From assembly GCA_902801255.1 (NCBI GenBank), contig CADCHO010000001.1, forward strand, positions 51,192 through 115,191: a stretch of DNA of 64,000 nucleotides, in the 5' to 3' direction. The stretch comes from an uncultured Eubacteriales bacterium. Its GTDB lineage: Bacteria > Bacillota > Clostridia > Peptostreptococcales > Anaerovoracaceae. This document shows positions 1 to 64,000 of the stretch, in pieces. The position numbers were made by a program, and so were the translations under genes. The number at the start of each line of letters is the position of its first letter. Positions within the stretch are counted from its first letter, which is position 1. Below the pieces are notes generated by a model that saw nothing but the letters and a program-made list of their open reading frames with translations, made no database searches and had not been told where the DNA came from.

Positions 1-73
1 GGTTGAAACGCTGTATATAAGGAAGAGCCTCGATTAGAACGTTGGCCTTCTCCATGTATTTCTCTTTTACCAT
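1..73 (-). CDS. argB: Acetylglutamate kinase, N-terminal fragment
   Basis: The first 73 bases, read on the minus strand, encode MVKEKYMEKANVLIEALPYI followed by QRFN. This is the characteristic N-terminus of acetylglutamate kinase, which phosphorylates N-acetylglutamate in arginine synthesis. The rest lies beyond the left edge. An AGAGG ribosome binding site sits about seven bases upstream of the ATG at 73, which favours that start over the internal ATG at 55. It begins 13 bases after the end of argJ, so argC, argJ and argB form one operon. The identification rests on a short stretch but agrees with the gene order. Confidence 0.85.
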   Translation of the reverse strand, partial: MVKEKYMEKANVLIEALPYIQRFN

Positions 74-86
74 CTGATACCTCTTT

Positions 87-1304
87 TTATGAGCGGTACG
101 AACCGTTTATCTTTACGTAGTCGTATGTCAGATCGCATCCCCATGCGTATGCTTCGGCATCTCCGTCATGCAGGTCTGCCTCTACCGTTACGTACTCCTT
201 CGAAAGTACTTCAGTTGCGAAGTCATCATCAAACGGTATCGAAGCCGAAGCTTTGCAGACGAGTACTTCACCGGCCTCAGATCTGACACTTACATCGATA
301 TTCGATGCATCGAATTCCGCATCTGTATAGCCAATTGCGCAAAGTATGCGTCCCCAGTTTGCATCGGAAGCAAATACTGCTGCTTTGAACAGCGACGAGC
401 AGACGATGCTCTTGCTTACCAGTCTTGCAGTTTCCTTATCCGGAGCTCCTGTCACATGTGCCTCGAGGAGCTTTGTGCAGCCCTCTCCGTCTCCCGCGAT
501 CTTCTTTGAGAGCTCTACGGCTACGATATGAAGTGCTTCGCAGAATGCATCATATGCTTCTCCTGTTTCGCATATCTCCGGGTTGCCTGCCAGGCCGTTC
601 GCGATCACGACTACTGTATCGTTGGTGGATGTATCTCCGTCAACACTGACCTGATTGTAGCTGTCGGCTATTTCTTCATGCAGAGCCTTGCTGACGAGCT
701 CCTTGCTGATGGCACAGTCCGTAGAGATAAAGCTGAGCATGGTACCCATGTTGATATGTATCATGCCGCTTCCCTTTGCGATTCCTCCGAGGGTGCATAC
801 CGTATCCCCTACTTCGAACTGTACCGCACATTCCTTGATGTATGTATCAGTCGTAAGAATGGCAAGTGCAGCATCTGCGGACCCTGTCCTCGAAAGGCTT
901 CCTGCAAGCTCAGGCATTGACTGTTCGAACGGCTCGATCGGAAGCGGAACCCCTATGACTCCGGTTGCTGCAGGCAGCACATCGTCAGCCTTTATTCCAA
1001 GGCACTCAGCTGCGATCTGCGTAGCCTTTTCAGCTACTTCTTCGCCGTCAGGCGTGCATGTATTTGCGTTTCCGCTGTTGCACAGCACAGCCTGAGCGAT
1101 ACCATTCTCGAGATGTCTCTTTGTTACTGCAATGTGTGCCGCCTTAACTTTATTCTTTGTATATACCGCAGCGGCATTTCCCGGAACTTCACTGACTATG
1201 AGAGCCAGATCAGGCTTTTCCGAGTTTTGCTTTATTCCGCTGTAAATTCCTCCTGCTTTGAATCCTGTTGCGGCTGTGACACCGCCTTCGATCATCTTTA
1301 CCAT
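87..1304 (-). CDS. argJ: Bifunctional ornithine acetyltransferase/N-acetylglutamate synthase
   Basis: ArgJ moves the acetyl group from N-acetylornithine to glutamate, recycling it in arginine synthesis; many ArgJ proteins also use acetyl-CoA. The product is about 405 residues, normal for the family. It starts with the typical IEGGVTAATGF segment. It carries the self-cleavage region KGSGMIHINMGTML, where the threonine of the TML motif becomes the N-terminal nucleophile of the beta chain. I chose the ATG at 1304 because AGGAGGG lies just upstream; the frame is open to an upstream start at 1337 that has no such site. It sits between argC and argB. Whether it is bifunctional or only recycling cannot be told from sequence alone. 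Confidence 0.95.
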   Translation of the reverse strand: MVKMIEGGVTAATGFKAGGIYSGIKQNSEKPDLALIVSEVPGNAAAVYTKNKVKAAHIAVTKRHLENGIAQAVLCNSGNANTCTPDGEEVAEKATQIAAECLGIKADDVLPAATGVIGVPLPIEPFEQSMPELAGSLSRTGSADAALAILTTDTYIKECAVQFEVGDTVCTLGGIAKGSGMIHINMGTMLSFISTDCAISKELVSKALHEEIADSYNQVSVDGDTSTNDTVVVIANGLAGNPEICETGEAYDAFCEALHIVAVELSKKIAGDGEGCTKLLEAHVTGAPDKETARLVSKSIVCSSLFKAAVFASDANWGRILCAIGYTDAEFDASNIDVSVRSEAGEVLVCKASASIPFDDDFATEVLSKEYVTVEADLHDGDAEAYAWGCDLTYDYVKINGSYRS

Positions 1305-1346
1305 ATATCCCTCCTGTTTTATCTCATTGAAGCTCACTCAGGAGTC

Positions 1347-2276
1347 CTAAACCAGACCCGCAGTCTCTTCAGTCCCAAGTACTATATTCAGATTCTGTAC
1401 CGCCGCACCCGACGCTCCCTTGCCGAGATTGTCATACGAAGCGATCAGAAGTATTCTCTCTTCATTGCCGGTCACGTATATCTCCATGCCGTTGCTGCCC
1501 GCCATAGGGTTTGAATACACTTTGCCGGATTCCGGTGCCTCGTCATATACGTTGATGAGAGGTTCATCGTCATATCTGATATGTAAAGCTTTCTTTACAT
1601 CATCTATGCCGGTTCCTTTTTTCAGCATCGATGCGTGGACAGGTACAGTCATCACCATCCCGCTGTAAAAATCAGCGACCACCGGGCTGAAGCAAGGTGC
1701 GTTTGTAAGGCCCGTCATAGTTGCCATCTCAGGCAGGTGCTTATGTGTCTGCCCAAGCGCATACTGTCCCGGAGAGTCGAGGACCGTATCTCTTCCATCA
1801 TTCTCGTAATCGGCGATCATTTTCTTTCCGCCGCCCGAGTATCCTGTAACGCAGAAGCATGTGAGCAGCGCTTCTTTGTCCAGCAGTCCTGCATCGATGA
1901 GCGGTCTTACCAGAAGTATGAACCCGCTCGCATGACAGCCCGGATTGGCTATTCTTGTGCTGCTGCGGATCTTATCTCTCTGACCTGATGTCAGCTCCGG
2001 CATACCGTAGGTCCAGTCCGGATCTGTACGGTGCGCAGTAGATGTATCAATTATGACTGAATCTGCAGGAGCGGCAGCCGCTATCTCTCTTGATGCCTGA
2101 TCCGGAAGGCAGAGTATACTGACATCTGCCTTTTTTATCATGTTCACACGGGCTTCTGTATCCTTGCGTTTCTCGGGATCGATCTCCAGTATTGTTATGT
2201 CGGAACGCCCTGCCAGATATTCATTTATTCTGAGCCCCGTAGTCCCGTGAGCTCCGTCTATAAATACTTTGTACAT
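1347..2276 (-). CDS. argC: N-acetyl-gamma-glutamyl-phosphate reductase
   Basis: ArgC reduces N-acetylglutamyl phosphate to the semialdehyde with NADPH. The N-terminal FIDGAHGTTGLRI is the nucleotide-binding loop (usual form GxxGxxG). The segment NPGCHASGF holds the catalytic cysteine. At 309 residues it belongs to the shorter type of the family rather than the 340-residue form. It lies 9 bases after the end of the M20 amidohydrolase gene and upstream of argJ, in one transcription unit with the amino-acid transporter. Confidence in function is high. Confidence 0.95.
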   Translation of the reverse strand: MYKVFIDGAHGTTGLRINEYLAGRSDITILEIDPEKRKDTEARVNMIKKADVSILCLPDQASREIAAAAPADSVIIDTSTAHRTDPDWTYGMPELTSGQRDKIRSSTRIANPGCHASGFILLVRPLIDAGLLDKEALLTCFCVTGYSGGGKKMIADYENDGRDTVLDSPGQYALGQTHKHLPEMATMTGLTNAPCFSPVVADFYSGMVMTVPVHASMLKKGTGIDDVKKALHIRYDDEPLINVYDEAPESGKVYSNPMAGSNGMEIYVTGNEERILLIASYDNLGKGASGAAVQNLNIVLGTEETAGLV

Positions 2277-2285
2277 TTTTCTCCG

Positions 2286-3734
2286 TTATTCGATTACATA
2301 GGGTGCTGCGTCAGCCGGTATAGGGCACATATACTCTTCTCCGCCAAGCCGTGCAGCGTGCTCTGCACGAGCATCTTCTATAAGCGAGACGTTCCCGAAC
2401 AGATCTGCAGCGGAACATGCCAGAACCTTTGCAGCGTATATCATGCCCTTGTCTCCTATCGTCGAAGCACCGCATGATACATTCTGCCAGGAATGCCCCG
2501 GCGAGTGCGCAGTGAAACATACTGTGTTGAACTGCGCGGCAGGCGTCTGCCAGCTGACGTCACCGACGTCAGACGAGCCGGGTTCGAATTCATTGCCGCT
2601 GTAGAAAGGCATCAGGAAATCGTTCAGAGGCTTCTTTCCATGATCCGACATTTCCCACACCTTCTCCCTGATGCCTGTATCGAATTGTGCTCCCGTTCCG
2701 GGAACCTCATTTGAAGGAGGACATTGAGCATCGAGTTCTGCGGCAAATGCACGCTCTTCCTCAGTATATTCAGGCATAGGTACGTACTCCATGTTACTGT
2801 ATAACAGCTTCTCGAGAGTCATATTCGGGATCGCATTTGCAGTCCCGTCAACAAATATCCTCTCGAATGTCGTTCCCGTCATCAGAGCGGCGCCTTCAGC
2901 ACATTTATCCACGCGTTCCTGAAGTTCGAGGGTGTCTTTTACGAGCACCGACCTCACCATGTACAGGACTGATGCATGAGGCTGCACAACGTTAGGTGAA
3001 AGACCTCCGCCATCAACTATCGCATAATGGAGGCTGCATTCCTTTTTCATGTGCTCTCTCAGATAATTTGCTCCCACATTCATGAGTTCAACTGCATCCA
3101 GAGCCGATCTTCCGTTTTCAGGATCTCCGGCGGCATGGGCTGCTATCCCTTTGAACTTATAGAGCACCTGCGTGCATGAGTTGTTTGTACCTGTTATTAC
3201 CTGATTCTCACATCCCGGATGCCATGTAAGTGCGCAGTCCAGAGACTTCCACATTCCCTCACGGGCCATGAACGCCTTTGAAGCTCCGCCCTCTTCACCC
3301 GGACATCCGAAGAATATGACAGTCCCGTCAGTCCCGGTTTCCTCAAGATATTTCTTTATAGCTACAGCTGCTCCGAATGAAGCGGCACCGAGCATGTTGT
3401 GTCCGCAGCCGTGTCCGCTTCCGCCGGGAACGAGTTCCTCATGATATGTACATGCGGCTTTCTGCGAGACTCCTGATAATGCATCAAACTCTCCGAGTAT
3501 GCCTATTACCGGCTTCCCGCTTCCGGACACATATTTGCCCGAGAAAGCAGTCGCGATGTCGGCATGCCCCGTCTCCACTTCGAAGCCATGTTCTTTCAGT
3601 TTCTCAACATAGAGAGCAGCAGACTTCGTCTCCTTGAGAGAAAGCTCTGCAAACTCCCATATGCTGTGTGAGACCGCTGTGATCTCATCAGCGAGCGTAT
3701 TATCTATATAGCTAATAATGTCGGTTTTATTCAT
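2286..3734 (-). CDS. M20D-family amidohydrolase, AbgB-like
   Basis: This is a zinc-dependent amidohydrolase of the M20 family, most like AbgB (p-aminobenzoyl-glutamate hydrolase subunit B) and related aminoacylases. Metal-site segments GCGHNMLGA, CPGEEGGAS and WHPGCEN appear in the expected order over 482 residues. There is no signal peptide, so it should act in the cytoplasm. The start has no clear ribosome binding site and lies 4 bases after the stop of the ABC ATPase gene, suggesting coupled translation. Being between an amino-acid importer and argC suggests that it trims an imported acylated or dipeptide-like substrate to feed arginine or glutamate metabolism. That role is inference; the substrate is not evident. 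Confidence 0.85.
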   Translation of the reverse strand: MNKTDIISYIDNTLADEITAVSHSIWEFAELSLKETKSAALYVEKLKEHGFEVETGHADIATAFSGKYVSGSGKPVIGILGEFDALSGVSQKAACTYHEELVPGGSGHGCGHNMLGAASFGAAVAIKKYLEETGTDGTVIFFGCPGEEGGASKAFMAREGMWKSLDCALTWHPGCENQVITGTNNSCTQVLYKFKGIAAHAAGDPENGRSALDAVELMNVGANYLREHMKKECSLHYAIVDGGGLSPNVVQPHASVLYMVRSVLVKDTLELQERVDKCAEGAALMTGTTFERIFVDGTANAIPNMTLEKLLYSNMEYVPMPEYTEEERAFAAELDAQCPPSNEVPGTGAQFDTGIREKVWEMSDHGKKPLNDFLMPFYSGNEFEPGSSDVGDVSWQTPAAQFNTVCFTAHSPGHSWQNVSCGASTIGDKGMIYAAKVLACSAADLFGNVSLIEDARAEHAARLGGEEYMCPIPADAAPYVIE

Positions 3735-3738
3735 ATAT

Positions 3739-4695
3739 TTACAAAACTTTGCTCAGGAAGTCCTGCAGACGCGGATCTTTCGGATCCTCAAATACCTGTT
3801 CAGGAGTTCCTTCCTCTTTAATATATCCTTCGTCCACGAACAGAACCCTGTTCGATACCTCTCTGGCGAATCCCATCTCATGAGTGACTATGACCATCGT
3901 CATTCCGGCCTTAGCCAGTTCCTTCATAAGATCAAGAACCTCACCGATCATCTCCGGGTCGAGCGCCGATGTAGGCTCATCGAAGAGCATAACATCGGGA
4001 TTCATTGCAAGGGATCTCACGATGGCGATACGCTGCTTCTGGCCGCCTGAGAGTTTCGATGGATATACTCCGGCCTTATCCTCCAGGCCGATACGCTTCA
4101 GAAGAGTCATTGCCTGTTCGCGGATTTTCTCCTTCTCAGCGTTCAGATCCTTTACTTTGTTATATTTTGCAGTCTCGATCGGCGCCAGCATAATGTTGTC
4201 GAGCACATTGAGGTTGTTGAACAGGTTGAACTGCTGGAATACCATACTCATTTTGCGGCGCCCGAGGTTGGTGTCAATATGGTTTTCTTTGTAAATTTTT
4301 TCCATGAGAGCCTTGTATTCAGGCCCTTCCTTTGAATGCTTTTCCTGGAGCATGTCTTCGCTCTTGATCTTAGTTATTGCATCCATATCCGCCATTCCAG
4401 CGGTCAGAAGTTTTTTATACGTATTCGACGCGCGGATGACATCGTAGTGCAGATACGGGTCCACAGGTGTCATGAGCTTTCCCTCGATCCACACCTCGCC
4501 GAATGTAGGCTCCTCGAGGAGGTTCATGCAGCGAAGCAGAGTGGACTTACCAGAACCCGAAGCTCCTATAATAGAGATAACTTCTCCCTTATCGACCTTG
4601 GTGGATACACCCTTCAGAACCTTAAGGCTTCCGAAGTTCTTGTAGATATTCTTTATTTCGAGCATGTTCTGGTCATGCATTATTTTCTTTTCCAT
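3739..4695 (-). CDS. Polar amino-acid ABC transporter ATP-binding protein with insertion
   Basis: This is the ATPase subunit of a polar amino-acid importer (GlnQ/HisP type). Walker A is GASGSGKST at residues 44-52, the Q-loop is MVFQQFNLF near 151-159, and LSGGQKQR and [10 protein letters not shown] are intact. The usual length is about 240 residues but this one has 318. The extra part is a charged, probably helical insertion at about residues 78-143, between Walker A and the Q-loop. Several ATGs (residues 1, 6 and 11) could be the start and none has a strong ribosome binding site; the longest is given. It is followed by the amidohydrolase and preceded by its permease. Substrate is likely arginine or a related amino acid, by context only. 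Confidence 0.9.
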
Positions 4696-4713
4696 AGTTA
4701 TTTCAGCAAACCT

Positions 4714-5403
4714 CTATGCGCTTGCCTTCATCCTCCTTTCGGCCATTCCGATCAGCTTCGACAGTGTGAATGTCATCACAAAGTAAATGATACCGATATC
4801 CATCAGTGTCGGAACTGTATTAAAGGTAACGCCCTTTATGACCGCGTATGTGGTCATGAGCTCGCCGACGAAGAAGTTAGATGCGAGAGACGTCTCCTTG
4901 ATGATCGTGATGAACTCATTGCCCAATGCCGGCAGAATGTTCTTTATTGCCTGAGGCATCACGACCTTGGTCATGGTAGTTCTGGATGTCAGGCCGAGAG
5001 CTCTCGCTGCTTCAGTCTGTCCCTTGTCAACAGCATTGATACCGGAGCGGATGATCTCCGAAACATAAGCCGCTGAATTGAGTGTAAGGCCGATCGCAAC
5101 GCAGGCGATAGGCGTAGGATCCAGTGAAGTAAGCATCATCGGCACTATGAAGTACGCTATATAGAGCTGAAGCAGCGCAGGCGTTCCACGCATGATCTCG
5201 ACAAACGCCGTAATGATAAAGTTCAGTATTTTGAACCGGCTCATCTTGCCGATAGCGAGAAGCGAGCCAAGTATTGCTCCAAAAAATACAGCTATTGCTG
5301 ACAGCAGCAATGTGTATCCTATACCGGTCCAAAGCAGTCCCTGTCCGATATAGTATGTTACGAAAATATCCCACATGTCATGGAATATGCTTCCAAGTGT
5401 CAT
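4714..5403 (-). CDS. Polar amino-acid ABC transporter permease
   Basis: This is the inner-membrane permease of the HisM/GlnP type, about 229 residues with five predicted hydrophobic segments. The EAA loop, seen as TEAARALGLTS followed by PQAIKNILPALGNEF, contacts the ATPase. A GGAGGA ribosome binding site lies 8 bases before the ATG. It probably works as a homodimer with the ATPase downstream and the lipoprotein upstream. The 126-base gap from the binding-protein gene contains a stable hairpin that may lower permease and ATPase expression relative to the binding protein. Confidence 0.92.
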   Translation of the reverse strand: MTLGSIFHDMWDIFVTYYIGQGLLWTGIGYTLLLSAIAVFFGAILGSLLAIGKMSRFKILNFIITAFVEIMRGTPALLQLYIAYFIVPMMLTSLDPTPIACVAIGLTLNSAAYVSEIIRSGINAVDKGQTEAARALGLTSRTTMTKVVMPQAIKNILPALGNEFITIIKETSLASNFFVGELMTTYAVIKGVTFNTVPTLMDIGIIYFVMTFTLSKLIGMAERRMKASA

Positions 5404-5464
5404 AAAAGAATCCTCCGTCCTTTTCAGGCCTGCGGCCGGTCCGCAGACTCATTTTCCTAAAACG

Positions 5465-5489
5465 AGGGGCTTTCCTCAGGAAAGCCCCT
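5465..5489 (-). terminator. Hairpin between binding-protein and permease genes
   Basis: The inverted repeat AGGGGCTTTCC / GGAAAGCCCCT with a 3-base loop is followed on the minus strand by CGTTTTAGG. The stem is strong but the T run is short. It is best read as a partial terminator or mRNA-stabilising stem that leaves the binding-protein message more abundant than the permease message, a common layout in such operons. Confidence 0.6.
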
Positions 5490-5529
5490 GCTACGTTCTT
5501 ATTATAAAGTCTCTGTCTTTTACTAAAAC

Positions 5530-6489
5530 TTACTCTGTGATCTTGTTGCCCTGATCATCATATCCGAGTTCGTCGATCGTCTTGATGTTGCCGAGCATCT
5601 GTGCAGCGTCATACCATGCATCAGCTACGCCATCTGCCTTCTGCTGAGCGATTACAGCATTTACCTGCTCACCGAGTTCTGCATTGTCCTTGTTTACGAG
5701 GACTACATTGTTTTTGTATTTCTCATCGATCTCGAACTGGAATCCGCTTGCAACAAGCTTGCCGTCATTTGCAGAGATGAATGATTCTCCGTTGCCCTGA
5801 GCAACAGCAAGAGCATCGATCTTTCCTGTCAGAAGAGCTGTGCAAAGGTCATTGAGGTCTGTCATCAGAACACATTCAGCATCCGGAAGCTGTTCCTTTA
5901 CGAGGAGTTCCTGAAGCGATCCGCCCTGAGCACCTACCTTGAGGCCTGCATAGTTCTCAGCTGCAGTCAGCTTGCCGTCATTTTCTGCAGTAGTGATTAC
6001 TACCTGCTCGGTCTCATTCTCGCCTGCTTCGTACCAGTCTGTGATGAAGTAGTTCTCAGCACGCTCAGCAGTCCAGCTGAATCCGGAGATTCCGAGATCT
6101 GCATTTCCTGTCTGAACAGCAGTCATTACAGCATCGAATGACATCGGCTTGATAACGAGCTTCTTACCAAGGTGATTTGCGATATATTTTGCAAGCAGAA
6201 CGTCATATCCTACGTACTGATCATCTCCGCTTCTTGAGAGGTCTACGAATTCCATCGGAGCAAAGTCCGGTGACATGGCTACGACGATCTCTTCATCTGT
6301 GTCAACAGCCTCGCTGTTGAGACCCTCGAGGATCTTATCGTATGCTGCTGATGCGGAATCAGCGCTGCTCGCTGTGCTTTCTGTGCTTTCTGCAGGTTCT
6401 TCGCTGCTGCCGCCTCCGCCGCATGCGCTGAGTGCTAATGTGAATATCATTGCAAGTGCAAGTAAGAGTACTAATGATTTCTTTTTCAT
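5530..6489 (-). CDS. Amino-acid ABC transporter substrate-binding lipoprotein
   Basis: This is a type 2 periplasmic-binding-fold lipoprotein (SBP_bac_3 family). The signal peptide ends in LALSACGGG, with the lipidated cysteine at residue 23, followed by a serine/glutamate linker. The mature part contains VAMSPDFAPMEFVD and ADLGISGFSWTAERAE, typical of polar amino-acid binders. The start is supported by AAGGAG before the ATG. It is the first gene of the transporter and arginine operon. A TTGAAT / TATAGT promoter with an ArgR-like box lies directly upstream, favouring arginine, ornithine or a close relative as ligand. Confidence 0.92.
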   Translation of the reverse strand: MKKKSLVLLLALAMIFTLALSACGGGGSSEEPAESTESTASSADSASAAYDKILEGLNSEAVDTDEEIVVAMSPDFAPMEFVDLSRSGDDQYVGYDVLLAKYIANHLGKKLVIKPMSFDAVMTAVQTGNADLGISGFSWTAERAENYFITDWYEAGENETEQVVITTAENDGKLTAAENYAGLKVGAQGGSLQELLVKEQLPDAECVLMTDLNDLCTALLTGKIDALAVAQGNGESFISANDGKLVASGFQFEIDEKYKNNVVLVNKDNAELGEQVNAVIAQQKADGVADAWYDAAQMLGNIKTIDELGYDDQGNKITE

Positions 6490-6532
6490 GATTTGTTCTC
6501 CTTTTTACAAATATTTGTTGTCTACGCGTATG

Positions 6533-6562
6533 ACTATACTATCCATTGTATATTTATTCAAC
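6533..6562 (-). promoter_or_regulatory. Promoter with candidate ArgR operator for the arginine transport/synthesis operon
   Basis: On the minus strand, TTGAAT (6556-6561) and TATAGT (6533-6538) are spaced by 17 bases. GTTGAATAAATATACAAT at 6545-6562 overlaps the -35 box. It matches the Bacillus arginine-repressor consensus (CATGAATAAAAATKCAAK, from memory) at about 14 of 18 positions, and the core TGAATWWWWATTCA with one mismatch. The repressor gene itself is not in the window. The promoter is well supported, the operator moderately. Confidence 0.6.
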
Positions 6563-6617
6563 CTTTATTCTGAATTATTTTTACTTTTTGTGTATTTTTA
6601 TGCAAACATGTGAAAAC

Positions 6618-6641
6618 AAAAGCGGGCACTTGCCCGCTTTT
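6618..6641 (-). terminator. Intrinsic terminator of the double-cubane protein gene
   Basis: The perfect 10-base stem AAAAGCGGGC / GCCCGCTTTT with a 4-base loop is followed on the minus strand by GTTTTC. It lies 36 bases after the end of the YjiM-like gene and separates it from the arginine operon. Confidence 0.85.
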
Positions 6642-6677
6642 GATAATAGCTCAATATTTTTTTAATTTATTGTTCTG

Positions 6678-7829
6678 TTAGAGCATCTCGATGAACGCTG
6701 CGATACGTGTATTCAGCTGAGCTACGTCTGCTGTTGAATAGTCAGTCTCTACCATGAAGTAAGGTGTATTCTTCTTCTCGACGCAGAACTTTTCGATCGA
6801 CTTATGCTCTACATTATATGTATGACAAGCCTGAAGTGTCATCTCAAGGACGCCGTCTGCCTTGTACTTATCAATGGTTCTTCCCAGCAGATCATATCTG
6901 TTCGGATTAGGAGTCATGACAGAACATCCGATATTCAGATATCTCTCTGCAAGCGCTCCCCAGATATCCTCAGCATCTTCGTCAACGAGTCTGTCGTACT
7001 GCTTAGCACCTACGCAGTTCTCCATTGCTACTACAACGCCGCCATTGTCCTCGATAGCCTTGATAACCTTCTCAGTTACTCCGCCGATCGGGCATCCTGT
7101 AACCACAATACGAGGCTTCTTTTCGAGCATTTTGCCTTCTGCATATTCTTTTTCGATCTTGTCCTTGATGGACTTGAGTTCATCAACGATAGCGGTACGG
7201 TCGAACTTGAAGTCGCTTCCGTAGAGCAGCTTAAACATATCCATTCCCGAAACAGGGCAAGGATCGTTCTTCATGACATCGATCAGTTCTTTCTTGGCTT
7301 TTCTGATGCTGTTCTCAAGTTTAACAGCCTCACGGATCTTTTCATCTGTGATCTCGATGCCGAACTTCTCTTCAACATAAGCTTTGAGTTTGAGACATTC
7401 CTCTTTGTAGAGAGCAAGTCCCTTTTCGCTCTGGGAGTTAGGAAGATCCATTACGAACACGTCCTTGAACTCACTCATAAGCTCATACATCTTCTTCTTT
7501 CCGTCGCAGGTGTTCTCACCGATAACAATATCACTGAAGTAGAAGAACGGGCACTTGTCGTCCTTTGCAAATCCGTAGCTGGACTTGATCAGTGGACAAA
7601 GGTTGGCAGGCAGATCCTTCTCAGCTGAAGGTATTGTCTCTCCCGATGTCGAACAGAGACTTACCGAAGCCGCTCCTGCTGCCAGAGCAATTTCTCTCGG
7701 AAAATATGTGCAGTAAGCTCCGATTACCGGAATACCCTGGTCTTTAACCTTCTTTACATTTACAAATGCATTTCTTCTTGCTTCTGCGAATTCTTCAAAT
7801 ACCGCAGGCAGTTCTTTAATGATTTCCAT
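6678..7829 (-). CDS. Double-cubane-cluster anaerobic reductase, YjiM-like (2-hydroxyacyl-CoA dehydratase family)
   Basis: The 383-residue product aligns along its length, from memory, with Escherichia coli YjiM and with the double-cubane-cluster protein of Carboxydothermus. Conserved stretches include LCPLIKSSYGF, TCDGKKKMYE, VTGCPIGG, LQACHTYNVE and VETDYST. These relatives of the 2-hydroxyacyl-CoA dehydratase beta subunits bind an unusual [8Fe-9S] double-cubane cluster and are driven by an ATP-dependent activator. The physiological substrate is unknown. The activator partner (YjiL/HgdC type) is not next to it, though the ASKHA-type activator at 16221-18068 is in the window. It has its own promoter region and terminator. 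A ribosome binding site GAGGG precedes the ATG. Confidence 0.9.
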   Translation of the reverse strand: MEIIKELPAVFEEFAEARRNAFVNVKKVKDQGIPVIGAYCTYFPREIALAAGAASVSLCSTSGETIPSAEKDLPANLCPLIKSSYGFAKDDKCPFFYFSDIVIGENTCDGKKKMYELMSEFKDVFVMDLPNSQSEKGLALYKEECLKLKAYVEEKFGIEITDEKIREAVKLENSIRKAKKELIDVMKNDPCPVSGMDMFKLLYGSDFKFDRTAIVDELKSIKDKIEKEYAEGKMLEKKPRIVVTGCPIGGVTEKVIKAIEDNGGVVVAMENCVGAKQYDRLVDEDAEDIWGALAERYLNIGCSVMTPNPNRYDLLGRTIDKYKADGVLEMTLQACHTYNVEHKSIEKFCVEKKNTPYFMVETDYSTADVAQLNTRIAAFIEML

Positions 7830-7885
7830 AAAACTGAACCCTCTTTCTCTTCTGAATTGATTATATAGCCGCAGTAAACGACCCC

Positions 7886-7900
7886 TACCTTTTAATTATA
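7886..7900 (-). promoter_or_regulatory. Promoter region of the double-cubane protein gene; shared 15-base word
   Basis: The minus strand reads TATAATTAAAAGGTA here. TATAAT is a perfect -10 box about 65 bases upstream of the ATG at 7829, but no good -35 lies at 17 bases. The same 15 bases occur at 19960-19974 ahead of the methyltransferase island. A binding site for a common regulator just downstream of the -10 box is possible. Confidence 0.5.
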
Positions 7901-7915
7901 CGAGTAAAACAATAA

Positions 7916-7946
7916 AGGCAACTATAGAATAAATCTATAATTGCCT
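7916..7946 (-). terminator. Terminator after the first methyltransferase gene
   Basis: The arms AGGCAA / TTGCCT and the inner TATAG / CTATA form an imperfect stem, followed on the minus strand by TTTATTGTTTT. It lies 17 bases after the end of the 7963-9069 gene and ends the methyltransferase/NhaC unit. Confidence 0.65.
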
Positions 7947-7962
7947 CTTGTTATTATGCGTT

Positions 7963-9069
7963 TTACAGATCGGCATTAAGCAGATCCACGTCGATCGGAT
8001 GTCTGCCGAATATACGTGCAGCATCCATAAGAGCCTGCAGATTCTCTGCCGGAGTATCCATAGGAGTCTGGCATCCCGAAGTCAGGGTGAATCCATTTGG
8101 TGAATCCCAAGCCTTTCTGATGCACTCCTTACTTGATCTCAGAACATCCTGAGGTGTACCGAGCCTGATAACATCTACCGGAGGAACGTTGCCCTGGATG
8201 GCCATGTGAGGTCCGAGTATTTCCTTTGCCTCTTCAAGGTCCTCAATATTGTCAAGTCCGAAGCATCCGATTCCCGTATTATTGAGGTCTTCCCACAGCT
8301 TGCGGGAGCCACCGCAAATATGAAGTCCACATCCTCCGCCGTTCTTCTTGATAAAGTCAACATTATGCTGGAAGTACGGCAGTGAGAATTCGCGGTACTG
8401 CTTTACTCTGAGCAGAGATGTTGTACTGACAGGGTCTGCAAAGCCAACGCCTACTCCCATCTCAAGCATTCTCGCGATGTATCTCTCATTATTCTCCGTG
8501 ATGACTTCCATCAGCTGCTTTACCTTATCCGGCTTTTTGATCATTCCGATAAGGAGATTCTCTGTTCCGACTACCATTGCAGCGATAGTGAACGGACCTG
8601 TGACAGTTCCGCTTACAGGCACCTTATCGCCGAGGTTTTCCTTTACCATCTTAAGTCCTTTAAGAATGATAGGAAGCCTTCCGTCCTTGTCGACATCAAC
8701 CAGTTTTGCCTGATCAACATCATCAAGGCTTGCCAGCGCAGGTGTTTCGAGCTGGGCGATATTGTGATCGTAGTACTTGATCTTAGAACCCATTGCTTCT
8801 GCCATGCCTCTGAGCGTTGTCGAGAGGCCTGCACCGTCAGAGTGGAATGTGTCATAAATATACTGTTCCAGCTCAAGCATTTTCTCAGATGAGAAATAGT
8901 AGTCTTTTACTTTAAGTCCGATCATCGGAGCAAGGGTCTCACCAGTATCGATACAGCACATTATACGATCTACTTCTTTGCCCTCACTCAGAAGTCTGTC
9001 CCTCTCTATTGCGGTCAGTTCATCCTTTGGGATTTCCAGCCCGTGTCCATATTGTTCTATTATACCCAT
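7963..9069 (-). CDS. UroD-family (MtaA-like) corrinoid methyltransferase
   Basis: This 368-residue protein has the uroporphyrinogen-decarboxylase fold used by cobalamin-dependent methyltransferases such as MtaA and MtbA. It is not a haem-pathway decarboxylase. The zinc ligands of the methyltransferase branch are present: HIC gives H250 and C252, and the distal C333 is in SGCQTPMDTP. TVTGPF near 155-160 and IQGNVPP near 291-297 are typical barrel segments. The distal part resembles the proteins at 18778-19926 and 11775-12842. Its neighbour is an NhaC-type transporter, which may import its methyl donor. Donor and acceptor are unknown. Confidence 0.85.
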   Translation of the reverse strand: MGIIEQYGHGLEIPKDELTAIERDRLLSEGKEVDRIMCCIDTGETLAPMIGLKVKDYYFSSEKMLELEQYIYDTFHSDGAGLSTTLRGMAEAMGSKIKYYDHNIAQLETPALASLDDVDQAKLVDVDKDGRLPIILKGLKMVKENLGDKVPVSGTVTGPFTIAAMVVGTENLLIGMIKKPDKVKQLMEVITENNERYIARMLEMGVGVGFADPVSTTSLLRVKQYREFSLPYFQHNVDFIKKNGGGCGLHICGGSRKLWEDLNNTGIGCFGLDNIEDLEEAKEILGPHMAIQGNVPPVDVIRLGTPQDVLRSSKECIRKAWDSPNGFTLTSGCQTPMDTPAENLQALMDAARIFGRHPIDVDLLNADL

Positions 9070-9094
9070 GTCTTTTTCCTCTGTTTGAACAAGC

Positions 9095-9127
9095 TATGCC
9101 GGAAGCCCGTATCGGCACTCCGGCATA
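9095..9127 (-). other. Stable intergenic hairpin
   Basis: TATGCCGGA and TCCGGCATA form a 9-base stem with a further GCC/GGC pair inside the loop. It lies between the NhaC-type gene and the downstream methyltransferase gene. There is no T run on the minus strand, so it is more likely an mRNA processing or stabilising stem than a terminator. Confidence 0.5.
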
Positions 9128-9154
9128 TACTCATGGATTTATGAAGGTTTTTTA

Positions 9155-10513
9155 TTAGTTGTTGATTACTTTATTCTCTTTCCAGTCCCACTTGCCCTTG
9201 AGTGTGATGTTCTCATACCAAGGAACGAAATAAGAAACGATAGCGAATGCTGCGAGCAGGAAGAGGTACCAGTTTCTAGGAATGATGTCGAGCGGGCTTA
9301 CTCTTCCTTCGCACATGCTTGCTACTACGAGGAACTGAGCTCCGTAAGGGATGAGTCCCTGCATGATACATGTGAACATGTCGAGGATCGAAGCAGTCTT
9401 CCTAGGGTCGATGTCATACTTCTCGCTGATCTCTCTTGCCATAGGACCGTCAACGATGATAGCAACAGTGTTGTTAGCTGTAGCCATATCTGTAAGAGCA
9501 GCAAGTGCGCTGAGTCCTACCTGAGCAGACTTCTTGCCCTTGAATGTCTTCGACAGCTTCTCAATGAGCCAGTCGAGGCCGCCGTAGTGTTTTGCCATTT
9601 CTGCGATACCGCCGCAGAGCATGGACAGCAGGAATACTTCGATCATTCCCTGGAATCCTTCCCAGATGTTGCCTGCGAAATCCATGAAAGTGATGTCGCC
9701 ATAAGCCATTCCGATGATGCCTGCTGCGAAGATACCGATAGTGAGTACCAGGAATACGTTCATTCCGATAAGTGCAAGTACGAGTACGAGCAGATAAGGG
9801 ATAACCTTTACGAAGTCGAATCCGCCTACCTCGAGAGCCTGAGCTGTTTCAGGTCTTCCGAAGATAACGAGAAGGATGATCGTAACGATTGCTGCAGGGA
9901 AGGAAATCCAGAAGTTAGTTCTGAACTTGTCCTTGAGCTCTACGTGCTGAGTCCTTGTAGCTGCGATTGTTGTATCCGAGATCATTGACAGGTTGTCTCC
10001 GAACATAGCTCCGGAAACTACTGCTGCCATAACGAGCGGAAGGCTGAGTCCTGCCTTGTCTACAACACCGAGTGCGATAGGTACGAGAGCTCCGATAGTT
10101 CCCATCGAAGTTCCTGTAGCTGTTGCAAGGAACGATGCGATGATGAAAAGACCTGCTGTGAGCAGAGATGCAGGGATGATCGATACTCCCAGATTGACTG
10201 TAGCATCAACTCCGCCCATTGACTTTGCAACTGCTGAGAAAGCACCTGCGAGCAGGTAGATCATGAGCATTGCCATTACGTCTTCGTTAGCTGCTCCCTT
10301 TGCAAAGATGCTGAAGTTCTTGTTGATTCCTGCCTTGTAGTTCATTGCAAATGCAACGAGTACTGCGATGAACATAGCAACTACTGCAGGGAACTGATAG
10401 AATGCCATTTCTACGCCCTTGGACTGCAGAATGATTCCTGCGCCGAGGTAGATGATGATGAACACAGCGAATGGCACGAGAGCCAGACCGCTGCTCTTCT
10501 TCTGATTATTCAT
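9155..10513 (-). CDS. NhaC-family sodium antiporter-type transporter
   Basis: The 452-residue integral membrane protein has about eleven to twelve hydrophobic segments and belongs to the Na+/H+ antiporter NhaC family. Typical motifs are TATGTSMGTIGALVPIALG and SGAMFGDNLSMISDTT near residues 130-185, and ATANNTVAIIVDGPMA in the second half. Members often exchange organic acids or other solutes for sodium or protons. AAAGGAG precedes the ATG. It is followed by a MtaA-like methyltransferase gene, so import of a methylated substrate or export of a demethylated product is a reasonable inference, but not shown by sequence. Confidence 0.85.
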   Translation of the reverse strand: MNNQKKSSGLALVPFAVFIIIYLGAGIILQSKGVEMAFYQFPAVVAMFIAVLVAFAMNYKAGINKNFSIFAKGAANEDVMAMLMIYLLAGAFSAVAKSMGGVDATVNLGVSIIPASLLTAGLFIIASFLATATGTSMGTIGALVPIALGVVDKAGLSLPLVMAAVVSGAMFGDNLSMISDTTIAATRTQHVELKDKFRTNFWISFPAAIVTIILLVIFGRPETAQALEVGGFDFVKVIPYLLVLVLALIGMNVFLVLTIGIFAAGIIGMAYGDITFMDFAGNIWEGFQGMIEVFLLSMLCGGIAEMAKHYGGLDWLIEKLSKTFKGKKSAQVGLSALAALTDMATANNTVAIIVDGPMAREISEKYDIDPRKTASILDMFTCIMQGLIPYGAQFLVVASMCEGRVSPLDIIPRNWYLFLLAAFAIVSYFVPWYENITLKGKWDWKENKVINN

Positions 10514-10574
10514 GATGATTTACTCCTTTTTCTTTTAATTGTTTTTCTTTTGTTTTATATTTAACAACCGTGAT

Positions 10575-10602
10575 ATTTTAACGCTTTTGCAGATAAAAGC
10601 AA
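10575..10602 (-). promoter_or_regulatory. Putative promoter of the NhaC-type/methyltransferase unit
   Basis: On the minus strand, TTGCTT (10597-10602) and TAAAAT (10575-10580) are 16 bases apart, about 60 bases before the ATG at 10513. The rest of the AT-rich gap from 10514 to 10745 holds only the terminator at 10684-10709; I see no other element in it. Confidence 0.4.
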
Positions 10603-10683
10603 GTAGATAATGTATATAAAAAAACGATACTGTTTACCCTCTGATGAATAATTGTTGCAATTAACATTTTTTCACAAACAAAA

Positions 10684-10709
10684 ATGGGCACTCTCACAAA
10701 AATGCCCAT
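10684..10709 (-). terminator. Terminator downstream of the Uma2 gene and methyltransferase relic
   Basis: The arms ATGGGCA / TGCCCAT with a 12-base loop are followed on the minus strand by TTTTTGTTTG. It closes the transcription unit coming from the Uma2-like gene. Confidence 0.6.
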
Positions 10710-10745
10710 AGAATAAGCAATGCTTAAAAGCTTGTTAAATAACAT

Positions 10746-10859
10746 TCATTTTTGTATTTTTAGGCCTTCAGGAAGGTGCCCCTTGCGTGCTCCTCTGCTG
10801 AGAGTTGTTGCCGCGTTCATGAACAATATCATCTGTTCTTTTAACGTCTGAGGATCCAT
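10746..10859 (-). pseudogene. Relic of the C-terminus of a UroD-family methyltransferase
   Basis: A 37-codon frame on the minus strand ends in FMNAATTLSRGARKGHLPEG. This lines up with the C-terminal FIFAARKYGRGARKGMLPLG of the methyltransferase at 18778-19926: RGARKG, LP and G are identical and the preceding F..AA is shared. Nothing before it resembles the rest of such a protein; its first codons overlap the end of the Uma2-like gene in another frame, and no ribosome binding site is evident. I read it as the surviving tail of a methyltransferase gene that was deleted or replaced when the Uma2-like gene arrived. A genuine small protein cannot be excluded. Confidence 0.5.
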
Positions 10860-11698
10860 CCCCGGGAACGCTCTATCCTCTCCGCGGCGTCCAGACGATG
10901 TTGCACCACTTTAAAGTCTATAACAAGGTCGCCTCCGGATATGGCGACAGGTATCTCATCATCGAAAGTATATGTATGAGCAAAATCGTTATTTATAAAG
11001 TCATAAACCAGGACGGTCTTCTTTTCGGGATCGACTATCCAGTACTCCTTCACACCCGCACGCATATATCTGTTGAGCTTGATGAGCATATCTACACGTC
11101 TGCTTGAAGGCGACATTACTTCCATAATGAAATCCGGAGCATGCTGGTCAGATTCAGGCTCTTCATTTTCTCTTTCGCACACTACAAGAAGATCCGGCTG
11201 AAGCCTATCTTTTTTTCTGTTATCAAATTCAACATCGAGCGGTGCAATATATGGCATGCAATGATGGCCATGCTCAGCAGCATAATTACTCATAATAGTA
11301 TGGACAGTACCCGCAATTATCTGATGTATTGATGTCGGTGATGCCAGATCATAAATGACACCGTCTATAAGTTCCACACGTATCTCATCCGGAATCTTAT
11401 CCAGATCATCAGTCGTATACTCTCCTTGCCGCCTGACAGGGATCTTATATCTTGGATGTATAGGCAGCCCCTCTTCAGATATCTCATATTTGCCTCCGAA
11501 GGCATCCATCATATCTGTCGTTTCAAGAGCTCCGGTTCCGTACAGATCATAAGCCGGACCAGACTCTCTGACCTGTACCACTTCGTGTCCCAGAATATCT
11601 GTATATATCTCATACCTGCTTTTATCAGCGCGTTTAAGAGCTACCTCGAGAGCCTCCATTGTCTTAAAGTGCGGTCTTCTGGTAGTTCCGGAAAACAC
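10841..11698 (-). CDS. Uma2-family (DUF820) PD-(D/E)XK endonuclease-like protein
   Basis: The C-terminal 190 residues form a Uma2/DUF820 domain of the restriction-endonuclease-like fold. Supporting motifs are RVELIDGVIYDLASP, LQPDLLVVCE (catalytic aspartate), PDFIMEVMSPSSRR (catalytic glutamate) and GVKEYWIVDP. The first 95 residues are an extension seen in some clostridial members. Function of the family is poorly known and many are multi-copy accessory genes. The given start is a GTG without a ribosome binding site; the frame is closed by a stop 10 codons upstream, so the 5' end may be degraded. It is squeezed between the terminator at 11735-11754 and a methyltransferase relic, which points to insertion into the island. 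Confidence 0.75.
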   Translation of the reverse strand: MFSGTTRRPHFKTMEALEVALKRADKSRYEIYTDILGHEVVQVRESGPAYDLYGTGALETTDMMDAFGGKYEISEEGLPIHPRYKIPVRRQGEYTTDDLDKIPDEIRVELIDGVIYDLASPTSIHQIIAGTVHTIMSNYAAEHGHHCMPYIAPLDVEFDNRKKDRLQPDLLVVCERENEEPESDQHAPDFIMEVMSPSSRRVDMLIKLNRYMRAGVKEYWIVDPEKKTVLVYDFINNDFAHTYTFDDEIPVAISGGDLVIDFKVVQHRLDAAERIERSRGWILRR

Positions 11699-11734
11699 TT
11701 TCTGTATCGTTGCCAGTTGAGGCTTTTAAGCACC

Positions 11735-11754
11735 AAAAAAGCGCAGCTTTGCGC
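11735..11754 (-). terminator. Intrinsic terminator of the methyltransferase island operon
   Basis: GCGCA AAGC TGCGC on the minus strand is followed directly by TTTTTT. It lies 21 bases after the stop of the 11775-12842 gene and ends the operon that starts near 19.95 kb. Confidence 0.8.
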
Positions 11755-11774
11755 CACGCTCTCGCCGTTATTTG

Positions 11775-12842
11775 CTATTTCTTTTCTCCGAGCCGTGTCG
11801 GGCCGTACTCTCTGACTGCGTCCATGAATGCGTAAATGTTCTCAATCGGCGCATCAACCGGTATGTCGCAGCCCGTACTCACTATATATCCGTTAGGAGA
11901 ATCCGCACAGTCAGCAATGTTGCGCGTCACCTCTTCACGGACTTCATCAGGGGTCCCGAGCATCATGGTATTTATTGGATCCACGTTTCCGATGATCGGC
12001 ACCTTTCCTCCGGCGAGTTCTTTTGCTCTGAGCAGAGGCACCTTCACATCAACACTTAGCATATCACATCCTGACTCCAGCATTGCTTCTGTGATCTTGT
12101 TGGTGTTGCCGCAGATGTGGTAGCCCATAGCGACACCGTGCTTCTGTATCGCAGGTGCAAGTTCCTTTGTATACGGCAGGACCAGTTCCCTATACATCTT
12201 TTCACTGATGATGTCTCCTGAAGCGACCGGATCGCAGATGAAAATATCCACTCCGCACTTTGCGAATTCCTCGCTGACAGCGATCAGGGCATCAGTAGAA
12301 AAACGCAGCAGCTTATGAACGAGATCAGGTTGTTTTCTTGTTGCTTTAAGGAGCAGCGGTATCGGATAAATGCTTGCCGCGGCTGTCATCGGACCTGTCA
12401 GACTCGCACTTGTTCCTACTACATCTCCCATCTGTTCGACCAGCATTTCGCATGCCGTGCAGCATAGCTCGATCCACGGGTCATTCTTTCTCAGCACACA
12501 TGCAGGATCCAGATTGTCCACATCTTTAAGGTCTTTCAGCACATGCTCAACTATATGCGACGCTGATTTCTCATTGTCCGCAAGCACTGTTCCGCACGCC
12601 TGTCCTATCCCGTGCAGTCCATACTCGATAGACAGCCCGTCAAGTCCAAGCATCTCATACGCGGCTTTCTGAACCTGCACCTGGTTTTCAGCCGACAGCC
12701 TTTTGAATCCGTAATTCTTACCCATGAGTCTTGGACCTACTGAGTCAATCATCGGCATGGCCGGCAGTCTGTCGACTTCTTTACCTTCAAAATAAGCTCC
12801 CAGACGTTCGTTGGATGTCATCTGGTCTTTTCTTTTTGTCAT
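11775..12842 (-). CDS. UroD-family (MtaA-like) corrinoid methyltransferase
   Basis: The 355-residue UroD-fold methyltransferase has complete zinc ligands: H242 and C244 in YHICGNTNKI, and C325 in STGCDIPVDAP. SLTGPMTAA and IIGNVDP are conserved barrel segments, and FICDPVASGDIIS is typical of MtaA/MtbA-type enzymes that pass methyl groups to or from corrinoid proteins. The ATG overlaps the stop of the DUF1638 gene by four bases (ATGA), indicating translational coupling. It is the last gene of the island operon. Which methyl carrier it serves cannot be told, but only one corrinoid protein is encoded in the operon. Confidence 0.85.
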   Translation of the reverse strand: MTKRKDQMTSNERLGAYFEGKEVDRLPAMPMIDSVGPRLMGKNYGFKRLSAENQVQVQKAAYEMLGLDGLSIEYGLHGIGQACGTVLADNEKSASHIVEHVLKDLKDVDNLDPACVLRKNDPWIELCCTACEMLVEQMGDVVGTSASLTGPMTAAASIYPIPLLLKATRKQPDLVHKLLRFSTDALIAVSEEFAKCGVDIFICDPVASGDIISEKMYRELVLPYTKELAPAIQKHGVAMGYHICGNTNKITEAMLESGCDMLSVDVKVPLLRAKELAGGKVPIIGNVDPINTMMLGTPDEVREEVTRNIADCADSPNGYIVSTGCDIPVDAPIENIYAFMDAVREYGPTRLGEKK

Positions 12843-13570
12843 ATGGTCATCCTCATCAGCTGACTGTTTTTCGTTACCGCTTCCCCTTCAAAGTTGAATT
12901 CTTCCTCTATCACAGATGATCCCGGTTTTTTAATAATTATGTCATCATCCCAGCTCCCTGTGATAAGCTTTTGCATCACTTCATTGCCTCCAGGAACTAT
13001 GTGTCTTTCAAGGCAGAAGCGTTCAGCACATTCGTCCGCATAAGCTATGACAGGTTCCATTTCATAACAGCCAGTATCTATAACAGTGACGCTCGTATAC
13101 GAATCGAGCATCTTCTTCATGAGCTTATCGGCTTTTCTTTTTCCGTATTTTGCCAGATAGCTTTGAAACATGTCCAGAAGAGCACCCTCGTCCTTGCTCC
13201 AGCCGCCCGTCAGATACATATGGCCGGCTTTGAGGTAGTTGCGTCTGTCTCTATTGCCGGTACAGAGCATCATATTGACACAGTCATCGAAACGCGGCAT
13301 GGCAAGTATGGCCTTTTCAGTATGCCAGCCCACCGCTCCATTTCCGCAGAGTCCATATCCAAGCATTATAAGATCAGCTCCGGCTTCCTCTGCCCGTCTG
13401 ATTTCGGCCTGTATCACCTCACGCAGCTTATCAGGATCATTATGGTGACCTCTCTCCTGCCACCATATTTCGATATCCCGTATTTCAAAATGATTGAAGG
13501 CGGCGTTGATCTCGTCTTCGATCATTGAACAGGCTATCAGTATCTTTTTTTTATATGCTGACAGATCCAA
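12839..13570 (-). CDS. DUF1638 family protein
   Basis: The 243-residue protein matches the DUF1638 pattern: ACSMIEDEI at the start, WQERGHHNDPDKLREVIQ, LGYGLCGNGAVGW in the middle and MYLTGGWSKD later. The family has no assigned function and often lies beside corrinoid methyltransferase genes. Conserved cysteines in CGNG, in DDCVNMMLC and in DTGCYEME could bind metal. The start is a TTG at 13570 with a near-ideal AAGGAG six bases before it, and there is no ATG in a suitable place. It is coupled to the downstream methyltransferase, which suggests the two products are needed together. Confidence 0.85.
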   Translation of the reverse strand: MDLSAYKKKILIACSMIEDEINAAFNHFEIRDIEIWWQERGHHNDPDKLREVIQAEIRRAEEAGADLIMLGYGLCGNGAVGWHTEKAILAMPRFDDCVNMMLCTGNRDRRNYLKAGHMYLTGGWSKDEGALLDMFQSYLAKYGKRKADKLMKKMLDSYTSVTVIDTGCYEMEPVIAYADECAERFCLERHIVPGGNEVMQKLITGSWDDDIIIKKPGSSVIEEEFNFEGEAVTKNSQLMRMTI

Positions 13571-13582
13571 GTTTTTCTCCTT

Positions 13583-14452
13583 CTATTTGAGTACGATCTC
13601 CCTGAACCTTCCATTGGCAAGCCTGACTCCGATATTTTTTATACATACCTGACCGCCGATCTTGACCTTGCCTCTCATCTGAAGCATTGCCTGCAGGAAG
13701 TCGATCCCCGGTTCAAGTTCGTGCTCTCTGAATTCACCGAATCCGGTATCTATAACAGCAAAAGTAAACTTAGGGCAAAGGAGGAAAATGCAGCTGTCAT
13801 CCATGAGTTCTTCAACCCTTTTGAGGAATGGATGATAGAAATCCTCTACTGCCTGAGTCATGAACTTAGGGCCGAGAAGCTCCGGTGCGCCTGCAGAGTC
13901 AGAGAAGATGAAAACATCAACTCCGGCCTTCTTGCCTGCTTCGATATAAGCAAGCAGCGAATCACCGAGCTTTTCAAAGACTTTTACCATTCCGTCGTGA
14001 TCTTTTCTGTATGCCTTGAAAACCTTTCGCGGCTCCATCAGAGCGTTAAGCATGGTGAACGGTCCGGTAACCTCCAGACAGACAGTCTCACCTTCTGCTT
14101 TCATTTTCGCGCAGGCATCAAGCACTTCCGCCATTCTTCCCTTCGTGACATCGACATCAGGAAGTGCAAGAACGTCATCGCAGGTGCTGCATATCGGATC
14201 CTTTGCTCTCGGTCCGGTATTCGCGTCACCATAGTTGAGTATGGCTCCCATCGCTTCAGCTTCGACAGTACGGCAGAAAGGCAGCAGACAAAAGTCCGCG
14301 CCATCGTGTTCCTTTATAGCTTTTGACAGGATCTGCATGGTCTCACTGTGCATATAGGCATCCGGGAACTCGAGTCCAAGTCCCGATGTCACCTCAGCGC
14401 TGATTCCTACTGAATTGGAATATGTGCATTTGTATTCTCTTATTTCACCCAT
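13583..14452 (-). CDS. Short, divergent UroD-like protein lacking the usual zinc histidine
   Basis: At 289 residues this protein is shorter than the other island methyltransferases and lacks the first 40-50 residues. FCRTVEAEAMGA, EVTGPFT and LGPKFMTQ show that it is closest to the protein at 15188-16207. At the metal site, where relatives have HIC, it reads FLLCPK (C226, no histidine), and the later cysteine appears as GGQVCIKN (C270). Catalysis may therefore be altered, or it may serve as a partner subunit. AAGGA precedes the ATG, so the short N-terminus seems genuine. It is followed 12 bases later by the DUF1638 gene. Confidence 0.7.
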   Translation of the reverse strand: MGEIREYKCTYSNSVGISAEVTSGLGLEFPDAYMHSETMQILSKAIKEHDGADFCLLPFCRTVEAEAMGAILNYGDANTGPRAKDPICSTCDDVLALPDVDVTKGRMAEVLDACAKMKAEGETVCLEVTGPFTMLNALMEPRKVFKAYRKDHDGMVKVFEKLGDSLLAYIEAGKKAGVDVFIFSDSAGAPELLGPKFMTQAVEDFYHPFLKRVEELMDDSCIFLLCPKFTFAVIDTGFGEFREHELEPGIDFLQAMLQMRGKVKIGGQVCIKNIGVRLANGRFREIVLK

Positions 14453-14466
14453 TACATTCTTCCTTT

Positions 14467-15183
14467 TTACTGAAACGGATCTTCACTTAAGACGTCGCTC
14501 ACTCCTGTATCTTTCAGGCTGTCCAGCAGAAGAGCAGTTATCTCCACCCTGCCTGAAGCTGCCGATTTGTTCAGATATTCTCTCAGCGCCTCTTCATCGG
14601 CAAGTCCGCGTGAAACCATATATCTTACAGCTTCAGTGCTTTTTCTGTTTATCGCCAAATCAAGGAATGATTTCTGTCGTTCACGTATGTAACGTTCGAT
14701 CAGGGCCGCATCCTCTGCCGGCGGTGTTGCTGCCGCATTCTCTTCCATGAATGTAAGCACTGCGGTATAGCGTGCTGATGGCGGCAGAATATCGATCTGC
14801 TTTGGGCTGATATGTATAGCTTTCAAACTGCGGCAACCGCTGAGAGATGTACGCGCTGCCTCTTTAAGTGAGAGCGGCAGCCATATTTCTGCAAGAGCAT
14901 GACAGTTCTCGAACATGTCCGTGCCGAGTGTCTCTGTGCCCTCAGGCATCCTGACGCTTCTGAGCTGCCAGCAGTTCTGAAAAAGACCCACACCGATACG
15001 ATCCACCCTTTCAGGCATACGTATCTCTCTGAGCGCATAGCAGTTCATAAAGGCATAGTTGCCTATCTCTCTTACGGAATCCGGAATGTAGAGCCTTTCC
15101 AGATCATCCAGGCCTGCATATGCCAGATCTTTTATCTGCTTCCCGCCGTCTTCTATTCTGATTTCTTTTCCGGAGAAAGCCAT
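14467..15183 (-). CDS. Cytoplasmic leucine-rich-repeat protein (BspA-like) with ankyrin-like tail
   Basis: Residues 25-125 contain four to five BspA/LRR_5 repeats of the form L..I.(M/I)P..V..IG..(L/A)F.NC..L, for example IPDSVREIGNYAFMNCYALR. The last 90 residues look helical and ankyrin-like, with LDLAINRKSTEAVRYMV and SAASGRVEITALLLDSL. There is no signal peptide or anchor, unlike typical BspA surface proteins. It sits inside the methyltransferase operon, 14 bases from one UroD-like gene and 4 from another. A scaffold or interaction role for the methyltransferase complex is possible but is inference. The repeats are clear; function is unknown. Confidence 0.75.
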   Translation of the reverse strand: MAFSGKEIRIEDGGKQIKDLAYAGLDDLERLYIPDSVREIGNYAFMNCYALREIRMPERVDRIGVGLFQNCWQLRSVRMPEGTETLGTDMFENCHALAEIWLPLSLKEAARTSLSGCRSLKAIHISPKQIDILPPSARYTAVLTFMEENAAATPPAEDAALIERYIRERQKSFLDLAINRKSTEAVRYMVSRGLADEEALREYLNKSAASGRVEITALLLDSLKDTGVSDVLSEDPFQ

Positions 15184-15187
15184 TGTT

Positions 15188-16207
15188 TTATTCCGCGAAG
15201 GTCTTTACGGTCTTAAGTACCTGCTGGACGTTGTTCAGCGGTGAACCCATTCCGAGTCCGCATGCAGGAGAGATAATATCCGAACCGTTTGCGTAGCTGG
15301 CTCTTGTCAGCTTGTCCACAGTCTTTTCCTCCTGCATCTCGATCGCAAAAGTGCTCACATTGCCCATGATGACCTTATCCGGAAGATTCTTCTTAGCCTC
15401 TCTGAGCGAGACGACTGCGTCGAAACTGAACGCGTCGCTGTGTATCTTCGCAACCTTGTCGTATACGGATTTCATCTGCCCGCAGATGTGGACTATGGTT
15501 TTTGCACCAGTCTCTTTTACAGCATCTACAACCTGGTTGATATATGTTACCGCATACTCGTCAAAGAACTTCGGTCCCAGGATTTCTCCGGTGCCGCTCG
15601 GATCGGAAAGTGCTATTACATCAGCTCCTGCATCGACCATGGCAAGAGCAAATCTGATGAGGTCGTCCGTTACAAACTGCATGTATTCATGCGCGAGCTC
15701 TCTTTTCTGTCTGAGCTGCTTGTAATATCTTGTCGGCTCACATACGGAGCTTGCCACACTGACGGGGCCAACGATGTTTCCTATTATAGGAACATCCTTC
15801 GTCTCAGCTCTGAGCAGCCTGATAGCATCGAGTGTGACCTTTGCCCTGCCGGCATTAAGATCCATAGGCTTAAGTTTCCCGTAATCCTCTACTGTATCGA
15901 TAGCGTAGCCGGTGACATGCGGCTCAAAGTACTGGGTACCCATGGTGCAGCTCGCGCCGAGCGCCTCAGCCTCGACCGTCATACAGAAAGGTACACCGTA
16001 GTTCTCAAAGCATTCGTTATCGTATATGGCCTTTGCGAGATCTGCCATCATCCTCGCATCTGTATGGGCTTCAGGCAGATAAACTCCGCATACATCCTGC
16101 AGAGCCTTTGTGACCATATTCATCATTCCTCCCGGGCAGATGCATGCAGGCCTGTCAGCCTTCATACCGGAAAGGATCTTTATAAGTCTTTCATTAGCTG
16201 TAGTCAT
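15188..16207 (-). CDS. UroD-family corrinoid methyltransferase
   Basis: The 339-residue UroD-fold methyltransferase has zinc ligands H240 and C242 in IVHICGQMKS, and C316 in ISPACGLGMG. CMTVEAEALGA, NIVGPVS and VIMGNVST are conserved. The motif SPACGLGMGSPLNNV differs from the GCQxPxx form of the other three zinc-containing paralogues, marking a distinct subgroup shared with the short protein at 13583-14452. AGAGGA precedes the ATG. It lies 13 bases after the activator gene. The pair of this protein and its short relative may form a heteromeric enzyme. Confidence 0.85.
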   Translation of the reverse strand: MTTANERLIKILSGMKADRPACICPGGMMNMVTKALQDVCGVYLPEAHTDARMMADLAKAIYDNECFENYGVPFCMTVEAEALGASCTMGTQYFEPHVTGYAIDTVEDYGKLKPMDLNAGRAKVTLDAIRLLRAETKDVPIIGNIVGPVSVASSVCEPTRYYKQLRQKRELAHEYMQFVTDDLIRFALAMVDAGADVIALSDPSGTGEILGPKFFDEYAVTYINQVVDAVKETGAKTIVHICGQMKSVYDKVAKIHSDAFSFDAVVSLREAKKNLPDKVIMGNVSTFAIEMQEEKTVDKLTRASYANGSDIISPACGLGMGSPLNNVQQVLKTVKTFAE

Positions 16208-16220
16208 CTTTTTTCCTCTT

Positions 16221-18068
16221 TTACTTGAAAGTTGGGAATATCAGGCACTCCGAGAGAAGCCTCTCGTAATTGTCTGTTGCTCCAAGCTCAAGATAATCCA
16301 TATCATGAGCAAGTTCTTCCATCTGGCGCTTGACCGTACCGGACATGAGTGCCATATATGCGCCGGTCTTTGAAGTATTGCCTACGTATTCGATGCGGTC
16401 CTCGACCTCAAACGGCAGTATTCCTGTACCTGTAATACTTTCAGCCGGCAGATGAGCTCCGAACTGTCCGGCAATAAGGACTTTATCAAGGTCTGACATG
16501 CCTATGCCGGCTTTTTTCAGAAGCGCCATGAAACCCGAAAGGATCGCCCCCTTAGCGAGCTGCACCTGACGCACATCGCCCTGAGTTATATACAGAGGTT
16601 CTGTGCCGTCTCCGCCTTCTGTCATCCTGAATGATCTCTTTCCGTCTTCATCTACGGCAATATACTTCGACCTGTAATCATCAGCATCAAACTTATCTGC
16701 TTTTACAAAAGCACCTGTCTTTCTGACTATACCTGTCCTCAGCAGTTCTTTAGTGACTGTCAATATGCCGCTTCCGCAGATACCTGCAGGTTCGCAGTCC
16801 CCTATTATCTTGAGATCTATGCCAGCCTCATTGATATGGATATCTTCGATCGCGCCTTCTGCGGCACGCATTCCGGAGCTGATGTTCATACCTTCAAGAG
16901 CCGGACCTGCAGCGCATGAGCACGACATGAGGTGTCCGTCAGCGGCAAGAACGATCTCGCCGTTCGTTCCTATATCTATGAACATCACGTTTCCGTCGCG
17001 GTGTCTCAGATCACATACATATGCGCCGGCAACGATATCCGCTCCGATGTACGCGGATACGGAAGGCAGGCAGTACAGCCTGGCTCCCGGTGCAGCTTTC
17101 AGTCCTATATCCGCAGCCTTTACGTCTTTGGCACGCGCAAAAACAGGAGCGAACGGAGCCTTTCCTATCGGTCTGGCGTCGACACCCATCAGCATGTGCA
17201 TCATGGTGCAGTTTGCACCGACAGTTACCTCGTATATCTGTTCCTGTGTCAGTCCGTGCTCATCGCATATTGACTTCACCATCTTGTTGATGGATCCTAC
17301 GATTGCCTTCTGGAGCTTTTCCCTTCCGTCCTCAGGGTTCTCTATTTCATAAGTGATCCTGGTAAGCACGTCAAGGCCGAAGAACTTCTGGGCGTTTATT
17401 TCCGAAGCATGCCCAAGTTCCTCTCCGGTCGACATGTCAACGAGCGAGCATACAACAGTAGTCGTTCCTATATCTATGGCAACGCCATAAAGCGATCCTG
17501 TCGTATCGCCAGGCTCCAGCGCGATGACTTTGCCATTATGAATCACCGCAGTGTACTCACCAGGCAGCATCGAATGCTCTCTAAGGGCAGTATAGTCAAA
17601 TCCGAGATATCCTGTCGCCCCGTCATGTCCGATGACGGACGTCGCTCCCACCTGATCGATTATCTGATTCTCAAACGGAGTCTGATCCGCGAGTGTCGGT
17701 TTATGGATGGTGACAGGAACTTTTACAATGTCCGGTTCAAATTCGAAATCCGGCATGAAGCCTGAAGCCAGCACATCATGCTTCTTTTCTTTCTGAAGAA
17801 GCTCTATTGTTATATCCGAAGCAGGGTATGTAAGACACGCAAGCCTTACGCCCTGCTCAAGCTCCTCAGCCTTAAGAATTCCGCGTTCGGTCTCTCCAGC
17901 TTCTCCGGCGTCACCCTCAGTGATCCTGACCCTGCACTTTCCGCAGAGTCCCTTGCCTCCGCAGGCGTTATCGATAAACAATCCTGCATCGAGCATTATT
18001 TCCATCAAATTTTTGCCGGAGGCAAATCCATACAGTTTTTCCTCCGGCATTACTTTTAGATTAGGCAT
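16221..18068 (-). CDS. Reductive activator of corrinoid proteins (RACo/DUF4445 type, 2Fe-2S)
   Basis: The 615-residue protein re-reduces corrinoids that have fallen to the inactive Co(II) state, using ATP. The N-terminus is a plant-type [2Fe-2S] ferredoxin domain with C36, C42, C45 and C78 (CGGKGLCGKC, then RLACLT). The central and C-terminal parts carry an actin-like ASKHA ATPase fold, with GVAIDIGTTTVVC near residue 195 and VMFIDIGTNGEI in the middle. It ends in the RACo C-terminal domain (VLIAGQFGAHLP). It belongs to the RACo/AcsV-like DUF4445 group rather than the 4Fe-4S RamA type. It is the only activator in the window, placed next to the single stand-alone corrinoid protein. Confidence 0.92.
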   Translation of the reverse strand: MPNLKVMPEEKLYGFASGKNLMEIMLDAGLFIDNACGGKGLCGKCRVRITEGDAGEAGETERGILKAEELEQGVRLACLTYPASDITIELLQKEKKHDVLASGFMPDFEFEPDIVKVPVTIHKPTLADQTPFENQIIDQVGATSVIGHDGATGYLGFDYTALREHSMLPGEYTAVIHNGKVIALEPGDTTGSLYGVAIDIGTTTVVCSLVDMSTGEELGHASEINAQKFFGLDVLTRITYEIENPEDGREKLQKAIVGSINKMVKSICDEHGLTQEQIYEVTVGANCTMMHMLMGVDARPIGKAPFAPVFARAKDVKAADIGLKAAPGARLYCLPSVSAYIGADIVAGAYVCDLRHRDGNVMFIDIGTNGEIVLAADGHLMSCSCAAGPALEGMNISSGMRAAEGAIEDIHINEAGIDLKIIGDCEPAGICGSGILTVTKELLRTGIVRKTGAFVKADKFDADDYRSKYIAVDEDGKRSFRMTEGGDGTEPLYITQGDVRQVQLAKGAILSGFMALLKKAGIGMSDLDKVLIAGQFGAHLPAESITGTGILPFEVEDRIEYVGNTSKTGAYMALMSGTVKRQMEELAHDMDYLELGATDNYERLLSECLIFPTFK

Positions 18069-18088
18069 TACGTTATTTTCTCCCGGTC

Positions 18089-18742
18089 CTATTCTACTCC
18101 GCAGAGCCTCTTTGCTACTTCAACAGCCTCGACCGCATTTCTTGAATAACCGTCAGCGCCGATATCCTCAGCATACTTCTGAGAAATAGGGCTTCCGCCT
18201 ACCATTACCTTGATGCTGTCTCTTATGCCCTGCTCTTTGAGTTTGTTGATGACTTCCTTCATGCCAGGCATGGTCGTAGTCATGAGTGTGGACATCATGA
18301 TAAGGTCTGCATCGACCTCCTTAGCCTTCTCAACGAAACTGTCGAGAGGTACGTCTCTTCCGAGGTCGAACATCTCGAAACCTGCAGTCTCCATCATGAT
18401 CTTGACCAGGTTCTTTCCGATATCGTGAGTGTCTCCCTCGACTACACCGATTACAGCCTTCTTTGCTTCACCTACCGATGCATCCTCAGGAAGGTGCGGT
18501 CTCAGAACATCAAGGCCGGCATACATTGCGTCTGAGCAAAGCAGCAGGTCTGTTACGAAATACTCTTCCTGATCGTACATTTCACTCGCACGGTTCATGC
18601 CGTCTACGAGACCGTGAAGGATACCATCGAGTGCATCATAGCCTTCTTCAATATATTCTTCACATACGTCAGCAATCTCTTCGTCCTCCATCTCAAATAC
18701 CATGTCGGACATCTTCTGCAGAAGTTCTTCTTTAGTTGCCAT
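18089..18742 (-). CDS. Corrinoid (B12-binding) methyl-carrier protein, MtaC/MtbC-like
   Basis: The 217-residue protein carries a methylcobamide. Residues 1-88 form the helical cap domain. The Rossmann B12-binding domain follows, with the base-off/His-on motif D104-x-H106-x-x-G109 (EGDTHDIGKNL), GFEMFDLGRDVP and MVGGSPIS. AAAGGAG lies ahead of the ATG. It is the only free-standing corrinoid protein in the window, so the several UroD-type methyltransferases of the island presumably share it or use others elsewhere. It is flanked by a full methyltransferase upstream and the reductive activator downstream. Confidence 0.95.
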   Translation of the reverse strand: MATKEELLQKMSDMVFEMEDEEIADVCEEYIEEGYDALDGILHGLVDGMNRASEMYDQEEYFVTDLLLCSDAMYAGLDVLRPHLPEDASVGEAKKAVIGVVEGDTHDIGKNLVKIMMETAGFEMFDLGRDVPLDSFVEKAKEVDADLIMMSTLMTTTMPGMKEVINKLKEQGIRDSIKVMVGGSPISQKYAEDIGADGYSRNAVEAVEVAKRLCGVE

Positions 18743-18777
18743 TATAATACATTCTCCTTTATGTTATCAGCCGTTTA

Positions 18778-19926
18778 TCAGGCCTTATTCATTACTACTT
18801 CGTTTGCAGCTTCCTCAACAATGCCAAGCGGAAGCATTCCCTTGCGAGCACCCCTGCCGTATTTGCGGGCAGCAAAGATAAATGCGTCGAAATTCTCGCG
18901 GGAAGTTCCAATCGGTACCTGGCATCCTGTTCCGAGTGTATAACCGTTTTCAGCCTCAGAGCCATTGATAATGCACTGCTTACATGTCTCGATTACGTCA
19001 TCGATAGTTCCGTTGAGCATTACATCTACAGGAGCAACGTTTCCGACAAGTCCGAATACAGGACCCATTTTATCTCTTGCGTCAGCAAGGTTTTCCATGT
19101 TATCTACACTAAAGCTTGATACCTTGAGTTTCAGCATATCATCCCACAGTGGTGATGTCTTTCCGCAGATGTGGATGCCAGGCTTTTTACCCAGAGTCTG
19201 CGTGAGACCTTCAACCAGGTACTCAAGCCATGGATGTGAGAATTTCCTGTAGTTTCTCTTGCCCAGAATGTCAGCACAGCTTATAGGATCGCAGATGGTG
19301 CATCCTCCGCCGCCGAATTCATCCGCGAACATCTCCGCATAAGCTACCGTATAATCAACAGTCCACTTAAGAAGATCGTTCAGTTTCTCAGGATTTCTTA
19401 CTGTATCCCTGAGTATCATCTCAACCGGTCTTATAAGAGAAGCATTTGTGAATGGGCCGGCAACAGGCATTGCGATACCCATCTCCGGGAATGCCATCTT
19501 GAGGTCGATTCCTCTCTGGAGGACGGCAAGGAATACCGGATTCTTTTTCGGATTATCCTTCATCAGCTCAGGAAGCATTGAATAGTCTGTAAGTACAGGC
19601 TTTATCACGCGATCGATACCGACTTCAGGAAAATATATCTCAGAGCCCACAGCCTGCGCCATTGTCCTCAGTCTGAGACCGGAAGCAAGTCCGCCGATGT
19701 TAAACTCTTCCTGCCTTCTTTTGATCACATCTATGTGAACTTTTAAATCATTTCTCCATTGCGCAGTTGTATAGCCGAAGATGTTAGCCATGGCTTCTTC
19801 GTTGCTCTGCAGCGAGAACGGAATATGATCTACTGTTTCGCCTGCCGCATACTTCTGCATTCTTTCACCCGCAGACATAGTCTCGGGATATTTTTCCATT
19901 TCTTTTTTCAGTTCTTCATAAGTCAT
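18778..19926 (-). CDS. UroD-family corrinoid methyltransferase, first gene of the island operon
   Basis: The 382-residue UroD-fold methyltransferase has zinc ligands H252 and C254 (IHICGKTSPL) and C335 (GTGCQVPIG). PVAGPFTNAS and LVGNVAPVD are conserved. The C-terminal tail AARKYGRGARKGMLPLG is longer than in the other paralogues and matches the relic at 10746-10859. Its position directly before the corrinoid protein suggests that it is the substrate-specific methyltransferase (MT1) for this carrier, which is inference. The start has GAGGG upstream. The promoter region at about 19.96 kb contains a perfect TATAAT. Confidence 0.87.
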   Translation of the reverse strand: MTYEELKKEMEKYPETMSAGERMQKYAAGETVDHIPFSLQSNEEAMANIFGYTTAQWRNDLKVHIDVIKRRQEEFNIGGLASGLRLRTMAQAVGSEIYFPEVGIDRVIKPVLTDYSMLPELMKDNPKKNPVFLAVLQRGIDLKMAFPEMGIAMPVAGPFTNASLIRPVEMILRDTVRNPEKLNDLLKWTVDYTVAYAEMFADEFGGGGCTICDPISCADILGKRNYRKFSHPWLEYLVEGLTQTLGKKPGIHICGKTSPLWDDMLKLKVSSFSVDNMENLADARDKMGPVFGLVGNVAPVDVMLNGTIDDVIETCKQCIINGSEAENGYTLGTGCQVPIGTSRENFDAFIFAARKYGRGARKGMLPLGIVEEAANEVVMNKA

Positions 19927-19959
19927 GTTGAAGCCCTCTTGATATCGTTAGATACGGTT

Positions 19960-19974
19960 TACCTTTTAATTATA
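19960..19974 (-). promoter_or_regulatory. Promoter region of the methyltransferase island; shared 15-base word
   Basis: TATAATTAAAAGGTA on the minus strand is identical to 7886-7900. The TATAAT would be the -10 box about 40 bases before the ATG at 19926. A TTGTAA element lies only 14 bases further upstream, a poor spacing that could mean activator dependence. Confidence 0.5.
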
Positions 19975-20109
19975 GTCTACAGGCAAATTTACAACTATTG
20001 ATATGCTTAATAGCTCCTTCTGTAATTATCGGTAATAGCTATATTCATGCAGATGGCATTTGTTTTCTTGTATTAAGCTCGGCTAAAAGACTATGTAAAT
20101 ATTATTAAC

Positions 20110-20137
20110 TTTACTTATGTTTTGTTTAGGATACAAT
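20110..20137 (+). promoter_or_regulatory. Possible promoter of the small membrane peptide
   Basis: TTTACT (20110-20115) and TACAAT (20132-20137) are 16 bases apart on the plus strand, about 90 bases before the ATG at 20231. I see nothing else recognisable between 19975 and 20230 except a short GGATC/GATCC repeat near 20158-20171. Confidence 0.35.
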
Positions 20138-20230
20138 GTAATTGAAAACAGGAGAAGGATCATCAGATCCGTGCTTATGGAAAATGAAAGGACTTTTTCA
20201 AAGGTCAGGGGTATTAAAGGAGGTGCCGTC

Positions 20231-20320
20231 ATGTTGATCAACGCAGTAGTAGTCATGTCATTTGTCGGAGTATTCGTTGGAAAGTGCTATTATTTTTCAA
20301 AGTACAGCCATAAAAGATAA
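20231..20320 (+). CDS. Small single-span membrane peptide, 29 residues
   Basis: An ideal ribosome binding site, AAAGGAGGTG, lies 6-8 bases before the ATG at 20231. The frame encodes 29 residues: a hydrophobic helix (LINAVVVMSFVGVFVG) followed by a basic, aromatic tail ending in HKR. A strong hairpin terminator follows 30 bases after the stop. The frame is open further upstream (to 20117), but the ribosome binding site supports the short form. I do not recognise the peptide. It sits alone between two large minus-strand operons. The evidence is good for translation and none exists for function. Confidence 0.65.
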   Translation: MLINAVVVMSFVGVFVGKCYYFSKYSHKR

Positions 20321-20349
20321 ATACTTTTCTTCATAAAAAAGCAATTTAT

Positions 20350-20379
20350 AAGAGCGCCCTCTTCTACGAGGGCGCTCTT
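20350..20379. terminator. Bidirectional terminator
   Basis: The perfect 12-base stem AAGAGCGCCCTC / GAGGGCGCTCTT has a 6-base loop. On the plus strand it is followed by TTTTATA; on the minus strand the arm is followed by ATAAATTGCTTTTTT. It ends both the small-peptide transcript and the 31-kb cobalamin operon, whose last gene stops 12 bases away. Confidence 0.9.
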
Positions 20380-20391
20380 TTATATCAGTTA

Positions 20392-21894
20392 TTATAATCC
20401 CAGCTCGTCTATCTGCCTTTTTATCTCTATATCTCTTTCATCCAGAAGCAATTCTTTGTTATGCCGGTAGTATTCATCACAGCCATATATACTAATAAAA
20501 GAAACGCAGTCCGGATCAGCTGTAAGCTCCGTAACAGCCATCAGCATCTCCTTGTCTTCACCCCAGCATTTTTCAACAAACCTCAGCATATTGTCCATTC
20601 TGCTGCATGTAAATGCTGCTTTTTCATTATGAGAGTCAACGAGACCGCCGTAAGCTGAACGGATGGCTTCATAAGAAGACTCATAATCAGGTGAATCTTT
20701 AATAAGATCTGCCATCTCATAAAGACATGAAACAGTCCTGAGCATGCGGTCTGATTCCTCACGGGTAAGTGAATGAGCTTTCAGTCCTGCCCCGCGTCTG
20801 GTTACGATCCGGTCGATGAGTTTTTTCATGTTGTCCTCAGGTATAATATCCTCAGAGGCAGCAGCTCTATACTCTTTAACGCATAGTCTCACAGACTCAA
20901 GCAGGCGGCGTTCTTCCATCCGTTCACGCACATCCTCTTTCACGCTGTTCAGCAAAAGACCGATGAGTGTGTATACTTCATCAAATCCTGCCTGGGAAGC
21001 TCTTTCTTCCATTCCTTCAGGATCTTCCCCATTCAGAATTGCCTCGACAGGATACTCTTCCCTGTATTTATTGAACAGACTGAGATATACGTTAAATTCC
21101 TTTGCAGTGCTGTGGTTCTGAAGGTACTGAATTATAAGATCTTCATCAGCCTCGATGCCGTTCTTCTCATAAAGAAGCAGCATCTTACTGAGGTCTTCCC
21201 ACCCTCTCGGAGTCACGATCGACTTGCCGCTGACAGTAGTCTCAACGTGGTAGAAATGATTTCTCTTGGTCTGAAGGAACGACATCACAGCCGGATGCAT
21301 GTGAACGGCATATGCATACTCCTTCCACGCTTCGAAGTCCGGCTCGACTTCGATTTTTTTCATTCTGTCGAGCGTAACTATATCAAACTCCCTGGCGGAA
21401 TCATTGTATTCGGACGGATTTCCCGCAGTGACGACTATCCAGCCCTCAGGCAGCCTGTGTCCGCCAAAGACCTTGTACTGCAGGAACTGCATCATGAGCG
21501 GTGACAGCGTTTCTGATACGCAGTTTATCTCGTCCAGGAAAAGGATGCCCTGCTTTACGCCGGTAGTCTCCATAAGATCATATACCGATGCGATTATCTC
21601 ACTCATCGTATATTCAGTGACATCGCATTCTGTTCCGCCGTAGACTTTCCTGCTGATGAACGGAAGTCCGATAGCACTCTGGCGTGTGTGATGTGTCATG
21701 GAATACGATATGAGTCCTATTCCGAGCTCTGATGCAAGCTGTTCCATTATGGCAGTTTTACCTATGCCCGGCGGACCGATCAGAAGCACCGGTCTTTGCT
21801 TTTCGACGGGTATCATGTAATTGCCCAGATCATCTTTAGTAAGATACGCCTTAATAGCATTTCTTATCTGCTCTTTTGCTTTGCTTATGTTCAT
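20392..21894 (-). CDS. MoxR-type AAA+ ATPase
   Basis: The 500-residue protein has an N-terminal MoxR AAA+ domain. Walker A is GPPGIGKTA, Walker B is ILFLDEINC, sensor I is VVTAGNPSE, and the C-terminal half is a helical region of unknown role. MoxR ATPases remodel or metallate partner proteins together with VWA-domain proteins. The VWA partner gene lies directly upstream. AAGGA before the ATG at 21894 supports this start rather than the GTG at 21930. It is the last gene of the riboswitch-led operon. Similar ATPase/VWA pairs occur as CobS/CobT of the aerobic cobaltochelatase, but no CobN is present here. Confidence 0.88.
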   Translation of the reverse strand: MNISKAKEQIRNAIKAYLTKDDLGNYMIPVEKQRPVLLIGPPGIGKTAIMEQLASELGIGLISYSMTHHTRQSAIGLPFISRKVYGGTECDVTEYTMSEIIASVYDLMETTGVKQGILFLDEINCVSETLSPLMMQFLQYKVFGGHRLPEGWIVVTAGNPSEYNDSAREFDIVTLDRMKKIEVEPDFEAWKEYAYAVHMHPAVMSFLQTKRNHFYHVETTVSGKSIVTPRGWEDLSKMLLLYEKNGIEADEDLIIQYLQNHSTAKEFNVYLSLFNKYREEYPVEAILNGEDPEGMEERASQAGFDEVYTLIGLLLNSVKEDVRERMEERRLLESVRLCVKEYRAAASEDIIPEDNMKKLIDRIVTRRGAGLKAHSLTREESDRMLRTVSCLYEMADLIKDSPDYESSYEAIRSAYGGLVDSHNEKAAFTCSRMDNMLRFVEKCWGEDKEMLMAVTELTADPDCVSFISIYGCDEYYRHNKELLLDERDIEIKRQIDELGL

Positions 21895-21942
21895 ATAATC
21901 GTCCTTACTGAGCCGAAGCTTTACTAACACGGTTAAATGGTA

Positions 21943-23283
21943 TCACAATTCGTCAGGTCTGAGCACCACTTTCATAGCCCATACCGGCACTTCAGGTACG
22001 TTGTATCCGCTTTCAACGAATACAAACGCAGTCCTGTAGTCAGGCTTTGACGGCGGGTAGATCCCAAGGCCGTCAGTGAAGTATATCAGTCCCTTTAAAT
22101 CGCTGAACACACCTTCTTTTAGCAATCTGTCCACATATTCAAATACCGGCCTGAAATCCGTACCGCCGAGTCCTCTGATCTCCATGGTCTCCAGATATCT
22201 CTCGAAGTCCTCCGGGGAATGTATCACCTCGTCTGACTGTATCTGAGCATCACACTGAACGATGTGCACATTTATCATATTATGAAACGATTCGCGGTTC
22301 TTCAGTATGTTGTATGTCTTCTGAAGGAAGGATTGCACTTCCTCCCCCGCTACTGATCCGGAAGTGTCTATCGCTATGACAAAATCCCTGATCTTATTGT
22401 CTTCGCGGTATTCCAGCGGCTCTATAAGCGGCATCTTATGATAATGCTGCAGTCCGTAATTGTAATATATGTAGTCGAACTCATCATCCGAGACTTTTAC
22501 GGTTTCGTTGACAGCTGCGAACTTCCTGAGGAACTCCGAGTAATCATACTTCTCGCGGTTGACCGCTCTGAGATTCTGCAACAGCGATGAAGCGAATTTT
22601 CCGCGCACTTTTGCAAATGTCTCTATCTCCATCTCGATCTGCTCAGCGATCTTTTTCCATTCATCCTGCAAGGTCAGGTCATCCTGATCGAGCTTTGCGT
22701 CGCCTGACAGTACAGTCTGCACAGCAGGCGGCTGATCGCTCCCGGAGTACCAGAGTGAATGATCATCAGCCATAAAAAGATCCTCAAGCTTTCTGAGCTT
22801 TTCGTCTGTGTCTGCCGCTTCAAGCTCCTCTCGTCTCAGTGCACTGTAGATTTTTTCGGCAGTAAGGAATCCCGTCTCCCTTCTGATCTTTCTGAGTAAG
22901 TCACGACGCCGGCCGTCATCATCAGACCTTGTGCATGGAAGATCAAGTTCACATATTACTGATTCTGACGCGATATCGCATGCAAGGTCCCATAGCCTGC
23001 GGTCTATATCAGCCCCTGTAAAAGGATGGCAGAACACACAGTGAAGCACGGTATGAAGGTATGTCCTTGTCAGCAATTCTTTTGATGCGCTGTAAGTCCT
23101 GAGTACGAATGCCGGATCATAATAAAGGGTGCGTCCGTCAGTCGAAAAGCTCCCATTATAAAGCTCTCTGCAGTGAAAGCTTAGAGCTGTATCCATAAAG
23201 CGCAGGTTCACCAGCAGTCTGTTTCTTGAAATATCAAGCACATCTTCAGATATTCTTACTGCATCATTTTTGTCCCTGTTCAT
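21943..23283 (-). CDS. VWA-domain protein with metallopeptidase-like N-terminus (DUF2201 type)
   Basis: The C-terminal 150 residues form a von Willebrand A domain with a MIDAS site: DFVIAIDTSGSVAGEE, then LGGTDFRPVF and IYFTDGLG. The N-terminal part contains TYLHTVLHCVFCHPF, a histidine-rich motif like the degraded HExxH of VWA-associated metallopeptidase-like proteins. There is no signal peptide. It pairs with the MoxR ATPase downstream. Being at the end of the tetrapyrrole/B12 operon suggests a chaperone role in metal or cofactor insertion, which is inference. The ribosome binding site is weak. Confidence 0.82.
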   Translation of the reverse strand: MNRDKNDAVRISEDVLDISRNRLLVNLRFMDTALSFHCRELYNGSFSTDGRTLYYDPAFVLRTYSASKELLTRTYLHTVLHCVFCHPFTGADIDRRLWDLACDIASESVICELDLPCTRSDDDGRRRDLLRKIRRETGFLTAEKIYSALRREELEAADTDEKLRKLEDLFMADDHSLWYSGSDQPPAVQTVLSGDAKLDQDDLTLQDEWKKIAEQIEMEIETFAKVRGKFASSLLQNLRAVNREKYDYSEFLRKFAAVNETVKVSDDEFDYIYYNYGLQHYHKMPLIEPLEYREDNKIRDFVIAIDTSGSVAGEEVQSFLQKTYNILKNRESFHNMINVHIVQCDAQIQSDEVIHSPEDFERYLETMEIRGLGGTDFRPVFEYVDRLLKEGVFSDLKGLIYFTDGLGIYPPSKPDYRTAFVFVESGYNVPEVPVWAMKVVLRPDEL

Positions 23284-23294
23284 GCAATTTGATA

Positions 23295-23750
23295 TTATTT
23301 TTTCTCAAATAGTCCCTTCAGATATTTAGTTGCCTTTGCTGCAAGCTCGTGATTTTCACCTGATGCGCTCACCCCTATTACCAGAGGATCTCTTCTGACA
23401 ATGCCCGGGAAATAGAAATCGCACAGTGACTCGTCACTTGCCGCATTGAACAGTATGCCGCGCCTTCTGCACATTCCGGCGATACGCACCTCTGTGCCCG
23501 GATGTCCCATCGCTGCAAGTACGATGTCCGCATCATCAAGATCGTCCTCACTGAAACGCCTCTGATGCAGGGTCAGCATCTCACGGTCCGCAAGCATTTT
23601 TATCACAGGTTCCACTTCCGGAGCGACAACGGTAACAGAACCGGCAAAATCGAGGATAGAAGCTATTCTCCTCGCCGCTATCCTGCCGCCGCCTATAAAC
23701 AGTACCCGTTTGCTGCTGAGATCTACATACATCGGAAAATACAGACTCAT
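23295..23750 (-). CDS. Precorrin-2 dehydrogenase (sirohydrochlorin synthase)
   Basis: The 151-residue NAD-dependent enzyme oxidises precorrin-2 to sirohydrochlorin, matching the N-terminal part of CysG and Met8p. FIGGGRIAARRI is the nucleotide-binding loop, and FNAASDESLCDFYFPGIV and VGVSASGENHELAA are family signatures. It lacks the methyltransferase half of CysG, which is supplied by the separate CobA-HemD fusion. Its product is the substrate of the two CbiK proteins and is then methylated by CbiL. Unlike the other pathway genes, it is separated from hemB/hemC/cobA by four transport and surface genes. Confidence 0.93.
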   Translation of the reverse strand: MSLYFPMYVDLSSKRVLFIGGGRIAARRIASILDFAGSVTVVAPEVEPVIKMLADREMLTLHQRRFSEDDLDDADIVLAAMGHPGTEVRIAGMCRRRGILFNAASDESLCDFYFPGIVRRDPLVIGVSASGENHELAAKATKYLKGLFEKK

Positions 23751-23762
23751 ACCTATCCCCTT

Positions 23763-24473
23763 TTACTCATAGTTTTTTTTCTTCACAAAATGATTTATAA
23801 CACCACCAACGATGATTATAGCCAAAGCTATGTATATCACCTTCATGGCAGCTTCCTGTGTATCAGCTATGGTGCCGCCGCCCTCCGCAAGATCGATAAG
23901 GACCGCACCTTCAGGAAGTGAGGATGCCAGAAAAGCAATGTCCCTGTCATACCATTTCTGCTTCTTTTTGCTGAACGCCGCGCACGGTATCTCTTTATTG
24001 AGAGCTTCTACTTTAAGCTCAAACTGCCCGTAACCGCTGCTCTCATCTGCCTTTATCCATTCAGATTCTCCAGCTGCTTCTGCCTCTGCCGCTGTGCCCT
24101 GATAAACATACGCGTAGCTGGTACTCGATATCGTGATCAGTGCTTTCATTTTTCCGTTCTTGTTGTCCAGCTTCGCGTCAGTGATCTTGAAGAACTGTGA
24201 GGATGAAAGCACCTCTGCATCGTATGTCCCCTCTTTTACATCTTCAGGATATACCGGAGTCATGCTGTAGATAAGAGTCCCGTCCTGCAGACTCCTGTCA
24301 CGCTCCGGGCTTTCGTTTTCCACTCCTATTCCTTTTTCGGCATCTTTTAATACAACAGGTTCTGCAAATACCGGAATGGCTGAAAATGAGTACACGAAAA
24401 GAGCCGCTGTCATGACCAGCGCGAATATGAAGATATTTAAATGATCTCTGCTGTGCTTTTTCATGTATTGCAT
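23763..24473 (-). CDS. Membrane-anchored surface protein, paralogous to the lipoprotein at 49057
   Basis: The 236-residue protein has a signal peptide ending in PVFAEPV, one exposed domain, and a C-terminal membrane helix (VIYIALAIIIVGGVI) followed by KKK. The exposed domain contains NGKMKALITISSTSYAYVYQG, with YGQFELKVEALN and WYDRDI later. These match in order the DGKMTIHVSLQS, YGFDIPVPSLD and WYDHKV stretches of the lipoprotein at 49057-49896. The domain resembles surface domains found beside haem, iron or cobalamin importers in Clostridia (from memory). It is probably a surface tetrapyrrole or metal binder; this is inference. It follows the ABC-2 permease gene. Confidence 0.65.
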   Translation of the reverse strand: MQYMKKHSRDHLNIFIFALVMTAALFVYSFSAIPVFAEPVVLKDAEKGIGVENESPERDRSLQDGTLIYSMTPVYPEDVKEGTYDAEVLSSSQFFKITDAKLDNKNGKMKALITISSTSYAYVYQGTAAEAEAAGESEWIKADESSGYGQFELKVEALNKEIPCAAFSKKKQKWYDRDIAFLASSLPEGAVLIDLAEGGGTIADTQEAAMKVIYIALAIIIVGGVINHFVKKKNYE

Positions 24474-24492
24474 TTAGTTTTTAAATGTTCTG

Positions 24493-25224
24493 CTATAAAT
24501 TTTTCTTGCGGTAAATAAAGAACACCGAGATGCTTCCCAGAACTGCGAGCCACGCAGCAAGGACTATGAATCCTGTAATGCCGGGAGCGTCGCCGCCGGC
24601 TATGCTTCTTATCATACCGCTCGCCTGTGAAAGCGGAAGTATTTCAATGATCTGCCTGAATCCGTCCGGCATCTCTTCAGTGGAGAAGAACGTGTTGCAG
24701 AGGAAGGACATCGGCATGATTATATACGTGTTGAATCTCGGCGCATCGGAATATGTTTTTGCAAGGAACGACAGTACGAGCGCCAGAGTGGCAAATACCG
24801 CTCCGTTCAGCAGCATTATGAAGAAAGACAGCCCGTTGAAAATAAGACCATGTCTGACCGGAATGGTAAGCACCAGTATTACACAGGCGGCGTACAGGCC
24901 GCGAAGGCTGCCTCCGACTATCTGTCCGAGTATAAACTGCCAGAGAGTTGTAGGCGATACCATTACCTGATCCAGGGCTTTCTCATAAAGGCGCTGCACA
25001 CTCATGCTCTGAGCTATCGCGCCGAAGCTTCCGGTCATAGTCACCATGGCAACAAGACCCGGCACAAGAAAATGGATGTAAGGCTCGCCATGTGATGTTG
25101 TTCGTATGCCGAGGCCGAAGATAATAAGGTACATCAAAGGAGAGATCATCGCCGCAACGGTGATCTTATAGAAATCACGTCTGAATTCAACCCATTTCTC
25201 CCAGAGTACTGTTACTATTCCCAT
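24493..25224 (-). CDS. ABC-2 type transporter permease
   Basis: The 243-residue membrane protein has six hydrophobic segments and the DrrB/NodJ-type ABC-2 layout. YEKALDQVMVSPTTLWQFILGQ is the cytoplasmic coupling region. ABC-2 permeases usually export drugs, polysaccharides or peptides. It starts two bases after the end of the ATPase gene, and the two form one transporter. Its place inside the B12 operon, between cbiL and sirC, is unusual; substrate is unknown. Confidence 0.85.
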   Translation of the reverse strand: MGIVTVLWEKWVEFRRDFYKITVAAMISPLMYLIIFGLGIRTTSHGEPYIHFLVPGLVAMVTMTGSFGAIAQSMSVQRLYEKALDQVMVSPTTLWQFILGQIVGGSLRGLYAACVILVLTIPVRHGLIFNGLSFFIMLLNGAVFATLALVLSFLAKTYSDAPRFNTYIIMPMSFLCNTFFSTEEMPDGFRQIIEILPLSQASGMIRSIAGGDAPGITGFIVLAAWLAVLGSISVFFIYRKKNL

Positions 25225-25226
25225 AG

Positions 25227-26060
25227 CTATAGTTTTCTCCCGGCACAGTCTATGAATACGTCCTCAAGTGTCGTCTGCCTGAGAGTCGAATCATGCGCTG
25301 TATGTTCAAGATACCTTATAGCCTCCTCACGATCTGAGAAATGCCTGCTTGTAAGTCCGTCAGTGTCCGTCTCATCTACGGTGAAAGCTCCGAGTTCATC
25401 GATAAGGGTACGTGGGCTGTCAAGCTTCTGCAGCCTTCCCTGATTGATCATTGCTACCCTGTCGCACAGGGTCTCAGCTTCCTCTATATAGTGAGTTGTA
25501 AGAAGTATGGTCATGTCTCTGTTATTGACCTGCTTCAGAAGATTCCACATCTGGCGTCTGGACAGAGCATCCATCCCCGCTGTCGGCTCATCCAGAAGAA
25601 GTATTTCCGGTTCTATGAGAAGAGCTCGGCAGATCATCAGCTTGCGCTTCATCCCGCCTGACAGATGCCTGACCGTCCTTCTGTGGTAATCGGACAGTCC
25701 TGCAAAATCGAGCAGCTGCTGAGAGCGCTCTTTTATCTGTTTGCGCGGCATATAATAAAGGCGCCCCTGATATTCCATGACCTCATCCATGGTCATATCC
25801 TGGCGCATCGAGTATTCCTGTGTAATGACGGCAAGCTTACGCTTCTGCTCAGAGGCAGCTCTTGTGAGCTTGTTTCCGTCTATGTATATCTCTCCCGAAC
25901 TCGGAAGCAGCACTGTAGACAGCATACTGATCGTGGTGGTCTTGCCGGCACCGTTCGGTCCCAGCAATCCAAAGAACTCTCCTGTTTGTATTTCAAAGGA
26001 GAGTCCGTCGACTGCGGTAAAATCACCGAATTTCTTTGTCAGTCCGCGCAGTTCTATCAT
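25227..26060 (-). CDS. ABC transporter ATP-binding protein (ABC-2 exporter type)
   Basis: The 277-residue DrrA/NodI-type ATPase has Walker A LGPNGAGKTT, signature LSGGMKRKL and Walker B LLDEPTAGMD. The start codon overlaps the stop of cbiL (TAATG), which indicates tight coupling with a corrin-ring methyltransferase gene. It partners with the permease directly downstream. Function is export by family precedent. It may move a tetrapyrrole-related molecule or a surface component, but nothing in the sequence fixes this. Confidence 0.9.
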   Translation of the reverse strand: MIELRGLTKKFGDFTAVDGLSFEIQTGEFFGLLGPNGAGKTTTISMLSTVLLPSSGEIYIDGNKLTRAASEQKRKLAVITQEYSMRQDMTMDEVMEYQGRLYYMPRKQIKERSQQLLDFAGLSDYHRRTVRHLSGGMKRKLMICRALLIEPEILLLDEPTAGMDALSRRQMWNLLKQVNNRDMTILLTTHYIEEAETLCDRVAMINQGRLQKLDSPRTLIDELGAFTVDETDTDGLTSRHFSDREEAIRYLEHTAHDSTLRQTTLEDVFIDCAGRKL

Positions 26061-26776
26061 TAAATGCTGCTTTCTTTCTTTTCTTTTGCGATTATCAGCG
26101 TGAAGTAACCCGCACCATCAGGTATTTCATCGACAGATCTGTAGAGCTTCTCGTTTTCCATATTGCAGTTCTCGGCAGCGATCACATCGTAACCTGAAGC
26201 GGAGAGCATCTTCTTCACCTCAGGCATCCTGCTGGCCGACTTCATGAGAACATAATTGCCCGGCCATTCCATAGCACCATCATGCGTATTATGAAGTGCA
26301 GGCATCACATGCAGAAACTCGTTCCACTCCGTAAGAGATACTCCAAGCCTTGCTGCCGCGGCACAGAACGAAGGTATGCCGCTTACCAGCTCCACATCAT
26401 ATCCGTCCGCCTCAAGTATATGCTGTATATAGCTGAAAGTGCAATAAATCGTAGAATCACCCAGTGTAAGATACACGACATTACGGCCGGAATCGAGATA
26501 GCTCTCAATCAAAGATGCTGCCTCGGCATGACTTTTTTTGATAGCATCTCTGTCTTTCACCATAGGCATGTAAACAGGTACAAGTTCCTTCTCCGCCAGC
26601 TCAGGCACGGCCTGCGCTGCTATTTTATAAGCAACGGCATCCTGAGGGACCTTTCCCGGAACAGCGATCACGTCATTCTCACGGATAAGCCTGCATGCCT
26701 TCAGAGTCATCAGTTCCGGATCTCCGGGACCTACTCCTACGCCATAAGCTATGCCTTTCTGTCTTTTATCGTTCAT
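26060..26776 (-). CDS. cbiL: Precorrin-2/cobalt-factor II C20-methyltransferase
   Basis: CbiL methylates C20 of cobalt-factor II with S-adenosylmethionine. The N-terminal YGVGVGPGDPELMTLKA is the hallmark of the tetrapyrrole methylase fold and of this branch. VYLTLGDSTIYCTFSYI and VSGIPSFCAAAARLG are the next conserved blocks. The length (238) is normal. GGGAGAG lies ahead of the ATG. It lies downstream of the CobA-HemD fusion and is followed, with overlap, by the ABC exporter ATPase. Confidence 0.95.
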   Translation of the reverse strand: MNDKRQKGIAYGVGVGPGDPELMTLKACRLIRENDVIAVPGKVPQDAVAYKIAAQAVPELAEKELVPVYMPMVKDRDAIKKSHAEAASLIESYLDSGRNVVYLTLGDSTIYCTFSYIQHILEADGYDVELVSGIPSFCAAAARLGVSLTEWNEFLHVMPALHNTHDGAMEWPGNYVLMKSASRMPEVKKMLSASGYDVIAAENCNMENEKLYRSVDEIPDGAGYFTLIIAKEKKESSI

Positions 26777-26801
26777 GAATATCTCTCCCGTCTTTACTCT
26801 C

Positions 26802-28352
26802 TTAGTCCTCCATTACGGTAAGTTCTCTGCTTGCCCGGAGAAGTCTTTCTGAAAGCGATGCCAGTGTGGCTTTCTCAGAAATCCACACCCTCATACCGTG
26901 TTTTTCCGCTTCTGCTGCAGTCATTTCTCCGATACATATCGCTTTTACCACGGAGTGGTCCATGTCAGGATATGCGCTGACAAATCCCCTTACGCCTGAT
27001 GCGCTGGTGAACAGCGCAAAGGTCGCGGTATCAGCAAGTTCCTTTGATGCATCGAACCATTCCGCTGAGCGATATACGGTATCGTATGTTGCGATATCAT
27101 CTATGATCACATCTTTTGCTTTAGAAAGTTCTTCATTAAGAGCTTTGTTTCCTATGCTTGCCCTTGGAATGAGCACACGGTCTCCCGGCTCGAGCAGCCT
27201 GCTCAGCTCTGCTCCCAGAGTACGCCCATCATATTTTGAAGGCACCATGTCAGCATGCAGACCTCTTTTTGCAAGTTCTGCTTCGGTTCCTTTACCGATC
27301 GCCGCTATCCTGCAGCCCGCAAGTGCTCTTACATCAGCAGACTTCATCAGTTCATCAAAGAAGACTCTTACACCGCTCGGGCTTGTGAGCACTACCCACT
27401 TATAAAGGCCTTCTTTCAGAGAGTTTATCGCATCTTTCAGCCTGTCGTTGTCTTTGATCGGTTCGATTTCTATGACCGGGACTTCTATGACCTCGGCTCC
27501 TTTTTTACGGAGCATCGATGCCAGTCCGGAGGAAAGTTCCCTCGGTCTCGTTACCACAGCTCTGATACCGTTCAACGGCAGACTGCTGCGCCAGCTGAAT
27601 CGTTCCGCGAGTCCCGATACGTGCCCGACAACTATTACCGCCGGCGCTGCAGCGTGATGTGTCTCTGCAGTCTCCGCAAGATGAGCCAGGTCAGTAGTCA
27701 GCACTCTCTGTGATGAAGTGGTCCCTTTCTCAATGATAGCTGCCGGAGTGTCTCCTTCCATCCCCGCATCCAGAAGTCCGTTCATGATTATTTCTTTTGT
27801 GGACATTCCCATAAGGAACACCAGCGTATTACCTGTTTCGGCAAGGGCTTTGAAATTCAGATCCAGACTGCCGTTGCTCTTTCTGTGACCGGTTATTACC
27901 GAAACACCCCTGCAGAAGTCCCTGTGAGTCACAGGTATTCCTGCATATGCCGAAGCTGCAAAAGCGCTGGTTACCCCAGGTATTATCTCAAAGTCGATGC
28001 CGTTTTGCACCAGAAGTTCCAGCTCTTCTCCGCCGCGTCCGAAAAGGAAAGGATCTCCGCCTTTAAGCCGGACTACCTTCTTGCCCTCAAGGGCTTTCTC
28101 AAGAAGAAGCGCGTTTATTTCCTCCTGCCTCATGGTATGATTGCCCGCACGTTTTCCTGCATATATCAGTTCGGCCCCTTCGGGTATGAGCGACATCATT
28201 CCGCCTCTGACGAGTGCGTCGTAAACGACTACATCGGCTTCCGCAAGGACTTCTTTGCCCTTCAGCGTGATGAGTGACATCTCTCCGGGTCCTGCTCCGA
28301 CAAGCCATACCTTGCCTTTATTCTTATTAACGCATCCAATGTTATTGTTCAT
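26802..28352 (-). CDS. cobA-hemD: Fused uroporphyrinogen-III C-methyltransferase and uroporphyrinogen-III synthase
   Basis: Residues 1-255 are SUMT (CobA), which methylates uroporphyrinogen III at C2 and C7 to give precorrin-2. WLVGAGPGEMSLITLKG, RLKGGDPFLFGRGGEE and PGVTSAFAASAYAGIPVTHR are diagnostic. Residues 260-516 are uroporphyrinogen-III synthase (HemD), the enzyme that closes the macrocycle, recognised by LTSPSGVRVFFDEL and ALFTSASGVRGF. This fusion is common in Clostridia and channels flux towards sirohaem and B12. The start overlaps the end of hemC by 11 bases. The symbol cobA is used here for SUMT, not for the adenosyltransferase. Confidence 0.95.
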   Translation of the reverse strand: MNNNIGCVNKNKGKVWLVGAGPGEMSLITLKGKEVLAEADVVVYDALVRGGMMSLIPEGAELIYAGKRAGNHTMRQEEINALLLEKALEGKKVVRLKGGDPFLFGRGGEELELLVQNGIDFEIIPGVTSAFAASAYAGIPVTHRDFCRGVSVITGHRKSNGSLDLNFKALAETGNTLVFLMGMSTKEIIMNGLLDAGMEGDTPAAIIEKGTTSSQRVLTTDLAHLAETAETHHAAAPAVIVVGHVSGLAERFSWRSSLPLNGIRAVVTRPRELSSGLASMLRKKGAEVIEVPVIEIEPIKDNDRLKDAINSLKEGLYKWVVLTSPSGVRVFFDELMKSADVRALAGCRIAAIGKGTEAELAKRGLHADMVPSKYDGRTLGAELSRLLEPGDRVLIPRASIGNKALNEELSKAKDVIIDDIATYDTVYRSAEWFDASKELADTATFALFTSASGVRGFVSAYPDMDHSVVKAICIGEMTAAEAEKHGMRVWISEKATLASLSERLLRASRELTVMED

Positions 28353-29244
28353 TCCTTATCATCCTGTAAGCAAGCTCTCTGCCAAGCGCCTCTGCCTCTG
28401 ATGCGGAGCCGCTGATGCTGTCTTTTATAACCGTCTTCCTTTCCGGATCGTATCTGAGCCCCATGATCACTATCTTATCATCTTTGATCTGTGCGAAAGC
28501 TGTGTCCGGTGATCCGCAGTCAGCACCGATCGCCTTTACATACGCCCGCTCTGCAAGTGCGCATCTTTCAGAGTCGCTGTTATTTATTCTATTAATAAAA
28601 TCTGAATCTGCACCGGCTCTTGTCTGGATACCCAGGATCCCCTGACATGCAGCGGGGATCATCTCCTCCGGGCTGAAATACCTGCTTATCCTGCCCTCAA
28701 GCCCGAGTCTTTTAAGTCCGGCGGCGGCAAGTACAAGCGCTGAATACTGTCCTTCATCGAGCTTCCGAAGCCTTGTTTCCACATTGCCTCTTATAGGGGC
28801 GGTATTCGCTCCGGGTATCAGCTCTTTTATCTGCAGAGAACGCCTCAGGCTCGAAGTACCGATCGGAAGCGATATGTCCATCTTATTATTTCCGGCAGGA
28901 AGCACGAGAACATCTCTGGGGTCCTCCCTGTGTGAAAAAGCTGAAAGAGGAAGATCCTCCGGTATGACGCCCGGAAGGTCCTTCAGGCTGTGTACAGTAA
29001 GATCGACTTCTCCTGCTCTCAGTGCTTCATCGAGTTCCTTCACAAAAAGGCCCTTTCCCCCGATCTGGTCAAGCGTCTTGTCGAGAATTTTATCTCCTGT
29101 AGTTTTCATGGTGATCAGTTCGGTTCTTACACCCGGACATTCTTCTTCGATCTGCCTCATTACTATCTCAGACTGGAGCACAGCAAGCCTGCTGGCCCTG
29201 CTTCCGATTTTTATTATGCTTTTAATTTCTTTATCTTTCGTCAT
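28342..29244 (-). CDS. hemC: Hydroxymethylbilane synthase (porphobilinogen deaminase)
   Basis: HemC polymerises four porphobilinogen units into hydroxymethylbilane. IKIGSRASRLAVLQ is the standard N-terminus, HSLKDLPG and PIRGNVETRLRKL are conserved, and GADCGSPD holds the cysteine that carries the dipyrromethane cofactor. I set the start at 29244, giving 300 residues. The frame extends to 29355, but the extra N-terminus overlaps hemB and matches nothing in the family. It lies 8 bases after hemB. Confidence 0.95.
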   Translation of the reverse strand: MTKDKEIKSIIKIGSRASRLAVLQSEIVMRQIEEECPGVRTELITMKTTGDKILDKTLDQIGGKGLFVKELDEALRAGEVDLTVHSLKDLPGVIPEDLPLSAFSHREDPRDVLVLPAGNNKMDISLPIGTSSLRRSLQIKELIPGANTAPIRGNVETRLRKLDEGQYSALVLAAAGLKRLGLEGRISRYFSPEEMIPAACQGILGIQTRAGADSDFINRINNSDSERCALAERAYVKAIGADCGSPDTAFAQIKDDKIVIMGLRYDPERKTVIKDSISGSASEAEALGRELAYRMIRNEQ

Positions 29245-29252
29245 TTTACGGA

Positions 29253-30248
29253 CTATCCTATCCTGCCCTCTTTTATAAATCCGGCAAGTTCTTCTGCAAA
29301 ATACGTCTCGTATATCTGAGCTCCGGCGCGGAATGCTCCCACTGCCATCTCGCATATTATGGAGGCTTCATCGATCCAACCATTCGCCGCTGCAGCCTTC
29401 ACCATAGCGTATTCACCGCTTACGCTGTATGCTGCGACAGGTACGTTGACCGCGTCTCTTACCTCGCGGATCATATCCAGGTAAGACATCGCAGGCTTGA
29501 CCATGACTATATCTGCCCCTTCTTCAACATCGAGAAGGGCTTCCTTGATGCCCTCTCTTCTGTTGTGAAAGTCCATCTGGTAACTCTTTCTGTCACCGAA
29601 TGCCGGTGCTGATCCTGCTGCCTCACGGAATGGTCCGTAGAATGAAGATGCATATTTGACAGCGTATGACATCAGAGGCGTGTTGGAAAAGCCCTCTGCA
29701 TCGAGTGCTTCCCTTATGGCTCTGACCCTTCCGTCCATCATATCTGACGGAGCTACCATATCTGATCCTGCCCTTACCTGTGATACAGCCACCTTCTGCA
29801 GCAGCTCGAGCGTACTGTCATTATCCACATCGTAGTGGCCGCAGCATTCATGAAGCATGCCGCAGTGTCCGTGTGAAGTATACTCACACAGGCAGACATC
29901 AGTGATGACGTACATTTCAGGGTAACGTTCCTTTATATGTGAAACTGCTCTCTGGATGATCCCGTCTTCAGCATATGCCTGTGTGCCCAGTTCATCCTTG
30001 TGTTCCGGTATGCCGAAGAGCATTATGCTGCCCACACCGGCTTTCAGCAGACTTTCTATCTTGCTGTCAGTCATATCTACAGTGTATCTGTTCTGTCCCG
30101 GAAGAGCCTGTATCTCTTCTATCCTGCCGCTTCCGTCCGTCACAAACATAGGATAAATAAGTGATGATGCATCCACTCGTGTTTCTCTTACCATCTTTCG
30201 CAGTCCGGGTGTGGAGCGCAGTCTGCGCGGTCTCTCAATCATTTGCAT
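29253..30248 (-). CDS. hemB: Porphobilinogen synthase (delta-aminolevulinate dehydratase)
   Basis: HemB joins two aminolevulinate molecules into porphobilinogen. The Schiff-base lysines are in SYAVKYASSFYGPFR and MVKPAMSYLD. DVCLCEYTSHGHCG carries the cysteine zinc ligands of the zinc-dependent type. The length is 331. It starts the tetrapyrrole block hemB-hemC-cobA/hemD within the operon. The genes that make aminolevulinate (hemA, hemL) are not in the window. Confidence 0.96.
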   Translation of the reverse strand: MQMIERPRRLRSTPGLRKMVRETRVDASSLIYPMFVTDGSGRIEEIQALPGQNRYTVDMTDSKIESLLKAGVGSIMLFGIPEHKDELGTQAYAEDGIIQRAVSHIKERYPEMYVITDVCLCEYTSHGHCGMLHECCGHYDVDNDSTLELLQKVAVSQVRAGSDMVAPSDMMDGRVRAIREALDAEGFSNTPLMSYAVKYASSFYGPFREAAGSAPAFGDRKSYQMDFHNRREGIKEALLDVEEGADIVMVKPAMSYLDMIREVRDAVNVPVAAYSVSGEYAMVKAAAANGWIDEASIICEMAVGAFRAGAQIYETYFAEELAGFIKEGRIG

Positions 30249-30287
30249 TTTCTGATCCTCTTTACATATCTAAAATATTTTATATTG

Positions 30288-31538
30288 TCATAGCCCCAAT
30301 GATACGGCAACGATCGTCCCGAGATAATTGCCGATAACATAGCCGAATGTTCCTATCAGCATGGCCGGTCCTATAAGATCGACCCATCCCTGTGAGATAG
30401 CCATACCGGCAGCTGTTGTCGGCCCGCCGATATTGGCGTTCGAAGCGATTATCGCATCCTCAAGGTTGAATTTAAAAATCCTTGCTGCTCCGAAGCAGAA
30501 TATCATGTTCACGAATACCATTATAGCCGTGAATACGAGCAAAAGCGGACTCTTGGTAATTACAGTATAAATGTTCGCAGGCACGCCTATCACGAACAGG
30601 AACATGTAAATACAGAATGTGCCTATCTCCTGCGAACCGTGTATCTCCTTTACCTTCTCTGCCATAAGTGTTGCAACCAGTACGGAGATCGTTGTGATCC
30701 ACACATACTGTGATCCGAAAAACTTCACTACGAAGTTCATTATCAGTCCATCCGGATCAAGACCACTGAAGATCCCGGCAATCAGTCTGGATACCCACAC
30801 TACCGAAGCGGCATATGCAATGTTGGCTGCGATATCCTTCAGGGATATGTCCTTTCGGCTCCAGAAAGAAGCTGCAAGAGTCCTTACATCACTGCCCCCG
30901 GTTTTGCCGGCTTCGATCTGATCGATCAGCGGATGGCTGAATCTCCTGCGGAACCAACTGCTTCCTGCAAAGAAAATCAGCGCAAAGAAGTAAAGAGCCA
31001 TCGTCATATTGTCTGCTACTATGGCAGCCGCCGTCACATCTTCACCTGCAGCATACTGAGATGCCATTGCTGCAAGATTTACACTTCCTCCGGTATATGT
31101 GCCGGTCATCATCGACGCTACTTTTGCCAGATCTCCGGTGTTGCCGTATGGACCTTTAAGCAGGAAAAATGCCAGATATGCGCCCAGTACGGTCCCAACG
31201 GAGCCTACCAGGAATATCACAAGCATGCGCCCTGTCTCAGCCCAAATCTTCTTCAGATCGCAGCGCAGAAGCAGCATCGGGATACCGAGAGGAACTATTA
31301 TTCCCCAGACTACATCATCGTAAAGCACGCATGATGTCGGAATGATCCCCAGATTGGCGAGGATCATTGCTGTTACCAGTGCAATGATGCATCCTGACAC
31401 TTTGGATGCCCATGTATATTTTTGCTCAAGCCAGATGGCAAAGAATACGCCGATGGCCATGACTGCGAGAAGCCCCCATGTGTCATCAGCAGCGATCAGA
31501 GACTCACGTCCGATCACTCCCATCCAGAATGAAGACAT
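30288..31538 (-). CDS. DUF819 family membrane protein, YjcL-like
   Basis: The 416-residue integral membrane protein has about eleven hydrophobic segments and matches the DUF819/YjcL family. GTYTGGSVNLAAMA, AIIASNANIGGPTTAAGMA and IGTFGYVIGNYLG are the repeated-fold signatures of this transporter-like family. No substrate is established. It is placed between the Cys-rich small protein and hemB inside the cobalamin operon, so transport of a tetrapyrrole precursor or of a related anion is conceivable. That is a guess from position only. Confidence 0.85.
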   Translation of the reverse strand: MSSFWMGVIGRESLIAADDTWGLLAVMAIGVFFAIWLEQKYTWASKVSGCIIALVTAMILANLGIIPTSCVLYDDVVWGIIVPLGIPMLLLRCDLKKIWAETGRMLVIFLVGSVGTVLGAYLAFFLLKGPYGNTGDLAKVASMMTGTYTGGSVNLAAMASQYAAGEDVTAAAIVADNMTMALYFFALIFFAGSSWFRRRFSHPLIDQIEAGKTGGSDVRTLAASFWSRKDISLKDIAANIAYAASVVWVSRLIAGIFSGLDPDGLIMNFVVKFFGSQYVWITTISVLVATLMAEKVKEIHGSQEIGTFCIYMFLFVIGVPANIYTVITKSPLLLVFTAIMVFVNMIFCFGAARIFKFNLEDAIIASNANIGGPTTAAGMAISQGWVDLIGPAMLIGTFGYVIGNYLGTIVAVSLGL

Positions 31539-31559
31539 ATAAAGAACCTCCTGAATCAG

Positions 31560-31808
31560 TTATTTCTCGTCCCTTCCCCTTAATCTCATTATCACTTCAT
31601 CATAATTCTCAGCCTTGTGTGGGAAAGTGCAGTTTATGCAGACCTTGATCGTCCTGCCATTCTTTTCTTTGAACACAGGATTTCCCGGGCAGTCCTTAAG
31701 ATGATAAAGCGGGCAGTAACAAAACAGGCAGTTAAGCTCTTCTACGCCCTCATGACAGGGATAATATCTGCATTCCCTGTTCGCAAAAAACTTTTCTGAA
31801 TTATCCAT
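31560..31808 (-). CDS. Cysteine-rich small zinc-finger-like protein of cobalamin operons
   Basis: The 82-residue protein has seven cysteines in the pattern CRYYPCHEG, NCLFCYCPLY, DCPGN and CINCTFPH. It matches the Cys-rich small domain family (COG2158) often encoded beside or fused to cobalamin genes. The cysteines probably bind zinc or an iron-sulfur cluster. Its stop is followed by the DUF819 gene and its start overlaps cbiA by eight bases. The function is unknown; association with B12 synthesis is by repeated neighbourhood. Confidence 0.85.
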   Translation of the reverse strand: MDNSEKFFANRECRYYPCHEGVEELNCLFCYCPLYHLKDCPGNPVFKEKNGRTIKVCINCTFPHKAENYDEVIMRLRGRDEK

Positions 31809-33201
31809 CCCGCCTCTTCCTTCTGTATTCTTTCATGGATTCTGCAAATCTTCCGGTCAGTTCAGGGCACGAAGGATACCAAAGATGAGGGTATCCCCAG
31901 ACATGATCGCTGCCTGCATGTATGCATTCCCATGATCTTCCGCTGCCCGGCTTTTCGGCGATCGCGTCATCTCCATTATTGCTGCTGTCGTAGTAATGGA
32001 ATTCGTGGGCTTTTATGCTCAGTCCGCTGAGCAAAGTCCCCTCTCCGGTACCGCTTACTTCTGCATAACCGAATCTCGAGAGCTTTCCTGTCCATGAGCT
32101 TCTGCCTTTTATGACGCCCGCCATGCTGTATACATTGCCGTCTTTGTCTTCGAGTTCCTCAAGCAGATACATGAATCCGCCGCATTCCGCAAGGCTTGGC
32201 ATTCCTGATCCGATTGCCGCATTTATTGAACTGAGCATTCCGGTATTGGCACTCAGCTCTGCCGCGTACAGTTCAGGATATCCCCCTCCCAGAAGCAGTC
32301 CATCAGCATCTTCAGGGACATGGCTGTCATGCAGCGGGGAGAACTCCTTTATTCTGACTCCGGCGCTTCTTAGCATACTGAGATTCTCTTCATAGTAGAA
32401 GCAGAAAGCCTCATCTCTTGCCAGAGCCAGACACGGCATGTCATTTTCATCAGCCGCCGCTTCACCGTCGGCACCATCCCCTTCAAGCTCAGGTGTTTCC
32501 TGCATTATCGCTTCAAGAGCATCCATGTTAAGGCTTTCTTCCATCAGTTCTGCGGCATGAGCCAACTGATCTTTCAATCCGGCAATATCACCCGGCATGA
32601 GAAGCCCCAGGTGTCTGCTCTCCAGGTTAATGTCTTTGCTTGCCGGTATGCCTCCAAGCAGTCTGACTGCTACTCCCCGGTCTTCAGATATACTGTTCAG
32701 TAACCTGCTTACAAGCGGCTCGATTTGTTTAAAATACCCTTTGGATATCCTGTTCAGCACAATGCCCTGGATAAGAGCGTAACTGTCATCGAGCAGGATA
32801 CCCTTTATGACTGACAGCATGGTCAGCCCCATGCCTTTTACGTCGATCACGAGTATCACAGGTGTTGAAGAGGCTTTTGCAACGTCGTAGCAAGACCCTT
32901 TGCCCTCCATTCCTGTAATACCGTCGTATATACCCATCACACCCTCTATAACTGCAGCTTCAGATCCGCAGTCTGCGAGAATCTGCTTTATCTCGTCTTC
33001 TGTTGAGAAAAAGGTATCTAGATTGCCTCCGGGTATGCCGATAACACTCCTGTGGAACATCGGATCGATGTAATCCGGTCCGCATTTATACGCCCTTACA
33101 TCTGTGCCCCTTCGCCTGAGTGCTTCAAGGATCCCGCATGTTATCAATGTTTTGCCGCTTCCGCTTTTTGGTGCGGCTATCATCACGCGAGGCAGCTTCA
33201 T
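31801..33201 (-). CDS. cbiA: Cobyrinate a,c-diamide synthase
   Basis: CbiA amidates the a and c side chains of cobyrinate with glutamine and ATP. The N-terminal domain has the P-loop APKSGSGKT of the dethiobiotin-synthetase type. The C-terminal glutamine-amidotransferase domain has the nucleophile cysteine in LAECGGFMYL and KAHEFHYYDS for the histidine site. About 30 residues near the middle (rich in E, D and A) form an acidic linker. It overlaps the CbiJ-E-T gene by four bases. Confidence 0.95.
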   Translation of the reverse strand: MKLPRVMIAAPKSGSGKTLITCGILEALRRRGTDVRAYKCGPDYIDPMFHRSVIGIPGGNLDTFFSTEDEIKQILADCGSEAAVIEGVMGIYDGITGMEGKGSCYDVAKASSTPVILVIDVKGMGLTMLSVIKGILLDDSYALIQGIVLNRISKGYFKQIEPLVSRLLNSISEDRGVAVRLLGGIPASKDINLESRHLGLLMPGDIAGLKDQLAHAAELMEESLNMDALEAIMQETPELEGDGADGEAAADENDMPCLALARDEAFCFYYEENLSMLRSAGVRIKEFSPLHDSHVPEDADGLLLGGGYPELYAAELSANTGMLSSINAAIGSGMPSLAECGGFMYLLEELEDKDGNVYSMAGVIKGRSSWTGKLSRFGYAEVSGTGEGTLLSGLSIKAHEFHYYDSSNNGDDAIAEKPGSGRSWECIHAGSDHVWGYPHLWYPSCPELTGRFAESMKEYRRKRRDG

Positions 33202-35204
33202 GATCTTCCTCCAAGCATAAACGAAACTATCAGCACAGGATTTTCTGCTGTCATTAAGTGATAGCTGCCAAGCTCCCTTGCCTTACTGACAGATATCTGC
33301 TCTACGGACAGATCGTCTGTTTCGAAGTCTTTAAGAACCCTTTGTATCTCGGCTATAGTTTCGAGACTAACGGCATTTATGACAACACGTACTTTTCCGC
33401 CTTTATTACTCAACGCGATGAGTATATCTCTCAGTTCCCCCGAACTGCCGCCGATAAATGCATGAGTAGGCGGTTCGAGCCCTCCGAAAGCTTCGGGTGC
33501 CGTTCCGTGAATTATCTTTATTTTCGAAAGTCCGAATTTTGCAGCATTCTGCTCGATCAGGCGGCATGCCTCCTCTTTTTTCTCTATTGCATACACGCTG
33601 ATACTGCTGCTCTGAGCAGCAATTTCACAGGCCACTGAGCCGGTACCGCTCCCTATGTCGTATACTGATGCTCCCTCAGTAAGATCAAGTTTCAAAACAC
33701 TGAGGTGCCTGATGTTCTCCTTTGTCATAGGGACCTTTCCTCTGATCATTTCCTCATCTCTGATCACAGGAAGAACGGCCTTTGTCTTTGGATTGTCATT
33801 TATAACTATAGCTGTGTAAAGACCAGGTTCTGTCACCTTGCCGCAGTCTTCTGCACGTATCATTCCGACTATCTCTTCAGGGTACGACAGCTGATAACCC
33901 AGTATGATGCTGACATCGCTGAGTCCGTTTTTCACAAGCAGGTCTCCCATCAGCTTCACATCATCCGTACCTGACAAAAGCACGAATGTCTTCCCGTTGT
34001 AACCGACCGAATTGACAAGCCCGGATGTTGCCCTGCCGTCGTCCGAGCATCCGTGAATGCTCACCAGTTCAGCATCCTGATAGCTCACACCCGCCTTTGC
34101 CGCAAGGTAAGCAAATGAAGATATTCCCGGGTGGATCCTTATTTCGCATTTTATTCCGGATTCATATGCCCATTTCCTTAATGCCGGAGCAAGCTTTTCG
34201 GCTCCGCTGTAGAATCCGGTATCTCCGGATAACAGAACCGCAGCCCTTTCAGGTATCTCTTTTTCGAGTACCGGTATGATATCCTCAGCTCTGTAAAATG
34301 GATATACTTTGCGGCCCTCATAGCCATTCAGCATGCGTGGAGCACCAAACAGTATGTCAGCACTGCTGATCGCATCAGACGCATCAAGCGTAAGAAGGTC
34401 TTTCCCTCCCGGACCGATACCGACCAGCTCGACCGTCATATGGCTTCGTATGCTGAAATACTGTGCAAGCGCTTCATTTACGGACAGTCCGGTCTCCTCG
34501 GACGGACGTCCTATCATGTACACAGGGATCCCCGCTCTTGCAGCCGCTCTTACCTTATCCGGCGCGCCGCCTGCTGTTCCGCTGGATTTGGTCACAAGCG
34601 TCTGTATATCGAACTGTCTTATAAGTGCCAGGTCTGTCTCCATGCTGAAAGGTCCCTGCATAGCAATTATATGTTTGCCGTTGAGGCCGGCTTCCTCGCA
34701 GAGTGAGATGCTTTCATGAGAAGGCAGCACCCTTGCATAAAGCCTGCTGCGTATATCTTCATCAGCCGCGTATATGCTGAGTTCCTTGCTTCCCGTCGTA
34801 AGGAGTATATTGCCTTCGGTCTCTGAAAGAGCCTTCGCGCAATCGTCAGCATTTTTGAAGTCGTGTATATCTGCATCCTCATGGAACAGATCGCTGTCTG
34901 TATCTCTAAGTATCCTTACGTATTCCTTATCTGCTGCCAGGCAGGCAGTAAGAATATTGTGGGAGACGTCTGCAGCATAAGGATGAGTGGCATCAAAAAC
35001 CTTATCTGCCTCAAACTTCATGAGATCGTACATCTCGAGGGCAGTCATGCGCCCCGTTCTCACATCGGCCAGCTCGCTTGGCTCCATGACAAGCTCGCCG
35101 TATTCGGTAGCCACGCAAACAATGTGTGCTATGCCGGATGCGGTCAGCTTTTCAGAGAGCGTTCTTCCTTCTGTTGTGCCCGAGAATATAATCGGTCTTC
35201 TCAT
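33198..35204 (-). CDS. cbiJ-cbiE-cbiT: Triple fusion: precorrin-6A reductase, C5-methyltransferase and C15-methyltransferase/decarboxylase
   Basis: One 668-residue chain joins three cobalamin enzymes. Residues 1-250 are CbiJ/CobK, the NAD(P)H-dependent ring reductase (IIFSGTTEGRTL, DATHPYAADVS, KSSGTAGG). Residues 255-455 are CbiE, with VELVGIGPGGKDLLT and LLSGDTGFYSGA. From about 475 on comes CbiT, a Rossmann methyltransferase/decarboxylase, with GKVPMTKENIR and DIGSGTGSVACEIA. CbiE-CbiT fusion (CobL) is well known; having the reductase in the same chain puts three late ring-modifying activities together. Start and stop overlap the flanking genes by four bases. The frame is continuous with no sign of a sequencing artefact. 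Confidence 0.93.
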   Translation of the reverse strand: MRRPIIFSGTTEGRTLSEKLTASGIAHIVCVATEYGELVMEPSELADVRTGRMTALEMYDLMKFEADKVFDATHPYAADVSHNILTACLAADKEYVRILRDTDSDLFHEDADIHDFKNADDCAKALSETEGNILLTTGSKELSIYAADEDIRSRLYARVLPSHESISLCEEAGLNGKHIIAMQGPFSMETDLALIRQFDIQTLVTKSSGTAGGAPDKVRAAARAGIPVYMIGRPSEETGLSVNEALAQYFSIRSHMTVELVGIGPGGKDLLTLDASDAISSADILFGAPRMLNGYEGRKVYPFYRAEDIIPVLEKEIPERAAVLLSGDTGFYSGAEKLAPALRKWAYESGIKCEIRIHPGISSFAYLAAKAGVSYQDAELVSIHGCSDDGRATSGLVNSVGYNGKTFVLLSGTDDVKLMGDLLVKNGLSDVSIILGYQLSYPEEIVGMIRAEDCGKVTEPGLYTAIVINDNPKTKAVLPVIRDEEMIRGKVPMTKENIRHLSVLKLDLTEGASVYDIGSGTGSVACEIAAQSSSISVYAIEKKEEACRLIEQNAAKFGLSKIKIIHGTAPEAFGGLEPPTHAFIGGSSGELRDILIALSNKGGKVRVVINAVSLETIAEIQRVLKDFETDDLSVEQISVSKARELGSYHLMTAENPVLIVSFMLGGRS

Positions 35205-35956
35205 ATATGGTATCCCCTTGGTGTAATGAGCCTGCCGTCTATTATGCGGCTCTGTGAATTGCCTACAAATACTGTCGTGAACATGTCCACTTCAGTATCT
35301 CTCAGCTCTGCCAATGTGCACGTATGGAATTCTTCTCCGTCTCTTCCGATGCTGCGGACATAGCCGCAAGCCCTTTCAGGATCTGCTGTTTCAAGCAGTA
35401 TGTCACATGCCTTTTGCAGATAGTCATGTCTTTTTTTGCTTGAAGGATTGTATATAGCGATAGCGAAATCCCCATCAGCAGCTGCCCTGAGTCTTCTCTC
35501 GATGAGTTCCCATGGAGTGAGCAGATCAGACAGGCTTATGACGCAGAAATCGTGGTTGAGCGGAGCTCCGAGGACTGCAGCCCCGCTCGAAGCTGCGGTG
35601 ATCCCGGGGATCACATCTATTACCACATCAGCAGCTTCACTGCCAAGCTCTTCTTTGATCTCAAACATGAGCGAAGCCATACCGTAGATACCTGCATCTC
35701 CGCTGCATATCATGGCAACGCTTTTGCCTTTAGCTGCTTCCGTGAATGCAAGCCTGCAGCGTTCCGTTTCCTGTTTCATAGGGGTCGAAAGCATCTCTTT
35801 GCCTGCAAACCTCTCTCCCAGAAGTTCAAGATATACGGTGTAGCCAACTATAACGTCTGCATTATCAAGCGCCCGAAGCGCCTGCTGTGTCATCATGGAT
35901 TCCATACCGGGACCCATGCCTACTACCGCTATGCGCCCCTTATCGTTGTTGTTCAT
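35201..35956 (-). CDS. cbiH: Precorrin-3B/cobalt-factor III C17-methyltransferase
   Basis: CbiH methylates C17 and drives ring contraction. IAVVGMGPGMESMMTQQA is the N-terminal loop, ICSGDAGIYGMASLMFE and IPGITAASSGAAVLGAPLNHDF are the diagnostic blocks, and IAIYNPSSKKRHDYL is typical of CbiH/CobJ. It is 251 residues long and lies between cbiG and the CbiJ-E-T gene. Confidence 0.95.
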   Translation of the reverse strand: MNNNDKGRIAVVGMGPGMESMMTQQALRALDNADVIVGYTVYLELLGERFAGKEMLSTPMKQETERCRLAFTEAAKGKSVAMICSGDAGIYGMASLMFEIKEELGSEAADVVIDVIPGITAASSGAAVLGAPLNHDFCVISLSDLLTPWELIERRLRAAADGDFAIAIYNPSSKKRHDYLQKACDILLETADPERACGYVRSIGRDGEEFHTCTLAELRDTEVDMFTTVFVGNSQSRIIDGRLITPRGYHI

Positions 35957-35970
35957 GTCCGTACCTTCTG

Positions 35971-36930
35971 CTATATCTTTCTTTCCGCGACCGCGATGGT
36001 CATCCCGTCGCGTGCAGTCTTTTTTACCCTTATCTGTGAGCCTCTGCCTGCAGCAAGCACCGCGGCACGTTCACATACATTGTCTACTCCGACTTTCTCC
36101 AGGACTGTATCGGAATGGCTGAAGTCGCCCTCTGCCCTTGCCAGCAGTCCTGCCTCAAAGGTTATCAGAGGCATGCGCCATGCCTGTGACAGGCGCTTAA
36201 GTCCCTCTTCATCCTTCTTTACATCTATTGTCGCAATGCAGCCTGCTTCGCTGATGTCGATCCCATTCTCGCGCAGCGCATCTTCTGCGAATGCTCTCAG
36301 GTCCCCGAATGCTTTCCCCTTGCGGCATCCCATGCCTATCGCGTATCTCTTAGGACAAAGAACGATCTTCGCCGGATCCTTCAGCCCCTTTGCTGCTTCT
36401 TGGTCGGCGATCAGCACATCTACCGGTTCTTCAGGAGGAAAAGCTTTTATGCATATAGTCACAGGCTTTCCTTCAAGTGCTGAAGATGATACCTTAGCGA
36501 TCCCGTCCCGGTTGGCTATTCTTAGCTCATTCTCTTTCGCAAAGACATCGACAGAGAATGCATCGCTGACATCAGTAGCCGTCGTTATTACAGGCTGGGC
36601 TTCTATGGCTTCAGCAATCTCAATTGAGAGGCTGTTGGCTCCTCCTACGTGTCCTGAGAGAAGCGGTATGACAAAGCTGCCGTTTTCGTCTATCACTATG
36701 ACCGGCGGGTCTTTCAGTTTGTCACGCACCAGCGGAGCGATAGCCCTTACAGCTATTCCTGCTGCACCAACAAACACAAGAGCTTCATTGTCTACGAAGG
36801 CGTCCCCGCATACAATGGCCAGAGGTGCTCCTTTTTGCACTATCACCGCATCATGCCCGGAAAGATTTTCCTTAATTTTCCCACTTAACGCTTTCCCTTT
36901 ATCTGTAAAGTAAAGAATCTTGATTCTCAT
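35971..36930 (-). CDS. cbiG: Cobalt-precorrin-5A hydrolase
   Basis: CbiG opens the lactone of cobalt-precorrin-5A with loss of acetaldehyde, a step specific to the anaerobic pathway. The N-terminal domain reads ALVFVGAAGIAVRAIAPL and LLSGHVGGANSLS. The C-terminal domain contains YAIGMGCRKGKAFGDLRAF and LARAEGDFSHSDTVLEKVGV. The length of 319 fits the two-domain form. Neighbours are cbiF and cbiH, the enzymes acting just before and around this step. Confidence 0.94.
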   Translation of the reverse strand: MRIKILYFTDKGKALSGKIKENLSGHDAVIVQKGAPLAIVCGDAFVDNEALVFVGAAGIAVRAIAPLVRDKLKDPPVIVIDENGSFVIPLLSGHVGGANSLSIEIAEAIEAQPVITTATDVSDAFSVDVFAKENELRIANRDGIAKVSSSALEGKPVTICIKAFPPEEPVDVLIADQEAAKGLKDPAKIVLCPKRYAIGMGCRKGKAFGDLRAFAEDALRENGIDISEAGCIATIDVKKDEEGLKRLSQAWRMPLITFEAGLLARAEGDFSHSDTVLEKVGVDNVCERAAVLAAGRGSQIRVKKTARDGMTIAVAERKI

Positions 36931-36933
36931 AAT

Positions 36934-37704
36934 CTAACTTTTCGCCTTGCGGAACTCTGTTGAAAAAGTTTCATCGTATAATTTTGACTTCTCATAGCCG
37001 GATCTGCCGATTGCATTGCCTACAAGGATGAGTGCTGTCTTTGTAATGCCGTGTTCAGCTGCAACTGCAGCCAGATCAGCTACCTTGCAGAAATAGAATT
37101 CTTCATCAGGCCATGTAGCTTTGTATATAATGGCTGCCGGTGTATCTTCTTTGTAACCTCCGGCGATAAGCCTTTTGCTGAGCTCCTCCAGCATGCCCGT
37201 GCTCAGATAAATCGCCATGGTCGCATCATGCGCTGCCCAGCTCTCAATGCTCTCCTTTTCAGGCACAGCCGTACGTCCTGCCATACGTGTTATCACCAGG
37301 GACTGCGAGAGTCCCGGAAGCGTATATTCGAGATCCATAGCTGCAGCAGCTCCGAACGCCGCGGACACACCGGGACAAGACTCATATGTTATCCCAAGCT
37401 CGTCCAGAGCATCCATTTGTTCTCTTACCGCACCGTAAAGACTCGGATCGCCCGTGTGCAGTCTGACCACTGTCTTATCATCTGCAGCGGCGTTCTTCAT
37501 CACGTCAAGTACCTCTCCAAGTGTCATATAAGCGCTGTTATGTATCTCAGCACCTTCATGGGCATAGCTCAGCAGATCAGGATTCACGAGTGAGCCTGCA
37601 TAGATGATTACATCCGCATCGGCGATGAGCTTCGCTCCTCTTACAGTGATAAGATCGGCCGCGCCCGGTCCTGCTCCTACGAAATATACCTGCTTCTTAT
37701 CCAT
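36934..37704 (-). CDS. cbiF: Precorrin-4/cobalt-precorrin-4 C11-methyltransferase
   Basis: CbiF methylates C11. VYFVGAGPGAADLITVRGA, RLHTGDPSLYGAVREQ and CPGVSAAFGAAAAMDLEYTLPG are the family blocks. I set the start at 37704 (256 residues) because GGAG lies seven bases before it and the family begins there. The frame continues upstream to 37833, but that part lies inside cbiD. The ATG overlaps the cbiD stop (ATGGATAA). Confidence 0.95.
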   Translation of the reverse strand: MDKKQVYFVGAGPGAADLITVRGAKLIADADVIIYAGSLVNPDLLSYAHEGAEIHNSAYMTLGEVLDVMKNAAADDKTVVRLHTGDPSLYGAVREQMDALDELGITYESCPGVSAAFGAAAAMDLEYTLPGLSQSLVITRMAGRTAVPEKESIESWAAHDATMAIYLSTGMLEELSKRLIAGGYKEDTPAAIIYKATWPDEEFYFCKVADLAAVAAEHGITKTALILVGNAIGRSGYEKSKLYDETFSTEFRKAKS

Positions 37705-38821
37705 TCCACTGCTCCCTGTTATCTCTGACCATCGCTTCGGCTCCGTCAGATGCCGCGATGAGACCGTTTTCCTTTGTATACATGATGCATTCGATATGAA
37801 TGCCGCCGCCCGAGCGTCTGTTGAGGCTCGCAAGTATCCCGTCCATCAGCCTCGTAGCTGTGCGCTCCGCTATGGCACTGTCTGCCTCCCGGAGCTTTGC
37901 AAAAGCCTCTTCAGTAGTCAGGCAGTCCAGTATGTAGAGTATGAGCTCCGTGCCTGCGCCTTCTTTTGCTGCAGCAGACGCAATTATCTCCATGCGGCAG
38001 TCGGCTTCACGGGAGTGAGTATTCATGATACCGCCGGCTACCTTTACCAGCTTGCCGGCATGTCCTGTAAGGAGCATTCCTTCAAAACCGAGCTCTTTTA
38101 TCATATCGACGGTCAGTCCGATATAGTTGCTGCACTTTACGCTGCGGTCCAGATCCATGCCGTAGTTTTCCTTCATGAAATCCAGTCCGTAGTTGCCCGG
38201 AGATATGAATGCGACTTTGCACCCTTCAGCCTTTTGCTGTCTGAGCTCGACCTTTATCGTGTCAAGTATAGCTTTCTCACTCATTGGCTCAACGACTCCG
38301 GATGTGCCTATGATGGATATGCCTCCCTCTATACCCAGCCTCGGATTGAATGTGCGTGCAGCTATATCTTCTCCTCCGGGAACAGATATGATCACATCGA
38401 AGCCCCCATCATAGCCATATGCTTCAGCCACCTCCGCGACTCCCTGTTTTATCATTTGGCGGGGTACAGTATTTATCGCTGCCTCTCCTACCGGCTGATC
38501 GAGACCCGGCCTTGTCACTCTTCCGACGCCTTCTCCTCCGTCAAGTCTTATGCCTTCAGCATCTGAAAGTCTGACTTCGGCATATATTAGTGCACCTGTG
38601 GTGACATCCGGATCATCGCCGCCATCCTTTCTGACAGCACATTTTACGCTGTCAGCCGTCTTTTGTATGTCGAGGATGTTCGCATCAAAAGCGGCGCCTT
38701 TCGGCGTGATTATCGAAATATTCGTTTTCTCCGATCCAGTGAGGAGCATCCACGCGGCCGCCTTTGCAGCGGCAGCGGCACAGCTCCCGGTCGTGAATCC
38801 GCTTCTGAGCTTCTTATCCAT
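37697..38821 (-). CDS. cbiD: Cobalt-precorrin-5B C1-methyltransferase
   Basis: CbiD methylates C1 in the anaerobic route and has no equivalent in the aerobic one. RSGFTTGSCAAAAAKAAAWM at the start, PGGEDIAARTFNPRLGIEGG and GTSGVVEPMSEKA are strong signatures. It is 374 residues long. Its presence together with cbiG, cbiK and cbiJ shows an early-cobalt, oxygen-independent pathway. It overlaps the cbiF start by eight bases and follows cbiC after five bases. Confidence 0.96.
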   Translation of the reverse strand: MDKKLRSGFTTGSCAAAAAKAAAWMLLTGSEKTNISIITPKGAAFDANILDIQKTADSVKCAVRKDGGDDPDVTTGALIYAEVRLSDAEGIRLDGGEGVGRVTRPGLDQPVGEAAINTVPRQMIKQGVAEVAEAYGYDGGFDVIISVPGGEDIAARTFNPRLGIEGGISIIGTSGVVEPMSEKAILDTIKVELRQQKAEGCKVAFISPGNYGLDFMKENYGMDLDRSVKCSNYIGLTVDMIKELGFEGMLLTGHAGKLVKVAGGIMNTHSREADCRMEIIASAAAKEGAGTELILYILDCLTTEEAFAKLREADSAIAERTATRLMDGILASLNRRSGGGIHIECIMYTKENGLIAASDGAEAMVRDNREQWNG

Positions 38822-38826
38822 TGTTT

Positions 38827-39465
38827 CTATTCCATCGTATACAGCAGCGCGTTGACTATAGCTGCTGCCACATTGCTGCCGCCCTTGCGGCCGCGGTTGA
38901 TTATATATGGCAGGTCAGTTTCAAGAATCAGCTCTTTTGCCTCTACCACGTTGACGAAGCCTACCGGAACACCTATGACAAAGTCCGGTACAAAGAGGCC
39001 TTCATCGTACATTTCTCTGAGCGTGATTAGCGCTGTCGGAGCATTGCCTATGGCAAATATCGTCTTTCTTCCTGACGCTTTTGCATCGCGCGCCGCATGC
39101 TCCATACTTACTGACGCTCTGGTGATACCGCGCTCCTTAGCCTCTGCCGCGACGGTTTCATCCGCCATATAGCATCGTGCACTTCCGCCGTAGACTGCCA
39201 GGCGTTTCTTGTTGATACCGGTAAGCGCCATATTGGTATCTGTGACGATGTCTGCACCTTCACGTATCAGGTCTTTCGCGATGCGTACCGCATTATCCGA
39301 AAAGCAGAGCGTATGAGCGTAATCGAAGTCAGCCGAGGTGTGAATGGCTCTTCTGATCACCGGATCTTTTTCGGGATCGGGCACTATTCCCCTGTCTGCA
39401 AGCTCTTTTGCAATGATTTCAAAGCTTCGCGCTTCGATATCCTGAGGTTTTACATGTTCTGTCAT
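38827..39465 (-). CDS. cbiC: Cobalt-precorrin-8 methylmutase
   Basis: CbiC moves the C11 methyl group to C12 to give cobyrinate. PQDIEARSFEIIAKEL at the start, VRRAIHTSADFDYA (here IRRAIHTSADFDYA, with the catalytic histidine), and FAIGNAPTAL and GVPVGFVNVVEAK are family markers. It is 212 residues long. It lies between cobD and cbiD. Confidence 0.96.
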   Translation of the reverse strand: MTEHVKPQDIEARSFEIIAKELADRGIVPDPEKDPVIRRAIHTSADFDYAHTLCFSDNAVRIAKDLIREGADIVTDTNMALTGINKKRLAVYGGSARCYMADETVAAEAKERGITRASVSMEHAARDAKASGRKTIFAIGNAPTALITLREMYDEGLFVPDFVIGVPVGFVNVVEAKELILETDLPYIINRGRKGGSNVAAAIVNALLYTME

Positions 39466-39491
39466 GATTGCATCCTTTAACTACACTCTTC

Positions 39492-40547
39492 TCAAAGAAC
39501 TTTACCAAGAATATTTATCAGTTCTTCATTATCTTCGTGCTGTCTTACAGCTATTCTGAAGTACGTATCATCCAGTCCGCTGAAATTAGCACATCGTCTT
39601 ATGAGTATTCCCCTCCCAAGGAGCTTTTCGTAAAGGTCTGAACCGCATTTGATGAGCAGATAGTTAATGTCACTGCTGTAAACTCTGACTCCAAGTTTCT
39701 CCAGCTGCCCCGCAAGGTATTCTCTCTCCTGTTTTATCAGGTGAACAGAGTCCTTGAGATAGTCTGTTGACTCAAGTATTTTTGCAGCCGCCTCACCCGT
39801 GCGCTCAGCTATCCTTGAAACATTCCATTCAGGCAGATGCTTTCTTATTTCATTAAGCAATTCTGTGTCCTTCGAAAGCATATATCCGATTCGGATACCC
39901 GGTATGGCAAATGTCTTTGTAAATGCTCTCAGATGCAACGCATTGTCTGTTACAGATTCCCTTTCATAGCCTGCTTCAGACAAAGAATAAAAGCATTCAT
40001 CTATCACAAGTACAACACCGCACGCTTCACATTTCTCAATGATCGCCTTCTTAAGCCCGGGCTCAATGAGTCTTCCGTTCGGATTGTTTGGATCAGCTAT
40101 GAACACCATATCGGTACTGTCATTGATCTGATCAAGAACACCCTCATCGAGAGCAAAGTCCTTCTTCTCGTCGAGGAGATACTCCGTGATCTCGGCATCA
40201 GAAGCCTTTAGTGCTACTGCATATCCTGCATAACAAGGTGATGTAATGAGCGCCTTTCGAGGCAACACGGCATGAACTGCAGCCATCAGCAGCTCAGATG
40301 CACCGTTTCCGCAGATAATATTCTCCGCAGCAATACCCTCCAGTGAAGCGATCCCTTCACGTAGTTTCTGCTGAGACGGATCAGGATACTGATGTATCTC
40401 AGACAGTCCTGCCTGCATTGCATCAGCCACTTCCGCCGGCATAGGAAAAGGATTGAGATTAACCGAAAAATCCAGTCTCACCTCATTGCGATATACATCT
40501 CCACCATGCAGAGCTTCTATTCTTTTGCTGTTATTGCTGAGATCCAT
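39492..40547 (-). CDS. cobD: L-threonine-O-3-phosphate decarboxylase-type aminotransferase
   Basis: This pyridoxal-phosphate enzyme of fold type I makes the aminopropanol phosphate linker of the nucleotide loop. HGGDVYRN and DFSVNLNPFPMP at the start are typical of CobD rather than of histidinol-phosphate aminotransferase. FIADPNNPNGR and FTKTFAIPGIRIGY (Schiff-base lysine) are present. AAAGGAG before the ATG at 40547 decides the start (351 residues). It follows cbiB, the enzyme that uses its product. Threonine kinase (PduX) is not in the window. Confidence 0.92.
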   Translation of the reverse strand: MDLSNNSKRIEALHGGDVYRNEVRLDFSVNLNPFPMPAEVADAMQAGLSEIHQYPDPSQQKLREGIASLEGIAAENIICGNGASELLMAAVHAVLPRKALITSPCYAGYAVALKASDAEITEYLLDEKKDFALDEGVLDQINDSTDMVFIADPNNPNGRLIEPGLKKAIIEKCEACGVVLVIDECFYSLSEAGYERESVTDNALHLRAFTKTFAIPGIRIGYMLSKDTELLNEIRKHLPEWNVSRIAERTGEAAAKILESTDYLKDSVHLIKQEREYLAGQLEKLGVRVYSSDINYLLIKCGSDLYEKLLGRGILIRRCANFSGLDDTYFRIAVRQHEDNEELINILGKVL

Positions 40548-40567
40548 TAACGGCTCTCCTTTATCTA

Positions 40568-41590
40568 TCATTTTGCACCTATACAAGCTGCTATGTATAA
40601 GCCAAGCATGCAGAATGCAAACCCTAAAAATGATGCGACTGTCATGAGGCGGTTGACCCTGACAATGTCAAAGGGCTCGATTTCTCTTACCTTGTCGCCT
40701 ATGAAAGGTTTGCTCACTACCTTTCCGAAGTACTGAGCATCTCCTGCCAGCTGCATGCCAAGTGAGCCGGCTGCTGCACTCTCTGTCTGAGCGGCGTTAG
40801 GGCTCTTGTGATTTGCCCTGTCACGTTTCCAGATGCGGAAAGAACGGGATGCATCGTAGTCCTTTCCGCTTATTACGCTTGCTGCGATAAGAAGCAATGC
40901 GCTTATCCTTGACGGGATGTAGTTCACTGCATCATCGAGTTTCGCTGCTGTAGTTCCGAACCACATGTATCTGTCGTTCTTATATCCGATCATCGAGTCC
41001 ATTGTATTGATGGCTTTGTATGTCAGTCCGAGGACCGGTCCGCCGATCGCTGCATACAGCATCGGAGCGAACACCCCGTCGGAGAAATTCTCAGCCACTG
41101 TCTCCACAGCAGCCTTTGTGACCCCTGTCTCATCGAGAACCTGAGTATCGCGGCCGACTATCATGGAGACGGCCTTTCTTGCGCTGTCAAGAGTTCCCTC
41201 TTTCAGCTCGCAGTATACCTTCATGCTCTCGCGTCTGAGGCTGGTCTGAGCAAGCAAATAGCATGTCAGTATCGCTTCGACGATCACGAATGCAATTGGA
41301 GAAATACGGTATGCCGCGTACATAACAGCCGCAGTAACAGCTGCAGTCAGTGTGATCACTATGATTACAAGCAGGAGCCCCCTCTTGCGCTCTCCTGCTT
41401 TATCTCTGGTTTCCGGGTCGCTTTTTTCTTTGGGAATCTCTCCCAGCAGTACAGCGTCCAACCGTGCGATCAGCTTACCTATCCATACTATCGGATGGGG
41501 TATACCGTGGGGGTCTCCAACCATCAGATCCAGCACGAAGCCCGCCGCAAAAGCGATCATATGCAGTTGAAGCAGTGACATTTCCTGCAT
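40568..41590 (-). CDS. cbiB: Adenosylcobinamide-phosphate synthase
   Basis: CbiB is a membrane enzyme that attaches the aminopropanol phosphate arm to adenosylcobyric acid. LDLMVGDPHGIPHPIVWIGK at the N-terminus, AVETVAENFSDGVFAPML and AINTMDSMIGYKNDRY are diagnostic, among four to five hydrophobic segments in 340 residues. GGAG lies seven bases before the ATG at 41590. The first 116 bases lie inside the 3' end of cobC in another frame. The start cannot be moved far downstream without losing the conserved N-terminal motif, so the overlap appears real. Confidence 0.94.
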   Translation of the reverse strand: MQEMSLLQLHMIAFAAGFVLDLMVGDPHGIPHPIVWIGKLIARLDAVLLGEIPKEKSDPETRDKAGERKRGLLLVIIVITLTAAVTAAVMYAAYRISPIAFVIVEAILTCYLLAQTSLRRESMKVYCELKEGTLDSARKAVSMIVGRDTQVLDETGVTKAAVETVAENFSDGVFAPMLYAAIGGPVLGLTYKAINTMDSMIGYKNDRYMWFGTTAAKLDDAVNYIPSRISALLLIAASVISGKDYDASRSFRIWKRDRANHKSPNAAQTESAAAGSLGMQLAGDAQYFGKVVSKPFIGDKVREIEPFDIVRVNRLMTVASFLGFAFCMLGLYIAACIGAK

Positions 41591-42131
41591 CGTCTATCTC
41601 CACTTCGATAATATATCCTGCGCCGTTAGGCGCGTTGAATGCAAAATAGTTTTCACCTGTCAGGCTGCTCATGACAGCCATTATCGTTCCTCCGTGAACG
41701 ACCAGGTAGATGGTATCGGTCTTATTACGTGCCGCTGTTTCCAGCGCCTTCGTAAAGCCCTTCCAGGCCCTTTTACGGAATATCCCTATGCTTTCACCGC
41801 CGGGGATCACTGCTTCACCGCCGCTGTCCAGCCACGCCTGATATTCTGCGCTTCCGTCAAGCATCTTATGATTTTTCCCCTCGAACATACCGAAGTGCAT
41901 CTCCCGGAGATCATCAATGATCTGAGGCTTCATATCCGGGAACAGTATGGCTGCAGTCTCGCGGGCCCTTATCATAGGACTTGCGAAAAGCAGCGATCCG
42001 GGCTTCACGCCTTCGATCTTTTTCAAAGCATCCCTGCCCTCCTCAGTCAGCGGTTCATCCGTCCCGCTTCCGTTGAAGTGCAGTGCCGTATTACCTTTTG
42101 TTATTCCATGCCTGATAAGATAGCATTTCAT
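41475..42131 (-). CDS. cobC: Alpha-ribazole phosphatase (histidine phosphatase family)
   Basis: CobC removes the phosphate from alpha-ribazole phosphate or adenosylcobalamin phosphate in loop assembly. The phosphohistidine motif CYLIRHGITKGN and the later VVHGGTIMAV give a histidine phosphatase of 218 residues. EMHFGMFEGKNHKML is the usual third block. The last 30 or so residues extend beyond the family core and overlap the start of cbiB by 116 bases. The assignment to CobC rather than a general phosphatase rests on the gene neighbourhood. Confidence 0.9.
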   Translation of the reverse strand: MKCYLIRHGITKGNTALHFNGSGTDEPLTEEGRDALKKIEGVKPGSLLFASPMIRARETAAILFPDMKPQIIDDLREMHFGMFEGKNHKMLDGSAEYQAWLDSGGEAVIPGGESIGIFRKRAWKGFTKALETAARNKTDTIYLVVHGGTIMAVMSSLTGENYFAFNAPNGAGYIIEVEIDDAGNVTASTAYDRFCGGLRAGSDGWRPPRYTPSDSMDR

Positions 42132-42147
42132 TTACTCTCACCACCTT

Positions 42148-42936
42148 TTATATTGGCATTGCAAGTGCTGTTATGGCTGCGGCTGCAGCGATTACCGTCT
42201 CGCAGATCACGACAAAATATCCCGCCGTATCTCCGGTAATGCCGCCAAATTGTTTATAGCTCACATACCTGTACCATGCAAAGCTCAGAGCCGCGGCTGC
42301 AAGCATTATGTACTCCAAGGGCCACGTGAAATACACCATTGCCCAAACGGAGGCTGCGCCGATTACAGAAACAAGGATCAGATTGATCTTGCGGCCACCG
42401 GCAGCAGCTGTTGCTTCGTAATAAAGCATGCCTTCATTTTTCGCTGATTTGAATGTCAGTACGGAAAGTGCGCTCAGGCACCTTGAGAGCACGAATCCGG
42501 CAGCGATTCCCGGTATGAGTCCGTCAGCTGCATCTGATGCGATCACTATAATGAGTGAAGCAATGTAAATAAGCCCGCAAATGGCGAGTCTGATAACAGC
42601 GAAGGCACCTATGTGAGGATCTTTCAGAATGGCCAGTTTCTCTTCTCTGGACTTATAAGAGCTCAGTGCATCGGCTACATCCATGAAGCCGTCAACATGG
42701 AAACCGCCGGTAACTATGAGCGGGACAGCTGTAAGCAGGAGTGCTGCTGCAGTATCCGGCAGAGCAAATTGCTCCGCGCATCTGAACACGCCAAAGAATA
42801 CGAGGCCTATCACTGCTCCTACCAGAGGAAAAGCCGATATGCTGTATCGCATGTCCTCTTCTTTCCACTCGAAGCGCGGCATCGGTATTCTTGAGTATTG
42901 CGCGAATGCGACCGCTATAGCTCTCAGTAGTTTCAT
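42148..42936 (-). CDS. cobS: Adenosylcobinamide-GDP ribazoletransferase
   Basis: This membrane enzyme joins GDP-cobinamide and alpha-ribazole as the last assembly step. QYSRIPMP at the start, GGFHVDGFMDVADALSSYKSREEKLAILKDP (positions about 75-105; key residues DGxxDxxDA and D of KDP) and GGITGDTAGYFV near the end are hallmarks. It has six to seven hydrophobic segments in 262 residues. It is flanked by the CobT-CobU fusion and cobC. Confidence 0.95.
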   Translation of the reverse strand: MKLLRAIAVAFAQYSRIPMPRFEWKEEDMRYSISAFPLVGAVIGLVFFGVFRCAEQFALPDTAAALLLTAVPLIVTGGFHVDGFMDVADALSSYKSREEKLAILKDPHIGAFAVIRLAICGLIYIASLIIVIASDAADGLIPGIAAGFVLSRCLSALSVLTFKSAKNEGMLYYEATAAAGGRKINLILVSVIGAASVWAMVYFTWPLEYIMLAAAALSFAWYRYVSYKQFGGITGDTAGYFVVICETVIAAAAAITALAMPI

Positions 42937-42943
42937 CTTAGCT

Positions 42944-44533
42944 TCATATCCTTATGGTCTTATCAGCCAGTCCGCTGACCATTTCGTTAAACATGTCCAG
43001 CGTCTCTGCATAAAAGCGAGTCTCATCATCAAATGACTCTTCTATTTCAAAGTGGTTGCTGACTATAACAAGGTTCCCGGCCCGCTGCGCGATCCACTTT
43101 ATGTCTTCGTAGAGCCTGCCGAGCATTTCATCTCTCCCGGAACGTCTTTCAAACAGCTCGTTTGCAACGAGATTTGACAGACATTCAAGCAGTACTGTCA
43201 TATCGCCCAGTCTGCCTCCATTGCTCACGTTATAGTCATTCAGTGAGCTGCAGATATCGAAAGGAGCCTCAATCGTAACAAAGCCCTTTCCGTCCCTCAT
43301 CATGCGATGTCTCCTGACTCTCTCCTTACCCTCTTTTCCGTAAGGGATCATCGTCGCGATATATATTCTGTGGTCAGGATCCGACATCTCGGTCACGAGC
43401 TTCTCAGCCATGGCAGATTTGCCGCTGTTTGGTGTACCGATGATAAAGACAGTAGTACCGCCTGCAGACTCCGTGTCAAAGTCATGATACTGCTCGACCG
43501 TCGTATCTGCAAAGCTTAGTCCCTTTGAATAAAGAGCAAGCACTGTGTCAAGCACAGGCATAAGCATAACAGCTCCGGTACCCTCACCAAGTGCGAGCAT
43601 GCCGTCAATGACAGGCTCCAGACCAAGAATATCGAGTATGTACTTCATGCCGGGCTCTTTTCCCAGGTGGGAAGCTATCATGAAGTTTCTGGTTCCCGGC
43701 ACCAGCCTTTCGGCAATAAGAGCTGCTACCGCACTTATGAAGCCGTCTATGATCACGGGGATGTGATTCATCGCTCCTCCGATAAAAACTCCTGCGAGGC
43801 CCGCTATATCAAGTCCTCCGACACACGAAAGCATATGCATCGCGTACTCGGGACTTGTTCTTTCGACATCATCGGCAGGATCATATTTTTCAAGAGCAGC
43901 CCGGATCACCTGCGTCTTTTTTCTGAGTCCTTCGGTACTGAGACCCGCGCCTCTGCCGGTTACTGTATCAGCATCAAGCCCAAGAAGAGCCGCAGCAAGA
44001 GCCGAACTTGTCGTAGTATTGCCTATGCCCATCTCTCCGGTAGCCAGCAGCCTGTATCCCCCTGCACTGCAGTCACAGACTATATCGATGCCGGCCTCTA
44101 TTGCCTGCATGCACTCATCCTCAGTCATGGCAGGTTCATGTGCGAAATTTCTGGTGCCCTTCATCACTTTGCGGTCTGTGACACCCTTCGGGCTGCCTTC
44201 CATATTGATGCCGACATCAACAGGAATAGTATCTGCCCCGGCCTCTTTGGCCATTTGGCATACAGAACTTTCACCTCTTCCCATCCACTCGGCAACAGCT
44301 CGTGTCACCTCCTGTCCGGACTGGCTCACACCTTCAGCGACTATACCGTTATCAGCGCACATGATTATGACCGCACGCTTTCTTATATCTATTTCAGCCG
44401 AACCCTGTACCGCACCTATGCGCGCCGTGATCTCCTCAAATCTGCCGAGACTGTTAAGCGGTTTCGCGATACTATCCCATCTGGTCATGATCTCGTCATA
44501 TTTGTCTTTGTCGAAAGGTACTATATTAATCAA
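42944..44533 (-). CDS. cobT-cobU: Fusion of dimethylbenzimidazole phosphoribosyltransferase and adenosylcobinamide kinase/guanylyltransferase
   Basis: Residues 1-350 are CobT, which makes alpha-ribazole phosphate from nicotinate mononucleotide and a lower-ligand base. [31 protein letters not shown] and [11 protein letters not shown] (catalytic glutamate near 317) are present. Residues 358-529 are CobU, which phosphorylates and guanylylates adenosylcobinamide. Its P-loop is GTPNSGKS at 366-373, differing from the usual GGx[13 protein letters not shown] near 505 corresponds to the usual VTNEVG block but is altered. The fusion is contiguous and in frame. The deviant CobU half may have altered efficiency, or guanylyl transfer may be done elsewhere. 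Confidence 0.88.
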
Positions 44534-46023
44534 AATGCTGCCTCCATTAGCATGGAGTAAATGCGATCCATATCGAGGTTTTCTCTCAGAATGGCCGCCA
44601 GCCTGTCGTATTCTTTCTCTTTAAAGTCCCTGTGCCCGGAAGCATCTCCGCCGCTGAGAACAACATCCTTCTTCTCTGCGAGAGCATTTACGACAGCGGC
44701 AGCTATTCCTTCCCTGTCAAAGACTCCGTGTATGTATGTTCCGTAAACATTTCCCTCACAGATGCCTGTATCATCCGATGTAAATTCCGATGAGCACTGT
44801 GCAATGCACCCATCAGGGAATGTCCTTCCCATATGAATCTCATAGCCTTCTATCTCAAGTCCGGAGAGAGATTCGAAAATACCTTCGACCTTTTCAAATC
44901 TTCCGCTGAACTGCTCCGTCCGCTTTTCTCCGGCAAGCACTGTAATGACCGGCAGAAGGCCAAGTCCGCTGACTTCTCCGCCTCCCTCTACACCTTCAGG
45001 ATCAGAGACTTCGACCCCAAGCATCTGGTAGCCTCCGCAGATACCGAACACAGGTATGCCTTCCTTTTTCAACCTGAGTATTTCTTTGTCAAATCCCTTT
45101 TCCCGCAGCCATGTAATGTCAGAGATAGTACTCTTTGATCCGGGCAGAACTACCATGTCGGCACCACTGAGTCCGGTCGGTTCCGATACATACCTTACCG
45201 ATACGTCAGGGAACTGTTCAAACACATCAAAGTCAGTGAAGTTTGAGATCTTAGGCAGCCTTACGACTGCTATATCCACCAGCCCCCTGCGATTTGCGGA
45301 GAGCCTGTCAGACAAAGAGTCCTCGTCCTCTACTTTTATATCCATATAAGGCACAGTGCCGACTACAGGCACTCCGCCCTTTTCCTCAAGCATCTCTATG
45401 CCGCTGTCAAGCAGCGATGCATCGCCTCTGAATTTATTGATTATCAGGCCTTTGACTCTTTTCTTTTCATTCTCTTCTAAGAGCATGAGTGTGCCGAGAA
45501 GCTGAGCGAACACTCCTCCTCTGTCGATATCCCCGACAAGCAGAACAGGAGCATCCACCATCTCGGCAAGTCCCATGTTGACTATGTCGTTCTCCTTGAG
45601 ATTTATCTCAGCCGGAGAGCCCGCTCCTTCGATCACGATTATATCGAAATGATCCTCGAGTTTTCGGAAAGCTTCTTTGATCACGGGGATAAGTTCTGTT
45701 TTGAATTTGAAGTAATCGCGGGCCTTCATGTTTCCGATCGATCTGCCGTTTATGATTACCTGCGAGCCCTGGTCATCCGTAGGCTTCAAAAGGATAGGAT
45801 TCATGCACACCAAAGGATCGGTCCCGGCAGCTTCAGCCTGCACCACCTGTGCGCGGCTCATCTCGAGGCCTTCTTTGGTTGCGAATGAGTTGAGCGCCAT
45901 GTTCTGGGATTTGAATGGTGCCACTCTGTATCCGTCCTGTTTGAATATGCGGCACAGTCCCGCGGCAAGAAGGCTCTTGCCTGCGTTTGACATCGTGCCC
46001 TGTACCATTATTACCTTAGCCAT
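44530..46023 (-). CDS. cobQ: Cobyric acid synthase
   Basis: CobQ (CbiP) amidates four side chains of adenosylcobyrinate diamide. [20 protein letters not shown] is the N-terminal P-loop; [31 protein letters not shown] and [11 protein letters not shown] (nucleophile cysteine) follow in the usual order over 497 residues. It overlaps the CobT-CobU gene by four bases and btuD by eight, so translation is tightly coupled. Confidence 0.96.
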
Positions 46024-46810
46024 TTTTCTCTATGCTCTTAACAAATCCTGAATATACTTCCCTGAGTCTTCCGTCCCCCAGACTGTAAAGTCTGCTGATA
46101 AGATCGTCGGTAAAGACCTCTTCAGGGCTCCCGACCTTCTCCACTTTGCCCTCTGCTGATATGCAGATCACCTTGTCTGCTATCAGATGAGCAAGCTCGA
46201 GTTCGTGCATCGACATTATGACGCCTATCTCTTTCCCCTGTGTAAGGTTTCTCAGAAGATCGAGGAACTCCAGCTTGTGCCTGATGTCCAGATAAGAAGT
46301 CGGCTCATCAAGTATCATTATCTCAGGTTCCTGGCATATTGCTCTCGCAAGCAGCACTCTCTGCCTCTGTCCGTCACTTATCTGATCATAACTCCTGTCA
46401 GCCAGCTCTGTTACATGCACCAGTTCCATTGTATCCCGGACGATCTTTTTATCATTTTCCGATAGGATACCGAGTCTTCCTGTATACGGATACCTGCCGA
46501 GCGATATCACCTCTTCGCAGGTCATCTTTTCTGCAGGATTTCTCTCCGTGAGCATCACCGCCTGCTTCTTCGCAATGTCTGTCAAAGTGTACGACGAGCG
46601 CTCCGCATCGCCTATGTATATAGTTCCGGCTACCGGCTCGAGCTGCCCTGCTATCGTCTTGAGAACAGTCGATTTGCCCGCGCCATTTGGTCCTATCAGT
46701 GTCACGATCTCTCCCGGCTGCACGACTATCTCTGCACCGGCGACTATAACCTTATGCCCATACCCCGAATCGAGGTGTTCCGTTCTGATAACAGATCTCA
46801 TGCGCGTCAC
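46016..46810 (-). CDS. btuD: Cobalamin/siderophore-type ABC importer ATP-binding protein
   Basis: The 264-residue FecE/BtuD-type ATPase has Walker [11 protein letters not shown], signature [14 protein letters not shown] and Walker [16 protein letters not shown]. With the permease and binding protein directly upstream, it forms a type II importer. Because the set lies under a cobalamin riboswitch within the B12 operon, a corrinoid is the likely cargo; cobalt chelates or haem remain possible. The symbol is by context. Confidence 0.87.
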
Positions 46811-47811
46811 CTCTTCTTTCTTCCGATAAGCATTGCGATCACCACAGGAGCTCCGAATACGGCTGTCATGGAGCTTATGCTCATCTCAGTCGGTGCGAAA
46901 AGACTCCTTGCGAGCAGGTCGCAGAAGAGACAGAACACCGAACCGCCCAGAAAACACTGTGGTATCATGACCACCGGCTTTGAGGTGTCGGTGATAGATC
47001 TAATTATGTGCGGTACTGCTATCCCCACGAACGAAATCGGTCCTGCGAAGGCCGTTACTGTCGCAGACAGAATACTCGAGAGCGTTATCAGGCCTATCCT
47101 GAACGAGCGGATGTTTACCCCTACGCTGACTGCGTACTGCTCACCCATCTGGAAGGCATTCATCGGCTTTGACAGCAGGAACGAGACGATCACGGATATG
47201 AGCACAACCAGGGTGATCACCTTTATATTGTCCCAGCTGACAGCCGAAAAGCTTCCCATCGACCAGTTATGTAGATTTACTATATTGGAATCATCGGCAA
47301 ACGTGATGAGAAATTCCGTGACTGCCGAGCATATGTATCCGACCATTACACCGCAGACTATCAGGACCGCCATGCTCCTCACCTTGCCTGATATCAGCAG
47401 AATGACTCCTGTTACTGCCAGAGATCCTGCAAAGGCTGCGAGTATCATCACAATTGAGTGCACCATCAGTCCATGTGTGAGCGCGAACACCATTGCACAT
47501 GCCACGACAAGTTTGGCACCGGATGAAATACCGAGAATATACGGTCCTGCTATCGGGTTTGCAAAGAAGGTCTGCAGCAGGAATCCGGATACAGAAAGAG
47601 CTCCTCCGAGAAGAGCCGCAGCAAGGATCCTCGGCATGCGTATATCCCACACGATCTTTCCGTATTTGGATACCGTGTCATGTGAAAAGAGGATCTTTAA
47701 AGCGTCTCCCATCGTCATCGAGGAGCTGCCTATCAGTATATTCAGTAATATCAGTACAAGGAGCAGTACTCCCAGCAAAGCGTAACACGCTTTTATTCTG
47801 TTGCTTTTCAT
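46807..47811 (-). CDS. btuC: Cobalamin/siderophore-type ABC importer permease
   Basis: The 334-residue FecCD/BtuC-family permease has about nine to ten hydrophobic segments. MPRILAAALLGGALSVSGFLLQ and NPIAGPYILGISSGA near residues 60-100 and GPISFVGIAVPHIIR near 235 are the family hallmarks. It overlaps btuD by four bases. The assignment to corrinoid rather than iron-siderophore uptake is from the riboswitch and neighbours. Confidence 0.88.
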   Translation of the reverse strand: MKSNRIKACYALLGVLLLVLILLNILIGSSSMTMGDALKILFSHDTVSKYGKIVWDIRMPRILAAALLGGALSVSGFLLQTFFANPIAGPYILGISSGAKLVVACAMVFALTHGLMVHSIVMILAAFAGSLAVTGVILLISGKVRSMAVLIVCGVMVGYICSAVTEFLITFADDSNIVNLHNWSMGSFSAVSWDNIKVITLVVLISVIVSFLLSKPMNAFQMGEQYAVSVGVNIRSFRIGLITLSSILSATVTAFAGPISFVGIAVPHIIRSITDTSKPVVMIPQCFLGGSVFCLFCDLLARSLFAPTEMSISSMTAVFGAPVVIAMLIGRKKR

Positions 47812-47826
47812 GCGTTTACCCGCTGT

Positions 47827-48990
47827 TTAATCCAGCTTATGGAAATACTCCATACCACTGTCATCAACGGCTCCTGCGAATATCCTGTTCATCTCGACTA
47901 TCATATCCGCTGCACCTGTGGTCCTCTGGAATGTGCTGGCATCTGTGCACCACACATTTCCGCTCTTCACCGCTGCAAAATCTTCGAATTCATCTGAAAG
48001 AGCCGTCAGGTCATTGATACCATCGAGCCCTCCTTCTATGGTGCTGTTATAAATGAGTATATCAGCATCCACAGCTTTATCATAGAACGCTTCCATCTGC
48101 ATGTTCATAGTTGAAAGCGCATTGTCTTCTTCACTTGTGATGCCGTCAAGAGCGTATGTCCCGCCGGCTGTTTCTATCATCTTTGTTACATAGTCTCCCG
48201 GTTTTCTTACGACTACAGAGCCGTTTGAGTTGACTGAGAAGAATGCTACTGAAGGTGCCTCCTTCACAGCATCCGTGTCCACAGCTTCTATCTTTGCAAC
48301 AGCCTCGTCAAAGAATGCCTGAGCCTCATCGCTCTTTCCGAAAAGAAGTCCATACAGCTTTATCCACTCCAGTCTTCCCAGAGGATCAGACTCATAGCTT
48401 GATCTCTCCACAAGTACAGGGATACCGAGTTCTTCGATCGCTTCTTTGACCTGAGGGCTGTGATATATCATCGTGGACTCGATTGCCAGATCCACATCAC
48501 CCTCGAGAAGGGCTTCATAGTCCGGTGCGCGATACTTTCCGATGTAGCGGATCGTGTCATTTTCTACAAGCTTTTTTATCTTATCGATGCCCCAGTCGCT
48601 TGCCTGAGTGCTCGTCATAATCACTGCGTCAAGTCCACCCATTGCGTCAATAAGGTCCATAGCAGACGATGCGGCGTTATATACAGCATGTACCGGCGAT
48701 GTAATAACAGTCATTCCGCTGACTTCATCTTCCGGCAGCCATTCCGGCAAAGTCTCTGCATTTTCCGTGACGAGATATCTGAGACCATCTTCTACCGTAA
48801 TCACCGAAATGCCGTCCTCATAATGATCTACATGGAACTGGTCAGCATACCTGAGCTCCATTGAGCCCGTGAGATGCTCATCCCATACGCCGGTTCCGGT
48901 CTCTCCGTCTGTACCGCTGCCTCCGCAGCCGGCAAGAACAAGCGCAAGGAGCAGAGTTATTATCGTTGTTAAAAACTTTTTTGTTTTCAT
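47827..48990 (-). CDS. btuF: Corrinoid-type ABC importer substrate-binding lipoprotein
   Basis: The 387-residue class III binding protein has a lipoprotein signal (LVLAGCGG, lipid cysteine at residue 22) and two helical-backbone-linked lobes. Motifs include VITSPVHAVYNAASSAMDLI and LAIESTMIYHSPQVKEAIEELGIPV. It is longer than Escherichia coli BtuF and closer to the clostridial iron/cobalamin-type binders. I chose the ATG at 48990 because the signal peptide begins there; there is no good ribosome binding site, and a 17-base-pair hairpin ends 14 bases upstream. It precedes btuC and btuD. Confidence 0.85.
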   Translation of the reverse strand: MKTKKFLTTIITLLLALVLAGCGGSGTDGETGTGVWDEHLTGSMELRYADQFHVDHYEDGISVITVEDGLRYLVTENAETLPEWLPEDEVSGMTVITSPVHAVYNAASSAMDLIDAMGGLDAVIMTSTQASDWGIDKIKKLVENDTIRYIGKYRAPDYEALLEGDVDLAIESTMIYHSPQVKEAIEELGIPVLVERSSYESDPLGRLEWIKLYGLLFGKSDEAQAFFDEAVAKIEAVDTDAVKEAPSVAFFSVNSNGSVVVRKPGDYVTKMIETAGGTYALDGITSEEDNALSTMNMQMEAFYDKAVDADILIYNSTIEGGLDGINDLTALSDEFEDFAAVKSGNVWCTDASTFQRTTGAADMIVEMNRIFAGAVDDSGMEYFHKLD

Positions 48991-49003
48991 AAATGGTATA
49001 AGC

Positions 49004-49046
49004 GAATGCAGGGATACTGCTTTTATGCAGCAGTATCCCTGCATTC
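49004..49046 (-). other. Perfect 17-base-pair hairpin between the surface lipoprotein and btuF genes
   Basis: The arms GAATGCAGGGATACTGC and GCAGTATCCCTGCATTC enclose a 9-base loop. It begins 11 bases after the stop of the lipoprotein gene. The minus strand has no T run behind it, so it is not a standard terminator. It may stabilise the upstream message or control translation of btuF, which lacks a clear ribosome binding site. Confidence 0.75.
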
Positions 49047-49056
49047 TTTGCAATTA

Positions 49057-49896
49057 TTACTTTAATGACGCCGGATCGAACTTAAGCGTATATTCGATCT
49101 CATGAGGCTCGCTCATCGCAGTAGTATCTGCGATCACTTCCAGCGGACTGTCAAAAGATGCGACCGGGATCTCGAAAACCGAATTGCCTTCGGTGTTCAC
49201 CGGCTCATATCTTTGGCCGTTCACTATCATGTAATCATAATACGGGCTGCTCCAGGTGATGACTGCTGTTATCTCATCTCCGTTTTTACGTATCACTGCA
49301 GGGCTTTCTACCGAAGCTCTGCCCGTACCGCCTTCGAGAGCGACCTCAATAGTGTGCTCTCCATCTGTAAAATCAGATGAAGCAGCATTGTCAGCTGCAT
49401 TACCATTGATGACCGCCTGAATATCGTCACCCTCTACAGGATCAGACACGACTACCTTGTGGTCATACCAGTTGCCATGAGTACCGATAAGAGCTACGTC
49501 GAACTCCTCGTCAAGTGAAGGTACCGGAATATCAAAACCGTACACTTCATCCTCATAACCATCGCTGTAAACAACTATGTCGGTGGTAGGCTCTAGAAGC
49601 TCGGCGCCTTCTTTTTTAGCATCTTCGGCTAATCCCGGATAAAGATTGACTATCTTCTTCGACTGGAGGCTGACATGAATAGTCATTTTACCGTCCTTTA
49701 CTGACAATATGCCTTTGTCCTGATTTGCCTCATTGACGTGGAACATTGAATTGTCCGTCGTAAATGTTGCAACATAGGTACCGTCAGCTATACCGCTATC
49801 AGCAGTCTTCTCTGTACCGCTGCAGCCTGCCATGATGAGCATGGCTGCAGCCAGTACAGCACATATTAGTATTCTATATAATTTAATATTTTTCAT
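49057..49896 (-). CDS. Surface lipoprotein with two related domains, in cobalamin uptake cluster
   Basis: The 279-residue product has a lipoprotein signal (LIMAGCSG, cysteine at residue 25) and two domains that share a pattern. The first begins DGTYVATFTTDNSMFHV and contains ILSVKDGKMTIHVSL. The second begins DGEHTIEVALEGGTGRASVE and contains VIRKNGDEITAVITWSSPYYDYMIV. The first also resembles the exposed domain of the protein at 23763-24473. I do not have a firm family name; such domains accompany metal or tetrapyrrole importers in Clostridia (from memory). It lies between the exported CbiK and btuF, so it is likely a surface receptor passing a corrinoid, cobalt or tetrapyrrole to the ABC importer. 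The start follows the signal peptide. Confidence 0.7.
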   Translation of the reverse strand: MKNIKLYRILICAVLAAAMLIMAGCSGTEKTADSGIADGTYVATFTTDNSMFHVNEANQDKGILSVKDGKMTIHVSLQSKKIVNLYPGLAEDAKKEGAELLEPTTDIVVYSDGYEDEVYGFDIPVPSLDEEFDVALIGTHGNWYDHKVVVSDPVEGDDIQAVINGNAADNAASSDFTDGEHTIEVALEGGTGRASVESPAVIRKNGDEITAVITWSSPYYDYMIVNGQRYEPVNTEGNSVFEIPVASFDSPLEVIADTTAMSEPHEIEYTLKFDPASLK

Positions 49897-49903
49897 CCGG
49901 TTC

Positions 49904-51133
49904 TTACTGAGCCATTGCCTCAGCAGTGTGAGCAGCGTAGAGCTTCTGTACGTCCTCGATTCTTCCGAGGCCTGCAATCTGGCAGCTTACATTGTCAGCA
50001 CCGAGACCTGCACCTGTATCAACAGCTTCATCAGCGCCCTCAACCTCAAACTCGCCGCCATTGACAAATCCATAGTACCATGATCCTTCTTCATCACCTG
50101 CCATATCGTTATTGGCATGGTCACCTGCAACTACCATCAGAGGTCTGAGGATGACCTTTGTATATCCGGCATCTTCAAGGGCCTTCTTTACTGCAGGGAA
50201 TGCTGTGTCTTCAGGCTTGCCTTCTACTGTACCAACGAATACGTTGGCATATCCAAGCTGTTTCATCTGCTCCTGCATCTGGTCATAAGTGACGGCAGCC
50301 TGATGTGAAGTACCATGTCCCAGGAATACAAACGCAGTACCATCTGCAGCTGCTGCGTCGAGTGAATCAAATCCGGACTCTGAAACAGCCTGTGCAACTA
50401 CAGCCTCAGCTACTGCTTCCTTGTCTGCGTTGACCACAGTTGCGTCTTCGCCTACAGTTCCGAGAAGTGGTTCAGCAACCTTGACTGTCTCGAATTTGTC
50501 CTTATAGTTTTCAAGAGCTTCAATCAGCTCATCATATTCTGCACCATGCATCAGATGGGTCGGCTGGACTACAAGATTCTTTACTCCGTTGTCTGCTGCT
50601 CTCTGAAGAGCCTGATCAACATTGTCGATCTTCTCGCCGTCACGGGCATATACATGATTGATGATGATCTGAGCTGTAAATGCTCTTCTAACTGACCAGT
50701 CAGGATTTGCTTCCTGAAGCGCCTTCTCTATACCGCCGATATCCTCCGCACGGCTGTCATTGAAGGATGTTCCGAAGCTTACCACGAGAAGCTCGTTCTC
50801 ACCGATATCATCCTGGTTTAGAGGATCATCCTTGGAAGCATCACCAGTATCTCTTCCGAAGTAGTCAGGGCTTGCCTCTTCGCCCTCTACCTGCTCCTTC
50901 TGTTCATCTGTAAGAGCATCCCATGCAGCTTTTGCAGCCTCGCACTGAGCATAAGTCTCATCTGTGTACTCCTGAACATAGATTGCGTCGATCAAAGCAG
51001 CGCACTCTGCAACCGGATCTGAAGCAGCCTCTTCTTCAGGTGCCGCGCCCTCATTGCTTCCGCAGCCTGCCAGAAGCGAGAACGAGAAAATCATAGCCAG
51101 TCCCAGCATCAAAACCAATAACTTTTTCCTCAT
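49904..51133 (-). CDS. cbiK: Exported lipoprotein form of sirohydrochlorin cobaltochelatase
   Basis: The 409-residue protein starts with a lipoprotein signal (SLLAGCGS, cysteine 24). A helical segment rich in alanine and glutamate follows (about residues 38-90). A complete CbiK domain begins at about 112: NELLVVSFGTSF, VVQPTHLMHGAEYDEL, VFLGHGTSHQAA and VVAGDHANNDMAGDE, which holds metal-binding histidines. CbiK inserts cobalt into sirohydrochlorin without ATP. Export is seen in the periplasmic CbiK of Desulfovibrio, where a transport or haem-related role has been proposed. GGAG before the ATG at 51133 supports this start. It is the first gene behind the cobalamin riboswitch and precedes the surface lipoprotein and BtuFCD. 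Confidence 0.88.
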   Translation of the reverse strand: MRKKLLVLMLGLAMIFSFSLLAGCGSNEGAAPEEEAASDPVAECAALIDAIYVQEYTDETYAQCEAAKAAWDALTDEQKEQVEGEEASPDYFGRDTGDASKDDPLNQDDIGENELLVVSFGTSFNDSRAEDIGGIEKALQEANPDWSVRRAFTAQIIINHVYARDGEKIDNVDQALQRAADNGVKNLVVQPTHLMHGAEYDELIEALENYKDKFETVKVAEPLLGTVGEDATVVNADKEAVAEAVVAQAVSESGFDSLDAAAADGTAFVFLGHGTSHQAAVTYDQMQEQMKQLGYANVFVGTVEGKPEDTAFPAVKKALEDAGYTKVILRPLMVVAGDHANNDMAGDEEGSWYYGFVNGGEFEVEGADEAVDTGAGLGADNVSCQIAGLGRIEDVQKLYAAHTAEAMAQ

Positions 51134-51291
51134 GTCGATATTCTCCTTTTCAACTATGAATCTTCCGGGCTTCTTCATTAAAAAAGCCTCTTTTCACTCA
51201 CTGTAAAAAAGGCGACAGAAACAGGGAGCATTGCTCCTTCCATACTGTACGACCAATTCCACGTGATCGGGAAACCGTCTGCACCGCCCAT

Positions 51292-51527
51292 GGCACTGCC
51301 GGCTGCATGCTGACTGTCTCCTGTACTTAAGTAACGGCAGGTCTCCTGGCTGAAGAACATATCATATCGGTCCGCCTTCCCGGGTCATGAACAACTCCCA
51401 GTGACATAATGGACCGACACGCTCTATCACAGTGACGGGATCGCGCAGGATTCTCACCTGCTTCCCTATTATCCCCGCCTGAAAACGGGGCACCGGCACT
51501 TCATATTTTGCAGTTATTTTGCAGTGC
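51292..51527 (-). ncRNA. Cobalamin riboswitch
   Basis: Read on the minus strand, the core GGGAAGCAGGTGAGAATCCT followed by GCGCGATCCCGTCACTGT (about 51428-51466) is the conserved centre of the cobalamin aptamer. The B12 box GCCAGGAGACCTGCCGT lies at 51334-51350. The 5' strand GCACTGC near 51521-51527 can pair with GCAGTGC near 51293-51299 as the closing helix. The expression platform lies in the 160 bases before the cbiK start. It includes GGAGCAATGCTCC and a CGCCTTTTTT run, suggesting transcription attenuation, but the exact mutually exclusive stems were not resolved. It should switch the long B12 operon off when cobalamin is abundant. Confidence 0.93.
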
Positions 51528-51528
51528 T

Positions 51529-51557
51529 AAAATATTGTAACACCGTTATGATATCAA
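51529..51557 (-). promoter_or_regulatory. Promoter of the riboswitch-controlled cobalamin operon
   Basis: On the minus strand, TTGATA (51552-51557) and TATTTT (51529-51534) are 17 bases apart. Transcription would start close to 51522, at the 5' edge of the aptamer. TACAAT overlaps the spacer as an alternative -10. Confidence 0.5.
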
Positions 51558-51589
51558 AGTATCTGCTTCACTATTGAAAAAACAAATAA

Positions 51590-52408
51590 TTAAAAGCTTA
51601 TAGATGTAATTGCTCTATAAGCATGATCTGCATATATGTCTCTAACAGCCGGCAGCTGGCCCATGCCTTCTATAATGCATACAGTTTCATATCCTTCGGC
51701 CGTAAACCGCGAATACCATGAGTCCGGATCATTCACCGAAGCCATGTCGTTAACGGCGTGATTCCCGGCGACCAGCATCATAGGTCTAAGTACGACCCGA
51801 CTGTAACTGCCTGCATTGACCGCTGCGATCACATCATCAAGTGAAGGTTCAGCCTCAACTGTTCCGATGTAGTAATCCGCTTTCCCCTTGTTTTTCAGTA
51901 TGCCCTGCATCTTATCATAAATCTCGTTTGCAGCTGCTTCAGTTCCATGACCCATGAAAACAATCGCAGTCTTTCCATCTTCGTAAGCAGCTGAAGCTTC
52001 TGTCAGTGCATCTGCAACTCTGGTGAAATCATCATCGGATGTGAGAAGAGGATCTCCTACCGCAGTCTTCGCAAACGAGCCTGCACGATCTGCCAATATA
52101 TTGCAGAGTTTGTCATACTCCAGTCCCTTCATGAGATGTGTAGGCTGTACCACGAGATTTTTTACTCCCCCTGATACTGCTTTTTCAAGAGCTTCCGAAA
52201 TGTTATCGATTCTGATGTTTTCTTTCCGGGCAATGATGTTGATAATGGTCTGGGAAGTAAAGCATCTGCAGATATTCCAGTTCTCTCCGGCAGCTTCGCT
52301 TATCGATTTTTCTACAGATTCAATATTCAGCTTTCGGCTTTCCGCAGAAGTTGTGCCGAAGCTTACGACCAGCAATTCATTTTCTGCATTCATTTCTTTT
52401 CCAATCAT
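51590..52408 (-). CDS. cbiK: Cytoplasmic sirohydrochlorin cobaltochelatase
   Basis: The 272-residue CbiK lacks a signal peptide. NELLVVSFGTTSAESR, VVQPTHLMKGLEYDKL, IVFMGHGTEAAANE and LVAGNHAVNDMASVNDPDSW correspond block by block to the exported paralogue 460 bases downstream. It would insert cobalt into sirohydrochlorin inside the cell, at the start of the anaerobic corrin pathway. The ATG overlaps the stop of the homocysteine methyltransferase gene (ATGA), so it belongs to the methyl-transfer operon upstream and is not controlled by the riboswitch, which lies after it. Confidence 0.92.
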   Translation of the reverse strand: MIGKEMNAENELLVVSFGTTSAESRKLNIESVEKSISEAAGENWNICRCFTSQTIINIIARKENIRIDNISEALEKAVSGGVKNLVVQPTHLMKGLEYDKLCNILADRAGSFAKTAVGDPLLTSDDDFTRVADALTEASAAYEDGKTAIVFMGHGTEAAANEIYDKMQGILKNKGKADYYIGTVEAEPSLDDVIAAVNAGSYSRVVLRPMMLVAGNHAVNDMASVNDPDSWYSRFTAEGYETVCIIEGMGQLPAVRDIYADHAYRAITSISF

Positions 52409-53622
52409 ATTATTAATCCGTATCTGCGCACCATCGGAGCAAGCTCTTCATCAGAAAGGTTTCCGGCATAGAGCGCCCTCCCCTGATACAGCATCAGAAC
52501 TTCATCAAGTAGCGCCGCATCATCGCAGACTATACAGAGCGGCTTTCTGACAGCGTACTGAGCCGCTTCAAACTCATCTAAATCCGACTCGCAGTTTATC
52601 TTTATTGTGATGATCTGCGAATCACTTTTATTTGCTTTTCTTATCTGTTCCTCAAGGTCCGGACCGCATTCGATGACCTCTGCCGCCTCAATGCCCGGTT
52701 CAAGAATGAACGCATCTTTCTCGGTAGCACAGACTATCTTGTCTCTGTGCTTAGGATCAGGCTTTCTGAGCTCAAACCCTTCCAGTTCAGGTTCTATCTT
52801 TGCGATGTGCTCAGGTCCTGTGCCGCAGCATCCTCCAAAAATAGCAGCTCCAAGCTCCGTGAATTCTCTGGTATATTTCACGAATTCATCCGGCGGGCAG
52901 TCATAGACCGTCTCTCCGTTTACGGTCTTAGGGAGGCCGGCATTAGGCTTTATGGCAAACGGCACTTCAGCGAGATCACGAAGTCGTTTTGCCTGCTCGA
53001 GCATCTCTTTAGGACCGGTACTGCAGTTTAGGCCGAAAGCATCTATCCCCATGCTTTGCAATATTACAAGGGCTGCCCGTATGTCAGATCCGGTAAGTGT
53101 ACGACCTTTCTCATCACATGTAAACGAAACGAGTACAGGCTTGTCACTCACATCCTTCACTGCCAGCAGCGCAGCACGTGCATCAGGCACTGTCATGATA
53201 GTCTCAATAACGAACATATCCACTCCGGCTTCTTCCATTGCCTCCGCCTGTTCGTGATAAATATCGTACAGTTCACCGAATGTGAGATCTCCAAGAGGAG
53301 CGAGGAACTTGCCGCTTGTAGCTATGTCCCCTGCTACAAGAGCTTTTCCGGCCGCTGCTTCCTTAGAGATCGCCACAAGACGCTTGTTGAAATCTGCGAC
53401 CATATTGAAAATGCCGTTCTCCTCGAGCTTCACGCGGTTAGCTCCGAATGTAGGCGCATAAACGATATCGCTGCCGGCTTCTATGTATTCTTCCTGAAGC
53501 TGTTTCATCACCTCAGGATGCTCGAGCACCCATGCTTCGGTGCACTTGCTTCCGTCATATCCCCTTTTCTGAAGCTCTGTTCCGTTTGCTCCGTCAAGTA
53601 TTAGCGGGAAATATAATTCCAT
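52405..53622 (-). CDS. Homocysteine S-methyltransferase family protein with truncated pterin-like tail
   Basis: Residues 1-290 form a homocysteine-binding barrel (MetH module 1 type). DGANGTELQKRGYD is at the start, and zinc cysteines occur in FGLNCSTGP and GGCCGTGPEHI. The last 110 residues do not make a complete domain. INCESDLDEFEAAQ, RKPLCIVCDDAALLDEVLML and QGRALYAGNLSDEEL recall the middle strands of the MetH pterin-binding barrel, but the folate-binding start is missing. It therefore probably takes methyl groups from a corrinoid protein, not from folate bound on the same chain. The upstream gene supplies a corrinoid-fused methyltransferase. AGAGGA lies ahead of the ATG. Confidence 0.85.
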   Translation of the reverse strand: MELYFPLILDGANGTELQKRGYDGSKCTEAWVLEHPEVMKQLQEEYIEAGSDIVYAPTFGANRVKLEENGIFNMVADFNKRLVAISKEAAAGKALVAGDIATSGKFLAPLGDLTFGELYDIYHEQAEAMEEAGVDMFVIETIMTVPDARAALLAVKDVSDKPVLVSFTCDEKGRTLTGSDIRAALVILQSMGIDAFGLNCSTGPKEMLEQAKRLRDLAEVPFAIKPNAGLPKTVNGETVYDCPPDEFVKYTREFTELGAAIFGGCCGTGPEHIAKIEPELEGFELRKPDPKHRDKIVCATEKDAFILEPGIEAAEVIECGPDLEEQIRKANKSDSQIITIKINCESDLDEFEAAQYAVRKPLCIVCDDAALLDEVLMLYQGRALYAGNLSDEELAPMVRRYGLII

Positions 53623-53646
53623 ATCTTTTCCTCTGTTTTCTCGTTA

Positions 53647-55401
53647 TCAGGACAGCATCTGTATGGCGGCGCGCGCGGCGGCTGCCGCGTCCGGCGTATA
53701 CATGTCTGCGCCGATCTGTTCGCAGAATTCCTGCGTAACAGGCGCGCCGCCGATCAGTATCTTCACCTTGTCGCGTATCTGTCTCTCTTCAGCCAGCTTT
53801 ACCACGCGGTCTATCTCACCCATGCTGGTAGTCAGCAGTGTGGAGCAGGCGATTATATCGCATTCGCCGTCAATAGCCGCCTGTATGAAATCCCCAGCAC
53901 TCACATCACAGCCGAGGTCTATGACTTCAAGGCCGCTGCCTTCCATCATTATTTTTACCAGGTTTTTGCCTATATCGTGCAGGTCACCCCTGACTGTTCC
54001 CAGGCATACCCTGCCTGCTGCAGTACTTCCATCTCCGCCCGCGAGCAACGGCTTAAGTATTTCTGTAGCTGCGGACATACAGTTAGCGGCTCTGAGCATC
54101 TCAGGCACGAATACCTCTCCAAGAGAGAAATCTTCACCAAGTTCATTCATGCCTCTTACCAGGCCATCAGTAAGTATGGTCTGCGCATCCTCGCCCTGAT
54201 CAAGAGCTGCTTTTACCGCTTCCACAGTAATGCTTACATCTCCGTCCTGAAGAGCCTCTGATATCTCGTCAAAAATAGTCTTTCCGATCCTTGATCCGGT
54301 TTTTTCATCTTCCTTTGCAGCTGTTTTTCCGGAGACTGTGCCTGTGCTGTCAAAAACAAGCCTTACAGGATTCTTTCTTTCTGTTGACGCAGAAGTGAAT
54401 CTCGGCAGATGTACCCCTTCGTTATATTTTCTTATTTCATCATCTATCCACGGATCAACGTGCTTATACACGGTCCCTGCTATACCGTATGTAATCGACG
54501 GTATGAAGTGCCCTCCCGGGCAGTATTCATGTAAAGCACGCTTTACATATTTGCGCACTTCCTCTTCACCTGCATCCTCTCTGTCGATAGCTGCACCGAT
54601 GCCGCCCATCAGTACCATACTGCCTTTAAGCCTTCTCTGCAGAGCCGGGATATCGTTCTCAGGAAGAACACCCTGCCAGACCTGTATCCCTATCTCCGCC
54701 ATGTCTTCGACTATAGGTGCAAGATAGGAATCCGCATGGTGTATAGCGATAACGCCCTGCTCCCTTATGTATCCATAGAACCTGCGGTAAGACTCCTTAT
54801 AGAATTCACGCCACATATCCGGCTTCATGAAGAGTGCATCCTTTGTTCCCCAGTCATCATGTGAAAATATCACATCAGGTTTCAGATTCTCTATAAGATG
54901 CTTCACATATGCAAGCCTGTAATCAGTAATATAATCTATGAGCTCATGCATCTCCTGCGGATGGTCATAGAGATTTGTAAGCACATCCCGGAATGGCATC
55001 AGAAAATGGCATTGCTCAAAAATGCCCGTGCCCATAAATCCCGCTACAAGACGTTCATTACCTGCGAGTTCCCTTACTTTAGCACGGAAAGCCGCCCAGT
55101 CCTCCGGATCACTGCTATGAGGGATAAAATCCGGAGCATGAACGTATTCACGCCATCTGGTTATATCTTTAATTACTTTATTCTCATCAGTTACAAGAGG
55201 CATCGACCCCGGTGCGTCAGCCGGCCAGTCAATTACGGTACCCCAGTGGTCCGTGATGGTCGCTCCCGGTCTTCTGCCCTGATGCAAATACCTGCCTATA
55301 GGGTCGCCAAGTGCCATCTGAAGAGCTTCGTACTGCACGAGCTGCCTCTCCGGCTTTCCGTCCGGTTTCAGTAATTCAAGAAAAATCTCTTTTGCTGTCA
55401 T
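53647..55401 (-). CDS. UroD-type methyltransferase fused to a corrinoid-binding domain (CmuA-like layout)
   Basis: The 584-residue protein combines a UroD-like barrel (residues 1-345) with a corrinoid domain. The latter has a helical cap at about 375-465 and a B12-binding fold with D473-x-H475-x-x-G478 (GDLHDIGKNLVK), LEVIDLGCDVS and LIGGAPVTQEF. The same arrangement is known in chloromethane methyltransferase CmuA. The barrel lacks the HxC zinc motif of MtaA-type enzymes; the matching strand reads AIHHADSYLAP, followed by LMGGIGAAIDRED and HFIPSITYGI. The methyl donor is therefore unlikely to be activated in the MtaA way. It precedes a homocysteine methyltransferase gene, a plausible acceptor enzyme. 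Confidence 0.87.
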   Translation of the reverse strand: MTAKEIFLELLKPDGKPERQLVQYEALQMALGDPIGRYLHQGRRPGATITDHWGTVIDWPADAPGSMPLVTDENKVIKDITRWREYVHAPDFIPHSSDPEDWAAFRAKVRELAGNERLVAGFMGTGIFEQCHFLMPFRDVLTNLYDHPQEMHELIDYITDYRLAYVKHLIENLKPDVIFSHDDWGTKDALFMKPDMWREFYKESYRRFYGYIREQGVIAIHHADSYLAPIVEDMAEIGIQVWQGVLPENDIPALQRRLKGSMVLMGGIGAAIDREDAGEEEVRKYVKRALHEYCPGGHFIPSITYGIAGTVYKHVDPWIDDEIRKYNEGVHLPRFTSASTERKNPVRLVFDSTGTVSGKTAAKEDEKTGSRIGKTIFDEISEALQDGDVSITVEAVKAALDQGEDAQTILTDGLVRGMNELGEDFSLGEVFVPEMLRAANCMSAATEILKPLLAGGDGSTAAGRVCLGTVRGDLHDIGKNLVKIMMEGSGLEVIDLGCDVSAGDFIQAAIDGECDIIACSTLLTTSMGEIDRVVKLAEERQIRDKVKILIGGAPVTQEFCEQIGADMYTPDAAAAARAAIQMLS

Positions 55402-55414
55402 TTATAATACCCTT

Positions 55415-55975
55415 TCAGTCGATCAGCACACATGATGTGAAACACATCGTGTTTTCGCCATAGTTATACTTTAATCCCGACCTGATAGCCACGTCACTTA
55501 CCAGCAGTCCGTAAGCTTCCATAGAAGAAACCATTTTGTCAGGATGCCTGCACGGCCTGTCAGGATAAGTGCACGCGCGGCAGAGCCTGCAAGTACCCGC
55601 ACCCATAGGCAGGCATTCCGGATAAAACTGTCTTACCTGTCTGACAAGTGTGTCAAAAGCCTTTTTGTGCTTCTGCATTATGGCTGCCGTCCCGTCCATA
55701 TCGAAGCTATCGGAGAGATCTCCTTCAGTCTGGACTATTATTCCGCGATGATAGGCTTCGGCACAATCTTTTGCTCTTTCTATGCTTCCTACGGCAGGCG
55801 GACAGCTCCAGCTTTTGCCATAGCTTTTGCAGCGGTCCGCAGAACACATGTTGCGGACTTCCTCTCTGAACTCAAGTGAATCCATCGCCAGAGGAGCAGA
55901 ATAAGTAAATCCCGCTTCCTTCGCAAGAGTTATGAGTTCATCTATTCCCGGTTTTTGTCCTGTTGCTTTGATCAT
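55415..55975 (-). CDS. DUF2284 metal-binding protein
   Basis: The 186-residue protein has many cysteines in the DUF2284 pattern: VRNMCSADRCKSYGKSWSCPPAVG near residues 46-70 (key cysteines C-x4-C-x8-C) and GTCRLCRACTYPDRPCRHPDKM near 125-146. These probably bind iron-sulfur or other metal centres. The family is of unknown function and often occurs in anaerobes with methyltransferase or redox clusters. It is the first gene of the cluster with the corrinoid-fused methyltransferase. Its start is close behind the terminator of mgtE, and a TATAAT lies only 14 bases before the ATG. Confidence 0.85.
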   Translation of the reverse strand: MIKATGQKPGIDELITLAKEAGFTYSAPLAMDSLEFREEVRNMCSADRCKSYGKSWSCPPAVGSIERAKDCAEAYHRGIIVQTEGDLSDSFDMDGTAAIMQKHKKAFDTLVRQVRQFYPECLPMGAGTCRLCRACTYPDRPCRHPDKMVSSMEAYGLLVSDVAIRSGLKYNYGENTMCFTSCVLID

Positions 55976-55995
55976 GGCTTTTGCCTGTTATTATA

Positions 55996-56031
55996 CAAAA
56001 TGCTGCTGCCCTGATACGGGCAACAGCATTC
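55996..56031 (-). terminator. Intrinsic terminator of the pcrA-ligA-mgtE operon
   Basis: AATGCTGTTGCCC and GGGCAGCAGCATT form a 13-base stem with one G-U pair and a 6-7-base loop, followed on the minus strand by TTGTATAATAAC. It lies 23 bases after the mgtE stop. The distal T-rich part contains TATAAT, which may double as the -10 box of the next gene. Confidence 0.8.
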
Positions 56032-56053
56032 TTCATATTCGTTTTTTATTTCA

Positions 56054-57451
56054 TCATATGTGCAGGAACAGTCCCGCCATAATGAAATACGTACAAAGTG
56101 AGATCATGTCGGTGATCGATGCCATCATAGGTCCCGCCATCAGCGCAGGGTCGATGCCTATGCGTTTAGCCACCATAGGCAGCATGGATCCGATCAGCTT
56201 TGCGATTATTACGATAAGGATCATGGACACACATACCGTGACTGCCACAAGCGGCGGATTATGGTCGAGATACACTATCCTGAAGTAGTTTAGTATACTC
56301 AGGCAGATACCGACTATAACACCGACTCTGATCTCCTTCCACATTACTTTTATAAAATCTCCGAGTTCGAGCTCGCCGGTCGCCATACCACGGATAACCA
56401 GTGTTGATGACTGCGAACCCGAGTTACCGCCGGTACCCATCAGCATCGGCATGTAAATTACCAGAGCAATTACAGCAGACATAGCATCCTCAAATCTTGC
56501 CAGTATGCCTCCTGTCACGAAGTATGAGCACATGAGCAGAAACAGCCACGGCAGCCTCGCCTTGACGTGCTGCCATACGGACCGGTCGAGGTACTCCCTG
56601 TCCGAAGTGTCGATGACACCGCCCATACGCTCGATATCCTCTGTCGCCTCTTCTTCGATGACTTCGAGGATGTCGTCGACGGTAACAATACCGACAAGTC
56701 TGAATTCATTGTCTACTACCGGGATGGCCAGATAACCGTATCTGGTGAACAGGTCGGATACTTCCTCCTGGTCGTCGTCTACATGAGCGACTACAGGGTC
56801 GTCATGCATGAGGTCGGAAACCTTCATCGTATCCGGTGAAATGACCAGAGACTTAAGCGATACTACACCGATAAGCTTGCGGCCGCTGTCAACCACATAG
56901 CACGTATAAATCGTTTCTGAATCCAGACCTACATCCTTGATGTGATCAAGAGCCTGCCTTACCGTATCATCCTTTTTAAGGTTGATATATTCCGGCGTCA
57001 TCAGAGCGCCCGCGCTGTCTTCCTTGTACTTGAGGAATGTGTTTATCAGACGGCGCTCGCTCTTAGGCGTCTTGTCGAGTATCTTATTAACAATATTTGA
57101 CGGCAGTTCTTCAAGAACGTCGATCATATCATCGAAGTCGAGCTCATCAAGTATGTATTTGATCTCGGGATCGGTTATGATGTTTATGATATCTACCTGA
57201 TCCTCAACACTCAGCTCGGCAAATACATCTACGCTTATATCTTTCGGAAGCGCTCTAAAGAGAACGACCATTGTTTTGAGGTCGAATTCTCTTCTGATGT
57301 CTACCAGCATTTCTGCTATCTCAACTTCATTATGTTTCAGGAGTTCATCCCGGGCATGGAAATACTTCTTAGTCTCGAGGAGCTCGATTATTTTGTAAAA
57401 GGAATCCTCGTATGCCTGATCCATGTCTGGAACCATGTTTGCATTCTCCAT
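56054..57451 (-). CDS. mgtE: Magnesium transporter MgtE
   Basis: The 465-residue protein is a dimeric magnesium channel gated by cytoplasmic magnesium. The N-terminal helical superfamily domain (about 1-135), two CBS domains (about 140-260, for example LMTPEYINLKKDDTVRQALD and YLAIPVVDNEF) and five membrane helices follow in the usual order. MGTGGNSGSQSSTLVIRGMA is the pore-region signature. AAGGAGG precedes the ATG. It is the last gene of the operon behind ligA. Confidence 0.95.
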   Translation of the reverse strand: MENANMVPDMDQAYEDSFYKIIELLETKKYFHARDELLKHNEVEIAEMLVDIRREFDLKTMVVLFRALPKDISVDVFAELSVEDQVDIINIITDPEIKYILDELDFDDMIDVLEELPSNIVNKILDKTPKSERRLINTFLKYKEDSAGALMTPEYINLKKDDTVRQALDHIKDVGLDSETIYTCYVVDSGRKLIGVVSLKSLVISPDTMKVSDLMHDDPVVAHVDDDQEEVSDLFTRYGYLAIPVVDNEFRLVGIVTVDDILEVIEEEATEDIERMGGVIDTSDREYLDRSVWQHVKARLPWLFLLMCSYFVTGGILARFEDAMSAVIALVIYMPMLMGTGGNSGSQSSTLVIRGMATGELELGDFIKVMWKEIRVGVIVGICLSILNYFRIVYLDHNPPLVAVTVCVSMILIVIIAKLIGSMLPMVAKRIGIDPALMAGPMMASITDMISLCTYFIMAGLFLHI

Positions 57452-57488
57452 TGGTCCGTCCTCCTTTCTATGTAAAGTTTACTTTACC

Positions 57489-59447
57489 TTATTCAGTGCC
57501 TCCGGACAGCATTTCTATTATCTCATCTTCAGTTATGATCTCCACTCCCAGTTCGCGGGCTGCCCTGTTTTTTGACGAGCCCGAATTCGGATCATTTGTT
57601 ATGAGATAATCCGTTTTTGCGGATACTGACCCGGCGACCTTGCCGCCCTCGGCTTCTATCTCAGCCTTGAGGTCCTTGCGGTTTGCGTAATGCACGAGGC
57701 TTCCGGTTATGACGAAGGTCTTTCCCTCAAGACTTGTACCGGCTGCCTCATAGCTCTCGTCGATCGTAAGCATGCTCAGAAGGTCCGCTATCTCTGCCTT
57801 GTTCTTTTCATCAGCAAAGAAACGTACATAATCGCCTGCCATGACAGGCCCTACCTTGTCAATTTCCTTTAGCGTCTCTTCATCCAGGCTCTCTATATCA
57901 CTCCACTTGTTGCGGCATGAGCGCGATATGATATTTGATGTCGCTACACCTATTCCCGGAATTCCCAGGCCGTAGAGCAGCCTTGCTGCTGTGGTATGCG
58001 AGGCTTTTTTTGCTGACTCTATAAGGTTATCATACGACTTGACCCCGAAGCCCTCCATGCTAATAATAGCACTTTTATGCTCCTCGAGCCTGAATAAATC
58101 TGCAAGATCGCTCAGAGCTCCGATGCCTATCAGTTTTAGCAGTCCGGACTCCGACAGGCCCTCAATGTTCATGGCATCTCTTGAAACGAAGTGCTCAAAC
58201 CTTTTGACGTGTTTCGCCAGACAGTCAGGGTTGGTACAGATGAGTGTTTTTGTGCCTTCATCGTCTCTGACAAGCGTTCTTCCGCCGCATACCGGGCATG
58301 TCTCCGGTATATCTATTTTGCCGCTTCTTGTAAGATTCCCGGCAAGCTGCGGTATTATCATATTTGCTTTGTATACCTGGATGGTGTCGCCGATCCCGAG
58401 CTCAAGATCTTCCATAATGTTGAGATTGTGCACCGATGCGCGTGACACTGTAGTGCCCTCAAGCTGTACGGGGTCAAATATGGCCACCGGATTGAGCAGT
58501 CCCGTACGCGACGGGCTCCACTCTATCTCTCGGAGTACTGTCTCCGCCTGCTGATCGCGCCACTTGAATGCGATCGAGTCCTTCGGATACTTCGCCGTCT
58601 CACCGAGAGTCGATGCGAAATCTGCATCTTCAAGTGTCAGTACAAGTCCGTCTGACGGTATGTCAAAAGACTTTATTGCCTCTTCATATTTATCTATGGC
58701 ATCGAGCAGGTTGTCCTTATCGACCATGACATAGTCTACGATCTCAAAGCCCTGCGTCTTCATCCATTCCATCTTCTCCCTGCGGCTTGATGTCTCGAAG
58801 CCTTCGGAAAGAGTCAGGCTGAAAGCATAGAAATTTACGCTTCTTTCTGCGGTCACTTTAGGATCGAGCTGACGGATACTTCCGCTGCACAGATTCCTCG
58901 GATTCTTATACTTTGCATCAGTATCCTCGATAGCCTCGTTTATCTTTTCGAAATCCGAATACCTTATAACAGCTTCTCCGCGCACGATCACCCTGCCCTT
59001 ATGAGGTATGCTCTTCGGAACATTGCGGCATGCAAGCACGTTGGCTGTGATGAGCTCTCCCTCAACGCCGTTGCCCCGCGTGACGCCCTGAGAGAGTCTG
59101 CCGTTCTCGTATGTGATGCCGACAGTGAGACCGTCAAGCTTCCACGAAAGCAGTCCCTCTTTATCCCCAAGCCAGGCCATCAGCTCATCCCTGTCCTTGG
59201 TCTTGTTGAGCGAAAGCATCTTGATCTCATGTACTATCTTAGGCAGCCCTGCCGCAGTCTCAAAGCCTACATTGATTGACGGGCTGTCATCTCTTATGTA
59301 ACCGGTCTCATCCTCGAGCGCCAGAAGCTCGTCATACATCTCGTCATACTCGTAGTTCGTAATGATCTCAACGCCCTGCGTATAGTAAGCATGAGAAGCT
59401 TCATTCAGTTTTTCGACCAGTTCGTCTATCCTTTTCCTCTGATCCAT
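57489..59447 (-). CDS. ligA: NAD-dependent DNA ligase
   Basis: LigA seals nicks in DNA. The domain order is intact: the N-terminal Ia domain, adenylation site KLDG in SWKLDGLTVG near residue 110, OB fold, four-cysteine zinc finger (CPVCGGRTL and CTNPDC), helix-hairpin-helix repeats and a C-terminal BRCT domain (GKTFVITGSLVHYANR). The length is 652. The adenylation motif differs slightly from the more common KIDG and its flanks, so it is one of the more divergent clostridial ligases. Whether it is the only ligase gene cannot be told here. Confidence 0.95.
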   Translation of the reverse strand: MDQRKRIDELVEKLNEASHAYYTQGVEIITNYEYDEMYDELLALEDETGYIRDDSPSINVGFETAAGLPKIVHEIKMLSLNKTKDRDELMAWLGDKEGLLSWKLDGLTVGITYENGRLSQGVTRGNGVEGELITANVLACRNVPKSIPHKGRVIVRGEAVIRYSDFEKINEAIEDTDAKYKNPRNLCSGSIRQLDPKVTAERSVNFYAFSLTLSEGFETSSRREKMEWMKTQGFEIVDYVMVDKDNLLDAIDKYEEAIKSFDIPSDGLVLTLEDADFASTLGETAKYPKDSIAFKWRDQQAETVLREIEWSPSRTGLLNPVAIFDPVQLEGTTVSRASVHNLNIMEDLELGIGDTIQVYKANMIIPQLAGNLTRSGKIDIPETCPVCGGRTLVRDDEGTKTLICTNPDCLAKHVKRFEHFVSRDAMNIEGLSESGLLKLIGIGALSDLADLFRLEEHKSAIISMEGFGVKSYDNLIESAKKASHTTAARLLYGLGIPGIGVATSNIISRSCRNKWSDIESLDEETLKEIDKVGPVMAGDYVRFFADEKNKAEIADLLSMLTIDESYEAAGTSLEGKTFVITGSLVHYANRKDLKAEIEAEGGKVAGSVSAKTDYLITNDPNSGSSKNRAARELGVEIITEDEIIEMLSGGTE

Positions 59448-59456
59448 ATCCTTTAC

Positions 59457-60941
59457 CTATCTGATAATGATCCTCCTGTCTACGCGTCCGCCAAGGCCCT
59501 TGTGTTCTTCGAGGTACTTCTTCAGCACTCCGAAAGCATCTTCGCTTAATACCTTCAAACCGTCAGTCTTTATCAGCTCTTCATTAGTCTGGTCAAGAAC
59601 GGATTCGGAATTTATGAAATAAAATTCCTGAAGACCGATGTCAAACAGCTGATCATTGAGCACAGGCTGTCCTTTGAATGAAAGCTCGAGTTCGCCGGTG
59701 CTCTTTGTATACACTATATGAAGTGTACGCGATGTGTGGAAGAACGCATCTTTCCAGTCATCAAGGACCTCGTCCCTGAGCATGTAGCCTATCATGTGCT
59801 TCAGCTGCTTTCCGTTGACCCTTACTCGGTATATTTTTCCGTCATACGGATAGGCCTCCCTGAGATCCTGAAGCGTTACAGTCATGTCCATTCCGTAGCA
59901 TCTGGTGCTGGAACTAGCCATCAGCATTACATCAACATCGAGAGAATCGGTAAAAGCATCAACAAAGAGCTGCCCTACTTCCGTAGTATTGCCCCTTCCG
60001 TAATTGTCAAGATCTCTCTTCAGCCTTGTTACGATGGTGCCGTACTTCTCATCAATATCCATCTGATAGGTGTTGACCATGGCTTTTACAAACCTGTCCT
60101 CAGGACAATGGTCCTCATCTATCGGAACCAGTTTCCAATCCCATTTCTCTATATTGCCTGCTGCTCCGGCAGAAGGATCGACAAAAAGATGCAGCTCTCC
60201 TACATGAGAGTTTCCCATCCCTGCCTGAACAATGAGTATATCGTTGACTACTGCAGGTTCGTCCAGATATGTGTGCGAATGTCCGCCTATTATTACTTTT
60301 ACTCCGAGAGAAGGATCCAGTGACTTTGCAAGCTCGATATCATCATCGATCCCGATGTGTGTCAGAAGCACCGTCATGTCGGGGCTTTTGCCGTTTTCCC
60401 TTTCGTGCTCTACGATACATCTGATTTCTTCGGCTGCATCTTTTACTGTGACAAAAGTACCTACCAGTCCTTCAGCGCGGGTCTGATCTGCTATATTCTC
60501 TGTAAGCAGCCCGATGAAAAGTACCCTGAGTCTCCCAAAAGTATAGGATTCGCTTGGCTTAAAGAGTGTCCTGTCGTTCTTCCTCACCCTGAAGTTTGCA
60601 TTCAATATCGGAAAATCAGCATATCTGGATACAAACATCATATGTGAGATCCCGTAGTCCAGCTCATGATTTCCGAGCGACATCATGTCTATACCTACAA
60701 GGTTCAATATATCGATCGTGGAGAGTCCCTGAAAATCACTGTCTATGAGTGACCCCTGAAAGGCATCTCCTGCTATACAGTAAAGAGTATGAGGATACTC
60801 TTTTTTCACCTTGTCTACGTAACCTGCCAGCTGGGCAAGGCTGCATATTGTTCTGCCGCTCTCATCCTTATCTCCGACAAAATTTCCGTGGATATCATTT
60901 GAGTGCAGTATAACTATCTCTCTGAGTTTTTTCTGTGTCAA
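59457..60941 (-). CDS. 5'-nucleotidase/UshA-family metallophosphoesterase without signal peptide
   Basis: The 494-residue protein has an N-terminal calcineurin-like metallophosphoesterase domain (HSNDIHGNF, AGDAFQGS, SLGNHELDYG, THIGIDDD, GGHSHTYLD). A C-terminal 5'-nucleotidase domain follows, with EVGQLFVDAFTDSLDVDV and YPYDGKIYRVRVNGKQLKHM. UshA relatives are usually exported, but this one lacks any signal peptide, so it should act in the cytoplasm on a nucleotide or sugar-nucleotide. Its ATG overlaps the pcrA stop by four bases and ligA follows, suggesting a nucleotide clean-up role linked to DNA metabolism (inference). Confidence 0.88.
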   Translation of the reverse strand: MTQKKLREIVILHSNDIHGNFVGDKDESGRTICSLAQLAGYVDKVKKEYPHTLYCIAGDAFQGSLIDSDFQGLSTIDILNLVGIDMMSLGNHELDYGISHMMFVSRYADFPILNANFRVRKNDRTLFKPSESYTFGRLRVLFIGLLTENIADQTRAEGLVGTFVTVKDAAEEIRCIVEHERENGKSPDMTVLLTHIGIDDDIELAKSLDPSLGVKVIIGGHSHTYLDEPAVVNDILIVQAGMGNSHVGELHLFVDPSAGAAGNIEKWDWKLVPIDEDHCPEDRFVKAMVNTYQMDIDEKYGTIVTRLKRDLDNYGRGNTTEVGQLFVDAFTDSLDVDVMLMASSSTRCYGMDMTVTLQDLREAYPYDGKIYRVRVNGKQLKHMIGYMLRDEVLDDWKDAFFHTSRTLHIVYTKSTGELELSFKGQPVLNDQLFDIGLQEFYFINSESVLDQTNEELIKTDGLKVLSEDAFGVLKKYLEEHKGLGGRVDRRIIIR

Positions 60942-63268
60942 TCTACCTTCTCCATCTTGACGTAGCCCTTGCCGAGCTTCTTCTGCCCGAAATCGTCGAA
61001 CATTACCGTCATGGTCTTATCGTCCTGCTCTATTACCATGCCTTCGCCGAACTTAGGATGCCTGACAATATCTCCGTTCTCGAATTCCTGATGTATCTTA
61101 GCCTTGTTGGCTGTTTGTCTTCTGGCTGCAGTGAGACTGTCGAATGGTTTCGAAGCAGGCTCTCCTGCGTAGCCGTCAGCGGTCCCGTATGATCGTCCCC
61201 CGAAGTAATATTCTCCTAAATACGAGCCTTCTCCTCTCAGGCCGGTACCCTTTTTTACCTTGTCGTTCACCAGCACATCGCCGTCCATGCACTCTCTGTC
61301 CATTTCATTCAGGAACTGTGACTCCACCTGGAAGTCCGTGCGGCCGTATACTGTACGCACCTGAGCTCCTGTAAGGTAGAGCTTTTTCATGGCACGTGTT
61401 ACTCCGACATAGCAGAGCCTGCGTTCTTCCTCCATGCCATGTTCCTGATCGAAAGCACCGAGGCCCGGGAACATTCCGTTCTCCATGCCCGGCATGAATA
61501 CGACAGGGAACTCCAGACCCTTAGCGGAATGGAGAGTCATGAGCACAACGGCGTCCTCGTCCTCATCGTGATTATCTATATCCGCCATAAGGGTTATTTG
61601 CTCAAGAAACGCAGACAGCTCTGACTGCTCATCGGCCTCGATATCTTTTCCCATGAGCGCAAGCCTTTCAGCCCTCATTTCTTCGCGCAGCGCCTGTGCG
61701 CTTCCGTCTTCGAGCCCCTTCTCGAACTCAGCTATGACGGATTTGAATTCCATAATGTTCTCAATGCGGCTCTCAGCCTCAACTGTGCCTGCATCCTCAA
61801 GTGCTTTAAGATAGCCGGACCGGTTCAGTACATTGTCGTACAGATCACTCAGCGTGAGATTTTCCTGCTCAGCTCTGATACCGGCAAGCATGTCCGTGAA
61901 GGCCACGACGGATGCTCTCAGCTTCGGGCCGAATGTCGCAAGAAGTTCCTTTTCGCACAGCGCTTCAAACATGCTCATTTTATATGCATTAGCGTACTCC
62001 TCGATGCCCGCCAGAGTCTTGCCGCCTATGCCGCGCTTCGGCTCATTGATGACCCTCAGCATCGACACGTTGTCTTCCGGATTCTCTATCAGGCGGAGAT
62101 AGGCCATCACGTCCTTTATCTCTTTGCGATCGTAGTACCTGAGCCCTGCAAGCACCCTGTATGGTATGCCGCGGAAGCTGAATTTTTCTTCAAAGCTCCT
62201 CGACTGAGCATTTTTGCGGTAAAGGATCGCAAAGTCCTTATAACTGTAGCCTTCAGTCTCCCTGAGCCTTTCGATCTCGGAGCCTATCCACCAGGCCTCC
62301 TGCTTTTCGTCTTCGAGCCTTTTATATGTGATCTTCTCGCCGTCTTTTCTGTCTGTCCAGAGAGCCTTTGCCTTTCTCTCCTTGTTGTTCTTTATGACAG
62401 AATTGGCAAGCTTCAGTATATTGCCGTCAGATCTGTAATTCTGTTCGAGCCTTATAGTGAGTACATTTTTGAAGTCATTCTCAAAGTCCAGTATATTGCG
62501 GATATCTGCCCCGCGCCACTGGTAAATACACTGGTCATCATCACCTACAACGCACAGATTGCCATGAGCCGAAGCCAGCATTTTAATAAGCTTGTACTGC
62601 AGGTAATTTGTGTCCTGATACTCATCCACCATTATGTACCTGAAGCGGTTTGAGTAGTATGCGAGAATATCCGGATTCTGTTCCAAAAGCTTCACTCCGT
62701 TCCAAAGAAGATCATCAAAATCCATAGCATTGGCATTCATCAGTTCCTCCTGATAACGCCTGTACACTTCGTAGATGTTTTTCTCGTACAGCAGCCCTCT
62801 TGCAGACGCGAGGAACTCCTCCGGTCCCTCCTCGTTCTCCTTGCACTTGCTGATCACCGCGATGATCGAAGAAGGAGATGTCACCTTGTCGTCTACATTC
62901 AGCTCCTTACAGATCCTTTTTATAAGAGTCTTCTTATCGGTCTCATCGTAAACTGTGAAACCGGACTTGTATCCGAGCCTTTCAGGCGAATATCTGAGCA
63001 TACGAAGACACATGGCGTGGAACGTCATGATCCACATGCCGTATACCTCTCCGACCAGTTCTTCCACACGGCTCCTCATCTCTCCGGCCGCCTTGTTTGT
63101 GAATGTAACGGCAAGGATGCTGCGCGGGTCGATTCCCTGTTCTATCATATAGGCCATGCGGTGAGTCATGGTCGCAGTCTTGCCCGAACCCGCTCCCGCG
63201 AGTATCAGTACAGGACCATCCAGCTGCCTCACGGCCTTATTCTGTTCACTGTTTAAAGTCTTGCGCAT
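60938..63268 (-). CDS. pcrA: UvrD/PcrA-type DNA helicase
   Basis: The 776-residue superfamily 1A helicase acts in repair and replication-fork maintenance. The helicase motifs are AGAGSGKTATMTHR (Walker A), VDEYQDTNYLQY (motif II), GDDDQCIYQWRGAD (III), QNYRSDGNIL (IV), LMTLHSAKGLEFPVVF (V) and YVGVTRAMKKLYL (VI). The C-terminal Tudor-like segment VRHPKFGEGMVIEQDD is typical of PcrA. I set the start at the ATG at 63268. No ribosome binding site precedes it and a TGGTATAAT promoter element ends nine bases before it, so the message may be leaderless. It heads the operon with the phosphoesterase, ligA and mgtE. Confidence 0.93.
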   Translation of the reverse strand: MRKTLNSEQNKAVRQLDGPVLILAGAGSGKTATMTHRMAYMIEQGIDPRSILAVTFTNKAAGEMRSRVEELVGEVYGMWIMTFHAMCLRMLRYSPERLGYKSGFTVYDETDKKTLIKRICKELNVDDKVTSPSSIIAVISKCKENEEGPEEFLASARGLLYEKNIYEVYRRYQEELMNANAMDFDDLLWNGVKLLEQNPDILAYYSNRFRYIMVDEYQDTNYLQYKLIKMLASAHGNLCVVGDDDQCIYQWRGADIRNILDFENDFKNVLTIRLEQNYRSDGNILKLANSVIKNNKERKAKALWTDRKDGEKITYKRLEDEKQEAWWIGSEIERLRETEGYSYKDFAILYRKNAQSRSFEEKFSFRGIPYRVLAGLRYYDRKEIKDVMAYLRLIENPEDNVSMLRVINEPKRGIGGKTLAGIEEYANAYKMSMFEALCEKELLATFGPKLRASVVAFTDMLAGIRAEQENLTLSDLYDNVLNRSGYLKALEDAGTVEAESRIENIMEFKSVIAEFEKGLEDGSAQALREEMRAERLALMGKDIEADEQSELSAFLEQITLMADIDNHDEDEDAVVLMTLHSAKGLEFPVVFMPGMENGMFPGLGAFDQEHGMEEERRLCYVGVTRAMKKLYLTGAQVRTVYGRTDFQVESQFLNEMDRECMDGDVLVNDKVKKGTGLRGEGSYLGEYYFGGRSYGTADGYAGEPASKPFDSLTAARRQTANKAKIHQEFENGDIVRHPKFGEGMVIEQDDKTMTVMFDDFGQKKLGKGYVKMEKVD

Positions 63269-63277
63269 AGATAAGTG

Positions 63278-63286
63278 ATTATACCA
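63278..63286 (-). promoter_or_regulatory. Extended -10 promoter of the pcrA operon
   Basis: The minus strand reads TGGTATAAT, a perfect extended -10 box, with no convincing -35. Its end is nine bases from the pcrA ATG, so transcription would start within about four bases of the start codon. Confidence 0.55.
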
Positions 63287-63374
63287 TTTTTGACGCGAAA
63301 AATTCATAAGACGACTTAGATAATACTGTCGGGTAACTCGTCTGTTTTTGGCGTATTTCCTCGTCCGTTTAATG

Positions 63375-63402
63375 TTGACTTTTTATGCCGTGGTGTTAAA
63401 AT
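63375..63402 (+). promoter_or_regulatory. Promoter of the glutamate dehydrogenase gene
   Basis: TTGACT (63375-63380) and TAAAAT (63397-63402) are 16 bases apart on the plus strand. The short stem GGGC...GCCC at 63412-63426 would be at the 5' end of the transcript. The leader is about 58 bases. Confidence 0.65.
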
Positions 63403-63406
63403 TTAG

Positions 63407-64000
<594 letters not shown>

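Follow-up and report, generated by a model that had tools for sequence, protein, structure and literature searches.

A bacterial corrinoid methyltransferase operon with the core of a type 1 mlp gene cluster, extra UroD copies and additional parts

Type 1 mlp gene clusters (MGCs), described by Kountz & Balskus (bioRxiv 2023, PMC10418091), have a published core of at least two UroD-type methyltransferases (Mlps), a carrier and an activase, and contain no folate methylase. Clostridium drakei is named as a species with such a cluster, and the gene order given for C. ljungdahlii is Mlp1-Mlp2-carrier-Mlp3-activase. According to the same source, (i) the His-Cys-Cys ligand set is read as a soft sulfur/selenium site, (ii) sites of other composition are treated as an exception of "several" Mlp1 proteins, and (iii) Mlp2 is the only Mlp with an experimentally supported substrate, one such enzyme (ClMlp2) being reported to act on selenide, with a low kcat, and to some extent on sulfide. 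The other published functional support comes from the genetics of Methanococcus voltae. Approximately 10% of MGC encoders are assigned to methyl-sulfur work, while the selenium group is recognized by selenocysteine synthesis in the genome and by an Mlp3 placed outside the non-selenium Mlp3 clade (e.g. that of H. thermocellum).

Several other systems share traits with the locus described here. According to PMC10418091 and PMC11097638, the SdmABC dimethylselenide system of Methanococcus likewise combines a corrinoid protein and corrinoid methyltransferases with proposed methyl-selenide donors, but it belongs to a methanogen and has a proposed CoM methyltransferase, whereas our locus is bacterial. 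The soluble CoM methyltransferases (SCMTs) MtaA, MtbA and MtsA have in common with it the UroD fold and the HxC...C motif. In Phaeobacter, according to PMC5764234, a DUF1638 protein and a RamA-like protein are both required for B12-dependent methionine synthesis; there, too, DUF1638 occurs alongside a RamA/RACo-type activase and the corrinoid protein is a separate one, but the set has separate pterin-binding and homocysteine-methyltransferase proteins, whereas the present locus is an MGC in a genome (78.5% complete) in which no pterin-binding domain was found.

We analyzed a stretch of 64,000 nucleotides (hereafter, the window) of an uncultured Eubacteriales bacterium. An earlier, sequence-only reading had listed five UroD-family proteins, one B12 carrier, one RACo-type activator, DUF1638, an NhaC-type transporter and a leucine-rich repeat (LRR) protein, and all of these were confirmed by domain matches. 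The genes are on the minus strand and begin with UroD5 (18778..19926), followed by the corrinoid (methyl carrier) protein (18089..18742; PF02310 and PF02607, with TIGR02370 at 205 bits, under its cut-off of 215), a RACo/Ram-type corrinoid reductive activase with a 2Fe-2S domain (16221..18068; PF14574, PF17651, PF00111 and Fer2), UroD4 (15188..16207), a small LRR_5 protein (14467..15183; PF13306, 2.1e-23), UroD3 (13583..14452), DUF1638 (12839..13570; PF07796, 1.7e-37), UroD2 (11775..12842), the NhaC-type membrane transporter (9155..10513; PF03553, 3.5e-28) and UroD1 (7963..9069). PF01208 matched UroD1 to UroD5 with E-values of 1.3e-73, 1.3e-67, 1.5e-20, 2e-73 and 7.6e-45, respectively. Two genes of the same strand had been missed: a Uma2-family ORF (10841..11698; PF05685, 5.6e-28) and, at the end of the row, a double-cubane-cluster reductase, or dicubane cluster protein (6678..7829; NF040772, 513 bits, cut-off 350). 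Intergenic gaps measure 35, 20, 13, 4, 14, 12 and −4 bases from UroD5 to UroD2, and 76, 327, 85 and 133 bases from there to the double-cubane gene; thus, as in type 1 MGCs, the genes run in one direction with no divergent gene inside, and the largest gap, 327 bases, is within the 2 kb that the definition of these clusters allows. An Rfam scan of positions 5000-24000 returned nothing credible, and no tandem repeats were present in 6000-20500.

UroD1, UroD2, UroD4 and UroD5 carry HxCG and the His-X-Cys...Cys motif of thiol methyltransferases (HIC...C), so that the expectation of different active sites held for UroD3 only (one protein out of five). Judged by these sequence motifs, the locus has the His-Cys-Cys zinc-ligand set of type 1 MGCs, from which several Mlp1 proteins are excepted. 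An earlier tree had been built from UroD ORFs of 220-480 aa at 46 loci chosen among L039-L137 (99 loci); a second one, of 70 rows, comprised 20 loci, the window and MtaA, and left out most of the loci that were very long-branched in the first. It resolved Mlp1-like (20 rows, 100/100), Mlp2-like (28 rows, 100/100) and Mlp3-like (21 rows, 92/84, not starred) clades, labels taken from C. drakei, rather than from C. ljungdahlii sequences, together with gene order and motif. The three C. drakei proteins fell one per clade, with UroD3 (Mlp1), UroD2 (Mlp2) and UroD4 (Mlp3), respectively, so the type 1 pair of an Mlp2 and an Mlp3 is represented by UroD2 and UroD4. UroD2 belongs to a 12-row clade with C. 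drakei Mlp2 (100/100), and UroD1 and UroD5 form further Mlp2-like branches, each its own subclade. Identity to the C. drakei homologue is 57% for UroD4 and 46% for UroD2, and UroD1 and UroD5 are 32% and 30% identical to C. drakei Mlp2. The sole SCMT in the tree, MtaA, joined Mlp2 on a long branch, and the attachment point of SCMTs is therefore not firm.

The preprint applies a threshold of >25% identity to a characterised SCMT (PMC10418091). Against MtaA (4ay7) we obtained 31% for UroD4, 27% for UroD1, 26% for UroD2, 26% (partial) for UroD3 and 23% (partial) for UroD5, the last falling short of it. UroD4 is nearest to the methylcobalamin:CoM methyltransferases (NF004889, 393 bits, cut-off 244), but it scored far under the cut-offs of the MtaA (209 of 400 bits) and MtbA (208 of 600) equivalog models, and the acceptor here would not be CoM. 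An O-demethylase or CdmB/chloromethane type was rejected for the five proteins in view of the thiol-type motif in four of them; CdmB (9rui) matched UroD1 weakly (E 1.9e-4) and was unlisted for UroD4 at E <= 0.001 and for UroD3 at E <= 1.

The exception, the short UroD3, lacks the HxC histidine and the C-terminal cysteine, whereas alignments (one of them combining the protein of the window with 48 named Mlp1 sequences from a non-redundant set of 61) show that Cys226 (CPK) and Cys270 (GQxC) are conserved. The relocated cysteine occurred in 75/75 named Mlp1 proteins, and the zinc histidine was kept in only four of these and in 10/39 of a broader sample. Its loss is thus the majority state among near Mlp1 proteins, in contrast to the exception described in the text of PMC10418091. 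The idea of a pseudogene was discarded, since the frame (289-316 aa, 72-98% identity) is conserved in 16/16 same-genus loci (46% in the uncounted L032) and the AlphaFold model, whose best fold match is MtaA, has a pLDDT of 94.1.

Among 18 fetched loci with DUF1638, one (L021) belongs to another family and one (L032) is an outlier with a different order; the remaining 16/16 same-genus loci all keep the order UroD4-LRR-UroD3-DUF1638, and the arrangement is therefore not due to chance. UroD5 lies upstream of the carrier in 12 of the 16, those with the whole carrier gene on the contig. A wider comparison used 80 named loci, the best 80 of 522 and many of them on short contigs, so that counts from them favour near relatives; classes were assigned with profiles built from rows labelled by best window match. 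Mlp2, Mlp3, carrier and activase occurred together in 65/80 of these loci (15/18 in the genus, 50/62 elsewhere), and the C. drakei locus (L131) is arranged as Mlp1-Mlp2-carrier-Mlp3-activase, like that of C. ljungdahlii.

These observations indicate that the operon is a version of a described B12-dependent methyl-transfer operon family with extra copies and extra parts, and not the unassigned oddity for which it had been taken, although the idea of several UroD-type methyltransferases served by one carrier and one activase was borne out. The proteins fall in described clades, an outcome that in part counts against the earlier reading by its own standard, and of these clades Mlp2 alone has an experimental substrate (PMC10418091). 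With type 1 MGCs the locus shares the three Mlp clades, the carrier, a Ram/RACE activase, a single direction, the dicubane cluster protein, the genomic selenocysteine trait and the lack of a nearby H4folate methylase; it differs in having three Mlp2-like paralogues, in its DUF1638 and LRR genes and in its linkage to a cobalamin island. The cluster is dispensable, since the DUF1638 marker is missing from half of the genus genomes (present in 18/36).

In the host genome (78.5% complete), selA and an adjoining tRNA-Sec gene are on contig C17 together with selD, which contains an in-frame TGA; selenocysteine synthesis, the genomic mark of the selenium group, is thus encoded. SelA is common among relatives (54/60, genomes without the cluster included). 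No sequence of the non-selenium Mlp3 clade was recognised among the fetched loci, a search for GrdA as a selenium marker matched neither this genome nor any control, and an Aminotran_5 search gave nothing useful. In the same 78.5% complete genome we obtained no match for MttB (PF06253, 0/1), for the pterin-binding domain PF00809 (control matched in 13/14) or for MetE, which extends beyond the window the absence of MttB and of a pterin methyltransferase noted earlier. Neither MttB nor an H4folate methylase, one of which is present in MttB-type/pterin-linked demethylation systems, was therefore found, and none of the latter lies within 20 kb of the operon. PF00809 went undetected in 32/36 genus genomes (completeness 59-99%), including 17/18 with the DUF1638 marker; its absence is not associated with the marker (Fisher p 0.60), because most of the genus is without it.

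The operon forms one end of an approx. 49-kb cobalamin island. A minus-strand block of cobalamin biosynthesis and Btu uptake genes with few others (23295..51178; profile models and synteny) joins it to a second UroD locus, with synteny in 5/5 genomes examined. Models identified HemC, CobA/HemD, CbiJET, CbiD, CbiC, CobT/U and CbiP, a separate match identified CbiK, and the remaining names come from reading translations; a cobalamin riboswitch (51319..51512, minus strand; RF00174, 115 bits) precedes the CbiK-Btu-Cob genes. The second locus, also on the minus strand, holds a sixth UroD, joined in one protein with a second corrinoid domain (53647..55401; PF01208, PF02607 and PF02310), with HHAD where HxCG is expected, and a homocysteine S-methyltransferase without a folate domain (52405..53622; PF02574, 7.1e-73, the sole family found), a candidate methyl acceptor enzyme.

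With reasonable confidence, we place the operon among the type 1 mlp gene clusters and propose that it performs methyl transfer at sulfur or selenium through a shared carrier. It would probably serve to demethylate selenium or sulfur compounds, with methyl-selenides or thioethers as likely donors; since the zinc motif points to such substrates, the donor is less obscure than had been supposed. UroD1, UroD2, UroD4 and UroD5 would act as zinc (His-Cys-Cys) methyltransferases, and would exchange methyl groups of sulfur or selenium atoms with the carrier in its Co(I)/methyl-Co(III) states: one enzyme or more would remove a methyl group from a methyl-selenide or thioether, another would donate it to an acceptor with a thiol or selenol group, and three Mlp2-type enzymes would broaden the donor range. 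UroD3 may have a relocated soft-ligand site or be a partner subunit. The RACo protein would re-reduce the carrier with ATP, DUF1638 may help in this step, and the double-cubane protein would be a selenium-linked reductase of a kind frequent in such clusters.

The same zinc motif also suits a narrower form of this proposal, in which thioethers (e.g. methylthio compounds) would be demethylated for methionine salvage, independently of selenium. The share of MGC encoders assigned to methyl-sulfur work and the sulfide activity of ClMlp2 (PMC10418091) are in keeping with it and, given that neither PF00809 nor MetE was matched in the host genome, any synthesis of methionine would have to draw on a different source of methyl groups; however, the selenocysteine machinery and the double-cubane protein suit the selenium group, and we regard an exclusively sulfur-based role as rather unlikely. 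Multi-substrate catabolic demethylation from an unknown donor, feeding central C1 metabolism, would account for the three Mlp2-like paralogues, the transporter and the linked B12 block, but the thiol-type sites speak against it, and with no H4folate-methylase-type domain found in the host genome or in most of the genus no way into the folate C1 pool is apparent, which makes it improbable.

The proposed S/Se methyl transfer is compatible with a role in methyl supply, whereby methyl groups from the operon or from the UroD-corrinoid fusion would reach homocysteine through the PF02574 enzyme, giving folate-free methionine synthesis. The fusion occurs in 17/36 genus genomes, 16 of those with the DUF1638 marker (raw counts, uncorrected for kinship), and a PF02574-type homologue directly adjoins it in nine of the 17 and lies one gene away, divergent, in the other eight; the rarity of PF00809 in marker genomes and the missing MetE match point the same way. 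The fusion could, however, serve the PF02574 enzyme without the operon, marker and PF00809 absence are unassociated, the genome is incomplete and methionine may be imported, so that we consider this role possible but somewhat doubtful. Rather speculative is a joint reading in which (i) Mlp1 is re-wired and not degenerate, its third metal ligand being supplied by the GQxC strand in place of the lost C-terminal loop and its zinc histidine having gone in most near lineages, which would leave a site made up of cysteines alone, suited to selenide or thiolate, and (ii) the island sustains a folate-free methyl economy in Mogibacterium-like gut species, methyl groups passing from selenium, sulfur and other compounds via corrinoid proteins to homocysteine, while DUF1638 and the LRR protein would be invariant accessories. 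It is poorly known which genes of gut anaerobes serve selenium and methyl-sulfur salvage, and the locus provides a testable gene set which, judging by record titles of the best 80 of 522 loci, is conserved in bacteria of the sheep and goat gut.

The words DUF1638, NhaC and leucine-rich are absent from the text (as distinct from the figures) of PMC10418091. DUF1638, a corrinoid-associated accessory of unknown function, and the LRR protein are fixed parts of the operon in the host genus; DUF1638 is thereby constantly associated with an MGC in this one genus. It is not MGC-specific: in one genome (G047) it lies approx. 230 bases from a PF00809 domain, at a locus with good RACo and DUF1638 matches and a single weak UroD piece. 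Assignment of a function by fold was abandoned, as Foldseek with the AlphaFold model (pLDDT 89.4) yielded nothing dependable (the one hit at E <= 0.001 had a TM of 0.23, and a racemase reached 0.35 but at E 0.02); a PHROGs search returned nothing. The activase scored 440 bits against the AcsV model, under the cut-off of 800.

In the named loci (best 80 of 522), where LRR, transporter and double-cubane genes were counted from BLAST matches scoring 55 bits or more, the faster-evolving LRR protein, possibly a scaffold, was matched in 18/18 same-genus loci and in 1/62 others, as against 4/18 and 17/62 for the double-cubane protein. The latter matches PDB entry 6eno (E 3.9e-76), titled "Dehydratase family protein", which we take to be a double-cubane protein. 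The Uma2-family ORF, found in only 3/16 genus loci, was dismissed as a working part and is probably outside the system. Upstream of the operon, an AAA+ MoxR-type and VWA-like pair (20392..23283, minus strand) was recognized from domain matches and same-genus loci, the MoxR-type gene being present in 9/16 of the latter, several of whose contigs stop before its position. The NhaC-type protein, a candidate importer, is encoded beside UroD1-type genes in several loci.

The operon runs on the minus strand from position 19926 down to 6678 of the 64-kb window (C1:51192-115191), which comes from a 2.24-Mb draft genome (78.5% complete), and consists of 12 ORFs assigned by Pfam or NCBIfam matches. These encode, in order, UroD5, a corrinoid carrier, a RACo-type activase, UroD4, an LRR_5 protein, UroD3, DUF1638, UroD2, a Uma2-like ORF, an NhaC-type transporter, UroD1 and a double-cubane-cluster reductase. 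Neighbouring genes are spaced by -4 to 35 bases between UroD5 and UroD2, and by 76-327 bases beyond UroD2. All genes listed in the sequence-only reading were correctly named, but the Uma2-like and double-cubane genes had been left out. Downstream of the operon (2286-6489) lie genes of an amino-acid-type ABC transporter (SBP_bac_3) and of a peptidase that by eye is M20-like; ABC genes recur at this place in some relatives.

The operon shows every testable feature by which the type 1 mlp gene cluster (MGC) is defined in a 2023 preprint (PMC10418091). The same preprint reports that one Mlp2 methylates selenide with methylcobalamin as the donor, cites genetic work on dimethylselenide in M. voltae, and names an MGC of Clostridium drakei, whose locus (L131) has the order Mlp1-Mlp2-carrier-Mlp3-activase, identical to that given there for C. 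ljungdahlii. Among the papers searched, the term "mlp gene cluster" was met only in this preprint. A scan of named genomes with alignment of UroD4 relatives revealed 522 loci encoding a relative, of which the best 80 were retained. Among these best 80 of 522, Mlp2, Mlp3, carrier and activase were present together in 65 (15 of 18 same-genus and 50 of 62 other loci), and Mlp1 in 75. The UroD4-type model NF004889 was matched in 18 of 291 genomes of the class (E <= 1e-60). The operon is real and conserved, and represents an already described family to which unusual parts have been added. Its best reading, membership of the type 1 MGCs included, is a methyl-selenium/sulfur methyltransferase system, which we regard as probable, the substrate itself being less sure; rival readings overlap with this one, and the odds given to them therefore do not sum to one.

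In a careful tree of 70 rows, UroD3 was placed within the Mlp1-like group (20 rows, 100/100) and UroD4 within the Mlp3-like group (21 rows, 92/84, not starred). The Mlp2-like group (28 rows, 100/100) contained UroD2, which joins the C. drakei Mlp2 (12 rows, 100/100), and two additional branches represented by UroD1 and UroD5. Identity to the best C. drakei protein was 57% for UroD4, 46% for UroD2, 44% for UroD3, 32% for UroD1 and 30% for UroD5. A larger FastTree of 139 rows recovered these main groups again (39, 47 and 49 rows), the 49-row group being accompanied by three odd rows. The attachment of the characterised comparison methyltransferase (MtaA, 4ay7) differs from that in the topology of PMC10418091; it is uninformative, because this single sequence sits on a long branch.

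UroD1, UroD2, UroD4 and UroD5 carry H-I-C-G and a later Cys, a motif that, judged from sequence, probably corresponds to the zinc site of thiol methyltransferases; a His-Cys-Cys zinc site is read as a soft S/Se site in PMC10418091. UroD3 lacks the motif His, and its C-terminus stops before the last Cys. The possibility that it is a decayed copy was ruled out by the constantly short frame (289-316 aa, 72-98% identical) in 16 same-genus loci. Cys226, Pro227, Lys228 and Cys270 are invariant across 49 aligned Mlp1 sequences. Among the named Mlp1 proteins (from the best 80 of 522 loci), Cys226 and Cys270 are each present in 75/75 and the His in only 4/75; in a broader 39-row sample including class-level relatives, the figures are 39/39 for both Cys residues and 10/39 for the His. 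Relocation of the Cys seems older than loss of the His, since all ten His-bearing rows carry the relocated Cys. The AlphaFold model of UroD3 is confident (pLDDT 94.1), with MtaA (4ay7/4ay8) as the best PDB match.

The DUF1638 marker (PF07796) was matched in 19 of 60 related genomes, namely 18 of the 36 from the genus, counting the window's own genome, and 1 of the 24 from other families, and the surroundings of the 18 matches outside the own genome were compared. The order UroD4-LRR-UroD3-DUF1638 was kept in 16/16 same-genus loci, with L021 and L032 set apart. These 16 loci contain UroD1 (91% or more) in at least 11 cases, the NhaC gene in at least 9, UroD2 in at least 5, the double-cubane gene in at least 4 and Uma2 in at least 3; the counts are lower bounds because several contigs are short. 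The cluster at L032, also from this genus, is more distant (UroD4 58%, RACo 61%, UroD3 46%). L021 (G047:C87, another family) was rejected as a copy of the operon: its DUF1638 and RACo-type protein are encoded near a pterin-binding domain, outside any MGC. In two loci a gene is split over two frames (UroD2 in L030, DUF1638 in L038), through sequencing error or decay. The nearest named loci, a list from which the window's own record is possibly absent, belong to genomes entered under the names "uncultured Clostridiales" or "Mogibacterium sp.", and several titles mention sheep or goat gut. Mogibacterium is placed in the Anaerovoracaceae in the NCBI taxonomy. The RUG genome series is of rumen origin.

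Accessory genes were counted in the best 80 of 522 named loci. DUF1638 is present in 18/18 same-genus and 7/62 other loci, the LRR protein in 18/18 and 1/62, and a CobW-like GTPase gene, named from reading of its sequence, lies near the MGC in 0/18 and 24/62 (L134:6338-7291 and 23 further loci). The C-terminal part of the LRR protein (14467-15183) resembles ankyrin-type helices by eye; Pfam shows no ankyrin match at E <= 0.01. Cys14, His43, Cys75 and Cys97 of DUF1638 do not vary among 22 sequences and may form a metal or cofactor site. At L021, DUF1638 occurs with the RACo-type protein and pterin-binding domain outside an MGC, which marks it as a general corrinoid companion. Passages of PMC5764234 describe DUF1638 and a RamA-like protein as required for B12-dependent methionine synthesis in Phaeobacter, and passages of PMC12478193 report both as more abundant on N-osmolytes in Ruegeria. 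DUF1638 is mentioned in 3 of the papers searched, and none was found there that ties it to MGCs.

Contig C17 carries SelA, a SelD reading frame that contains an in-frame TGA (L138:1384-2574; GGUG, as in selenoprotein SelD) and tRNA-Sec, and the organism therefore very likely makes selenoproteins. Since selA is present in 54 of 60 relatives, the selenocysteine machinery alone does not point to the operon. No support was obtained for methyl transfer to folate through a known enzyme, as searches of the own draft (78.5% complete) gave no matches to MttB, the pterin-binding domain PF00809 (control positive in 13/14) or MetE-type PF01717. PF00809 is missing from 32/36 genus genomes (59-99% complete) and from 17/18 genomes with the DUF1638 marker; its absence and the marker are not associated (Fisher p 0.60), because the genus as a whole mostly lacks this domain.

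Upstream of the operon follow in turn a MoxR-type ATPase and VWA-like (DUF2201) pair (20392-23283), possibly a metal-insertion or assembly machine, and a large cobalamin synthesis block of the anaerobic type, which includes Btu uptake genes and a single cobalamin riboswitch (23295-51512; riboswitch at 51319-51512). The island also has two CbiK genes, a PF02574 homocysteine S-methyltransferase without a folate domain and an adjoining UroD-corrinoid fusion (the last two at 52405-55401). The block between operon and fusion was preserved in 5/5 genomes examined, with some genes missing or inverted in some of them. The fusion was found in 17/36 genus genomes, and in 16/18 of those with the DUF1638 marker (Fisher p 6e-7, uncorrected for kinship). 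In copies from 17/17 genomes its UroD part has HHAD instead of HxCG, so this site is not of the thiol type. The PF02574 homologue directly adjoins the fusion in 9/17 and lies one gene off, on the opposite strand, in 8/17. Core methionine synthases that lack folate domains have been described (PMC7857596); MesA is presented there as a MetE homologue, and PF02574 is not mentioned. A 186-aa Cys-rich protein (55415-55975), with no NCBIfam match at E <= 1e-10, accompanies the fusion in relatives.
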